Shown here: positions 1 to 64,000 of the stretch, piece by piece | Layout of the letters: each line of letters begins with the position of its first letter | Numbering within the stretch: position 1 is the first letter of the stretch | Source: Limonium bicolor | Taxonomy: Eukaryota > Streptophyta > Magnoliopsida > Caryophyllales > Plumbaginaceae | Assembly: GCA_023374045.1 (NCBI GenBank) | Contig: CM041777.1 | Location: forward strand, 465,277,827-465,341,826 | Direction: 5' to 3' | Length of the DNA stretch: 64,000 nucleotides | Position numbers and translations under genes: made by a program | The notes under the pieces: model-generated | Told to the model about the DNA's origin: nothing | Seen by the model: the letters and a program-made list of their open reading frames with translations, nothing else | The model's database searches: none

Positions 1-2582
1 GTTATATAAGCTATGAACATCATATGAAGTTAATCAAGGATCATTATATGACCCTTAGAACACAGGACCTCATCTAAAACTAAGTAAAAATACAAAATGC
101 CGGGAGTTCCCCTAAAGGCCCTTAAGGCCCGAAAGTCCCGGAAATACTTTATAGGATGAAGTATAGCTTTACACTTCATTCCAAATGCACCATAACACCT
201 TATTAAATATATAAGATGAAGTCCTCATGATAAATTCTTAGTTAAAGACAAAGTGCTCCGAGGTTCCCGATGAGGGCCCCATAAACCCCGGGAATGCCCC
301 GGAGAGGTACCAAGTGGCACAAACTCCAATATAAATCATTCTTAGAGTTCCTATCATCACTATTCAACATTATAAATAGAATGCTCGAGCTACTTTTTCA
401 AAAATAAACAAAGTGCTCAGGGGAATTTCTTAACGCTCCTATTTTGCTCGGGAGTGTCCCGGTAGCCCGAAAATTGAGTTATAAGTTGATATAACCCCAT
501 GTAACTCAATGTAACACCTTAATATATTGATATTGACTATAAATAATATTTGTAAACACTTGGAACTCATAGCGACTACTTATTTTCAAGAAAATCCTTA
601 AAGCACAAAAACGCACCTTCGGGTGTCACAAAAACACGTTCTACGCAATTACCTTGAAACGTTTGAGAAGCTACGAGTTGATAATCTTAAAAGGGGATAC
701 ATTGACCATCTAAATCAATTAATGCCAGTGCTAAACTCATAACACAAGTAGGGCCGATTTTTGGGTCAAAAAGGTACCTAAAATCAGCATTTTTACCTTA
801 GAACTTTCATCTTTTACCATGATATAAATGTACCAATTAAATGCTGGAACCTATTACATGTTATAATATGGTCTTAATACAATATAGTGTGACAGGAATC
901 AAATCAAAAATCAATTCCAATTGGTCCCCATTGTAGGCGCCATTTAGGGTGTCATTTGACTAGTTTTGCTTAGTAAATTACCTTATGGAATGGTGACTCA
1001 CCCCCACATGTGCCATGTGACAATGTCAAATAATTTCAGTCAAATTACACCCCCATTACCATATGGCCTTCAAGAAAACAAGAAGGGATTAGTTTAACAA
1101 AAGTCATGGAAATTAAATATGCTAAAAGTAGATCTAGATTCTTATAATGTAAAGTTGCAAATAAACAAAGTAGCAGCCATGTTCTAGCCTAATGCTGCCG
1201 ATAAGGATGAGGGAAATAAGGGACTGATTGCCTTATATTAAAATCAAAAGAAGACACCACCTAACTAGCATGTGCCTATGTTTCATTAAACAAAAATCAA
1301 ACTTGCCTACCTATACCATTGTTACCGTGAGCATAGAAGAAGAACAAGCTTGATTGCTGGTTAACTAATCAAATAAAACAACATACCTAATTAAACATGT
1401 TCTCTTGTCTAACATAAACAAAAAAACAAGGGATACCTACAGCCATGGAGTCGTGAACCTACAAGAAAACAAACAAGATTAGTATTAATAATCAACTCAT
1501 AAAATACTAAAGAATTACCTAACCTTGTCACCTTGTGTTAATTGACAATCAATCTCCATTCTCTTCATTGAATCAGCCAAAAGCAAGCAACAATAATGGG
1601 CACTTTCTTGAGCCAAACAATCAAAATAATAAACAAAGAAAAGCTAGACAATTATGACTTTACTTTGTCAAAAGAAAATTCTATCCTTGCCTTCTCTAAA
1701 ACTACCTTACGTGAGTTAGCAACCCTTTGCTCCTCACTTCACCGATTTGGTAAGTCATTCTACTCTCTCTTTTCTTCTTCAATTGCTAGTACCTTAGAGC
1801 TTCTAAGCTCTAATAATGGTGCTCTAAGTTCTAACACCATTTCTATGTAATTTCCTAGTTAAATCTCCTAAGTCTTAAAGCAAGAATCATCCTAGCAAAC
1901 CTACAAGAATTCGCCAAGCTTTAGTGCTCCAAGGAGGTTCCTAGATTCAACAACAACACAAGGAACAACAAGATCAAGTTAAGGTATATTTTCATGTTGA
2001 AAATCCTAAATAAATTCCTTAAGCTATTACCGAAAATTATAAGCCTCTAAATCTATATCCTCTTCATCATTTCCTGAAGGAAACTTAGATCTACAATCAT
2101 CCCAAGGTGTACCGAAAATTCCTTGAAAAATACCTAAGGTAAACTCTTGTAAAACTACTCCAAATCTTATTTATAAATCCTTGTTAGAAGTCTAACAAAA
2201 GGATCTCCTAAATATATACAAGGAGGCCGAAAGTTCTTCATCAAGAAAGCATTTGGAGAGCTTGGAATTCAAGGAGAAATCAAGTACAAGAATTATCTTG
2301 ATTTAAGGAGTAAGTTTCTATAATTAAGGTTTATTAAGTTTAAGCTTGATTTAAGCTTCAAACTTTGGTATAAAAATTATGTAAGAGCCTTAGTAATATT
2401 AAGGCCAAAAATATTGGGTCATAATGTCAAGAAAATAATTTATAACATATAAGGTAAGATTATTACCTTAAGGTATAAAATTGTGTCACAAAAAAATTAA
2501 ATATGATACACATATTATTAAACCGAATTGTCTAAGAGTTATTTGATCTATTTTGAGTCTATAATCATTCTAAGTCATTAGC
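1..2582 (+). mobile_element. Left half of an old, diverged plus-strand LTR
   Basis: There is no credible protein gene here. The stretch is AT-rich, with GC-rich inverted patches near 98-140, 252-306 and 416-470 that resemble the stem-loop arrays of the other LTRs. It also has several AAGGTAA-type donor-like sites and a CCGAAA-containing block near 2225, similar in layout to the plus-strand LTR at 26406. It is read as part of an LTR because the sequence resumes at 16661, across a target duplication, and ends in GTGTTACA at 19263. The start of this LTR (an expected TGAAATACCCC-like end) was not found, so it is either eroded or lies outside the window. Confidence 0.45.
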
Positions 2583-2871
2583 TGTAACACCCCAACTCAA
2601 TCCAAACGTGGTCTCGCAACTTAACAGCATATATATATACACGTCACAGCGGAATTCTTTACACACCAGGACCTTGCCACGGTCTGACTACAGAATATAC
2701 CGAACATTAGTACATAACTACCTTAACCAAATACATATTCTTCTTACAATCCTCTCACATCCTATACATCTTACTAACCCAATTGCCATACGAGTGTACA
2801 TGCACAACTCGTAGGCCACACTTAACCTGCAGCACTTGTACCCCCTCTTACTCTCGCGACGGCCGCCTCCT

Positions 2872-2925
2872 GATGTTCACCTGTGTAGTAAAAACAGCCC
2901 CCAAAGGGGGTCAGCACGAATGCTG
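2872..2925 (-). promoter_or_regulatory. Conserved LTR hairpin plus T-run plus CAGGT block
   Basis: Read on the minus strand there is GCTGA, a 13-bp palindrome CCCCCTTTGGGGG (2898-2910), a run of Ts and then ACACAGGTGAAC. The same order occurs at 12604-12650, 20958-20996, 30375-30420, 41390-41440 and 51018-51062 in related LTRs. The stem sequences differ but are always self-complementary. The position is about 0.3-0.5 kb from the LTR 3' end. It could be an RNA processing, polyadenylation or splice element; the role is inferred. Confidence 0.6.
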
Positions 2926-4168
2926 GTACGATCTCATGGCCCCCAAGCTAACGTGGCTACGACGACAAATTGTCGATAGCATGGAGGTTGATTAGATGCA
3001 CAACATAATAGAAAGTGCAGTAAACAACAACTCAGATATGAACAATCAAAGTTCACACACAATGAACGACTTAAATGCGTTCCCTTAATTAGAGAGTTAA
3101 TTATTTAACTCCTTAAGTAATGTTCCCTCTTAATCTTAGTCCATCCTTATCTCACCTCAATCTTAGTCTTATATTAATCTTAGAAACAACCATCCTTTAA
3201 TAAGGAGTGGATGTAGCTTATCTTAATCTTAATAATACAAACCATCCTTTAAAGAGGAATGGTTGCAACTCATCTTAACCTTACCTTAATCTTAATCTCA
3301 ACTTAATCTCAGTATACAAACCGTTCCTGGAAGGGAATGGTTGTAGCTTAATTCGAACCTGGGATTTAGGTGATCCCACCGCACCATCTTAATGCCACCT
3401 ACTCTGGACGGGAGTCCAGCGTAGCTGAGCCGGCAACCGGCCCTAGGCTACAAGTCCGAAGACAAGTCCTTAAGCGGAGGGCGGATCTGATTCAGATACC
3501 GTCCCCCTTTTTCCTTAGCATGCATGACCGGAGATCGGTCCCGGGTTTCCTCACTCAAGATCCAGTTAGTAGTAGTCTCAAGACCATGTTTGTTGGTTAA
3601 CCTCTTTCGGTTTATATCAACCCATATTAGGGAGCGTTCCTTAGTCTCACTCATTTCCTTACTAAACGTTAGTTAGTAAGTTCTCACGGTATGTTGTGTT
3701 AGTTTTCAAACATCACACAACAATACAATTAACATAATATTCCGGTTGCATGCTTTATCTTGTTTAGTGAGCACACAAAAACAAATAGCACACAAGCCGA
3801 GGGACACCTCGTTAGCAAGCAGGTCACAAGAAGAACTGTACCGTTCACCGTTGGTCGTTCGGTTGCTTAATCTCTTCCGGAGTCCAGTTCCCAAGTCCTA
3901 AAACATTCATCCAGTTTTAGGTTGTTAATCACTTAACTCAATTCAACTTACTTATCTTACTTAACTTGCTTAACCCTTAATGATCCCCACCTAACACCTC
4001 TTAAGTCTTGCAACTTAATCTTACAAACTTAACCTTAAACTTTTAAGCTTATACCTAACTTAATCCCCTAGGTCTTTATACCTCTAGTAATCTTTGCCTC
4101 CTCAATGGGGTACCCTTAATACCACTAAACTCTCTTAGGGTTTCTTTTTTTTTTAAGTCTTAAGGGTC

Positions 4169-4352
4169 GTCCGACCCACCGTCCGACCCACCCACTGGGT
4201 CGGACCATTCCAGAAATCCTCCCGTCTCTTAAAACTCCTCCGTCCGACCCACCGTCTGACCCACCGACTGGGTCGGACCATTACAGAAACTCTTATGGCG
4301 GCTTAACAGAGGTCCGTCCGACCCAAACTTGGGTCGGACCCCTGGGTCGGAC
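4169..4352. repeat. Three-unit GTCCGACCC stem-loop array in LTR
   Basis: Three units each hold one or two copies of GTCCGACCCA followed by TGGGTCGGAC in inverted orientation. Each is followed within about 10 nt by CAGAA (CCAGAAA, TACAGAAA, CCAGAAC). The partner LTR carries the same array at 13863-14030. Related LTRs have arrays of the same layout with different stem sequences. Confidence 0.85.
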
Positions 4353-6424
4353 GCCACCAGAACATGTCCAAAAATTGTTAAATCTTCACCAAACTTCTCC
4401 TTAAGCCTTCTAATGTGTTCTAACATCATTTAGACCCTTAAACCCACCTTTAATCATCCTCCAAACTCATGAAAATCCCCTCCAAAGATCATTCCAACCT
4501 TTAGCTCAATTCTTGCAAGAAATTCCTAACACTTGTCAATTAATTCCTTATATTTCTAACATGTACATTTTGTCTAAAACTTCACTAACCAAAGTGTTTC
4601 TTTTCTACCCATATAACTCCTCCTTAACATCATTGCACTCCATCTTTGCTTGTTTAACCTTTCAAGGTCATCTAGCATGTCCATGCACAATTTCTCTTCT
4701 TTTCACTTGTTACTCATCACTCTTAAACTCTTAAGCTTGCTTATACATTTCTTTCCATTACCTTAATACCTTGACATTGTTCTTCATTTACCTTAACCAT
4801 GCAACGCCCTCTTTAGGCATTTCCACTTCTTTTATGCAACTTACTCACCATTCTCATGATCATAACCTCTTATACGTTTCTAGTCATTCCCCTGACGACT
4901 TACAACATTCTCCTACCATTTTCACTTCCATCACCCAAGTCCACACATTACCATTCAACCAAACCTTACTAGTCCACCACTAACATCACCACCTCTTACA
5001 CAAACTTCCCGAACTCTTATTGTTCTTCTCTTAGTTCATACCTAAATCATCTCAAAGCATTATACATCATTTCCTCCAGATTTGCACAAGTCTTACCATT
5101 CCTCATACCATGACTTTGGTGTGTTCAATGCACCCATCTAAACTCTAATTTCCTCATAGACCATTCTAGGTCATTCTAAACCTCAAGAACTCCTTAGTTA
5201 ACTCATTTCCACTCAAATTCCTTTTTATGACTCCTAGTAAATCCTAGGTCATATTAGTTCACCACCATCACCTAAACACTTATTTTCTACTCAAATTTCG
5301 CCATAGCTTCTCTAGTATCTTATCATGCCCACACACATTGTTTTCCTCATTCAACCATCTCACACACATCAAGTTCTTTCTCATCACATCTCATCACCAA
5401 ACCAACTCATTCACAACAACTCATTATATTGCAATAATCTTAAATTGCATAGCACCAAGGCTCTTAAATGACATGGCTCTTAGGCCCTTAAATGACTTAA
5501 ACTTAAACACTGAATTTCCCACATATAAAAGCCTTCAACCTGCAAATACACCCATCAATCTCATAGTGGTTACAATACTCTTAAAATCCATCTTAAACTT
5601 ATATTACTAACTCATTCCCATTGGCTCCTTAGTCACAAGTTCACAAGCTTATTTAAGTTCTTTTTCTTAGGTTACATAACCCATTACCTAATGTAAGCCC
5701 TAGGCTACATTGGTACCCATCTAAAACTCATTCCTTAAACCTTAAACCACCATTAGGTAAGTAATTTACCTTGTTTTCTCAAGCTTATCTTATCTTCCTC
5801 CTTAGACCTTCTTCTTGCATGAATCTCGGCCACCACTTAAACTTCCTTTGCCAATGTTCTAACCAATATTCAATGACTCACATGAGTACTAAACAATACA
5901 CTAACCTCAAGGAATGAAAACCTAGGTTAGAAATGTGTTTAAGGCACAAAAGTGGATGATTACCTTTGAAGTCTTAAAGTAGACTTGGGCATTGAATGAA
6001 ATAGGACCTCCACTAGTCCTTGGTGAATAAATCAAGCTAGAACAAGGCATAAAAACAAGGCCCCATGAGTAGTAATTTTCGGCCATGTAAGGAAGTGATG
6101 GAAACTTGGTTTTTCTTACATTTTCCTTACCTTGAATGAATGGAGAACCAAATGGGCTCTTCAAACTTGATTTTCCTCCATCAATGGAGTTTCCTCTTGG
6201 CACCAAAATGGAGCTTTGAAGGATTTGAAAAGATAGAAAGATAGGTCTTGGCCTAACTAAGAGAAATCTATACTTGGTTTTTGATTTGGAGCAAAGATGA
6301 ACACTTGGTGAGCATTTGAAGGTGGAGCACCCATGGATGGAGCTCTCTCGGTTTTGGAGCAAGAGAAGGGAAGAAGAAACCGTGGAAGAAGAGGAATGAA
6401 GAGAGAGAAGAAGAAAGGTGGCTT

Positions 6425-6455
6425 ATTAAGAGATATTTTGCTTTTATAAAGCAAA
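6425..6455 (-). promoter_or_regulatory. TATA-like LTR promoter of element A
   Basis: The minus strand reads CTTTATAAAAGC about 620 bp into the LTR. It is followed by a long TTC/TCT-rich leader, as is common downstream of plant retrotransposon TATA boxes. An identical copy lies near 16018-16048 in the 5' LTR. Prediction from sequence only. Confidence 0.45.
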
Positions 6456-7068
6456 TAGTAACTTCACTTATTTCCCTCTTCTTTTCTTTAATTGAATGAC
6501 TCATGTGGTGACTCACCACTCTTAAAAATCGGCCCGCTTGTTAAACAAGGACATGTTTGGCCTTTATTGACCAATTAACTAAACTAAGTTGATTAAAGAC
6601 TAAACTAGTCACTATTTGGCACTATTCACAAATTAGTGCACATATTTCTGAAATTTTTGATTTCCCATTGATTTAGGCTTCCTAATGTGATACTAATTAG
6701 TACACATGTTGATTAAAGAGTAATGATGGACATTTAGCCACTCAAAACTCAATTCTAAGACAATTTCTCAAAAATGTGCTTTAAGACTTCTTAAAGCACA
6801 TTTTGTGTTTTAACTTGTTTTCAAGCTTGGTTTTCTTTGATAATTGATTTAAAATGTCCATTAGCATATTACTAAAGTCTTATAATGGTATTTGGGTGCT
6901 AATAAAAGTCACTCCAAGCTTAGAGCACGTTTTTGCTCAAATGGCCCTTAAGGCACCTTTTGTGTTTTCCTTGGTTTAAATTGTCTACCAATCTTTCTAA
7001 GGCATATTCTAGCCTTACTACATCATAATTTGATGTTTACTTAGCATACTTAGGTTTGGGGTATTTCA

Positions 7069-7086
7069 ATCTACCCCCCTTAAAAG
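7069..7086 (-). promoter_or_regulatory. Polypurine tract of element A
   Basis: On the minus strand the tract AAGGGGGGTAGAT lies immediately before the LTR start TGAAATACCCC. This is the usual place for the plus-strand primer of reverse transcription and fixes the element's orientation. Confidence 0.8.
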
Positions 7087-8230
7087 AACTTTGTCCCCAA
7101 AGTTCCCATGCACCTTATCTTATTAGGATACATATCTTACCTCATTCCTCAGATCATATAGGTCATACTTCTGTATACTTAAACTCATTGGATCATTAGA
7201 TCCGCCATATTCTTATACTCAAATATCACACAACATGCTTAAGCATGTATAGCACTCAAATTCTTTTTGTTTCTTTTGATGATTGAAACATTCACATAAT
7301 TTCCAACGTATTCTCCCATGTCACCGGTCCGTAGACAATGGCTCATTCGTCCTCGTCACCATGGGCCAGAATACAAAACACTCTGCTCTCCCCATGTCAC
7401 CGGTCCGAAGACAAAGGCTCGTGCTTCCTCGACTTCATGGGCGAGACTCAGTAAAAAGGTAATCCTTTTTACGAGGTCATGTTAGGAATAATTCCTCTAA
7501 TTAAAAATACAATCAACTTCAATTTCATTTTATCCTAAGGCCTCTATCCATAGTGTGATTTAGTTGTGACCACTGGTAGGGAGTTTCAGGAATCATCCAA
7601 CCCTGATGTGATAAGCATCAGTGTAGAACTATCCTTCCACCCCAATTTGTGTTCGGTTTCCCTTGATCCCTAGAAAATCAAGTTCCACCTCCCACGTCAT
7701 TTTCAAACATCCAAATAATTCACTCATGTCGAATTTTCTATCTTTTTAGTTCTTCTAATCATAATCAATACATCTCCAAAGTGTGGACTCAGTCCATCCA
7801 AACATTCCCGATTCATCTCTTAGTAATTACCTCAAGACTTAAATTCCTACTAAGTTCTATAACTGTCCCATACCAATTCTCACCATCTTATATCTCATAA
7901 CATTACTATCTTCTTCCTCATGCTCATGTCAAATTGTATCTCATAATGTTATCTTATTCTTATCTCACACATAGTCTCATATCGACTCATACCTCATATA
8001 TTCTTATTTCTTAAGTCTCCTTAATCCTCTTCCTTAATTCTCTTAACTTGTACTCACACCGGAGTTAACAAGATAGGTACTTAATATGTATGGTATTCAC
8101 ATCTTCTGTGTGCAATAACCATGATTTATCTCAAAATGTTTATGTAAAACATATTCTCAAATTATTTTGTGCTATGCACACCGTAGTTTATGTACTCAGT
8201 ACACAAACATACGCTAAGCGGTTTTCGCTC
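7087..8230 (-). other. Non-coding 3' untranslated region of element A
   Basis: No gene is visible. The block at about 7620-7690 (rich in ATCAAGGGAAACC-type sequence on the minus strand) is shared with elements C (about 35110-35190) and D (about 37620-37700). This shows a conserved non-coding segment between the end of pol and the 3' LTR. Confidence 0.6.
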
Positions 8231-8264
8231 TACCCCCCTTAAAATGGATTACGCCCACGTAATC
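8231..8264 (-). other. Internal polypurine tract with adjacent hairpin
   Basis: The minus strand carries the perfect inverted repeat GATTACGTGGGCGTAATC followed by AAGGGGGGTA. The same pair occurs at 34516-34549 (C) and 37062-37094 (D), with a looser version near 58935-58990 (E). It lies about 1.15 kb upstream of the LTR-adjacent tract and may be a second priming site or a leftover duplicated LTR edge. Confidence 0.6.
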
Positions 8265-8574
8265 AGCATTATATCATCCTTGAACATAAGTTCAAGATGT
8301 CTAATTCTCATCAAGCATTCTAGCTTCCATGTGATCTTATAATTCGATCAGAAATGACTTAGTCTCCGTATCAAAGATTCTTAACGGTACTTATACCGTT
8401 TCCTTAACTTAGTTTGGTCTAATCTCAAAGGTAGTGGTCTGCTAGCTGCCGCTGCACAACTCTGATAGTTTTAGGCTTATTTGCCTCTCGTATCCTTTTT
8501 ACAGCGTCGGATATCTTTCTCTTGCGTGTTTATGGTTTAGCACTAGAGGTCCCTCAATGGTCACGTGTTATCTT

Positions 8575-8705
8575 TATATATACACGGCCTTGATGAGTTG
8601 TAGCTTGTCCATCCAGTCTTCCTGGAGATCTAATGTTTGTACTCTTAGTGTTCTCTTAAGTGTCTAAATCGTTCTCTCCAACTGACCTTTGGTCTGAGGA
8701 TGATT
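8575..8705 (-). pseudogene. Integrase core relic of element A
   Basis: The minus strand over 8667-8705 translates to NHPQTKGQLERTI and then a stop, matching the gypsy integrase core segment that element E has as FHPQTDGQTERTI. The following codons (WMDKLQLI-like, about 8585-8610) match the WxxxLxLVEF stretch. The glutamate of the D,D-35-E triad, expected shortly after ERTI, is not conserved. This is a small relic of a decayed pol gene and shows that element A once had an autonomous-type interior. Confidence 0.75.
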
Positions 8706-11700
8706 CCTAATCTGAAACTACTGTTTAGTGCTTATTGCACTTTACAGTTTAATCTTATTCATCTTAAGACATGTTCTATGTCTATACTTAACAATCCGTG
8801 CTTCTCGCACTTCATAGTCCTTAATTATTTGTTCTCTGATTCCCTTGCGTTGCTGGTTCAACTGAATTCTTCTCTTCGACTGTTTGTGGTAATGGCTGCT
8901 CTTGTCTGATCTTGTGTCGTTGTCCGTGGTACGGAGTCGACTACTTCCCGTGTTCCTTACACCACTCGTCTACATGCATGGGGTACCTTACTGGTACATT
9001 ACTACTTACCCAACTAACTCATAAATGAGCGTGTCAGGCCTGCAAGCCCCTGTGAGGTGCAGTCGTCCCACGTCTCGTTTTAGTAAACTCATAGTGTCCG
9101 TCACACGTTTAGCTATTGCTAATTATGAAGTATTCTGTTGTCGATCTCCTCTTTCATCGTTCCATAATAACATTTATTGTTCTTCTTGAAGTTAATCAAG
9201 GGAAGTCCATTTACTGTGTTCTTGGGTATGGTATGCTCCAGCTCCTTTCTGTATTCCGTATTGATTCTATTTCTTAGTAGCTTAGGTCTCTTTCCATAGA
9301 GCCTCTTATCTTTTTCTCATATTCATTCTATTAGGAATGCACTTCCAGTTCCTTAAGGAATGGGTAGTGTGCTTCCTGTGAAATCTTACCTAACCAGGTC
9401 CAGACTACTGGCACCAATGCACAGTCGTCTACCATCTTTTTCTTACTTATGCTGGTCTTAACTCATAAATCTAATTGCCTCAGTGTCAATATTTGACGGC
9501 TCATACATAATGGTCGCCTTACCGCGCACCATGACTTAATCCACTTATCTAACTATTGTACTCACGACCACTACTACCGTGGTAGTTGGCCTTTACCATG
9601 TTGCCCATTAATGGTGCAACCTCTTATTCACTTATTCTCATGTCTTACCTTATACTCAATCCCTTCTTGGTGTAAACACACTGGGAGTCCTCTCATTCCG
9701 GTGTATAGCGGTTGTGTTACCGCGCTGTAAATTAGTTGACTCTTAATACGAAGGTGTTCTGCTCCAATCTCAGATTCGTAAGTAGGCTGATTTCCCTCAT
9801 TCTTTCCTCCTTATGGCGTGTTGCTTACCATGCAATTTAACCGGTTACTGAAGAAGTCATCCACTGAATCACAAGCTCTTCTGAGCCTTGGTCACTTGAC
9901 GTGCCATAATGTGCACTCTCAACGTTTATCTCTGACAAAACTGATTCTTAAATCTCGGGTGTTGGATATGAGGTCTGTTTCTACAGCCTTCCTTATTACT
10001 CAAGTGTATCTGATATGTTCCAAGGTAATCCCAAGTTTACAGTTTCCATTCTTAAACAAAATCGTATTGCATCTCTAATAAGTGAAAGCCCTTTTGAGGG
10101 GTTCATTCCCACTCATGGCCTCACAACAAGGAGAGGTATCCCCACCCCAAAGGCATGGTTCGTTCTCCGCCCCTGTCCTTAGTATTATCTCAACATTCTC
10201 ATTGGTCCCCTTTCTTAGTAATATTCTTCCCAACCTAAGTTATAGGTTTGTAATCGTTCACATCTACACATTGTAGTTCATTCGTGGCTTAAACAAGTTC
10301 TCTTACAACTTACTGCACCTCGGGCTCTGATATGGTTAACATCCTTGGCTCGTAGGCTCTTAATGCTTAATGTCTCAGTTCATTATTTGTACTCTTACTC
10401 ATCTGCAGGTCATCCTTATAAGATTCTGGTTCTTTGAGCACTATCCACCGATAGGTTACATACTAAATGTAGTATTGGGTTTCATGGTAAGTTGCTGCAT
10501 CCCGCTTCCTGCTATGGAAGTTGTTCAGGTGATCTGAGGTTACTTAATGTCTTTGACAATACTGTCATTTTACTAGACTTATGTCTTTTAGTAGTCAAGG
10601 TTAGGTTCGTATTAGGCGTTTGCCTTACGGTGTCCAAGTTGGATATCATCCTGTCATCTTATACTTTCATCTCAATGCTTCGTTCAACTTCCGTTGACTA
10701 CGCCACCCGTTGATGATTAATCATACTTGGGTGTTAATGAGTTAGACGAATAGTATTAGCTGTCATCCATTAGTTATTTGGCTCGACTATGCCTGCTCTG
10801 TGTGGGTAATCTTCTAGGCTTCCCTCTGTCGGGATTGTATATCTTTAATCCTTGGTGGGTTATAGCTTATGTTCATTTCTTTTACCCTTGTTTTCTGGGT
10901 TTTCCAACATCTTCATTGAAGAATGCTTACTACTGGTATTCTTAGTGATCAATCTGGGAGTCTTATCCCATCCTTGTTGGAAGTCGTTCAGTCGACTACC
11001 TTTATTGTATCTCTTGATACATCCATGAATGTTGTTACTTACGTAGTGTATTTGCTTGGATCGTTGAGCGATCTTTTAGGTTCCTCTTTGAGATCCGGGT
11101 TGGTGTTCTTACCGCACTGTCGGTTGTTGTTGTCGTAGTATGTTGTACTGTTGCTAACATCCATATGGTCTAATATTATGTCCAAGTTCCGCTCCCGGCT
11201 GACTGGTGTGACTTATCTCATTATGGTCAGTGCCTCGGGCCTTTCCAAGGTCTTATTTTTCCATTCCTATGGATTTACAATCCGGTATTAATATGTGTTA
11301 CAACTGTAGCGTTTCCTATCTTGCCATGGTGGCTTTCCGTGTAGCTTAACCGTGGTAGCACTTGCTATGGCAAGTGCGCCATGCAGGATGGGCTATTGGT
11401 ACAAGGTACATTGGTAGTGATACTTCCTTCTAATTTCCATGTATTGGTAGTCTCGGGACTCCTTCGATAATCTCTTATTTGGGTAACTGACCACCCGGCA
11501 GTTTCCTTGTTATTTGACAGTACTGTCATTTATTAGGGCGTTCCTCTTTCTGAGGGAACCCCTTAATATTCCTTATGTCTTAATCCTCGCTCCTGTCTCC
11601 ACACATTTTGTTGTGGTTATTAATAATTCTCTTTTAGGCACTACATCGTAGTCCTATTTTGGTATACAATTGTATGAGTCTCTACCTTCATCCGCATTAT

Positions 11701-12287
11701 GTCGGCAGGTCTTGTAACCTTCCTCATAGTATGGGGTTTGGAGTTCCCGTTTCTAACTGGACTTCCAGTAATCTCAATCCTCATGCTTTGTATTATCCTA
11801 CTGTTATGCTCCTTAACCACTGTCCGGTACTCATGTCACTTCCCTTTTCCTTTCTATTGCACCCGTAGTGCTTTCTTATCATGGTATCGCGGGTAATTCG
11901 ACTGCGTAGCATGTCGACCCATGTTGCCGGTAATTACGTTCCCTTACTGGTAGAATTCCCTTGATAGCGCCTGTTTCACCGCTGCGCCTCAGTTAAAAAC
12001 CTCCAAGTTCTCCGTAACTGTTGTGCAACAGATGTTTCTCGTATTGCTTACTGTTAGCTAACTGCCAGATCGGGTTTCCCCGAGTAAGAGAAGGTTTTCG
12101 TCTCTCTGGCGTTTGTTCCACATATTTCAGGGTTAGGGAATGTGGAGGGCGGGTCTAGGTACTATGGATATCCGGTAAGCACCGGGAAGTCCTGATAACG
12201 AACTCTTACTCTATCTCTCAACCCTTAACCCATAACTCAATCTCAACCTCAATATTCTCCTAAGTTCAGTAATTCTTGTCTTAGAGC
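8706..12287 (-). pseudogene. Decayed gag-pol interior of element A
   Basis: No open frame above about 86 codons survives, and I could not place RT, RNase H, protease or zinc knuckles with certainty. From its position between the primer-site remnant and the integrase relic it should be the remains of gag-pol. A possible VDD-containing stretch near 9860 (minus) is too weak to call RT. No AlkB motif was found. It is noticeably shorter than the gag-to-integrase span of element E, so deletions or a smaller ancestral gene set are likely. Confidence 0.5.
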
Positions 12288-12310
12288 GTAAACTACGCTG
12301 ATACACTTTG
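12288..12310 (-). other. Degraded primer binding site of element A
   Basis: Directly inside the 5' LTR the minus strand reads AAAGTGTATCAGCG. This resembles a mutated TGGTATCAGAGC, the initiator-Met tRNA primer site used by many plant gypsy elements. The match is imperfect. Confidence 0.4.
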
Positions 12311-15300
12311 TGTAACACCCCAACTCAATCCAAACGTGGTCTCGCAACTTAACAGCAGATATATATATACACGTCACAGCGGAATTCTTTACACACCAGG
12401 ACCTTCCCACGGTCTGACTACAGGAATATACGAACATTAGTACATAACTACCTAACCAAATACATATTCTTCTTACAATCCTCTCACATCCTATACATCT
12501 TACTAACCCAATTGCCATACGAGTGTACATGCACAACTCGTAGGCCACACTTAACCTGCAGCACTTGTACCCCTCTTGACTCTCGCGACGGCGCCTCCTG
12601 ATGTTCACCTGTGTAGTAAAAACAGCCCCCAAAGGGGGTATAGCAGAAATGCTGGTACGATCCTCTCATGGCCCCCAAGCTTAACGCTGCGCTATGACGA
12701 CTAATTGTCGATAGCATGGAGGTTGATTAGATGCACAACATAATAGAAAGTGCAGTAAACAACAACTCAGATATGAACAATCAAAGTTCACACACAATGA
12801 ACGACTTAAATGTTCCCTTAATTAGAGAGTTAATTATTTAACTCCTTAAGTAATGTTCCCCTTATCTTAGTCCCATCCTTATCTCACCTCAATCTTAGTT
12901 TATCTTAATCTTAGAAACAACATCCTTTAATAAGGAGGGGATGTAGCTTATCTTAATCTTAATAATACAAACCATCCTTTAAAGAAATAGTTGCAACTCA
13001 TCTTAACCTTACCTTAATCTTAATCTCAACTTAATCTCAGTATACAAACCGTTCCTGGAAGGGAATGGTTGTAGCTTAATTCAAACCTGGGATTTAGGTG
13101 ATCCCACCGCACCATCTTAATGCCACCTACTCTGGACGGGAGTCCAGCGTAGCTGAGCCGGCAACCGGCCCTAGGCCCACAAGTCCGAAGACAAGTCCTT
13201 AAGCGGAGGGCGGATCTGATTCAGATACCGTCCCCCTTTTTTCTTAGCATGCATGACCGGAGATCGGTCCCGGGTTTCCTCACTCAAGATAGTTAGTAGT
13301 AGTCTCAGACCATGTTTGTTGGTTAACCTCTTTCGGTTTATATCACCCATTTAGGGAGTGTTCCTTAGTCTCACTCATTTCCTTACTAAACGTTAGTTAG
13401 TAAGTTCTCACGGTATGTTGTGTTAGTTTCAAACATCACACAACAATACAATAACAACCTATATTCAGGTTGAATGCTTTATCTGTTAGTGAGCACACAA
13501 GCCGAGGGACACCTCGTTAGCAGCAGGTCACAAGAAGAAACTGTACCGTTCACATTGGTCGTTCGTTTGCTGAATCCTCCGGAGTCCAGTTCCCAAGTCC
13601 TAAAAACACTCATCAGATTTAGGTTGTTAATCACTTAACTCAATTCAACTTAAGATCTTACTTAACTTGCTTAACCCTTAATGATCCCCCCTAACACCTC
13701 TTAAGTCTTGCAACTTAATCTGTACAAACTTAACCTTAAAACTTTTAAGCTTATACCTAACTTAATCCTAGGTCTATACCGCTTAGTAATCTTTGCCTCC
13801 CAATGGGGTCCCTTAATACCACTAAACTCTTAGGGTTCTTTTTTTTTTTAAGTCTTAAGGGTATCCGACCCACCGTCGACCCACCCACTGGGTCGGACCA
13901 TTCCAGAAATCCAACTCCGTCTCTAAAACTCCTCCGTCCGACCCACCGACTGGGTCGGACATACAGAAACTCTTATGCGGCTAACAGAGGTCCGTCCGAC
14001 CCAAACTTGGTCGGACCCCTGGGTCGGACGCCACCAGAACATGTCCAAAATTGTTAAATCTTCACCAAACTTCTCCTTAGCCTTTAATGTGTTTTAAATC
14101 ATTTAGACCTTAAACCCACCTTTAATATCCTCCCAAACTCATGAAAATCCCTCCAAAGATCATTCCAACCTTTAGCTAATATTGCAAGAAATTCCTAACA
14201 CTTGTCAATTAATCCTTATATTTCTAACATGTACATTTTGTCTAAAACTTCACTAACAAAGTGTTTCTTTTCTACCCATATAACTCCTCCTTAACATCAT
14301 TGCACTCATCTTTGCTTGTTTAACCTTCAAGGTCTCTAGCATGTCCATGCACAATTTCTCTTCTTTCACTTGTTACTCATCACTCTTAAACTCTTAAGCT
14401 TGCTTATACATTTCTTTCCATTACCTTAATACCTTGACATTGTTCTTCATTACCTTAACCATGCAACGCCCTCTTTAGCATTTCCACTTCTTTTTATGCA
14501 ACTTACCCACCATTCTCATGATCTAAACCTCTTATACGTTTCTAGTCATTTCCTGAGACTTACAACATTCTCCTACCTTTCACTTCCATCACCCAAGTCC
14601 ACACATTACCATTCAACCAAACCTTACTAGTCCACCACTAACATCACCACCTCTTACACAAACTTCCCGAACTCTCATTGTTCTTCTCTTAGTCATACCT
14701 AAATCATCTCAAAGCATTATACATCATTTCCTCCAGATTTGCACAAGTCTTACATTCCTCATACCATGACTTTGGGTGTTCAATGCACCATCCAAACGCT
14801 AATTCCTCATAGACCATTCTAGGTCATTATAAACCTCAAGAACTCTTAGTTAACTCATTTCCACTCAAATTCCTTTTTATGACTCCTAGTAAATCCTAGT
14901 CATATTAGTTCACCACCATCATCTAAACACTATTTTCTACTCAAATTTCGCCATAGCTTTCTGTATTGATCATGCCCACACACATTGTTTTCCTCATTCA
15001 ACCATCTCACACACATCAAGTCTTCTCATCACATTCATCACCAAACCAACTCATTCACAACAACTCATTATATTGCAATAATCTTAAATTGCATAGCAAC
15101 AAGGCTCTTAAATGACATGGCTCTTAGGCCCTTAAATGACTTAAACTTAAACACTGAATTTCCCACATATAAAGCCTTCAACCTGCAAATACACCCATCA
15201 ATCTTATAGTGGTTACAATACTCTTAAAATCCATCTTAAACTATATTACTAACTCATTCCCATTGGCTCCTTAGTCACAAGTTCACAAGCTTATTTAAGT

Positions 15301-16660
15301 TCTTTTCTTAGGTTACATAACCCATTACCTAATGTAAGCCCTAGGCTACATTGGTACCCATCTAAAACTCATTCCTTAAACCTTAAACCACCATTAGGTA
15401 AGTAATTTACCTTGTTTTCTCAAGCTTATCTTATTTTCCTCCTTAGACTTCTTCTTGCATGAATCTCGGCCACCACTTAAACTTCCTTTGCCAATGTTCT
15501 AACCAATATTCAATGACTCACATGAGTACTAAACAATACACTAACCTCAAGGAATGAAAACCTAGGTTAGAAATGTGTTCTAAGGCATACAAGTGGATGA
15601 TTACCTTTGAAGTCTTAAAGTAGACTTGGGCATTGAATGAAATAGGACCTCCACTAGTCCTTGGTGAATAAATCAAGCTAGAACAAGGCATAAAAACAAG
15701 GCCCCATGAGTAGTAATTTTCGGCCATGTAAGGAAGTGATGGAAACTTTGTTTTTCTTACATTTTCCTTACCTTGAATGAATGGAGAACCAAATGGGCTC
15801 TTCAAACTTTGAAGGATTTGAAAAGATAGAAAGATAGGTCTTGGCCTAACTAAGAGAAATCTATACTTGGTTTTTGATTTGGAGCAAAGATGAACACTTG
15901 GTGAGCATTTGAAGGTGGAGCACCCATGGATGGAGCTCTCTCAGTTTTGGAGCAAGAGAAGGGAAGAAGAAACCATGGAAGAAGAGGAATGAAGAGAGAG
16001 AAGAAGAAAGGTGGCTTATTAAGAGATATTTTGCTTTTATAAAGCAAATAGTAACTTCACTTATTTCCCTCTTCTTTTCTTTAATTGAATGACTCATGTG
16101 GTGACTCACCACTCTTAAAAATCGGCCCCCTTGTTAAACAAGGACATGTTTGGCCTTTATTGACCAATTAACTAAACTAAGTTGATTAAAGACTAAACTA
16201 GTCACTCTTTGGCACTATTCACAAATTAGTGCACATATTTCTGAAATTTTTGATTTCTCATTGATTTAGGCTTCCTAATGTGATACTAATTAGTACACAT
16301 GTTGATTAAAGAGTAATGATGGACATTTAGCCACTCAAAACTCAATTCTAAGACAATTTCTCAAAAATGTGCTTTAAGACTTCTTAAAGCACATTTTGTG
16401 TTTTAACTTGTTTTCAAGCTTGGTTTTCTTAGCTAATTGATTTAAAATGTCCATTAGCATATTACTAAAGTCTTATAATGGTATTTGGGTGCTAATAAAA
16501 GTCACTCCAAGCTTACAGCATGTTTTGCTCAAATGGCCCTTAAGGCACCTTTTGTGTTTTCCTTGGTTTAAATTGTCTACCAATCTTTCTAAGGCATATT
16601 CTTGCCTTACTACATCATAATTTGATGTTTACTTAGCATACTTAGGTTTGGGGTATTTCA
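12311..16660 (-). repeat. 5' LTR of element A (4350 bp)
   Basis: This is a direct repeat of 2583-7068. The part above about 15,200 is nearly identical to its partner apart from one deletion of about 50 bp near 15,810. The part from 12,311 to about 15,200 differs at many sites, mostly single-base losses in this copy. It contains the stem-loop array at 13863-14030 and the palindrome CCCCCAAAGGGGG at 12626-12638. Confidence 0.92.
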
Positions 16661-19263
16661 TTAGCAGACTTTTTAGAAGTGTTATATGGCTTATATACAT
16701 TTATATGTATTTATTATAAAGTATAAATCAAGTTTTAAAACTATATAGTAAAATAAAGCTACAGCCGAGAATTAAATAGTTTAATTGGTGATTTTTGAAG
16801 TATATAGCTATACTAGCTTATATTATGAATTTTGGGAGTATTAAAAATAGCTACAAGTATTTAAATGGCTAGTTTAATAAGTTATGTGGCTAGAATGTAA
16901 ATTTTGAAAAGTTTAGTGTACAATTAATAATTGTCGAGAGCTTAAGGGGTTGATTGGTATTATGATATAATATACGGTAGGAATTAATATTATGAATTTT
17001 GGTGAATTTAAATAAGTGTTTAAGTGTTAAAATAGCATTTTATAATGTTTTGGGGCTATTTTGTAATTTATGGAAAGATTGGGATAAAACCGAATTACTA
17101 ATGATTTTATGGGTATATTAAAGTATTAATTATGAAATTAAGTCTTGGTCAAAGTGTTGACCAAAAACTTTGGATTAAAATGATTTATGACATAAAATAT
17201 TAAGTTTATAAAAGTTATGGGGTGAATATGTAATTTATAGAAATTAATATGTAAAACCGAATTGGACAAGGGGTGGAAATGTAATTTATAAAATATATGG
17301 GCCATCTCGGTTATTTAAAAGAATTTGATATTAAAACTATATTTTATAAGTTGATATGTAACTTATATAAAGTTTGGGGTTAAGTTGTAAATAAAGGAAA
17401 GATGTATATTAAAACCGAGAATTAATGTGGTCATTTAGTAATTTATAAAAGTTAGAATATTTGGTTTGTAATTACTGAAAGTTTAAAGGGGTTAATTAAT
17501 AATTACAATGGTTAATGTGGGTAATTAATGAATTATAAAGGTTATAAGGTTATTTGGCAATTTATAAAAGTTAATGTGTCCAATATACAATTACCGAAAT
17601 TATAAGGTTGGTTTGTTTTAATAAAGAAAGGAATTAAAATTAAGTAATATGGTATATTATGGAGTATAATATAAAGTTTATAAAATAATTGTGGTTAAAA
17701 TAAAAATAACCAAATCATATTAATATATGGAATAAGTGGGAATAATTATGGATATAATTAATGAGATAAAGATATCTTAAATTGGAAATTCATTACCACA
17801 TAAAATAACGAACTGATGAACTACCTAGAACCACTGTTAAATTACAGGGGAAAATAAAGAACATACGGGGTTAGTATACTATGAGTATTAGTTCTACAGT
17901 GACAGTACTGTAATATTTAGTGAATAATCATATTAATATTACCCAGTATTGCATGTATATATAATAGCGTACGGGAAGGAATTACTGAACGTGAGTTTGT
18001 CAAGCTAGCAGTTACACGGTGAACGGTATGTTAATTGTGTGGTCTGAATGTCCTAAGGATTTTCCTGAGGTCCACGTTGTGTGTTTAAATTGTTAAGAGC
18101 GATATCTGTGATTTATGTATATGATATTTTATACTGTATTGCTCGACACCACTGCGTTTTATTTTACGCGAACGTCTTATGACTGGAAGTTTATACATCT
18201 AAACTGGAACAAGACTAACTGATCTTTAGGTATTATTGAACCTAACTGATGGTCAACTGTTATAGTCTTAACTCAAGGATTGGATATTGTATCACTGACT
18301 AAAGGGCTAACTTATAAAGAGAGGAATCCAGACTGTTTCGACTTTCTGGTTGCGCATCGTGATCACTACGAGAGACTTCAATGGGGAGTCACTCAAGGGA
18401 ATCCATTGTCCACATTCGACGATGGCGGAGGGCACTACCGTTGGTGCACAGGTTCGACCGGATCGTCAATATATTATCCAGGGCCATAATGTCAGCTGGT
18501 AACGGTTCCATTGGAACCCAGGGGACTATTGTCCATTATTAAGTTATTAAGGGTTGTCTTAACATGACGCCTGAGGTGGAATTTAACTGGAAAAGGTTAA
18601 GTGATTGGTTTAAAGGATAAGGGCCAGGTGGCCAACTAACAAGTACAGTTATTTAATATGCGTATCTTGTTTGGTTATTGTTTATGGATTATTGATGATT
18701 GATTATCTGGTTGTTATTATGTGAGGTGATTTGCAGGTGAACTGTTCTGTGTTTGTTTGGCATTTACAGTTATTACTGTTATTATTGTAAACCAGTATTT
18801 CATGTAAAGAATATAATATCAAGATGACTAAAATGACTTAAGGAATCTGGATGACTTAGGACTACATTTAGCATACCAGCATTTCGATTGCTGAGCCTTT
18901 CAATGGGCAAAACATTTCAGGTTACTGAAGAAGACAAGCCGGAGTGGGGGGCATAGGGTAGCTGATGGGTTTTAATAAAGAACTCTTTAAGTTTGTTATG
19001 TATTGTATTAAGGAGATTATTGTATTCAGTTAGTTGCTCATTTAGTTTGGATTTGGTTTGTAATAATTATAGTGCTCAGTATCTTGTTCATCACAGCGTG
19101 AGGAGTTAATGTTGTTGGAAGAGAGTAAGGATGCCTTGTTACTCACAAGGGTGAGTAACGGCGTGTAACACCAAGGATAGATAGTTTTATTTTCCGCTGC
19201 GAACGTTATTTATTATGCTACGACTTGCGATGTTATTACAGCTTTAGGATTAGGGGTGTTACA
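16661..19263 (+). mobile_element. Right half of the old plus-strand LTR
   Basis: This continues the sequence interrupted at 2582, starting with the second TTAGC. It ends with GGGGTGTTACA at 19263, the LTR 3' end typical of this family. A weak form of the family's conserved block (GCTGAGCC, a run, then TTTCAGGTTAC) lies at about 18890-18930. No gene is visible; the 69-codon open frame at 18280 lies in LTR sequence. What follows 19263 is not a primer site, so this is either a 3' LTR or a solo LTR. Confidence 0.55.
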
Positions 19264-19483
19264 GGTTGTAAAAAGAACCGCTGAGATAGAACGTTTTTAA
19301 AAATCTCGCTAACCTATCTCCGCGGTTCTTACTTGTAACCGTCGTGAAAGGCTCATTTTAAATAATAAAAAACCCTATCGCAGTGGTTCCTCCTAAAAAC
19401 CGCTGAGATAGGTCAGTTAAATATACCTAGCGCGCGCGACTCCCTCCTTCTCCCTCTTCAACCTAATCCCTCTTTGTGCGTAG

Positions 19484-19645
19484 ATGAAGAAGACAACGAC
19501 GATTTCTGGCGACACTGCGACTGTTTCCGCGCCACCGCCACCGCCATCTTCTCCTTCCACGCGTGCCACCAGCCTTCGCCGTGGCCGTCGCCAGCACCTA
19601 CCGCCGGTTCGCAGGCGTCGCACGCGCGACCTGCAGAAAACAGAG
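19484..19645 (+). CDS. Possible GC-rich 5' exon within the CACTA element
   Basis: An ATG at 19484 opens 54 codons of Ser/Thr/Pro- and Arg-rich sequence in a GC-rich island unlike its AT-rich flanks. It is followed by a good splice donor (CAGAG|GTTAGA). A pyrimidine-rich acceptor ends at CTGCAG (19854), but the frame closes a few codons later. It may be an untranslated leader, a captured gene fragment or a real short first exon. No function can be assigned. Confidence 0.25.
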
Positions 19646-20480
19646 GTTAGAATTTCGAATTCTAACTTCAAACAATGTTAATTATTGTCTGGTTGATTGA
19701 AAAACTAGTTGTAATGTAGTTGTTGATTGCTAGTTTAGTTGTGTGTGCATAATTTGAGTATTGATATATTATTGAATAAGTATAAATAGTTGTGTATACA
19801 AGATGTTCGATAAAATGTCTAAGTTGATAATTTTGCTGTTTTTGCCCTCTGCAGACAATGACGGAGACAGTTTGAGAAAATTTCATTTTGTATTTGTATA
19901 TTAGGTAGAGCCACTAGCTAGTAGACCTTGTAGCCCCCTACTAATATCAACTAGTAAACTAAGAGACTTCTTTTCTTTCTTTTCTTATACGTAACTAGTA
20001 CAATTAGTTCTTGGAACTATAAGAAAGAAAAAATCTGCACACACACGATTGGAACAATTTGTAAATAAAAAACAAATAAAATATAAAATGAAGTAATCAT
20101 TGCATTTTTAGATGTTAATATAAAATGAATAAATAGTAGAATAATTTGTCAAATTATGGACTCTGTTGCTTTCAGTATCTTCTTTTCACATAAGCTTCAA
20201 CAGAGTGAAGAGAAAGTGGAGCAACAATTGGGGTGGTCTCTACGTCTTCTTCTTTCTCATTTCTTCTGATGTGGAGCAAGAATGGAAATGTAACATCTTC
20301 ATCTATCTTTTTTATCTTTTATTTATCTTCTTAATATGATAATGCTTAAGTAATGGATGTTGGGTTGGGGTAAAAACACCAAGCTTAAAAGCATTAATTA
20401 AGTACTAAACAACTTCATTCTTCAACATTTTTACTTATACAACCAAACTTCATACTTGTTAATTAATTCATTATTCATAT

Positions 20481-23400
20481 TGTAACACCCCTACCGTTAA
20501 TACTGTCATTACCGTCTAATCTCCTCGTACTTCCAGATTCACGCAGCGGTACATACTTACATACGGTGGGTGATACAATGCCGTTAGTCACCCACGTGAC
20601 TAACAAAGCTACTACTATAAGCTACTACTACTATATACAACATCGGTCGATGGACCGGAATCCCGAGTACTACACATCTACAATACATACTCCTTTTACC
20701 AAGGAAATACTACAATGTTCCATTCACACTTTGCTCCTTATATTCCATACAATACAATAAACACAACCGAGTTTACTAGGTTCCAAATACAAATACAATA
20801 CTCCTTCCAAGTTCATCTATACCCATCAAGAGTCCACAACTACCCATTCCTCACAACTACATACAAGGCTCCAAGCCTTTTATGATTCTCTAAACTATAA
20901 ATTCTAGCTATCCAAGTATAGTCGCCGGTCTCTTACCGTGATCATGTCTGCTTCCGGTACCTGCACAATAAAAACGTCCCCCTAGGGGGTCAGCTTACGC
21001 TGAATATGATAACCGCATAACCCGCGTACTAGTGAGGGTACGCCGACCACTTGGTCGAATACATGCAATTGATTTCCTTCAAACATACATGCATACATGC
21101 TCTTATACATAATATTACAATACATTACGCAAGGAATACATACATACACGTCAATACACACTCTTCAATACATACATGGTAACCCATACAAGCCATCAGA
21201 TACATTCTTACCTTTCCGGGATCCGCAATACACAATACATACATAATACATACGCAATACATACACAATACACCATCCTTGTTAGCTCATGTTGGTCTAC
21301 CCGGGTTAATCGGGTGGAGATTACTCTTTTACTCGTTCCACAGTACTTACGCATACATACTCATTCTCATACATACTTACTTACTTACTCTTACTCATGT
21401 TAAGTCGTCGGGACCTCCGGCCCGGGGACTACTCCGTCCCACCACCTGGATTTACTTGACTCACCAATCCGGGATGCTACCCATTTAAGGGTTTGGGCCG
21501 CGGACCAGTTTAGAGTCAGGAATCGGATCCAACCTCTTGTGTCTCCTCATCCTCACGCGTGGCCAAAGCTATATCGGACTTCTACTCATTCCAATTTATT
21601 CCTTACTTATGTTAGGAGTTAGGTAGTTAGGAATTAGTAGAAGTCACACATCCAAGCCACATACACATTACATTGTTCATATACACATCCATACGCAATA
21701 TACAATACAATACAATATACAAGTACACTACAGATACAAATACACTTCATCATTATTCATATATTTCATGAATTATACAAACTAGTGTTCAAGACAATAA
21801 ATATCAAGAACAACATAAGTCAAGCACAGGTAAGTGCAATATAGTCCGATTCATGCATTTATCTTATTTAGGTGATCAAATAAGCACGCAAATCGGGGTA
21901 ACCAGATTAGGATACAGGGCATGAAGAAATCATACCTTTTACTGCAATTTACTCTACCGGGTGTCGCTTTGTTCCTTAGTCCTTACTTGTTCCTCGAGTC
22001 CTAGTCTCGAACCAATGACTACATGCCAAATGGTTCAATTAATACTAAGCATTGCAATACATACACAGTTACTACTCCCGAACTTACCCCGTTATCCCGT
22101 TGTTTCGATTTAACTTATTGTTCCTATACTTACAACTTTCTTACCTACTTCTCCAACTTGTTTATACCTTCAATGATCCTTAAGCGTCATTAATTAAGTA
22201 CTATTTATCTTATACTATCATTACCATTCACTTCCTTACTTTATAAACCATTTACACAACTTATTTTTACAATTCTGTGTTGGTCCGGGGCCTTGTCCGG
22301 GTCTTAAGTCCTGGACCAACATGTGGTCACTACTCTCGGCCTGATTTCAATTATGGTCCGGGACCTTATACTTAAGGTAAGTCCCAGACTAGAAGCAATC
22401 TTGAGTCTCGAACATATTTTCAACTTGGTCCGGGTCCTTGTACATAAGTCAAGTCCCGGACCCATACTTACTGCAACTCTCGGCCTATTTTGATGGGTGG
22501 TCCGGGTCCTCGTATGGGACCTAAGTCCCGGACCACCCTCTGTTATCAACTCTCGGCATAATTTTGTACACTGGTCCGGGACTTAGTCCTGGACTAAGGT
22601 CCCGGACCCTGCTAAACTTTTACAGTTTTTAAGTGTCTCCTATTCTGTTACAATGCTAACTTTGGCCAATTAATTCCCCATTGTTCCCACACTTAATCAT
22701 ACATGTTTAAGCACCTAATTAAACTTCTAAACATGTCTAAATCCATTACCAATTCATTACTCCTCTTCATACTAATTCACACATACATTTTCTACATTCC
22801 CCTTCCAACACTTACAGTTTTTCCCTTAGTTATGTTTGCTACAGATTTTGGTTCCTACTTCCCCCATGCATACTCTCATCTCTTAATGCCATTTCCAAAG
22901 CCTACAATGCACTATCTTACCTTCCAATTCATTCCCAAGCAACTACAATATCTATTCCCAAGTCCAACACTCTTTTTACCAATTCTTACATACTAATTCT
23001 TCCTAACTTCTCCAATACATTTTTAAGCACTTTGCTACAGATTTTACACTTCTTATTTCTCACACTACAACTACCACTTCATCACTACTAAACATACCTA
23101 CTCAATCCAATATACACCTTGGTCCTCCCATTCACCAAGTCATTCCATAAATGTACATTTCCTACTAAAATTTTGCTATAGTTCACCTACAATTCTCACT
23201 TATCCACACATACCTATTATCACCAAAATCATTCCTATTCTAGCCACACCCATACAAGGGTCCTACCAGCAATACAAGCAATCTTAATACATCAATACTC
23301 CATGAAACAACAATACTAATACTCATACACAATTTACTTGGCTTCTAGGCCTACAATTCACACACTTGCTCACAATTACTAAAATTTCCACAACTACACT

Positions 23401-24824
23401 ACTAATGCAACAGTTTAGGTTCTTTTATTTGTTTACCCATTCCCATTACTCTAATGCATGAAAATATAGCATTGAGAGAGAGCTCTTACCTTAAAGCTCT
23501 TATTTCCTTCAATTCCTTTTTCAATTCTCCTCTTCCTCTCTTTCTTGCACAAATCGGTTTTGTGGGGAATGGAGTTGCCAAACTCCATTCCCATTACCCA
23601 AAGCATACAAACAAGTATAATTAATATACTAACCCTTAGATTTATACTAACTCATTGAGATGTTTTAAACAAAATTTCTAGGGTTTACCTTTTGAAGCTT
23701 TTAGGAGGGGTTTTAGCCCTTGGTTCAAGAAGGTGAATCCACCACCATTGCAAGGTTGATATTATGCTCAAAGGAGAGAGAAAAACAGAGCATTAAAAAT
23801 GGGGCAAAAATCGGTTGTGAAAGAAGGTGAAGGGAACATGAGTTTTTCATGTAGATTTTTACCTCATTGGAGAGAGGAGACTCCAAGCTACACATTGATG
23901 CTATTTTCTTCACCAATGGGGTATACCCACGAAAATAAACTTCCTCATTTTTGGATTTTGAAAAGAGAGAAGTGTAGAGGAGAATGAGGGGAGTTCAAAT
24001 ATATAATTTGTTTTCGATTTGGAGCTTACATGAGGATAGAGCATGAGGATGAAGAAGGGAAGCCATTGTTGTTGTTGGAGAAGCTCAAGAAATCGCCCAC
24101 CAGCAGAGAGAGGAGGGAGAAATCGCTGGATGAGGAAGAAAGGAGAAAGAGAAAAGAGAGAGTGAGGTGAGAGAGAGTGTGGGGGTTACTTTTTATTTTT
24201 CTTATTTGTCTTTTAGCATATTAGGAAGTGAAGAGGGTGTGTGAGAGGGGGGGGGGGGCTGCGACCAACACACACACACACACTCACTTTTTTTGCTTTT
24301 TATTTACAAAAGTGGATACACTAGTTTTATTTAATTACACTCTCACCCCACTACTTCCCGGTTGTTACAGTTTTTACTAACCGGAACCCGTTTTCCGGAA
24401 TTTTCTCATTTCTTTACTTTTATTAATTATTAAGCTTCTGTTAATGCTTATTAATTATTATTTAATGATTTATAATTTTTATGGTTTCGTTTGACCACTT
24501 AAAATCACGTTTTCGAGTTTTCTCGAAAAATGTGCGCTAAAGCTCTATTAGCGTTTTAATACATTATTTGGTTCTGTTTTCTTCGGGAGTTATTCCCATA
24601 TATTATTTTGGTCTTATTAAACCCTAGGAATCCACATAATACGCTAACCAAGGTCTCATACCTCCTATGGTTATTTAACGCTTATTTAGCGTTTTACGCT
24701 TTTTAAGCGTTTCTTTATTTCTTTTGGATTTATTTTTCCTTACCAATATTACGTAGGCACTATTAGGCTCTTAAATACATATTAGAATTATTTTAATCGC
24801 TATATTTAAGTTCAGGGTATTTCA
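20481..24824 (-). mobile_element. Solo LTR B (4344 bp) of the long-LTR gypsy family
   Basis: The plus strand begins TGTAACACCCC and ends CAGGGTATTTCA, the same ends as element A. It is flanked by the direct repeat CATAT (20476-20480 and 24825-24829), so it is a complete solo LTR left by LTR-LTR recombination. It contains the palindrome CCCCCTAGGGGG (20978-20989), a five-unit stem-loop array (22281-22610), a conserved block near 24490-24545 and a run of 11 or so Gs near 24250. No genes are visible. Confidence 0.93.
22281..22610. repeat. Five-unit GGTCCGGG stem-loop array
   Basis: Five units each start with GGTCCGGG and close with a complementary GTCC(C/T)GGACC-like or diverged arm, spaced about 60-75 bp apart. 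Between units the phrase ACTCTCGGC(C/A)T recurs. It sits 2.2-2.5 kb from the LTR start, as in related LTRs. Confidence 0.85.
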
Positions 24825-24829
24825 CATAT

Positions 24830-26033
24830 TGTCAAGTTAATTAATTGCAGTAAATTAAGTAATAACAATCATCTTAGATAAACAACTATATCAACTATCA
24901 TACGTATTATCTTCTTGATAAAGTTTTCAATTGATGTCTAAAGTTTGTATAAATTGACAAATTGTAGTTCAAGTCCTACCAAAATTAAGAGTGTGCCTTC
25001 TTCATATAATTCAAGTGGTTGAAAATTAGAATAATATGTTAATCATTTATTGGGTTTAGTTTTGACATGTGAAAAATATATGTAAGAGGTTTTTAATAAG
25101 AAAAAATTTGAGCTTTTAAATTTCAACTAAGGATTGATTAAAGTAGGGGACATGTAATTTTAAAAGAAAAGCTTAGGCATTGTTTCCTTATCTGAATTAC
25201 TTGTTTAACTTGTTTTTGTTTGCTATTTCATGGCTTCGCCCCTGTCTACAGAGATTGGTTAGAAGTTTCTGTAGCACCCGCATCTCAAATTGAAGAAGGG
25301 GCTTTTTAGATCCTATTATCACTCGGGATGAAACTGGTAATATACTTAAACTAAATTATCTTTTCATTCTCTTTAATCACGGTAATGGTGTGTCCTCTTC
25401 ATTTTTTGCTAGTTATTAGGAAAATAGTTGTAGCATAGACAAATGGGATAGAGATGTTATATCTAGTCATTAATTAGTTGCTGGTGAATGGTTGCTGCCA
25501 ATTGTTGATTTTTTTTGTCATTGTGAATAAGAAATTGGTGAATGCTTAATGATAAGCATGGGATTAGCCCGATTATGCAAACATCATGCCGAATTTCTAG
25601 AATTGTTGTTTGTGTATAACATTCTTTACTTTTCTTTGTCAGGTATTCCGCATATTCTATCGAATTTGTACCAATACTTTCCCAGCCCATCACCAAAACA
25701 GTCTCCTACCTTCCCCCTCTGTACAACCTTAAAACAACTAAGTAATTAAACTTTATTTTTTGTTTTAACAATGCAATGAGTTGTTGATGTTAAATGACTA
25801 CTATCTTAATTACTTGTGTTGGAATTGTTAGAATAAGGCTAGGTTAGTTACGTTGGATCGTTAGAGTACTTAGGCTAGGTTAGTTTGGTTGGAACCTTGG
25901 AGCAGTGCTTGGAACCTGAGAGTTTGGTGAGATATCATGAAATATCAATCTAGTAGAAACAAGCTCTACATATATACAAATGCAAACAAAACTGAAAGAC
26001 AAATCTTATACATGTTTTGTTTTCCCCTATACA
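24830..26033 (+). other. CACTA interior without a clear gene
   Basis: AT-rich sequence with possible splice sites (CTGTCTACAG|A near 25250, TTTGTCAGG near 25642) but no recognisable exon. It is read as intron or 5' region of the transposon gene that starts at 26034. Confidence 0.35.
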
Positions 26034-26405
26034 ATGGAGCGTGAATGGATGTACGGTGATCGAGGGGATCACTTTGACGAGAAGCTGAAATAGTTTCTCA
26101 AAGCAGCAGTGCAACATAAGGATAGAACAAAGGCGGAAAAAATTTCATGTCCTTGTGTTTACTGTGGGGTCGTACGAAAATATGTAGACATTGAGGACCT
26201 CAGATTTCATCTTAAGACCCATGGATTCATGCCACATTACAGAAGATGGACTTTTCATGGAGAAACTTTTGAAGCTAGTGCTTCAACATCATACAGTCAT
26301 GATCCCCGTTACACAAGTACCGACCACACATTCAATACCATCAACGAGTCGGTACCGCTAAGTGATTCAGGATTCGATGACAGTGAGACCACTCACCATG
26401 ATGAG
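26034..26405 (+). pseudogene. Truncated CACTA transposase-associated domain protein
   Basis: The reading frame starts MEREWMYGDRG at 26034, a typical start of the plant En/Spm transposase-associated domain. It continues through a Cys-rich stretch (CPCVYCG near 26150) and the HLKTHGFMPHYRRWTFHGE-like end of that domain (about 26207-26265). In the CACTA family this region precedes the catalytic transposase. An in-frame TAG at 26088-26090 breaks the frame, and insertion of element C at 26406 removes everything downstream. The final Asp/Glu/Ser/Thr-rich codons are the linker normally preceding the catalytic part. Confidence 0.85.
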
Positions 26406-28507
26406 TGAATTACCCCAAACTTAAAAATGGTGATTAAATAATTCTAATATGGTAATTGAGGGCCTAATAGTTCCTAAAGAATTTTGGTGAAGAAATAAAG
26501 CCAAAAGAAAAGAGAAAACGCTTAAAAAGCATAAAACGCAAAAATGAGCGTTACATGACCATAGGAGGGATACGAACTCAACAAGCGTCCTAGATGAATT
26601 CCTAAGGCTTATTTAACCCTAATTAATATACAGGAATGATTCCCGGAAAAAATGGATCCAAATAATGTGTTAAAACGCTAATGGAGCCTTAAAGCACGTT
26701 TTTCGAGAAAACCCGAAAACGTGAACTTAAGTGGTCAAACAGACCCGTAAAAATTATGGTTGACTAAATAACTATAATTAAATATTAATGGAAGCTTAAG
26801 AACCATTCAAATTAAAAAAACGAGAAAAATCTAGAAAACGGGCCCGATTAGTGAATAGTGCTAAACCGGGTAAATGAACGAGTGTTTCTTGCTAAAAGAC
26901 AAAAAATGCCCCAGCTTATTTTATTAGTGGGGCCAGTTTTCTAGGGTAATTCATAACCCCTTTTTCAATTAAATAAGCCTTCCCACATGTGAGAGAGGAA
27001 AAGCAAAAAGTAAAAAGGTGAAAACTCCCCTTTTCTCTCTCTCTCTTCCATTTCCCCCCTCTCTCTCCCATTTCCTTTCTTCTTCAGCCGGCAGCCCCTC
27101 TTTCTCCCCCTTGCTGGAGATTTCAAGAAGCCTTCCATGGCTACTCTATCTTCTTCCTATTGCCCAAGCCACATTACTACTCCAAATCAAAAACAAACTA
27201 CATATTTGAACTCCCCTCGTTAAGAGCTTTACTTCTCTCTTTTCAAAATCTCAAATGGAGAAAGTTGACCTCCATGGGTGTTGGCCATTTGAAGAGAAAG
27301 CTACATTTTCTTGAAGCTTGGAGTCTTCTCTTTCTTCTAAGGTAAAAAGTTCCAAGAAAAATTCATTTTTCTCCATCCTTCTAGCTTGGCCGATTTTTAC
27401 CCATTCTTATGCCTTGTTCTTTTCTTGTTTTGAGCTATTCTCCAAGTCTCCAATGGTGGATTGGAGCTCCTATTTTAATTCATGGCAAAAACCCATTTCT
27501 AGCGTTTCCAAGGTAATTACCAATCTTAGTGCCTTAAGCATTCTTAATTAATGAGTTAAGTGTTTTTACTTAGACTCGTTTCCTGTTTTGAATGTTGGTT
27601 TGGAAATGGCAATCACATTGCCCACTTGACCGAAATTGGGAAGAGAAGGAGTGAAAGGAAGAGCTTGTGAATTTGAGGTAATTAAACTACCTTAATGCTA
27701 ATCTATGTATTTTAGAACTTGGGATGGGAATACTAAAAGAATGAACCTAAATTTGAGTTTAAAGTGTGTGGGTAGCTAGAAGAGAGGAATTGTGAAATTG
27801 TGTTGATTAAAGGGCCTAAGTGCCATTGCATTTGAGATTTTGAGCTATGTTGTTGTTTTGATGAAGTTTGATTGAGTTTGTGTGCTGGTAGGACCCTTTA
27901 TGGGTGTGGTTGGTTTTGGATTGATTTAGGTGAGAATTGATGAGTTTGGATATGTTAGATTTGTTGGAAAACTATGGCAAACATTTAGTAGAAAATAAGT
28001 GTTTTTAGGTGACTTGGTGAATTGGAGAACCTAGGTGTTTATTAAGTTGAGTTGAGTTGATTGATGACCTTGGAATGGAAAAAGGAGAATGGATTGGAGA
28101 GAGACAAAAATTTGTAGCAAAGATGAGTAGGAAGGTCTTGAAATTTATAGAGAAGAGTTAGTGTGCTTAACCTTGGAAATGGAGGATGGACTTAGGTATA
28201 GATAATGCAAATGTCTAGGAAGGAATGGTGATGGTCAATAAGTGATTTGGTAAGGTGGTAGAAGATTGTAAACCATCAAGAAGAAGTTAGAAGTGCATTA
28301 GAGTGCAAAGTGCAAAATGTGAGAAGTGAAATTGTAGAATTTAAGCATGAATTGAGGCAAGGATTTGACCAATGGTTTGAGGAGGTTTAGAGCAAGTTTT
28401 GAGGTGGTTAAACATGTAGAAAACTTGTGCAAAGATTATGGAATGATTAGGTGTTAATTAAGGGTTGATTTGGAGGTGAAAATTTTAAGGAGTAGCAGTT
28501 TTTAGCA

Positions 28508-28690
28508 GGGTCCGGGACCTAGGTTGGGAACAAGGTCCCGAACCGCATAAAAAAAGCCCCGAGAGTAAAAACTGTAAGTGGTCCTGGACTTAAATCCAGG
28601 ACCAAGTCCCGGACCAGGTGTAAAATCAGGCCAAGAGTCAAGTTAAGTATTGGTCCGGGACTTTGGGTCCGGACCAAGTCCCGGACCACC
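28508..28690. repeat. Three-unit GGTCCGGGAC stem-loop array
   Basis: Three inverted-repeat units built from GTCCGGGAC and GTCCCGGACC arms, one with GTCCTGGA/TCCAGGAC stems (a change kept paired on both sides). It is 2.1-2.3 kb into the LTR. Confidence 0.85.
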
Positions 28691-30374
28691 CCCAGAATGT
28701 GACCGAAAGTGGTTTAAAGGCATTAGAAGGTGGGGGATTGATTGGTAATGGTTTTAGATCGTGTTTAGGAGTTGTTTGTTGACTTGTAAAGGTCCTAAGG
28801 ATTATAAAGAAGTGTTAGAAATGCATGGGAAGTAAGAACCTAAGTTAACAAGAATAAAGATGCAGTTAACCGGACAACGGGGTAAGTACGGGAGTAATAT
28901 TCATTTACCTACCGTAAAGTATTGATGTTAATAGAACCATTTGACATGTAATCAGTGGTTCGAGAGTAAGACTCGAGGAACGTGAGGTGACACGGTAAAG
29001 TAAACCAAGGTGAAAGGTATGATTTTCTCATGCCCAGTATGCTAACCGAGCAACGCTGATTTGTGTGTTGTGTGTTTGTGTGCCGGCTTAATCAAGATAA
29101 AAGCATGAAAAATTTTCTATTGCTCGATTGTATATCTTGATGCATGTGTGTGTACTAACCCTCCTTGAATGGTTACGTGGTTTAACTTGGCGTTATAGAC
29201 CAACTCATAGTTGAGTAACGAATTGGTTAGTGACTCATAGAAAGAGTCGTTCCGTAAAATAATGAAAATGTGGAAACACACGAAAACTATTGAATCATAA
29301 TAACGATAATGCAAACTTATAAACTCACTAGAACGTGAGAGAGTTGTACGGGATTAGTAAATTCCCGATAACGGTTAGAGAACCAAAAAGAACAATCCGC
29401 GAAATAATCAATGGTGGAAAGAAACGACAAAACCTCTAATAAGAGATTGATGATAGTTCAAGATATCAACTTTTGAGAGAAGTAAAAGAATGATAAGGGA
29501 CCATCAAACTCCCTTAAAAAATAGTCGATCCACAATATGAGGATCCGACCTAATTTGAGAAAAGTGTCCCGAACATAAAAGTATTCAATAAGTTGGGTAA
29601 AACCTTAAATCTGAGAATACTAGACATTGAGAAATTCCCTAAGCTAATCGATGATATTAAAAGAGATACTTCTAGGCTAATCTATGAGGTTATGAAGTAA
29701 CTCCGAGAGAGGAGTTTTGGGAAAGTGAGTAGTCCGATAGAGAAACGGACATTTGAGAATTTGAGGAGCTAAGTGTATAGTTTGGTTTGATAGTCAAACC
29801 TTCCCACCATGCTAGACCCAGAGTAGGGTCGAAACCGGGGAAGTAAGACTTGTATTTGAAAGCCCGGTGGTGAGTCTTGTGTATGAATCTGCCCGAAGGT
29901 CATGGGTAATGACTTAAAAGATATCCCTTGAGAATTTGATTTGAGATTTGAGATTTTGATATTGAAACTTGAGAATTAAGATTGAGTTTGAGAATTTGAG
30001 AGTTGAAGTTTGAGAACTTTGAGGATTGAGTTGAGAATTGAGAACGAGAGTTGTAGAACTTGAATTGAGATTAAGTATAAGAGAGCCTGAGTAGGAGTAA
30101 CCCAAGAGAATGGGAAGACAATGACTAAGTGACTATGGCATTAGTGAGGTAGAAATCCTCAAGGCCTAAGAGTAAGTATTATGAACTAACAACCTTGATG
30201 TGTTAGTTAGGGATTGTATTCCATGTTTGAATGTTGAATACTTGTGCTAGTGTACATATATAATGTATTGCTATCTTGCATGTTGATTGAATTAAAATGA
30301 ATCCCATGCTCTCGACAAAGTAGTCGGCGTACCCCCGTTAGCACGCGGGGTATGCGAATTTCATGCCAGTAATT

Positions 30375-30420
30375 TGCTGAGCCCCTAGGGGCACCTTTTT
30401 TAATTCACAGGTACTTGAAG
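30375..30420 (+). promoter_or_regulatory. Conserved LTR hairpin plus T-run plus CAGGTAC block
   Basis: TGCTGA, the palindrome GCCCCTAGGGGC (30381-30392), CTTTTTT and TTCACAGGTACTTG follow in order. This is the plus-strand equivalent of the block at 2872-2925 in element A. The role is unknown. Confidence 0.6.
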
Positions 30421-30812
30421 CCGAATACTGTTCGAGTGTAGGACGGAGATTGCTGTATAAGCATGGGTAGTTGATTAGGGAATGTTGATTTATTTTGTAA
30501 AGGTTGTACTGTAAGACCGAATTGTATCGGCAAGCTTGAGAATTGTAGAGACTCGGTACAGAACTGAATTAAGGATTGTATTTGAATTTGATTTGGTTAA
30601 GGAATGAAATGTATTTGTTTATATAGAGTGCTAGGTATACTCATTCATAAGACCGATATTGTATTGTTTTGTTTGGATTTGGCCTTGTTAGTCACGAAGG
30701 TGATTAACAGCATTGTATCACCCACCGTTTGGAGGAAGAAGTCCGCTGCTTGGGTATTGGTAAATGAGACGGTTTAAGTGGTAATGACTTGATTAGCGGT
30801 AGAGGTGTTACA

Positions 30813-33800
30813 AAAAGTGGTTTCGCTCTGATGGTCGAAATACCGATTTTAGGAAAATACCGAGTTAGGAATTAGAGACTTAGGGCTAAGGGTTGAGTGT
30901 TAGCATGTGAGGTACGCTAGTTAGGAACTTCCGTGTGAACCGGAAACCTACAATAACCATACCCGCCCACCGCATCCCACATTATAAAGTTGGGACAAGA
31001 ATGCCAGAGAGATGGAAAGACCACTCATACTCGGGAAAACCCGATCTGGCAGTTGTAAAATAAACCTTGTAAGAGAGAGAACCAGTCATAGGGTAGATTC
31101 CGAGAATTGGAAATCCCGGAGACGGTTCCCATTCGAATGAAAGTAACCGCACTTAATGGTGGGAGATTGAGAATCTTAACCATAGGATAATGAAATCTAC
31201 GGCACCATGGGGCGATGTGCTTCGCAGTCGTGAGAACCATGCGTAACCGGCAAGAAGGGAAGCACAACCGCACAATGAGACGAAAAAGGCGAAGTAACAA
31301 GACCCGAGACAAGAGAGTCTGCAGATTGCAAACGCTTGAAAATACCATCGACGGTATATGGACTGACTAAAGGAAATTAGTCAAGGTTGGACCTCCCAAC
31401 ATACAACGCCAAGAGGTAGTAATACCCAGATAACATAGCTTAGACAGATACGAGAACATCTATTGGATACCTTCCGATAGGACTACAAAGTGGAGCATAA
31501 ACGAGTCAAAGGTGTGGGAACGAGCAACGAAGCAAGGTACACGGAGAACCCCAAGGATCGGGAAGGACTTGAATTAATGACAACCTTGTCAAGGACACTG
31601 AGAAGCTACTCAGGAGATTGATCACCAAGATCAAGGGATCAAAGAAAGATCCAATAAAACCACCAAATACAGATGGAAACAACACCGTAACCGGTATATG
31701 CTAACCCAAAAACTGACCTACCCGTGCACTTGCCAGGACAAGTGCAGCAACAACAGGACCATTCGGAAAACTTTTGATGACCAACAAGTACTTACTGAAG
31801 TACCACCATGACAGTGAAGCAAATATAGGATCACCAATCCTAAGAATTCGAAGCAACAAAACCTTGGAAAGGCCTAATAGTCTGACCATTGTATTAAGAA
31901 CATACAGCGAGAAGCTGGACTTGGTCAGGACCTCAGACATGACAACACCATGAAAATTTTCTTTCAAACCCAAACTTTTCTTTAAACCTCAATTTTTTAA
32001 AAAAAAATCAACGCAAAGAATCACGGTAAGCTATCATTGAATGATACAAGAGGAGTTGACAATAGAATACTTCACCTAGGCGTGTGACGAGCACTACAAG
32101 TGTACCCAAACACGGGATGTGGGACGACCGCACTCCGAAGGAGCTTGCGGGCTTGACAAACCTATGTGAGTTAGTCAGGTAAGTGGTAACGTACCAATAA
32201 GGTACCTCACGTATGTATACAAGTAGTGTACGAAGCATGGGAAGTAGTCAACTCCGTTCTACGGACTATAAGGTAAATTCAAACCAGAACAGTTGGATAC
32301 CTCGAACGATTGAAGGAACTCAGATAAGCTTACAAGCTAAAGGAGTCAAGAACTCACTCCAGGAGAATGATTAAGAGTTAAGAAGTGCGAGAAGCGCTAA
32401 TAATTGAGTAAAGACATTGGAAGCGTCTCAAAAATCTTGAAGTAATGCATGAAATAGCTGGATTCAATACCCGGTCTAAACCTGGTAAGGCAAATGCCTA
32501 ACATGAACACGTCAATGTTCAATGAACAAGGTAAAATACCCAGAGTGATCATATAAGGTACCAGAGAATACCATTCATCACTAGAGAGGATATCAAACCG
32601 GTCAAAAACATAAGAGAAATACCCATAATATACCCTAAGAACGGGAGATGTTGTAACCTTAAATGGGACAATTCCAAACCCAGAACCGCAAAGCGGGATA
32701 ATCAGTGGAACATACTCATAAGTTAGCCAAAGGTAATGGCATAACTTGATAACACCCAGGAGCAATCCTCGAAGGGTGCCGGACTAAATGTCGTGATAAC
32801 AACACAAGAATTAGAACGAACACTCGGTAAGAACACTGAAGGGATCCCACTTGACAGGGGACACCATAAATTGACAATTGGCACCGATAGTATCAAAACA
32901 CCTGAAGGGCCATTAATAAACGGAAGTGTGACGTGATGACCTTATCATGGAGCCCGATATTACCTCCAAACCATTTGATGGTATACGGGAAGTAATGCTT
33001 GTGGACAGGCTATGAAGAGCGGAGCTCTAGGCAACGTGGCTCGTAAACCGTCAAACAGCTACATTATGTAGATACAACGGTTGCAAAAACTAATGAGAAC
33101 CATAAGGAGAATTTTTTGTAATGGCACCAATAAGGTTGCTTAATATCCAACGTGCCAGGATACCCCTCGTTAATGTGAGGCCGCGAGAGCGGTGAACACA
33201 TAGACTCCAAGAAGAGGATGTCGGCAGTAGATGTCTGAGAATACATCTCTTTCAGAACTACTAATGTAGTGAAACTTAAGCATATAATTATTACCAAGCG
33301 ATAACAACTGTCGAAGCCGAGGAGTAATCGGTTAAAAAGAAACACCGTAGGAGTATAACGTAAGGTGTAAAGTAAATAACGCTCAAGGAGCACAGAGACA
33401 TAAAAGATACCATATTCTATAACCAGCCAAGTAAATGGTGAACCATGTAAATGGTACGAATACATGAGCAGAAGCTAATGTAAGGGCGGATGCCATGGAA
33501 ACCAAGTCATAAATACGTACAAACATGGTGCGCAGCAAATGACCAATGTAACTCAATAACCGCACAATGATATGAAGATGTTAAATAACAGATGGTAGAC
33601 AGACCGTGCAACAAGCCAGAAGTCTGCATCAAGTGATGAAATACCTTAAAGGGGAGCAATGCTCATTCGTATTGCAATTGCATAAGGAACTGAAAGTGTA
33701 TCTTTGGAGGATCAAATTGACAATTGAAGTAATAAACTTCGGGACAAGAGTACAAATTGATGAATAATCAACCGTGTTGAATACGGAAAATGTACAAACA

Positions 33801-34515
33801 CACCAATGAACATGGCACACCAACAATCACAAGAAGTGAATTCCACTTGAATAAAAGCAGTAGGAAACCCATGAACATTTAGAAGACCGATGCATAGAAA
33901 ATGCAAAGTCATACAAGTAAAGAACACTTCTACAAAATCCGATAAGTGGGCATAATTCAGAAGCCACTGACAACAGAGGAAGCACTACAACTAAGTAGTG
34001 GCTCAACCTCAACCGACAATAAGTCGGAGGAACCAAGTGAATAATCACTAAAGTACACAACAGTATGTACAATAGATGCCAAAGAGCTAGATAGAAAATC
34101 TAAAGCTCATTAAGTTCACGTACAGTAACAAATACCACGAGTTGATTGATAAACCTTATTCCCAAGATAAAAAGGGATAAAAGGTGATGTCTAACACATT
34201 AAGAATAACGAGAAGGGCGAACTAACCCTAAGTTATCAGGGTCATGTAGCAGAAGCTAGTGGGCCCAGAATTCTAAGGTTTAATACACCTAGTGAATAAA
34301 TGGCTAATTATCAATGCCTTGAAGCCTCTAAGGCTAGAACCGAACCTGGTTAAGAGTTAAACAAACTCCAGTGAGAATCCTTGGTGCAAGGACTAAACCA
34401 GTAAATTGGTTAAGACCCTTTGACCAAAGAACATTGTATAATAGACCGCATAGGAGTTGAACCATTCCATGACTGCTGAACGCTTTAGACCAATGTCCAA
34501 TTTTGACACATCGTA
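30813..34515 (+). pseudogene. Decayed gag-pol interior of element C
   Basis: The interior begins AAAAGTGG, where a TGGTATCAGAGC-type primer site would be expected but appears lost or scrambled. A coding-like stretch (KLLRRL...KGSKK) lies near 31585-31670, and a diverged integrase DGQTERTIQ-like trace near 33582-33620 (GATGGTAGACAGACCG). No open frame over about 60 codons remains on this strand, so no domain can be called firmly. The longer open frames here are on the opposite strand and match nothing known to me. Confidence 0.45.
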
Positions 34516-34549
34516 GATTACGTGGGCGTAATCCCTTTTTAAGGGGGGA
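34516..34549 (+). other. Internal polypurine tract with GATTACG hairpin (C)
   Basis: The inverted repeat GATTACGTGGGCGTAATC is followed by CCCTTTTTAAGGGGGG, the second purine tract of this element. It is 1.43 kb upstream of the LTR-adjacent tract. Conserved with A and D. Confidence 0.65.
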
Positions 34550-35992
34550 GAGCTAAAACCGCAAAGTGTATCTTTTATGCAATAAGTGCGTAAACTACAG
34601 TGCACATATCGCATAAGAATTTGTTTTGATGATTGGTACTTATGTTATATAAACATTTGTATTCACTCATTGTGTAAAATATGGTTATTTGTGAGATTAG
34701 AAGTGGAAAGGAGTAGAGAAACTCTAGGGGAATGAGAACCCTGATTGGTAATAGTGTGAGATATGAGCCAGTATGAAACCGGTGTTGAGAAATGATTATG
34801 TTGGGAGATATGTTGAGTATAAATAGGTATCAAACCGATGTTGAACCTAGTGTGAGTTGAGTTCCCTAGGTGACTTGATTTGATTTGATTCGATTTGTGA
34901 ATGATTGGAGGATAGAGAATTAAATTGAGTTATGCTTTTGAAATCCTTAGGCAAGTATTTAAGAGATTAATAGAGTAATAATTAATGAGATGAGTAATAA
35001 GTAAGGAAATGAATTCTAGAAATTGGAAAATGTATTGCTCGGTGATTATGACTATCAAGATTAAAAAGATAGAAGACAAAATAATGTTTGACTATTTGAT
35101 TGTGTGAATTGAGGTGGGAGGTGGAACTTGATTTGCTAGCGATCAAGGGAAACCGAACACAAATGGGGTGGAAGGATAGTTCAACACCAATGCTGATCAC
35201 ATTTGGGTTGAATGACTCTTGAAGCTCCCTACAAGTGGTCACAGTAATAACACTAGTACTAGGTGTAATTATCACAAATTGGAATTTGGAGTTGTATCGA
35301 GCTTTCAAAATGAATTTCCAAACTGATTTTGGCACAAATGATTTTCTTCAAACTTGAGAATGAGGACCGGTTTTGAAACCGCTCCCACGGGTGCTAGCTG
35401 AACCTCCTCACCATGCTAGACCCGGTATCGGGTCAAAACCGGGGGAGTAAGGCTAGTGTGTGAGCCGGTGGGATGATGATTTGGTTTGAAACCATTACAA
35501 CGTACGAGCAACGGTACTAAGTGATCGGTAGGATGTTTGTAGTGTGTATTCTGTATTTTTCCAAGGGCAGCAGGATATGAGTAGTCATGTGTTGGGAGAG
35601 TACCCAGAGTGCCTGTGGATCTCTAGATGTGCAAATGAATTTGATCAGAACCAAAGGACCGTAGGGCCAGAGAACGTAAGTGCCCAAAGTCCTGACGGTC
35701 GTGAACCAGAAAGCGTAAGTGTTCAAATGTGACCGGTAGTTGAGGGATCACTCGATATGGGGGAGGACTGAGTGCCTAATTGTCTTCGGATGGACCCCCA
35801 CGGAGAGTTTGATAACGGATATTTTTATTGCTATGCATGCAGTGACATGTTGTTTGGATGTGTGGTACATTGAATCAAACCTTGGAGTCTGTGAGGTTAT
35901 ATAGAGGTTATGACCTTAGCATAGAGTACCTATGTGAGTAACAATATTAGATTCACCAACTTTGAGGGCAAAGTTCTTTAAGGGGGGTAGAT
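34550..35992 (+). other. Non-coding 3' region and LTR-adjacent polypurine tract (C)
   Basis: No gene is visible. Segments at about 34560-34690 and 35100-35240 are conserved in D and A. The tract AAGGGGGGTAGAT at 35980-35992 ends directly at the LTR start. Confidence 0.6.
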
Positions 35993-36082
35993 TGAAATAC
36001 CCCAAACTTAAAAATGGTGATTAAATCATTTTAATATGGTAATTGAGGGTCTAATAGTGCCTAAAGAATTTTGGTGAAGAAA
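35993..36082 (+). repeat. Truncated 3' LTR of element C
   Basis: Only the first 90 bp of the LTR remain, matching 26406-26495. The homology breaks after GGTGAAGAAATA, where element D interior sequence begins. Confidence 0.85.
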
Positions 36083-37061
36083 TAATTGAGCCAGAAATCT
36101 ATACCATATGACGGAAGACCTCACGAAGAAGGCGTTGTTTATCCCTACTACAATTGCATAAGGAATAACTGAAGTAATAAACCTCGGGACAAGAATACCC
36201 GATTGCTAAGTAACCAACCCGTACTAGATACGGAAGTCATGCAAACGCACCAACGAATATGATGTAAGTCAGTTAAGCGTAGACCTAGAAACAAAACCGT
36301 TGGATATACCAACTGTCACAGTAGTTGAACCTCACTGCAACAAAGGCGGAAAGAGACTTATAAACGCTATAAGGACCATTGCATAGGAAACGCAAGGTCG
36401 TATAAATGAAAGAATACTTGTACAGAACCAAATGAGGAGGCATAATTAGGAATCAGTGACTATAGAAGCACTGAATACCAAATACCGATATGGAATATAC
36501 CTCTAGTGTGAGAATAACAAAGAGGAAGCACTACATACCAAGTAGTAGCTAGACCTCAACTGACAGAAGGTTAGAAGAACAAAGTGAGTGATCGTGAAAT
36601 ACATAGCAGTATACACAATAGATTCCAGAGAACTGGATAGAAAATCTATAACTCACCAAATTCGCGCACGGTAAGAGATACCACGCGTCAGTTGAGAAAC
36701 CGTTATTCCTAACATAAAAAGGGATAAATGGGAAATGTACAACACATAAAGAATAACGAAAAGGGCGTACCAAGCTCTAAAGTTATCAGGGTCACGCAGC
36801 AGAAGCTAGTGGGCCCATGATTCAAAAGTTGAATATGCATAGTGAATATGAGTAGATGGCTAATCATTAATGCCTAGAAGCTTGACAGGCCAGAATCGAA
36901 ACCGGTTATGAGTTAAACAAATTCCAATGAGAATTCTTGGTACAGGGACTAAACCGCCAATATGGTTAAGATCCTCTAACCAGAACGCATTGCATAACAC
37001 ACTGCGTGGAAGTTAAAACACTTCATGACGGTAGAACATTTTAAACAAATGTTTAGTGTTA

Positions 37062-37094
37062 GATTACGTGGGGGTAATCCCTTTTAAGGGGGGT
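37062..37094 (+). other. Internal polypurine tract with hairpin (D)
   Basis: GATTACGTGGGGGTAATC (one mismatch in the stem) is followed by CCCTTTTAAGGGGGG. It corresponds to 34516-34549 in C and 8231-8264 in A. Confidence 0.6.
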
Positions 37095-38321
37095 AGAGCG
37101 AAAAATCGCTTAGCGTATGTTTACGTACAGGGTACGTGAACTATGGTGTGCATAGCACAAAAGAATGTATTATGATGATTGGTACGTATGTTATATAAAC
37201 ATAAGTATTCATTCATGGTTAAGTTGTGGTCATTGCGCACAAAAGATGTGAATACCACTGTTATAAGTGTACCTTCCTTGTTAACATTGGTGTGAGAGTA
37301 CAAGTGTAAGGGAGTAGAGAAACTCCCGGGGAACTAAAACCCCAATATGTATATGTTTATTTGAGATCAAGTAGAGTATTGTGTATTATGATTTTGAAAA
37401 AAAATTAAAATATATATAATATTGTGATGTATGAGTCGGTTTGAAACCGATGAAAGAACCCAGTGAGAATTGGATTCCCTGGGTACGTTGATTATAGGCG
37501 AATTAAAAATGATTGATAGACAGAGTTCCATCCCTTGAAGATGTATTGCTCTATGATTATGACTAGAAGGATTAAAAAAAGATAAAAAATGGTAAATGTT
37601 TGAATTAGTTGCTTGGTTGAAATTGAAGTGGGAGGTGGAACTTGATTTACATGCGATCAAGGGAAACTGAACACAAATTGGGGTGGAAGGATAGTTCAAC
37701 ACTGATGTTGATCACATCAGGGTTGGATGACTCTTGAAGCTCCCTATAAGTGGTCACAAATAATCACATTAAGAATATATGCAGTTAGCATAAATTGGAC
37801 TTGGAGTTGTATTGCGTTTTCAAAAAGGATTTTCAAATGGTATTTTTTTAAAAGTAAAGGATTTTCTTGTACTTAGCCTCATAAAAAGGATTTCTTGTTA
37901 TTTAGTCTCGCTCACGAGCCGAGGACGCATGAGCCTTTTGTCTTCGGACCGGTGACATGAGGAGAATACAACAAAATGTATGTGATTGTTTTGATCTTCC
38001 ATAGGACCGGGGACCGGAAACTGTCCATCGCGACCGATATCTACGGGATCACAGTGTATAGTACTCGACATGAGACTCGAGGACTGGGAGGTTTTGTAGT
38101 CTTCGGACCGAGCCCATTGAGAGATGTAAAAGAGTATTTTCGATTGCTATACATGCTAAGACATGTTGTGTGGTATGTGTAATACACATTATACAGACCT
38201 TGAGTCTGAAGGTTTATATATCAAGTATATCTTGTTATGTGTTATATGTTGTAAAAAAAATCCTGATATCCTAAGTAAGTGGTACATGGGAATTTTGGAA
38301 CTTTGAGGGCAAAGTTCTTTT

Positions 38322-41144
38322 AAAATACCCCAAATTTAAATGTGTTAATAAATTGTGTAATTATGTTATTTCAAGGCTAATTAAGTCCTTGACAACTTTG
38401 GTGAAGAAAGAGAAACCAAAAAAATAAGAAAATGTGCAAAACGTAAAACGCGTATTTAATTATTTTAGGAGGTATGTAACCTCAACTTGGGTCCTAATTG
38501 GATTACTAAGGCTTAATTAGGCCTAAATAGTATGTGGGAACAATTCTCGAAGAAAACAGATCCAAAATAATGGGTTAAAACGCTAACGGGGTCTTAAAGT
38601 GTGTTTTTCAAGAAAACCCGAAAACGTGACTTTAAACAGTTAAATGACCCCGTAAAAAAATTATAGTTGATCATATAACTATAATTAAACATTAATGAAG
38701 GTCTAGAACCATTAAAATTAACTAAATGAGAAAAATCTGGAAAACGGGCCCGGTTAGTAAATAGTGCCAAACCGGGTAAATTAACGAGCGTTTCTTGTAA
38801 AAGACGAAAAACGCCCCAGCATATATTATATAGGGGGACGATTTAATTGTGAGTTCAGCCCTCTCTCCACTAATAAACTAACTAATTAGTTAGTAAAGAA
38901 GGGGAGGAATAAAGAAAAGGAAGAAAAAGTACAAAGGTACTTTTCTCCTCTCTCTCCTCTCACTTTCCTCTCTCTCTCTCTCTCCATTCTTCTTCTTCCA
39001 CCCACCGTATTCTCTCTTCTTCATCCCCATTCTGGTGATTTTTACAGCCTCCCATGGATACTCTCCTTCCTCACTTTCTCTTGCTTGCCCAAGCTTCATC
39101 CATGCTCCAAATTCAAAAATAAATACATATTTATGTTCCCCTCATCAAGAGCTTCATTTCCCTCTTTTCAAAATCCTCAAACTCCAAAGTTGACCTCCAT
39201 GGAAGAATCTCCATTTGAAGAAATAAGTGGCTCATTGTGAGCTAGAACATCTCCTTGTTGTTCTAAGGTAAGAAAAGGTTTCAAAACCACCTTCTTCTTC
39301 CTATTCCCTTCATGACAGGTTTTTCCAGCTTTGTGAGCTCCCTTTTTCTCCTTTTCCAGCCGGTTTTTGGCATTCAAGAAGTGCTAGAGTTTTCCTTGTT
39401 CAATTGCCAAGACATTTCATTTTAAATGCGAATGTAATTCCCTTCTTTTGTGCTTTAAACCTTTCCTTGTGTTCTAAGGTTAATCCTATAATTTAAGTAC
39501 CCTCTTGATGCTTATTAGCTATTGGTGGTTATTGGTTTACTGTGGTGACAATGATAATGCCCATGACCAAAAATCAAGAGAAGAAAAGGAAGAGTGGTAA
39601 AAGAGGAATTTATGAGCTTAAGGTAAGAAATCTACCCTAATGTGTATCCCTTATGTTTTAGAATTATGGGATGGGTAATTTAAAAGAATGAAACAAAAAA
39701 ATTGTATTGGAAGTGTGCTGGTGATTAGAAGAGGAATTTGTGATGATGTTTAATGCATTGTGCATTGCTTTGTCATTTAAGGGCCTAAGTGTCAAGTTGT
39801 TTAAGTTTATTGCACATGGGGAATATTGTTGCGTTTGATGAATATTGTGTGCTGTTAGAACCCACTAAGGGTTTGGTTAGTATGAATTGTGACTATTTTG
39901 GTTTAGGTGGTGAAGACGATGAAATTTGGATGAGTTAGTATAGTAACGAAGTTATGGCGAATTTTCTATAGAAACCTAAGAGCATTAGGTGACTTAGTGA
40001 GTTGATGCTACCTAGGGTGAACTAGGTGTTTGGAGAGACCAATTGGAGTAGCTAATCACCTTGGGCTGTTAGTTGGAGAAGTAATTAGAGTGGTGTAAAA
40101 ATCTGTAGCAAAAGTTGATGTTTGGTGGCTTAAAATTCTAGGAAATAGCTTAGTGTGTTTGACCTTGAGGAATGGTGAGTGAACTTGGAAATTGTAATGC
40201 AAATGTCTAGGAAAGACTTGGGATGGTCAAATGATTTGAGAATGAGGAATAAGCTGTCATGAGGAGTTTTGAAAAGGCACTAGTGTGCAAGTGTAAAATT
40301 TTAGAGTGCAAAATTATGGAATTAAACAAGAATTGAGTGATGAGTTGGATCAATGATTTAAGGATGTTTAGGGCATGTTTAGGGTGCTAAAACATGTTAG
40401 GAAACATGTGGAATGATTAGGAAAAGATTAAGTGTGAATTGAGGTTGAATTAGAGTTCAAAAACTGTCAATTTAAGCACCTACAGACTTGGTCCGGGTTT
40501 GTAAATAAGTACACAAACCCGGACCACCTTCAAAACATCGCAGAATGCTTTCCCAGCGTGTTGGTCCGGGTTTATATCTTGGTACACTTACCCGGACCAA
40601 CACAAAATCATGGCAGAAAGTGATTTTTGGGATTGGTCCGGGTTTGTAACCCCGGACACAAACCCGGACCAGTGTAAAAATGCACCAGAATGTGTTTTAA
40701 AGTGTTTTAAAGATGGGGAATTGAATGAGGATGGTTTTAGATGATGTTTAGGCCTTATTTGATGGCATGTAAAGGCCATTAGAAGTGTAAACAAGTTTGA
40801 GATGTGAATGAGGAAGTTGTGAACTTAGGAACACTTGAGCAAACTAAGAATAACGGGATAACGGGGTTAAGTACTGGAGTAATAGTAGTTTACATACCGT
40901 ATGATCTTAATGTTAATAAAACCATTGAAATGTTATCAGTGAATCAAGTGTGAATCGAGGAACGTAAGGTGACACGGTAGAGTAACCCATGGTGTAAGGT
41001 ATGGTTTTCTTGCAACCTGTGTTCTACCGGGTTACACCGGCTTGTATGCCTATTTGATTTTCTGGATGTTTATCACCTTATAAGATAAGCATGTAATGAG
41101 TTTATAGCAATTCGTTTACGTGGCGTGTTTGTTCCGATACCGTT
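38322..41144 (+). repeat. 3' LTR of element D (partial, interrupted)
   Basis: This begins TAAAATACCCCAAA and carries the conserved block near 38590-38660 and a CT-rich leader near 38940-39000. A three-unit array of GGTCCGGGTTT/AAACCCGGACC stem-loops lies at 40490-40671, each unit followed by CAGAA. There is no gene. It is cut at 41144 by element E; CCGTT at 41140-41144 is the expected target duplication half. Confidence 0.75.
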
Positions 41145-41953
41145 TGTAACGCCCCTATTTAACATTTTTATAGCGGAATTAAAATACTAAAGGCGAAACA
41201 GACCATCGGGTTCCAAACACCCGGTACCAAACCTCACCAATTACAACTTAAAAGATTACAACAGTCACGGTTTGAACCTCAAGAAAACTTAATATAAACA
41301 TAACAGTAATAAAATGCGTTAACTCTCCACAAAACATAATCCCATCCCATACACTCGTTCTCTTCGTGGCCACCTGTATAACAACTCGTACCTGCAAGAT
41401 GAAACCAAGCAGCCCACCCCGAGAGGGGTGGGTCAGTTCCCTGGAATGGAACTGGTACGATCCTCCAAAACAAACTCATAATACAACAAATAGATAAACA
41501 ATAGCTTGAATACAATCACTTAAAACCACACAGAGGAACAAGGCACTTCGAAGATCACCAAGTCAAGATAACAAGTTGCAAAAGTATTACATAACAGAAA
41601 GTTAAAGTTAGTCAATCATAAGAATCACACCGTAAGTTAGTGTACATCCATTGTTTGTGTTAGATTCAGTTCCAGTTAGGAGTATGAAGACCCAAGTAGT
41701 CACAAGGACTAGGAATGAAAGAAGAGATCCAAGAACCATAACTCAAGAGTGGAATAAAACCCATTGGGAGAGATGGCCCCCACCGCCAGTCAGTTGTCAC
41801 AAGGACGAGGTAAACAGACCTCCACTGTCAGTTGTCCATATGGACGAGGTATAGCAGACCTCCGCTGCCACCGACCTGTTCTCAGTCATCGGTGAAAAGT
41901 GTGTGCACCACTTAATAAAAGAATCCATACTCAGTACCAAGATTAACATTTTC
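41145..41953 (-). repeat. 3'-terminal part of element E LTR
   Basis: The plus strand starts TGTAACGCCCC. It contains the family's hairpin block, here CCCACCCC-GAGA-GGGGTGGG (41413-41432), with CAGGTACGAG on the minus strand beside it. TTTTC at 41949-41953 is the left half of the target duplication of the solo LTR inserted at 41954. Confidence 0.8.
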
Positions 41954-42301
41954 TGTAACACCCCAACTATAAATACAATACTTAACAACGGTTGTAGCGG
42001 AATTGAAACTCCACACATAACATATTCCTTGGGTGCTACACGCCGTTAACCACCCTCGTGGCTAACAAGGCTATTACTTACACAATGTACCAATCTGATG
42101 GACAAGATTACCGAGCATTACACTTTACATTACCAACCGTTTCCAAACCGAAATACTTACATTTACATTACAACCGTACTGAGTCTATACCTTCAACTAC
42201 CGATTATCAAACTTCGGTCTTACATCTCTTACAGCTACATAAACAACTAAATACTATCCATGTTTACAGCTACCCCCCCTACTCTCGAACGGCTGCCAGC
42301 T

Positions 42302-44055
42302 TGTGAGCCTCGATTTTAAACCCTATCCTATGTGGATTAAGTTGATTGGGATCTAGTCGGGTTTTAGGTCCACTTATAACCTAAGATTAACAACTATGTC
42401 ATTAAACAATAATTATTAAAACCTAAGCTAGCTCACTGGAACCTATTATGAGTCGCCACCTAATTTTTACCTAGAGTAAATTAGGAAAGGTAGAGTTCGG
42501 GTTCGGGGGCTTGATATTCGACTTAATTAGGGTTCAATTACTTCATTACCCTAGAAGTCGTTTTTCCTCTACTTAGTTTAATTACGGCTTATTACGAGTC
42601 GTTTTAAGCTAAGTGCGCGAGCTTCTGTTTTTTTTGTTTTTTAGCATTTTTTGACTGAAAATAAAAGTGAAAGTTGAAATTACCTAAACTAGGGTTTCGG
42701 AGGCAAAATTATGTCAAATTTTATTTCCGTCCGTAGCCACGGACCTAATGTCCGTAACCACGGACCCTAGTTAATCTATGTGAAAATAAAGTCGAATTAA
42801 ACAGAAAACAAAATTTTGAAAAGTCCGGGCCACGGACAGGATGTCCGTAGGCCCGGACATAGTTTAACAAAACCTAAATTTTTAAAATTTTAAAATCCCG
42901 CCGCCGTCCGTGGGTGTCCGTGGCCACGGACAACCCGTCCGTGGTCCCGGACCATAGGTCCGGGATCCCGGACCACCCACGGACAAGGGTTTTATGGTGG
43001 TTCCTGAAGGTGTTTTCGGCTCAAAATTTATGCACGTGTAGCCTGAAAGGTGTAAAATTCGTTAGTAATTGAAAGATTGCAGTTTGAAGTCGAATTATGT
43101 ATGAAACTTGGCGAACAGTAACAAGGCAGAAACAAAAGTAATTAGCAATACAGAAGCGTAAAAAGGTTAGTTTGAACCCAAAATTTGACAGAGAGTTAAT
43201 AAGGTCGTGGAGAGTTAGAAAAGTAGAATTGCAACCTGTTTTACCTTCGAATTTAGGAGGATTCTTCACGTCGGGATTCTTCGGAGGCCTCGTTGATGGC
43301 GGATCCAGAGAACTTCGAACCCAGCTTCTGACTCCTTGTTGTTCTTGATGTTCTTCACGTTTTGGTGCTGTTTTGGTGGGGGTTTGATGATGGATGATGT
43401 TGTGGGAGTTGAAAAATGTGTTTTGGTGTTGATTTTGGTGAGATTTCGGTGTTTGATCGTGGCTCTGGGGTTCAAAACGTGGAGAGAGAGAGACGGCTGC
43501 CTTCTTTGAGAGTCTAGGGTTCTTGAAGTTCTTCTTTGATCATGGGATAAGGTTCCTTATATAGACCTCTTTAAAGATAGAAAAATCCGGTAAAAACCGA
43601 GATTTACCGACGTTTTAGCTCAAGGGCTCCAAAAGGAATTTGATTATGAAATTTCACACATGGGTAAAGGATGATATTTCTGATTTTTCTAAAGTGGAAT
43701 CGAATTTTTTGGATATTGGAATATTTTTGAATTCAATTTCTCGTCAGATTCAATCAGAAATTACTAGAAAATTATTAGAAATTTGAAAAATCAAAATTCC
43801 AACGCCATTATGCTTAAAATGTCATCCTCTATCATGGGTTAAAATTTCACAGCATTTTGAATTGATTTGACCCTTATTTGGAGGAGAGAGAAAGCCTATA
43901 GGGGGCTTAGGAGCCTTGAAAAATTACGAAAATGCCCCTGGAGATGACTAAGCTGTCCCTAGTACTCTGAAATGTGCCGATCGAATTGGGAACCCTCGCT
44001 ACTAGCCTATTAGTAGAGACTCTCTTCCGGGGGGGTTGAAATTTTGGGTATAACA
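42302..44055 (-). repeat. 3' LTR of Ogre-like element (1754 bp)
   Basis: Direct repeat of 49262-51008 with scattered single-base differences, mostly in short runs. It contains an inverted-repeat cluster of GTCCG/CGGAC (42729-42984) and a TATA box CTATATAAGG on the minus strand at 43555-43564. Short frames inside it duplicate those in the other LTR and look non-coding. Confidence 0.93.
43535..43570 (-). promoter_or_regulatory. TATA box of Ogre-like LTR (3' copy)
   Basis: The minus strand reads CTATATAAGGAACC. About 30 nt downstream a leader begins that leads into a run of CT dinucleotides. The identical copy in the 5' LTR at 50508-50517 would drive the element's transcript. Confidence 0.55.
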
Positions 44056-44075
44056 GATTGCCCCCCGTCAACTAG
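44056..44075 (-). promoter_or_regulatory. Polypurine tract of Ogre-like element
   Basis: The minus strand reads GACGGGGGGCAATC directly before the LTR start TGTTATACCC. Its position fixes the 3' end of the element. Confidence 0.75.
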
Positions 44076-44159
44076 ACTTTGTAATGGAAATGAAAAGGCT
44101 AGTTGATGCTTGAGTGATACCCCAAAATTATGGATCTTAAAAGACCACACGTGCAGTCC

Positions 44160-44485
44160 GACAAGTTACGTCGAGCTATTCTAAGGCGCTGACTACCTAT
44201 GAGTAAAGTGGAAGGGTGTCGAGCGGTTCTAACTGGCGTCGACCACCTAAAGGTGATAATGAAGTAATGTCAGACTGTTCTAAGGCGCCGACTACCTATA
44301 AGGATGATATGACGTCAAGCTATTCTAAGGCGTTGACCACCTATAATGAATGAGATGATGTCAAGCTATTCTTAGGCGTTGACTACCTATAATGAATGAG
44401 ATGATGCCAAGCTATTCTGAGGCGTTGACTACCTATCATGAATGAGATGATGTCAAGCTATTCTGAGGCGTTGACTACCTATCAG
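44160..44485 (-). repeat. Minisatellite 1, about 45-60 bp units
   Basis: About seven units share (G)TCAAGCTATTCTAAGGCG followed by TTGACTACCTAT and a variable spacer ending GATGATG. The last four units are most alike. It lies just upstream of the 3' LTR, where Tat/Ogre elements are known to carry variable tandem repeats. Confidence 0.85.
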
Positions 44486-44574
44486 TGATTGAAAATTGGT
44501 GTTGGGTCGAGTTCTTCTATTCGGGTGAGTTCTGCTGCTCTAGTGAGTTCTGCTGCTCTGGTGAATCTGAATCT

Positions 44575-44950
44575 TTGGCTGAGAATCTGTATCTCTGAAG
44601 AGTCTGTACCTTCGGCTAAGAATCTGTATCCTTGAATAATTTGTATCTTCAACTGAGAATCTGTATCTCTGATCGGGTGAGAATCTGTATCTCTGAAGAA
44701 TCTGTATCTTCGTGGTGAGAATCTGTATCTCTGATCGGGTGAGAATCTGTATCTCTGAAGAATCTGTATCTTCGGGGTGAGAATCTGTATCTCTGAAGAA
44801 TCTGTATCTTCGGGGCGAGAATCTGTATCTCTGAAGAATCTGTATCTTCGGGGCGAGAATCTGTATCTCTGAAGAATCTGTATCTTCGGGGTGAGAATCT
44901 GTATCTCTGAAGAATCTGTATCTTCGGGGTGAGAATCTGTATCTCTGGTC
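44575..44950 (-). repeat. Minisatellite 2, 38-bp units made of two 19-bp halves
   Basis: The repeat alternates GAATCTGTATCTCTGAA and GAATCTGTATCTTCGGGG. About nine units are present, several perfect. Because 38 is not a multiple of 3 and the unit lacks stops, it creates an artificial 180-codon open frame on the minus strand (44540-45082) that cycles through all three readings. Confidence 0.9.
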
Positions 44951-45242
44951 TATGATGAGGAGTTTCGTACGGACGGATTCAAGGTAAACTTTATGCAAAT
45001 GATCATGTTGAAAGTGATGCAAATGATATGGATGATATAAAAATGACATTCGGATGCTTCTGGGGACCGAAACCCGTTCCAATGCTCCTTGTTGGTATAC
45101 TATGGGGACTTATTGCCTCTGCCCACCAACTGGGGTGCTGGGATAACTTCTAGATTACCAAGGGGACTTATTGCCACTGCCCACTAGTTGTTTCTCCCAA
45201 GAAGTTGACATGAAGATGGGGACTTATTGCCTCTGCCCCGCC

Positions 45243-45555
45243 AACTTAGATCGCGCTCTGTCTCGTACCTGTCTCGCACTGAAGATGATACTAGGTCTCG
45301 TACTGGTCTCGCACTAGATGATGACGCTCGGTCTCGCACTGACGAAGGTGATGGGTCTCGCACTGACGAAGATGCATGGTCTCGCACTGACGAATATGAT
45401 GGTCTCGCACTGATGAAGATGCATGGTCTCGCACTGATGAAATGCATGGTCTCGCACTGATGAAGATGCATGGTCTCGCACTGAAGTCTCATACTAAATG
45501 GATGAAGAAAAAGTCGGATTTCGCATTGATTCTGGGTCTCGTGCTGAATGAAGAT
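45243..45555 (-). repeat. Minisatellite 3, GGTCTCGCACTGA units
   Basis: At least ten copies of GGTCTCGCACT(GA) are spaced 20-27 bp apart, with GATGAAGATGCAT spacers in the later units. Open frames on both strands here are products of the repeat. Confidence 0.85.
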
Positions 45556-45649
45556 GCCGGGTCTCGTACTAAAGTCTTGAAAATGATGGGTCTCAAACTA
45601 AGAATGAATCGGAATGATAATGGTCTCGTGCAAATGATGAAAACTGATT

Positions 45650-45870
45650 ACTGGAGTGCCAAACACGGCAATGATGATAAGATGTATGCAATCAAAATAT
45701 TTGAAGGATACTCGTTCAAAACAGGAAACTGTTGGAAAAGGTGCCAAACTTGGCGATGTTGAGGTGTTATGCAAAAGTTGTAAAATGCAACTAAAGTGTT
45801 TGTTGGAAGCTTGCCAAAACAAGGAACTGTTGAAAAATGTGCCAAACATGGCAATGCTTGAGAAAACTCT
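45650..45870 (-). repeat. Diverged repeat, about 105-bp units
   Basis: The phrase GTGCCAAAC(A/T)(C/T)GGC(A/G)ATG recurs near 45656, 45741 and 45840. It is preceded in the last two units by GGAA(A)CTGTTG(G)AAAA. It is a fourth, weaker tandem array. Confidence 0.6.
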
Positions 45871-47819
45871 GCTGAAAAGGAAAGTGAAATGATCATTTCC
45901 TGACTAAAAATTTCATATCTACAATTTGTTTCTTAAGAAAATGAACATGCCGCTGGTGGAAGTGTGTGGTGTTTGTTGTGGTGTTAAAGGCTTTTCCGGT
46001 GTTCAGGATTTGCGATAGACCTGGGATCAGGTTATGATTTTGGATGGTGGTCTGGGTTATGACGGGCCTGATGTTTTTGTGGAGGTAAGGCCAATGACAG
46101 GCTTGAGGTGGAATGGTGGTGGTGATGTTTGAGCTCTGGGTTCGAATTGGTGTTGTCATAGCAATTGTTGGAGCCAACAATTGCCCCCAGTATTTTTCCT
46201 TTAAGACAATCTGAGCTAGAGTTCATGGCGATCGATCGGAACGATCGATTGCCCCCAGTATTTTCTTTGGCCAAACGTGCGAACAAGTCTCGCCCTCACA
46301 TGGTCAAGGATTATGTTTTGATGTGGTGCTTCTTAACCTACACTCGACGTGTTTGGTATTTGCACTCGTTTCTCACTTACGGTCATAACTTCTCAACCAT
46401 TGAATTTGACATTTGTTAGATTTACGTGTTCAACCTGTTACTTTCACTCGATTGGATACACAACTACTAAGTCGGAAGTCTTTTGAGCTTATAACGTGGC
46501 CATGGGTGTGATGAATGACAATAGGATAATGGCGGAATGTTTAGGATATGTGGAGCTTTAAGGGTGACCAAAGCTGCAACTTGCACCACCTCTCGGACTT
46601 ATCTTCTTTGCCTTGAAGTTGTTTGGCTACTTTATGATGGCTTCGCTTATGGACTTGGGGCTTGGAACTTTTGGATTGTTCCTTGCATCTTCTTTCTTTT
46701 TTCCGATTTTGGATATCTTCGAGGCTTTTCAGGTTTGCCTTTCTTTGAATTTCCTTTTCTTCGGGGTTCTTGTGTTTCCCGGCTTTGAACTTTGAGAGCT
46801 ATTTTTGATATTAGCTCATTTGGATCCTGTGTCACTTTGGGACCATTTGCGGATCGTTTCGTCATGCTGGTAGCGGTTTTGCTTCTTTGGACTTGTGTAG
46901 TTGTTGCTCAAAAGACGGGCTCCTTGCTTCCTTTGGTCACCGGGTCGGTTATTCATCATTGGTTGGCTTGTTTGTGGAGCTTGTAGTGTTGTAAAATGGG
47001 TCATACATGAAAAGCTCATCGGGGGTGCCTAGGGTGTAATGTCAGGGTTCACAAGCTTTTTGGCTGTGTGGTGTTGTACCTAGGTGCTTCGTCATTCCTG
47101 ATAGTTGTGTATCCGTTCTTTGTTACTTTTTACAGGTTTAAACGTAAATTTACAAATCATCTCCTTCGGTCGGAGTTATGCTGTTTACCTCACCTTTGAA
47201 TGTGGTCTCACCAGAATCGTGTAAAAATGACACGCTTGTTCACTCATGGTTTTTCCACTCAGGACACTCTCGTGAATTTCACTCAGAGACTAGTTCGCAC
47301 GCGTAAACGAAAGATTAAAGATGACGATCCTGAACTCAGATTGCCCCCAGTATTGACCTGGGGTTTATGACAAAACAGATGTGGATTTTGGAATGCTTTG
47401 TGGATATTATGGGATAGTCCATGGTGGGAGGACGGACATGTTCACCCTTTTAGAAACAAAAGACAAGTCGTTCTATTCCATAGTCGGGAAATGATTACTC
47501 TGTGATCCCTTAATAAAACACATTTTTTTTGTTTTTGTTTTGTTGAATGAATGCACACAAAATTACGAAAATAGAACTATGCTCTAATTCACGAATGGAA
47601 AGATAACATCAAAAGTTGTGATCTAAAATGATAAAGGAAGCTAACTACCATAAAAGTTAGAAGAATGATTGAGAAAAGAAAACTACTAAATCGAGAAAAC
47701 TTGTGAAATAGTGATGTTGAACAGTCTGATGCCAACGTGTTGAAGACTCGAGCTGTTGACCGTCGGGGCGCCATTGACCATGATTGTCTTCCTTCCAAAC
47801 TTCGAGTAGGCCCTGTAAA
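45871..47819 (-). other. Non-coding interior with repeated TGGGGGCAAT motifs
   Basis: No gag or pol is visible. The plus-strand phrase ATTGCCCCCAGTATT occurs near 46180, 46248 and 47340; on the minus strand it resembles the element's own polypurine tract. A GATCGATCGGAACGATCGAT palindrome lies near 46230-46250. Open frames such as 46537-46788 have no recognisable domain. Confidence 0.5.
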
Positions 47820-48745
47820 ATGTCTGAACTAGGAATGCCTATGGGTTATGTAGGAAGTAACTGGGCCTGAGTCGTCGCCAAACTGAGAGTGAAGTGCATA
47901 GATTAGGGTGATTCCTAGACCAGAACGGACATATAGGCCTGAATCCCTTAGTCCAGAAATTGAGCAAACAAGATGAAGGAAGTCACATGGACCGTGAATG
48001 GGCCACTGAGCCCTGAGGTCTAAGATTCGTTTGATGTTCTTGTTGGGCCTTGAAGCCGGAAACTGGAATGAATGAAGTATGCAAACTATCTAGGATCCAA
48101 ATGTTTTATGGGCTGAAATTCTAGATTGAGAGCAAAGCTCATGGGCCAAAACTACGAATTGGTCTATGGGCCTAGATGAAATGAGTCATGAGTGTGGTAC
48201 TTGGGCCGGACTGATTGCTCTATATATGAACTGGAATTTGGGCCGAGTGGTTTTGGTTGGGCCTAAAAGATGGCACCTAGATCTAGGATTTTGGGTCAGA
48301 GCCCGAGTGAAGAGTTTTCCTAGACTAGAATGAGCCCTTGGGCTGAAATGTGTTTGGGCCTGAAATAAAGAACATGGGCTGGAACGATCCCTAAATCACA
48401 AATGGGCCTATCTTTCTTTGGGCCAGAGAAGATGGTTGCTAAGCCGAAAAAGATTTTATTTTCAGGTCTTGTGAGTTATTTCAAGTTCAGGTGGATTTCT
48501 TTTTTTATGGGCCTAGAACTAATTGGATAACCCAAATTGGGCCAGAAGAGAAATCACCTAAGCCTACACTTTTGGGCCGAAGCCCGAACGACTCACATGT
48601 TAAACCAAGCAGGGCCTCTGGGCCGCAAACAAATAGAGCTGCAAATTCGTGCTGGGCTAGGTTGATGCAGGAGAAGTTCCTATCAATCTCTAGGCTGGGT
48701 AGTGGGCCGATCATACAAGCAAACAAGGCCCACACAAATTCAACA
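47820..48745. repeat. Dense array of TGGGCC/TGGGCY motifs
   Basis: About 25-30 occurrences of GGGCC or GGGCT, mostly as TGGGCC(T/A/G), are spaced roughly 20-45 bp apart in otherwise unrelated AT-rich sequence. TGGGCY is the core of plant site II elements bound by TCP factors. Whether this array binds them is inference; it could also be a decayed short-period repeat. Confidence 0.6.
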
Positions 48746-49239
48746 TGTCCTTACTAGACGTTTGAATCAAACCGGGTATGGATCGATCCGGAGAGGTGCT
48801 TGGGGCATGGGCCCAGGTCACCACAAAGGAATAGGGCTTGCACGCTATTCTCTTTGGGCTTCCCCACTCTTTTCACATCACCTGAAGGTGTGCGTCTACG
48901 GTCGGGTCTTTGACTGACCAAACAAAGGGCTAGGTAAGGGCACTGCCAGGAAAACGCTTGGGGCTAAAGCCCAGGTATTAAGGGGGTGTGGTTAGACGAC
49001 ACCCTCCTCTTTTCCCCCGCTTATTCACATCACCTAAAAGGTGTGAGTCCCTGACAGGGGACCCTCAAATGGGTCCCGGGGTGAGATCGGTTTACGTGGA
49101 CCCTCGCTCTCATATGATGCAAAGGTACAGAAATTGAAGTGCGCACGAAAGTAAACAAACAAAGTAATAAAGCCACAAATAAACATTTTCGAGTTAAGCC
49201 CTCTTTCTTAGAATTAAACAAGTTAAAATTAAGAAGTTT
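48746..49239 (-). other. Element leader with an imperfect direct repeat
   Basis: Two segments (about 48800-48900 and 48955-49055) share GCTTGGGGC, AGCCCAGGT, a TTTTCACATCACCTGAAGGTG-like hairpin and a GGTGTG end. No gene is visible. It follows directly downstream of the primer site, so it is the untranslated leader of the transcript. Confidence 0.5.
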
Positions 49240-49258
49240 GTCCCCAGCAGAGTCGCCA
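49240..49258 (-). promoter_or_regulatory. tRNA primer binding site of Ogre-like element
   Basis: The minus strand reads TGGCGACTCTGCTGGGGAC, three bases from the LTR end. This is the primer-site type reported for Tat/Ogre elements and complementary to a tRNA-Arg 3' end. The tRNA identity is recalled, not computed. Confidence 0.75.
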
Positions 49259-49261
49259 GTC

Positions 49262-51008
49262 TGTGAGCCTCGATTTTAAACCCTATCCTATGTGGATTAA
49301 GTTGATTGGGATCTAGTCGGGTTTTAGGTCCACTTATAACCTAAGATTAACAACTATGTCATTAAAACAATAATTGTTAAAACCTAAGCTAGCTCACTGG
49401 AACCTATTATGAGTCGCCACCTAATTTTTACCTAGAGTAAATTAGGAAAGGTAGAGTTCGGGTTCGGGGGCTTGATATTCGACTTAATTAGGGTTCAATT
49501 ACTTTCATTACCCCTAGGTCGTTTTTCCTCTACTTAGTTTAATTACGGCTTATTACGAGTCGTTTTAACTAAGTGCGCGAGCTTCTGTTTTTTTTGTTTT
49601 TTAGCATTTTTTGACTGAAAATAAAGTGAAAGTTGAAATTACCTAAACTAGGGTTTCGGAGGCAGAATTAGTCAAATTTTTTTCCGTCCGTAGCCACGGA
49701 CCTAATGTCCGAACCACGGACCCTAGTTAACTATGTGAAAATAAAAGTCGAATTAAACAGAAAACAAAATTTGAAAGTCCGGGGCCACGGACAGGATGTC
49801 CGTGGCCCGGACATAGTTAACAAAACCTAAATTTTAAAATTTTAAAATCCCGCCGCCGTCCGTGGGTGTCCGTGGCCACGGACAACCCGTCCGTGGTCCC
49901 GGACCATAGGTCCGGGATCCCGGACCACCCACGGACAGGGGTTTTATGGTGGTTCCTGAAGGTGTTTTCGGCTCAAAATTTATGCACGTGTAGCCTGAAA
50001 GGTGTAAAATTCGTTAGTAATTGAAAGATTGCAGTTTGAAGTCGAATTATGTATGAAACTTGGCGAACAAGTAACAAGGCAGAAACAAAAGTAATTAGCA
50101 ATACAGAAGCGTAAAAAGGTTAGTTTGAACCCAAAATTTGACAGAGAGTTAATAAGGTCGTGGAGAGTTAGAAAAGTAGAATTGCAACCTGTTTTACCTT
50201 CGAATTTAGGAGGATTCTTCACGTCGGGATTCTTCGGAGGCCTCGTTGATGGCGGATCCAGAAGAACTTCGAACCCAGCTTCTGACTCCTTGTTGTTCTT
50301 GATGTTCTTCACGTTTTGGTGCTGTTTTGGTGGGGGTTTGATGATGGATGATGTTGTGGGAGTTGAAAAAGTGTTTTGGTGTTGATTTTGGTGAGATTTC
50401 GGTGTTTGATCGTGGCTCTGGGGTTCAAAACGTGGAGAGAGAGAGACGGCTGCCTTCTTTGAGAGTCTAGGGTTCTTGAAGTTCTTCTTTGATCATGGGA
50501 TAAGGTTCCTTATATAGACCTCTTTAAAGATAGAAAAATCCGGTAAAAACCGAGATTTACCGACGTTTTAGCTCAAGGGCTTCCAAAAGGAATTTGATTA
50601 TGAAATTTCACACATGGGTAAAGGATGATATTTCTGATTTTTCTAAAGTGGAATCGAATTTTTTGGATATTGGAATATTTTTAAATTCAATTTCTCGTCA
50701 GATTCAATCAGAAATTACTAGAAAATTATTAGAAATTTGAAAAATCAAAATTCCAACGCCATTATGCTTAAAATGTCATCCTCTATCATGGGTTAAAATT
50801 TCACAGCATTTTGAATTGATTTGACCCTTATTTGGAGGAGAGAGAAAGCCTATAGGGGGCTTAGGAGCCTTGAAAAATTACGAAAATGCCCCTGGAGATG
50901 ACTAAGCTGTCCCTAGTACTCTGAAATGTGCCGATCGAATTGGGAACCCTCGCTACTAGCCTATTAGTAGAGACTCTCTTCCTGGGGGTTGAAATTTTGG
51001 GTATAACA
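49262..51008 (-). repeat. 5' LTR of Ogre-like element (1747 bp)
   Basis: It pairs with 42302-44055. It contains the GTCCG/CGGAC inverted-repeat cluster (49685-49937), a TATA box at 50508-50517 (minus) and a CT-rich stretch at 50435-50450 in the transcribed part. Confidence 0.93.
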
Positions 51009-52476
51009 CAGCTCCATTGTACCTGTAAAGTAATGGGGGCCCCCAAAGGGGGTCAGCACCTTCGCTTGTATGGTAATCCCGCAGCCCGCATGCTACCGGG
51101 CCACGCACAACTAATTGTCGAGTGAGCATGCAGGTTATTTTATTTTAAGCACGCAAGAAACTATAAACACATAACATATTTATAAGCACACACATCCCAT
51201 AAAAAGGATACAACATAACATTCACCCATCACATTGGTTAGATCACCTCATTGTATTCCTTGTCCCTTGGGGCTCTACCTTAACGGGACTTAATTCTTAC
51301 TAAGCAACACTCACCGAATTGATCGGGCTACAACTATTTCTTTCACTGAATTTGGGTTGATTTTGGTTATCAACTTACACATCACCGCACATATCTCGTA
51401 ACAACACGTACACCACACCCCATCGTTCTTCTTAGAGAACGTACACTTTACTTAAGGTGTGTCGGACTAACTATAAGTCCGCACACCGCATATATTTACT
51501 TTACTTAGATGGGTCGGTCTTAGTATAGATCCGTACACATTATACACATATTCCCCTAGTCCGACATGAGTCAGATAATAGCTTTGGTTAAGCTATCCCG
51601 GTCTTAATATAGAACCGTACACATTATACACATATCCCCCTAGTCCGACGTGAGTCAGATAAATAGCCTTGGTTAAGCTTGAGGGTGGTTGTAATCCAAG
51701 AAGGAAAACAACCATAACATAACAGAGTGGGAGTTAATTCACATATATACATCAACTCCCAAACAACGCGCGCGACCGGAACGACCGGATTCCTCACCCC
51801 CATTATATATATACATATTAGTTAGAAGTTCATTTATGGAACTTATCACATACATGCACCATTTGGTGTTACAAGTTTGGTTAATCACACACAAGGGAGG
51901 TAACATCCCATTCGACAATATGGACCACAACATTCATTAAATGACAACATACTAAACGAAGTCACACACATCACACACAACCACAACATACACTAACGAA
52001 CGGATAGCCGTAGTTAGAACGTTCCCGTAGGTTGGGACGTTTAGTCCGAATACCGATCTCTTATGTGATCCTAGAGACGGTTAGCTACGGTTAACACATA
52101 ATTAAGGTTAAACGGTATCGGAATTATTTACGCCACATTAATGAATTACTATAAACTCATTTCATGCTTTATCTTGCAAGGTGGCAAGCACACAGAAAAA
52201 CAAGTTGGCATACAAGCCGGTGTAATCCGGTAGGACACAGGTTGCAAGAAAACCATACCTTGGTCCTTGCTGAGTACGAGTCCCGCCAAACGTAGCTCCT
52301 AGACATGATTGATAATGTCGGTTAATTACTTATTAAATTCCGGTTTACTAAACACTTTACACGATTGAATTACATGTTTTTATGCTTAAACTCACACTTG
52401 GTTGTCATCGTTATACCTACTAGGGTTTACTACTTAGCCCACACTTAGTTTGTTTTTTTTTTACATGTTTTGGGCC

Positions 52477-52660
52477 GTCCGACCCACCGTCCGACCCACA
52501 AACTGGGTTGGACCGTTCCAGAAACTTTTTCCGTCTTTCAAATCCACCCGTCCGACCCATGTCCGACCCAAGACCTCTGGGTCGGACCATTCCAGAAACA
52601 TCGACGGGTGAATTAACAGGGGCTGTCCGACCCACCCTGGGTCAGACCACAGGGTCGGAC
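52477..52660. repeat. Three-unit GTCCGACCC stem-loop array in solo LTR F
   Basis: Same stem sequence and unit order as in element A (4169-4352), with CAGAA after the units, located 2.2-2.45 kb from the LTR start. Confidence 0.85.
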
Positions 52661-54926
52661 AACACCAGGACTTGTCCAAAACTTGTCAAACTTTCTTCCA
52701 AACTTCTCCTCAAGCCTCCTAATGTATTCTAACATCATTTGGCACAATTAACCCTTCATACAACAACCATAAAACTCATTTTATAACTCCTTAAACACTT
52801 ACAATGTTTCTTACCAAAATTCCAAACACTTATAATGTTTTCTCTTTAGTTTCTCTAAGTGGTGTTTCATAATTGTGATAACCACTATGCCAAAAATGTT
52901 TCCTCACCATCACAACATCATCTCCCAAGCATCTTTTCTTACTAACTAAATCTCCTTTTTCACATCTTTCCTAAACATCATTTCCTCCTTGTACATCAAC
53001 ATTCCTAAACCTTAAACAAACTTCTCCAAGGCTTTAATACATCCTCAAAACACTCATTGAATTCCTATAACTTCTAAGATGATACCTATATCCTTGTAAC
53101 ACTCTAAATCACCTTAATACATGTTTTCTTCCCTAACAAAACATTCATTCATTCCTCACATTTCCTAGTTCACCAAAGCTCATTTAAACACTTAACTCCT
53201 CTTATACATTACCCAAATTTTGCCATAGGTTCTCCTAGCACATTGTCATACCAAGACACTCTTTTTCTACCAAAATTTCGCCATAACCTCCCCATAAACC
53301 TAACACATCCATTCTCACCATTCCTCATCCTTTTCATTCCTAATCTAGCCATACCCTTTCAAGGGTCCTACCAGCACACCATATCAATCCAAAATTCAAC
53401 AATATCACAATATAGCTCCAAACTTAATGAACCACAATATAACCACAAACTCAAATCATTCGGCTCCAAGGCCCTCAATTCAAACCAACACTTCACAAAG
53501 TCTAACTAACCACAATCAAGCACATTATTGCTCCAGATTTTATTTCATCTTTTGTTCTTCCCAACCCAATTCTAAAACAATTAATATAGGCATTAAGGTA
53601 GATTTCTTACCTTAATTCACAAGTTTCTCCTTAATCCTCCTCTTGCTCCTCATCTCCTCAAAATCGGTCAAGAGGGAATGGAGTTTCCAAACTCCATCCC
53701 AACATTCAAGAAACACAAAATACATTCCATTAATTATCTAAACCCTTAGGAAATCTTAATTCAACAAAAAGGGCTTAGAGTACAAGTTAGGGTTTTACCT
53801 TTGGAGATTTTTGAGAGGGGTTCTCACCCTTGAATCAAGAAGGGAATTACTCCACCATTGGAGGGTTGAAATGGAGCTCAAAACCAAGAAGAAAAACAAG
53901 GTAAGAGAGAGAGGCAAAATCGGCTACCACTACAAGATGGAGAAAAATGAGGTTTTTCTTGGAGATTTTTACCTTAGGAGAGAGAGGAGACTCCAAGCTT
54001 CCAGAATATGCCATTTTCTCTTCAAATGGGAAAAACCCATGGAGATGAAGTTCATCCTTTTGAAATTCAGAAAAGAGAGGAAGATAGAGGATGATGAGAG
54101 GAAGAAGAATATGTATTTTATTTTGCATTTGGAGCATCGAGTTGGCTAGAGCATGTGGAGGAAGATGAGAAGCCATGGAAGGAGGGGGAAGAACTTCACA
54201 ATCGGCTGCAACCAGGAGGGAGAAGGAACAAATCGCAGAGAAGAAAGGAAAGGGAGGAAAGAGAAGAGGGGAAAAAGAAATAAAGGAGGAGAGAGAGGGG
54301 AAAGGGGTACTTGTACCCTTTTTGCTTTTTGGCTCTTTTGATTTATTTAGTTAGCTAACTAGTCATGTGTGAGGGGGCTGTCTACATTAATAAAAACCGG
54401 CCCACTATTATATACACACTGGAGCGTTTTTCTGTCTTTACAGAAAACGCTCGTTTATTTACCCGGTTTGGCACTATTCACTAACCGGGCCCGTTTTCCG
54501 GAATTTTCTCGTTTATTTAATTTTAATGGTTATTATACTCCCATTAATGTTTATTTATAGTTATATGATCAACTATAATTTTTACGGGGTCATTTGACTG
54601 CTTAAAGTCACGTTTTCGGGTTTTCTCGAAAAACGCGCTTTAGACTCCGTTAGCGTTTTAACGCATTATTCGGATCCGTTTTCTTCCGGAATTCTTCCCA
54701 CATGTTCTTAGTATGTAATTAGGGTATAAAAATATATTTATAACCCTAGTGAAGGTTATATACCTCCTAAAATAATTAAAACGTTTTCACATTTTGTGAC
54801 TTTTACTCATTTTTTTTCCTTTTTGGTTTTTATTTCTTCACCAATGATCTTAAGGACTTAATTAGCCTTAGAAAATAATAATCACATATTTAAATATCAC
54901 TTAAAGGTTTGGGGTATTTCATTTTC

Positions 54927-55810
54927 CCATATTCCCATTTGATTATTAACTGCACAAGAGCAATACTAAAACACTCAGTCCTACAGAGTGCAGAGGCATA
55001 AACCCTCAACAATTAATACCCAATAGAAAGAATCCATTCCCAATAAGGCTGATCAAACTCGACTCATGGATGAAACAATACCCATTATCCAAAGGAAGAA
55101 TTGCCAACACAGATATTTCCTATATTCCCAGTTACCCCACTAGATTATTAATTGCACCAGAGCAATACCAAAACACTCAGTCCTACAGAGTGCAGAAGCG
55201 TAAACCCTGGGCAGTTAATATCTAGTGAAACAACTAGATAGGAGGAACCAATAACCAAGGAAGTTATACGTTCAAGGCTCAGTTAGTCACACAAGCTGAG
55301 TTAGTCACACAACCATTCCCTTTTAGAAAATCCATTTTAGCTTAATTAGTGTTTGTCAAAAACATCCCTTAAGTCTCGTTAGCAAAGCATAAGAGTACGA
55401 GAAATCGTACCTGGTATATGAAGAACAATAATTAACTCGAATGAGTGATCCCCTAATAGTAACCTATAATTAAGGTGTTCCAAGTGTCGATTAGTTAAGG
55501 GACTTATAAACTAATCATCCTCTATTCCTACTGATTTATAGTTCCAGGTTTACCATTACTCTCTCACAAAGGTTTGGGCTTGATTTTGCTACTTAAATCC
55601 TTTGTTAGGCCCATCTCGTTTAATTTGGAATGATTTAGGATTTATCCCTGAGAGTGGCCCAAACTCTCTTTGAATTGTTTAAGTGGGCTTTTGGAGTTCA
55701 TAAACTAGGGCTCAATAGGTTAACCCAAGACCGTGTTACGTTAGTGTTGTTTAATTAAACTCTTAAGTTATCAATGACTATTTTATTACACTCCGATTAA
55801 AATCCTAGAG

Positions 55811-55864
<54 letters not shown>

Positions 55865-58596
55865 ATTCACACAAGCAATGTGATTTCCTTCATCTATTTT
55901 TAATGTATTTATATATATACATATACATACATATATATATATATATCTTTATGCATTAAGATTTATCCAGAACAATTTTCAGAATTTTTATTGTATTTAA
56001 TTATTGTTAATAACTTTTAGACATATCCACAACTGATATATATATATATATATGGTTTATAAAATAAAGTATTTTCCTTTATTTAGTTAATATATATATA
56101 TATATATGCTTGAACCTGTATTAGAATTTATTTAAGTCATCCCCTATGTAGCTTATTGTATTTAAATTATCTTTATTAACTTCAACATTTATCTGCACTC
56201 CATGTATGTTTAATAAAGTATTTCTCTTGCTACATCTTAGAATATTAGCTTCTATAATATTTAGTTAATATAAATGTTGATTTATTTAGCTCCTTGTTTT
56301 AACCCAAGTTACTATTTAATTCCCTTTTTATATATGTGTAAATATATATATATTCCCTTAGTTTTAATTAAGAATGTTGACTTCCATATTACATAATAAT
56401 TAAATGTGGATTAGCTTAGTTCCTTGATTTAACATCAGCTTCTATTTTTATTCCTCTCATATAAGTATATATATTTATATATGTAAATAATATTTTTCTT
56501 TTTTTTACTTCACTTAAAAGTTAATTCCCAAAATATTTATAAACATACTGTTACTAAATGTTAGTTTAATCTTTTCATTATTTCCCAGCCTAAAAAGTTT
56601 ATTATTAAACTATACTTTAATTTTTGTTACATTAAAAACCTTATATTATAAGTTATTCTTAAGAAAAATTCATAAACACAATTTTTTAAACCCATTTACC
56701 ATTGTCCAAAAATTCCCAAATTAAATATAGAGTAGCTATAACATTTTAGACATATTATAAAATTTTTATTTCATAAAAATATCTTTTTTATTTAACCAAA
56801 TAATTCCATAATACCCGTAACTTGCAAAAATCATAACTTACGTTTAAAAACTCCAAAACCATATTAATTTACATCAAAATGAACTAGATTTTATAAGGAA
56901 TCTATGGTTAAAATTTCAAGTCAAAATACATTTGGGAAGGTATTTTAATTAATTCAACAAATTAGGGTTTAATTCTAGAAATATTATAATTCATAACCAA
57001 CTTAAACTCCTTAGATCTAATCTCGGCCGTCCGTTTCTAAAACCTACAATCGGACGGCCGGAAATCCTTGAGTTCATCGCCAACCTCCAGCGATTACCCG
57101 AGTACTAAATTGCCAATTCCTTCAAATCTACAGAATCAAATTCGATGATTTTTGTTTCTATGGATTCGAAATTCAATTCCGGTTCTAATGATACCAAATT
57201 TGCTAGCTAACATGCGGAATTCAGTATTTTTCGATTCTGGTTCGAGGTTAGGGTTATTTCGGGTTTCCGATTTCAATTCTCACAAATTCTCTCAATCTAA
57301 CGCATAATAGTTGAAATTGGAACATGGTTCTGACCGGTAATGCAATGTCGATTAGCAAAATCGAAAGAATTTGAAGGAAAACTCACCGGAATTGCACGAA
57401 TCGAAGGAATTTGATTTCGGTTTCTGAAAAAACTCAACCTTTACGAGCTGATTGAGTAGCCAACTTTGCAACACTATAAGTTTCGGTACAGATCGAGTTA
57501 GGCTTTGTTCTTGGGCTTAATCTAAAGAGGAAACATAACTCGACACATTGATAGCAAGAACTCACTCTAATTTGCATTATATAAAAAGAAATCCGACCCG
57601 AAAGTTACGAGTTTACCTTACATTTTTCCTATGATTTTATGTGATGTCGGATCACGAACTTTAGGCACCTCTTTCTTACAAACGGTTGGGAATTAGCCTT
57701 GGGTGTAAACATGAAAGTTATAGAGGGATTAGAGATCTACACAACAAGCTAAAGAACTCGAATTTTGGATGAGAAACGAAGAAGTTATGATCAAACGAAG
57801 TTTACCTGAATTCGGTGAAAACTGGGAATTTGGGTTGCGACTTAGCAAGGAGGCGACTTTGGATTGATTTTCCGGTGGATTTAGGAAGATTTAGGTTAAG
57901 TGTGAGCTATGGTTGCAAAGAGGAGATTAAGGAGAGTAGAATGAAAAAAACGGTGTTGCAAAATTCGTAAAGATGAGTGAGATATAAGTGTCTAAAGTTA
58001 GGGCAAAAACGCTGATGGCAGATAGGATTCTGGCCGATTTTCGTGCTAAGTACAGGCGACCCGTGTGAGATTGACATGTGGCAGTTTTCAAATTTTTGGC
58101 TCTAAACTTCATTCTATCATAACTTTGGCTAGGATGATCCGTTTTTGATGTTCTTTTTATCGATCTTCATGGTTTTCCATAACCTATTTATTGGTATAGG
58201 TTTCATGGGCTGGTTTGACCATTGTCAAAAAGTCAACCCTAGCAATGCTTGAGAAGCTTTAGGGTTTCTTGGATTTTATATTGACTTTTATGCTTCAAAT
58301 CAATGTTCCAACTCTTTCTAAAATCTTTATAATATACTTGGAGTGTTTAGAAATTTTTCCAAGATTTATTGACTTATAAATCTTATTATTAAATTCATAA
58401 TACTATATAATAATATATAGTAATCCAATATTTAATAGTATTCTTTAGGATTAAATGGTTGAAATCCCATGATTTAATTTTCATAATTCCATATAAGGAT
58501 TTAATGATTTATTATTCACAATCCCATACTATAATATAATAATTAATAGTATTATTTACGGTTTTAATAAAAGAAAATTAATTTAGGGGTATTTCA
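54927..58596 (-). repeat. 5'-proximal part of element E 3' LTR
   Basis: On the minus strand the LTR starts at 58596 (TGAAATACCCC), right after the purine tract AAGGGGGATATAT. With 41145-41953 it makes about 4.48 kb. A direct repeat of about 180 bp (54935-55030 and 55115-55215, both with AACACTCAGTCCTACAGAGTGCAGA) and long AT runs lie in it. One perfect 10-bp stem-loop CGGCCGTCCG/CGGACGGCCG is at 57024-57060. No gene is visible. Confidence 0.8.
55815..55861. repeat. (AT)n microsatellite
   Basis: More than 20 AT dinucleotides in a row. Shorter AT runs follow near 55910-55945, 56037-56055 and 56090-56107. Confidence 0.95.
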
Positions 58597-59003
58597 ATAT
58601 ATCCCCCTTAAAAGAAACGTCGCCTCGAAGTTTAAACATCAACTTGAGACGATAACAATTCCAACGAATTTTCATACCAATCCAATCTTCCTTAACTTCC
58701 ATCCATTCTATTTCAATATTCCACTCGAGATTACTCATAATCAAATCAAACTGAATCAAAATATACCAAGATATATTAAATCAAACGTCACATACTACCG
58801 TGTCATAACGTAAAACTACGTACATACATACACCTCTCACCCTACTAGTAATGTTCTCCCTCTACTAATAATGCAACAGGGCATAATCCAGATGAGGTAA
58901 CGAAAGGTAACGAAGGAGGAGTATGCCAGTATATCCCCCTTAAAAGAGCTAAGGTACGCCCTCATACCGCTACTAACGTGAGCTACAGAGGGATAGGAAA
59001 ACA
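58597..59003 (-). other. Element E 3' untranslated region with two polypurine tracts
   Basis: One tract, CTTTTAAGGGGGATAT, directly precedes the LTR (58597-58612). A second copy, CTCTTTTAAGGGGGATA, lies at about 58935-58950, some 55 nt after the pol stop, with a small GGTA/TACC inverted repeat beside it. No other gene is visible. Confidence 0.65.
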
Positions 59004-59423
59004 TCATGCGAATAGATGTGGGTACTTCACTCTCATAGAGTCCTCAGTCTCCCAAGTAGCTTCCTCAACCCCATGATGCTCCCAAAGAACTTTCACCAGT
59101 TTGACTGATCTGTCTCTCGTCTCTCAGACCTTCGTGTCCAAGATCCGAATAAGAGTATCCTCATACCTCAGTGTAGGCTCAATCTCCAATCTCTCTGGCT
59201 GCAATACGTGAGAAGGATCAGGCATATACTTCTTCAGCTGAGATACATGAAACACGTCGTGTACCTTCCCCAACTCCGCTGGTAGCTCTAGTCTGTAAGC
59301 AGCTGGGCCCACTCGCTCTGTAATCCTGTACGGACTGACATACTTAGGGCTTAGTTTTCCCCTCATCCCAAATCTGAATATCCCTCTCATCGGAGACACC
59401 CGTAAGAAGACCATGTCACCCAA
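59004..59423 (-). pseudogene. Integrase C-terminus and chromodomain segment
   Basis: After two in-frame stops the frame resumes with GDMVFLRVSP, the GPY/F-type integrase C-terminal module (YRITERVGPAAYRLELP). It runs into HVSQLKKY and, after a TGA at 59124, a chromodomain with VKVLWEHHGVEEATWE and a YPHLF ending. Chromodomains of this group guide integration to particular chromatin. The last codon before the true stop is at 59007. Confidence 0.85.
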
Positions 59424-59495
59424 CTGAAACTCGAGCTCTCTGGTGCGCTGATCCCCATAGGATTTCTGTCTAGACTACGCTGCCCTCATGTGCTG

Positions 59496-60566
59496 CTAAA
59501 AAACTCTAACGTCATCCTGCAGTGTCTGAACGTACTCGGGCCCAATCAGGACTGCCTCGGTAGGGTCACTCCATGATAAGGGAGTCCGGCACGGCCTGCC
59601 ATACAGAGCCTGGAATGGTGCCATGCCAATAGATGAGTGGTAGGAGTTATTGTAGGAGAACTCCACCAGGTGTAGACGTTCTACCCAACTCCCCAGATAG
59701 TCTAAAGCGACTGCTCGCAGCATATCCTCCAGCGTCTGAATCGTCCTCTCAGTCTGCCCATCAGTCTGAGGGTGAAAGGCTGTGCTAAGGCGTAACTGAG
59801 TACCAAACGCCTCCTGCACCTGTCGCCAAAATCTACTGAGGAAACGTGTGTCACGATCGGAGACGATCGTCTTCGATACCCCATGGTACCGGATGTGCTC
59901 TGTGGTGAACACCTCAGCCAGCTTGGGCACCTTCCATGTGTCCTTGATAGGTATAAACCTGGTTGTCTTGGTCAACCTATCGACTATCACCCAAATAGAA
60001 TTCAGTCCACCTCTAGTTGGAGGGAGACTGACCACAAAGTCCATGCTGATGTCGTCAAACTTCCAGCACGGTACTGGTAATGACTGAATCTGGCCTCCTG
60101 GTCGACGATGCTCAAACTTCACCTTCTGACAGGTGAGGCATCGGGAGACGAAATCTGCTACATCCCTCTTCATCCCGGTCCACCAGAATAACTGCTTTAA
60201 ATCCTTGTACACCTTGGTGGCTCCAAGGTGTACTGATAATGTAGAGGAATGAGCTTCAGAGAGAATCCTGGTCTGAAGTTCTGTCGCATCCTGAGGAACG
60301 TAGAGTCTGCCTCTGACTTGAAGGTGTCCCTCGTTGTCTAGCTCGTACTCATACTTCAGACCATCAGTCAAACCGTCTGCTAACTTCTGCCTGACGCCCT
60401 GTAGGTATACATCACTGTCCTGGGCTGCGTATATCTCCTCAGCTATCGTGGTCGTCTCTATCAAGGCTAGGAGTGAGTATGCTCTCCTGCTCAGAGCGTC
60501 TGCCTCGACATTCCCTTTACCTTCAGTGTACTGAAGGTTGTTGTCATAATCAGCCGCTCGACCCAT
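59496..60566 (-). pseudogene. Integrase catalytic core of element E
   Basis: This is the longest intact stretch, about 356 codons. It joins an RNase H tail (EADALSRR) to an integrase zinc-binding region (H...H...CLTC) and a catalytic core with DFVVSLP, SDRDTRF and FHPQTDGQTERTIQTLEDML. All three acidic residues are present. It ends at a TAG where Gln or a similar residue is expected. It is out of frame with the upstream RT segment. Confidence 0.92.
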
Positions 60567-61522
60567 TGTCGCTGTCTCAGGTTCAGCTCCTTCTGGGTCC
60601 AGATGTACTTCAGACTCTTATGGTCATGTGTGGGGTAATTTTCTTCGTGCTTCTTCAACTGTCGAGAAGCATACGCTACCACTCCGCCATTCTGCATCAG
60701 TACCCTACCAATCCCTCTGCCTGAAGCATCACAATACACCTCGTATCCCTCGTTCCCTTCAGGGATCACTAATACTGGAGCTGTGGTCAGGGCGTCCTTC
60801 AGCGCCTGAAAGGAGACCTCACAAGCCTCTGTCCATACAAACGGACTGTCCTTCTTCATCAGAGAGGTCAAGGGCTTGGCTAGCCTGGAGAAGTCCTTCA
60901 CAAAGCGTCTATAGTAGCCAGCCAATCCAAGGAAACTCCTATCCCCTGTCACTGTGCGAGGTCTATGCCAGCTCTTCACTGCCTCAATCTTAGCTGGGTC
61001 TACTGAAACTCCCTCAGCTGAGATCACATGTCCAAGAAATGACACCTTGTCTAGCCAGAATTCACACTTGCTGAACTTGGCATATAGTTTCTTCTCTCTC
61101 AGAGTCTCCAAGGCTGTCCTCAAATGCTGCTCGTGTTCCTCCCGACTCTTGGAGAATATCAAGATTTCGTCTATGAACACGACCACTGACTTATCCAACT
61201 GGGCTTGGAAGACTCTCTGCATCAGATCCATGAATCTCGCTGGTGCATTGGTCAGTCCAAACGGCATCACTGTGAACTCGTAGTGGCCGTATCTGGTCCG
61301 TAAGGCTGTCTTCTCTATATCTGACTCAGCTACAGCTATCTGATGATATCCGGAACGTAGATCAATCTTGGAGAACACCTTAGCTCCTCTCAGCTGGTCG
61401 AACAAGTCATCAATCCTGGGCAGTGGGTACTTGTTCTTGATCGGGACATTGTTTAGCTCCCTGTAGTCGATGCATAGTCTCATGCTCCCGTCCTTCTTCT
61501 TGACGAAAAGCACTGGAGCACC
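60491..61522 (-). pseudogene. RT and RNase H of element E
   Basis: RT motifs are visible in order: [31 protein letters not shown], then FIDEILIF where FIDDIL is usual, and SFLGHVIS. RNase H begins YCDASGRG and continues to NYPTHD, where a segment of about 28 residues is missing in frame before HKSLKYI (junction about 60621-60630). That segment normally holds further catalytic acids. The frame then shifts near 60550. Confidence 0.92.
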
Positions 61523-62217
61523 TCACAGTGAGACACTGGGTCTGATGAAACCCTTATCTAGTAGCTCCTGCAGCTGCTTCTTCAACTCAACCATCTCTGC
61601 AGGGCCCATCCGGTAGGGAGCCTTAGCAATCGGTCCCATGCCAGGTATGAGGTCGATGTTGAATTCAACCTCTCTCAGCGGTGGTAGTCCAAGTAGCTCC
61701 TCTGAAAAAACATCGGGGTACTTCGACACAATGGGAACATCGCTCTGGAACTTCGGATCCGTCCTCAGATCCTGGGCATAACAGTAGTAGGCGGTAGCGC
61801 CCTTGGACACCTCCTTCATCAGGGATAAAGCCAATACCACCTTCACAGTCGGCTGCTTAGGTTGCATTCGGTATGACACTGTGACCCCTGTAGCTGACTT
61901 CAGGAGGAGGCGATGCTCCACACAGTGTAGTCTGCCTCTGTACCGCTGTAGCGTGTCCATGCCCACAATTATGTCGAATCCCATGCCAGGGAAGACTATG
62001 GCATCAAGAAGGAAGTCTGCTCCCTTGATGTGTATGCTCAGATTCTTGCACTGCTTGCTGCACTTGATCAACTCTTTGGACGGCAACAAGACTGAGCAGT
62101 CATGGATATCCTCTGTAGGGGCATCTATCTTAGCATGGTACACTTGTGATATGAAGGAATGGGGGGCTCCAGAATCAAACAGGACTGTGGCCTCCACTCC
62201 ATTAACTAGGAACGTGC

Positions 62218-62291
62218 CTGAATTTATAGGATAGATTTTTAAGATTCTGGGTAAACGTTCCAAGGTAATTACTCAGGGTTAATGTTTATAC
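62218..62291 (-). other. Candidate 74-nt intron between linker and protease
   Basis: On the minus strand the donor is CACAG|GTATAA and the acceptor AAATTCAG|GCACG, with TTAAC as a possible branch site. Joining restores a Gly codon and the continuous protein phrase VITGTFLVNG, the usual pre-protease junction of this group. The intron contains an in-frame stop, so unspliced RNA could not encode Gag-Pol. Confidence 0.7.
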
Positions 62292-62366
62292 CTGTGATGA
62301 CCATTCCATTACTCTTTGCTTGAGCCTGGTTCAACACATTCAACCTGATCCCTGATTTTCCAACCC
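62292..62366 (-). CDS. 75-nt linker exon before the protease
   Basis: The segment reads GVGKSGIRLNVLNQAQAKS and ends VIT, resembling the R-V-x-A-L-x-Q-x-A-x-x-S...VVTGT linker found before the protease in Tekay-type polyproteins. It is bounded by a TTCATTGTAG acceptor and a CACAG|GTATAA donor. Both ends are phase 1, so the exon fits between the zinc-knuckle exon and the protease exon without shifting the frame. Too short to be recognised without its neighbours. Confidence 0.65.
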
Positions 62367-62462
62367 CTACAATGAAGCAATAAAATTCTTAGAATTTCCA
62401 TTCTTATTGAAAGCTTCATGAGCAACTTAAAATTTACAATGCTGAAATTGTAAAGTACAAGG

Positions 62463-63177
62463 CTAGGTCTGTCTAAAGGTTAGGTTTAGACGGCCCGGTT
62501 TCATGTGGGTCTGGTTGATGATGGGTGTGGGGGCTGTGTTGGGCTTGATTCTCTTCACCCCGTGGTAGATGAGTCTAGCTGCCCCACCAAAAATCAGTAC
62601 ATCACCCGACTTCAGGAGGATCTTGGTAGCAAGGTCCATCCTCCTTTGATCACCAAATAGGAACTCCGCGTGTCTCCAAGCGATATGGACACCACTGGAA
62701 CTCCTCTGGTGACGGACTCTGGCAATTCGGCCTTGTCTTGGTGCATCCCTAGCTTACCCTCCTTTCCATAGAAGTTGATGATGCACACGTCGGAGGTTAG
62801 GTCTGGGACGGGCTCGTCCTCCAACTCTTGTGCTGCCTTAACTGCAGCTCTAATGATGGTCTGCAGTTCCTCCGGGATTGGTGGCACCTCCACCTTTTCA
62901 TAGCTCTTGGTGGTGTGGTTCCACTTCTTACCTAGGCACATGATCTTCACCTTCATGGTTGAACCATTCTTGAAGGTATGGGTGTAAAAACTTCCTTCCT
63001 TCACACCTAATTCCCTGATCTTGAGGATCAATGCATACTGGACTGCTGGGGTCAGGTACTCTCGTAGTAGGATCATCCCTGGTCTCAAGACCTCACATTT
63101 CTCTGGTGGGTGTGGTTTGGCTTCAAAGGGGATGTTGGGTGTGGAAAATGGCAAAACAGGAAAGCAAATATCGAAAG
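62463..63177 (-). pseudogene. AlkB-like 2-oxoglutarate/Fe(II) dioxygenase exon in a retrotransposon
   Basis: About 237 codons from a candidate acceptor (TTGTTCAG|CT) to TAG at 62463-62465. AlkB enzymes oxidatively demethylate bases in DNA or RNA. Visible motifs: MCLGKKW followed by a Tyr-containing loop, then NFY eleven residues before HQDK (iron ligands His and Asp, 62735-62743), PVVSISLGDT, a FGDQRR-type stretch, SGDVLIFGG, YHGV (third iron ligand His, 62562-62564) and RLNLTFRQ at the end (2-oxoglutarate-binding Arg). Order, length and the closing motif match plant ALKBH1-like proteins. A single-base loss near 62668-62672 splits the domain, the N-terminal part ending at a TGA at 62612-62614. 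The start by itself lacks an ATG, supporting translation as a Gag fusion. Confidence 0.9.
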
Positions 63178-63330
63178 CTGAACAACAATTGCCATTAAAT
63201 AAATAAGTCAAGGTTCACAACTGGTAATGGAAGGTTCGAAACAAAACAAAATAAAGGGTTTATAGTTCATCCCTTTTACATTGACAAAGAAAAACTAGCC
63301 AATGAAATGTGAAGAAAGTAAAAGTCTAAC
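63178..63330 (-). other. Candidate 153-nt intron between zinc knuckles and AlkB
   Basis: Donor GAGG|GTTAGA, acceptor TTGTTGTTCAG|CTTTCG. The interior is AT-rich with an immediate in-frame stop (GGT TAG), in contrast to the GC-richer exons. Both sides are phase 1, so splicing fuses Gag to AlkB in frame. A second possible acceptor, TTTGAAG|CC about 50 nt further on, is also phase 1. Confidence 0.65.
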
Positions 63331-63723
63331 CCTCTTCGTGAGGGAAGGTAGTCTCAAGGTGCAATCGGGTAATCATTGCGGAATCGACGAGGTCCACCAG
63401 GTTAAGGATCGGTGCCTTGCCCGGCCTCTGGGGGTAGTTCTGTCCCGGCCTCTGTGGATGGCTCTGGGCAGGGCGGCTGGTTGATGGTCCAGCACCTCCT
63501 GTGCCACCTCGACCTCCTCCTCCATTAGTCTTAGGAGTTGGGGCTCTAGTCACTGACCCAGTACGTGGCTTGTAGTCCCTGGAATCCGGGTTCGAGAAGC
63601 ACTCGAAGGATCTGTGCCCCTTCCTGCCACAGTGGTGGCACGTCACCAAGGTTCCGTCACACTCCTTGCCTGGGTGGTCCCGCTCGCACTTCCTGCAGAA
63701 GTACTTCCTTACAGGTTGGTTTC
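63331..63723 (-). CDS. gag: Gag exon with two CCHC zinc knuckles
   Basis: The exon encodes 130 codons, open throughout. The first knuckle is CRKCERDHPGKEC (C-X2-C-X3-H-X4-C), the second CHHCGRKGHRSFEC (C-X2-C-X4-H-X4-C), a pair typical of Tekay-type Gag nucleocapsid; they bind packaged RNA. A Gly/Pro/Arg/Gln-rich tail with two QRPG repeats follows. The last part (LDLV-like, ending THEE-type residues near 63340) is less typical of Gag and could be affected by the exact donor used. Bounded by candidate introns on both sides. Confidence 0.85.
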
Positions 63724-63792
63724 CTGTTTCAGTTCAAGGTTAGTAACGTGATAACAAAATGTAACCACATTGGAGATTCTAATTTATCTCAC
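63724..63792 (-). other. Candidate 69-nt intron in gag
   Basis: Donor TTTAGGG|GTGAGA, acceptor CTGAAACAG|GAAACC, with a perfect TTACTAACC branch-site consensus about 17-20 nt before the acceptor. It is AT-rich and carries in-frame stops. Splicing is phase 1 and gives RGNQPVRKYFC across the junction, leading directly into the first knuckle. Confidence 0.75.
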
Positions 63793-64000
63793 CCCTAAAT
63801 GGCTGGGAGCGGAGGGGCTTAGCATCCGCATGATAAGAGACAATGGCTTTCTCGTTCCCTCCCTTGAAAAATCTTCCTTTCTTGTCATGATTCTGGGAAG
63901 AGCTTCCTCCATTCCCTCTTCCACCATCTCCCTTCCTCTTGCCTAGCACAGAGTCCTGGTAGGCAATGGTGGTCTCGCAGGCATTTGCGTCATCCGCTAG
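63793..64000 (-). CDS. gag: Gag C-terminal region upstream of the knuckles (partial)
   Basis: An open frame of about 69 codons runs from the right edge of the window (LADDANACETTIAYQDS) through a Lys/Gly/Ser-rich stretch to QPFRG. Such basic, low-complexity sequence links the Gag capsid region to the nucleocapsid. The capsid part and start codon are outside the window. Confidence 0.7.

Follow-up and report, generated by a model that had tools for sequence, protein, structure and literature searches.

A Ty3/gypsy retrotransposon family in Limonium bicolor carries an AlkB dioxygenase domain within its gag–pol region. Comparison of genomic copies shows that the domain is present across the family and is under purifying selection, and that Gag is joined both to AlkB and to Pol at phase-matched GT–AG sites. 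In the account that we favor, with moderate confidence, this is a chromovirus-like family with a long-captured ALKBH1C/D-type alternative exon, where one splice donor would give Gag, Gag–AlkB or Gag–Pol and the enzyme would be borne in the particle. The copy described below lies at the end of the window, the whole 64,000-nucleotide stretch of DNA that was analyzed.

The window element and its family

A Pfam profile search identifies gag, AlkB, protease, RT–RNase H and integrase of a single element on the minus strand at the window end (Table 1). The gag capsid domain falls beyond the window in the adjoining locus L092 (PF03732, 1.5e-16), and the window element and L092 together show the Ty3/gypsy order of capsid domain, protease, RT, RNase H and integrase. 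The zinc knuckle flanking AlkB scores just under its threshold (zf-CCHC, 4.1e-4, 20.7 bits against a cut-off of 20.8). The original prediction had placed AlkB in a chromovirus, between knuckles and protease. The position within a Ty3/gypsy element is borne out, and the assignment as a chromovirus is likely, given a weak PF00385 match under the curated cut-off.

PF13532 matches both halves of the AlkB ORF on the minus strand (7.7e-20 at 62612–63214 and 8.3e-18 at 62463–62753), and NFY, HQD, YHG and RLNLTFR occur in the order that had been read from the sequence originally. The exon proper runs from 63177 to 62463, and the sequence immediately upstream of 63177 is intron. A one-base frameshift separates the two halves (715 bases versus 716 in intact copies) and the exon B splice donor is gone, which makes the window copy a dead one. 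These two breaks were absent from the original prediction, as was the fact that AlkB forms an alternative exon, closed by a stop codon of its own, in the gag–pol intron.

Table 1. Parts of the AlkB-bearing element, with positions in the window
Feature	Position	Strand	Remarks
Gag exon A, 3' part	63793..64000	-	runs past the window into L092, site of the capsid domain
Gag intron (GTGAG...CAG)	63724..63792	-	precisely missing in part of the copies
Gag exon B (zinc knuckles of CCHC type, linker)	63357..63723	-	ends at the donor position common to the AlkB and Pol joins
Intron section, gag exon B to AlkB	63178..63356	-	absent in 15/15 Gag–AlkB joined copies
AlkB exon (ALKBH1-type, PF13532)	62463..63177	-	own stop 62465-62463; acceptor TTCAG immediately upstream of 63177
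Non-coding stretch, AlkB stop to Pol acceptor (TTGTAG)	62367..62462	-	acceptor AG in 42/42 loci with context found
Pol linker exon (short, 75 nt; both ends in phase 1)	62292..62366	-	
Third intron (GTATAAAC...TTCAG), preceding the protease exon	62218..62291	-	
Protease exon and RT start	61523..62217	-	RVP_2 1.7e-24
Reverse transcriptase and RNase H, end frameshifted	60491..61522	-	RVT_1 1.5e-35; RT_RNaseH_2 3.1e-22
Integrase	59496..60617	-	Integrase_H2C2 1.1e-18; rve 9.2e-5, under its cut-off
Integrase C-terminal SH3-like part	59124..59474	-	SH3_Tf2-1 1.2e-25
Chromodomain remnant	59007..59117	-	PF00385 0.0023; 18.2 bits, cut-off 25.1
3' LTR (TGAAATACCCC...GTTACA)	41145..58596	-	split by nested insertion 54921-41954; matches the 5' LTR part in L092

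The LTR pair is confirmed, with L092 holding part of the 5' LTR followed directly by the primer-binding site (PBS) TGGTATCAGAGC. This PBS is probably of the Met-tRNA type, and the lineage may be Tekay-like. The LTR parts in the window and in L092 differ by a K2P distance of 0.024 over 2,499 aligned sites, equivalent to an age of about 0.9 My at a substitution rate of 1.3e-8 per site and year. An insertion of ~13 kb (window 41954–54921) is nested in the 3' LTR with a GAAAA target duplication on either side. Its ends (TGAAATACCCC...GTTACA) are similar to those of the enclosing LTR, and blastn gave no match between it and the gag–pol or AlkB of the window element. Inside it, a 189-aa minus-strand frame of repeated units without a Pfam match (44540–45109) is probably a tandem repeat. 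A short piece at 8556–8702, 45% alike to the integrase protein, stems from a different Ty3/gypsy element.

The family is large. An AlkB-specific 35-mer occurs 879 times in the 2.92-Gb genome at up to 3 mismatches, while its reversed control does not occur. An AlkB DNA query gave 2,751 first-look candidates, and all 40 that were scored span the whole query at 97–100% identity. The original prediction had proposed a search for AlkB flanked by knuckle and protease; among 30 loci chosen by AlkB, the knuckle lies upstream in 30 and the protease downstream in 29, the locus without a protease being L003. Conversely, choosing 30 loci by the knuckle gave 29 with AlkB sequence. Likeness to the AlkB, knuckle or junction sequences of the window guided the choice of every locus, and the two sets overlap at four places, leaving 56 unique loci for later counts. 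Among these are 50 full-span AlkB copies; 17 have a frame open as far as the natural stop and 33, including the window copy, do not.

Some loci depart from the common layout. L033 and L052 miss part of one AlkB end, and L051 is interrupted ahead of AlkB. L038, L042 and L060 share only the first 85 AlkB bases followed by a common foreign sequence, 97–98% alike, and are perhaps a chimeric or non-autonomous subfamily.

With copies across the family, a single domesticated AlkB gene was rejected as an explanation. A single copy at this place was the outcome that the original prediction would have taken as an accident, and the genome holds hundreds. That a host ALKBH gene or pseudogene landed here by chance and has no role is hardly credible: the brokenness of the window copy would suit such an origin, but the high copy number, the recurrence of AlkB at the same place and the strong selection described below contradict it.

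Probable splice joins preserved in genomic copies

A search pattern for the Gag–Pol join that excludes the unspliced Pol acceptor has 30 matches, 29 with one base before the join and 1 with another. In all 12 of the 30 copies that were read, exon B continues in frame into the Pol linker with the AlkB region absent. The sequence at the join is ...TTCACCTG followed by GGGTTGG... in each of the 12, suggesting GTGAGG as the donor. A different donor, GAGG before GTTAG, guessed from the window copy, was rejected, with GT at that position in 2 of 30 copies. Among the AlkB or knuckle loci, the context of the exon B donor could be located at 52, and 49 of these retain GGTGAGG; the AlkB acceptor AG likewise stands at 49 of 52. 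The other introns behave similarly: the gag intron is precisely missing in at least 6 of 30 AlkB copies, and among the Gag–Pol joined copies the third intron is absent in 9 of the 12 read and the gag intron in all 10 that reach that far. In these copies of the window family, gag and pol come into a common frame once the GT–AG introns are removed.

The acceptors of AlkB and Pol agree in phase, and a Gag–AlkB junction was therefore predicted before searching. The predicted junction has 15 matches at up to 3 mismatches, 8 of them exact, and the reversed control has none. All 15 copies pass from exon B directly into AlkB and on through the spacer and linker to the protease, with the intron precisely gone. 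All 15 retain the third intron, located past the AlkB stop; the gag intron is absent in 10 and retained in 5, so the Gag–AlkB copies appear to derive from partly spliced RNA. One copy, L077, presents an open knuckle–AlkB frame of 339 aa. A 25-mer of the unspliced donor has 309 exact occurrences. In copies with an open exon-B frame, unspliced exon B reads into a conserved ...EEA-stop within the intron.

Deletion, recombination or descent from an older form without AlkB could also generate joined copies. An AlkB tree that includes 12 of the 15 Gag–AlkB joined copies requires 6 or more changes of the joined state, of which 3 are forced by well-supported branches; the bootstrap of this tree had not settled. 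The joined copies cluster on this tree, which suggests that some were inherited from earlier joined copies instead of arising anew, and the joined states may stem from few events that were later multiplied. Clustering of this kind speaks for nonsplicing origins, but breaks at phase-matched GT–AG sites, in three introns and in mixed combinations, argue against them. So do the searches for junctions from two other donors: the gag-intron donor joined directly to AlkB has no genome match at up to 3 mismatches, and the cryptic exon-B donor joined to AlkB has none either. Altogether, we consider it very unlikely that the joins are anything other than traces of splicing.

A separate issue is whether the joined product is the one that matters. 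AlkB might instead be a free-standing protein whose translation starts within its own ORF, from unspliced RNA, in the manner of the orchid element discussed below; the Gag–AlkB joins would then be by-products. The AlkB exon does have its own stop codon, and the orchid element encodes its enzyme separately, in an ORF of its own (PMC9289625). Counting against it, the first in-frame ATG of the exon sits in the conserved RPGM at the domain start and the residues preceding it are conserved too in intact copies, while the acceptor that joins AlkB to the knuckle exon in phase is kept at nearly all loci. We judge a free-standing enzyme to be unlikely and retain the fusion to Gag as the preferred reading.

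Identity, ancestry and selection of the AlkB domain

The element AlkB contains all of the HxD...H, RxxxxxR and N-x-Y pair motifs of AlkB/ALKBH dioxygenases. Compared with PDB chains, the intact copy L014 matches rice 5xeg best (1.7e-63), followed at a distance by E. coli AlkB (about 5e-21) and human ALKBH1 (2e-13); its 23 PDB matches at E up to 1 include no ALKBH5 or FTO chains. Plant relatives were drawn from the best 120 of 2,997 and the best 120 of 414 matches. Among the matches listed, the named plant proteins include ALKBH1C- or ALKBH1D-like "DNA N(6)-methyladenine demethylase" proteins, and identity to named plant proteins is about 40–51%. Plant ALKBH1C/D-type proteins such as rice 5xeg have the same domain from end to end; the element versions differ in being joined to Gag and in grouping as a separate clade. 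The ALKBH1-like type noted in the original prediction thus holds, and capture of a plant gene, also suggested there, fits the origin best.

The original prediction had further called for a tree, and among the plant host proteins used, the element AlkBs do separate as a clade of their own. In the 51-row tree, this clade, which includes the ORFs P0084, P0085, P0088 and P0204, lies apart from the plant host proteins used, with support of 100/99. The same clade has 82/99 once L093, a deeply diverged element found with the rice query, is added (59 rows, 57 distinct). It sits on a long branch, and the gymnosperm row Cryptomeria is unplaced. The four ORFs come from environmental contigs of up to 26.6 kb and possibly derive from retrotransposons of other plants. 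IMG/VR contained no viral relatives when searched with P0204, and a search with the AlkB alignment returned 4 loci at 31–33%. A CCHC motif search of the best listed proteins from three protein searches revealed no knuckle–AlkB fusion among annotated proteins.

A rice query gave 40,622 first-look candidates in the genome, and the 150 scored did not reveal an ALKBH1 gene of the host. Nearly all of the 150 are 444–447 bases long at 52–56% identity, resembling a single repeat group, and 140 are without a stop. L093 is one such match. In this one copy, the order of the window element recurs: a capsid domain of gag (PF03732, 3.5e-16), then knuckles disrupted by a shift, then an AlkB ORF only about 66% alike to the window DNA in the best aligned stretch. 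A donor and an acceptor seen by eye stand in phase ahead of AlkB and may be used for splicing. A 532-aa open frame in L093 was entertained as a Gag–AlkB fusion and rejected, the gag and AlkB frames being separate in the 2.2 kb read.

The AlkB exon is, by these comparisons of copies, under purifying selection about as tight as that on the protease, a core enzyme. The original prediction had proposed dN/dS among copies as a check; between subfamilies A and B it is 0.136, for 15 × 2 copies picked because they are intact. Across 62 full-span copies, broken copies included, changes common to at least 3 copies number 48 nonsynonymous-or-stop versus 96 synonymous, compared with 138 versus 60 for singletons (p=2.6e-11). 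The protease gives much the same picture in 56 copies (shared 40:85 versus singleton 100:42, p=3e-10), with the p values serving as guides since close copies are not independent. Subfamilies A and C differ by 0.136 in AlkB and 0.136 in the protease, and by 0.295 in the non-coding stretch after AlkB. The seven iron/2OG-site residues checked are each kept in 58–62 of the 62 copies: N134, H205 and R235 in 62, Y136, H145 and D147 in 61, and R229 in 58.

Known systems and a proposed role in the particle

The original prediction knew of no LTR retrotransposon with an AlkB domain, but one had already been described in orchids. The orchid Ogre/Tat elements (Gypsy_Pa_2799 of Phalaenopsis) have a separate ORF2 that ends in an ALKBH5-type AlkB, with m6A RNA demethylase activity in vitro (PMC9289625). 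A screen of 121 plant genomes reported there found the domain in two Phalaenopsis species only (PMC9289625). The orchid element and the window family are both plant Ty3/Gypsy elements with a fixed AlkB/2-ODD domain whose cofactor residues are kept (PMC9289625). The orchid element has gag–pol in one ORF and a PBS antisense to tRNA-Arg (PMC9289625), whereas the window family is chromovirus-like, with an ALKBH1-type domain as an alternative exon between Gag knuckles and protease and with the PBS TGGTATCAGAGC. It lacks two marks of the orchid lineage, its AlkB not being ALKBH5-type and its PBS, read as Met type, not of the tRNA-Arg type. Relative to the orchid case, the ALKBH1C/D-type enzyme, the chromovirus-like carrier and expression by a splice switch look new. 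Among the matches listed from the open-access PMC literature, there was no AlkB-bearing LTR retrotransposon beside the orchid one.

Plant LTR elements are mostly without introns, with Ogre and EVADE named as exceptions (PMC12786077; Ogre also in PMC6317226). In Ogre, EVADE and BARE1, as is proposed for the window family, splicing selects between Gag and Pol products; in the portions of those sources available to us, neither a third product with an enzyme exon nor introns in chromoviruses are described (PMC12786077, PMC6317226). AlkB domains also occur in plant RNA viruses of the Alpha- and Betaflexiviridae and Closteroviridae (cited in PMC9289625, available text). Compared by description, these viruses are likewise parasites with an AlkB of their own, but they are not LTR elements.

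The proposed mechanism begins with a plant ALKBH1C/D-type dioxygenase gene that would have been captured long ago by a chromovirus-like Ty3/gypsy family and retained inside the gag–pol intron as an alternative exon that ends in a stop codon of its own. Left unspliced at the donor after the knuckle exon, the RNA would encode a Gag that terminates a few codons later. Splicing of this donor to the AlkB acceptor would give an in-frame Gag–knuckle–AlkB fusion, and splicing beyond AlkB to the Pol acceptor would give Gag–Pol, such that splicing could balance the output of the three products. Placed behind RNA-binding knuckles, AlkB would enter the virus-like particle together with Gag. There it may oxidatively strip packaged RNA or single-stranded cDNA of methyl groups or alkyl damage, with m6A, 6mA and 1mA/3mC as candidate substrates. 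Demethylation or repair might keep the template readable or unmarked, either helping reverse transcription or hiding the element from methyl readers.

Host enzymes offer analogies for a role on the element's own nucleic acid, in ALKBH1 (PMC10469495) and in AtALKBH9B, which aids the ONSEN retrotransposon through m6A removal (PMC12786077, in the part available). The enzyme could instead act away from the particle, on RNA or chromatin of the host, and so weaken silencing of the element. The original prediction had raised both a role on element RNA or cDNA and one against silencing, and both stay hypothetical. Rice ALKBH1, which strips 6mA from R-loops and influences chromatin marks, gives this idea some footing (PMC10469495, available text), but the attachment to nucleocapsid knuckles suggests that nucleic acid of the element, rather than of the host, is the target. 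An action on the host is a doubtful alternative, and an enzyme working within the particle remains the preferred reading.

A broader proposition extends beyond the window family, and we see the case for and against it as evenly balanced. It holds that an old chromovirus-like clade makes an ALKBH1-type third spliced product, packages it and uses it on its own RNA or cDNA, following a capture independent of the orchid one, with at least 2 deeply diverged elements in this genome and probably others in other plants, given the four environmental ORFs in the clade; demethylase acquisition would then be a recurrent need of plant retrotransposons.

If this is true, the capture of an ALKBH5-type enzyme by orchid Ogre elements and of an ALKBH1-type enzyme here would make the erasing of methyl marks or damage on their own nucleic acid a repeated need of plant retrotransposons. 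The preference of ALKBH1 is for single-stranded or unpaired DNA, and its ties to adenine methylation there suggest that the target could be cDNA instead of RNA (PMC10469495, available text). The Gag–AlkB join predicts an enzyme inside the particle. One donor would choose among capsid, polymerase and accessory enzyme, and genomic copies alone suffice to read this switch, RNA not being needed.
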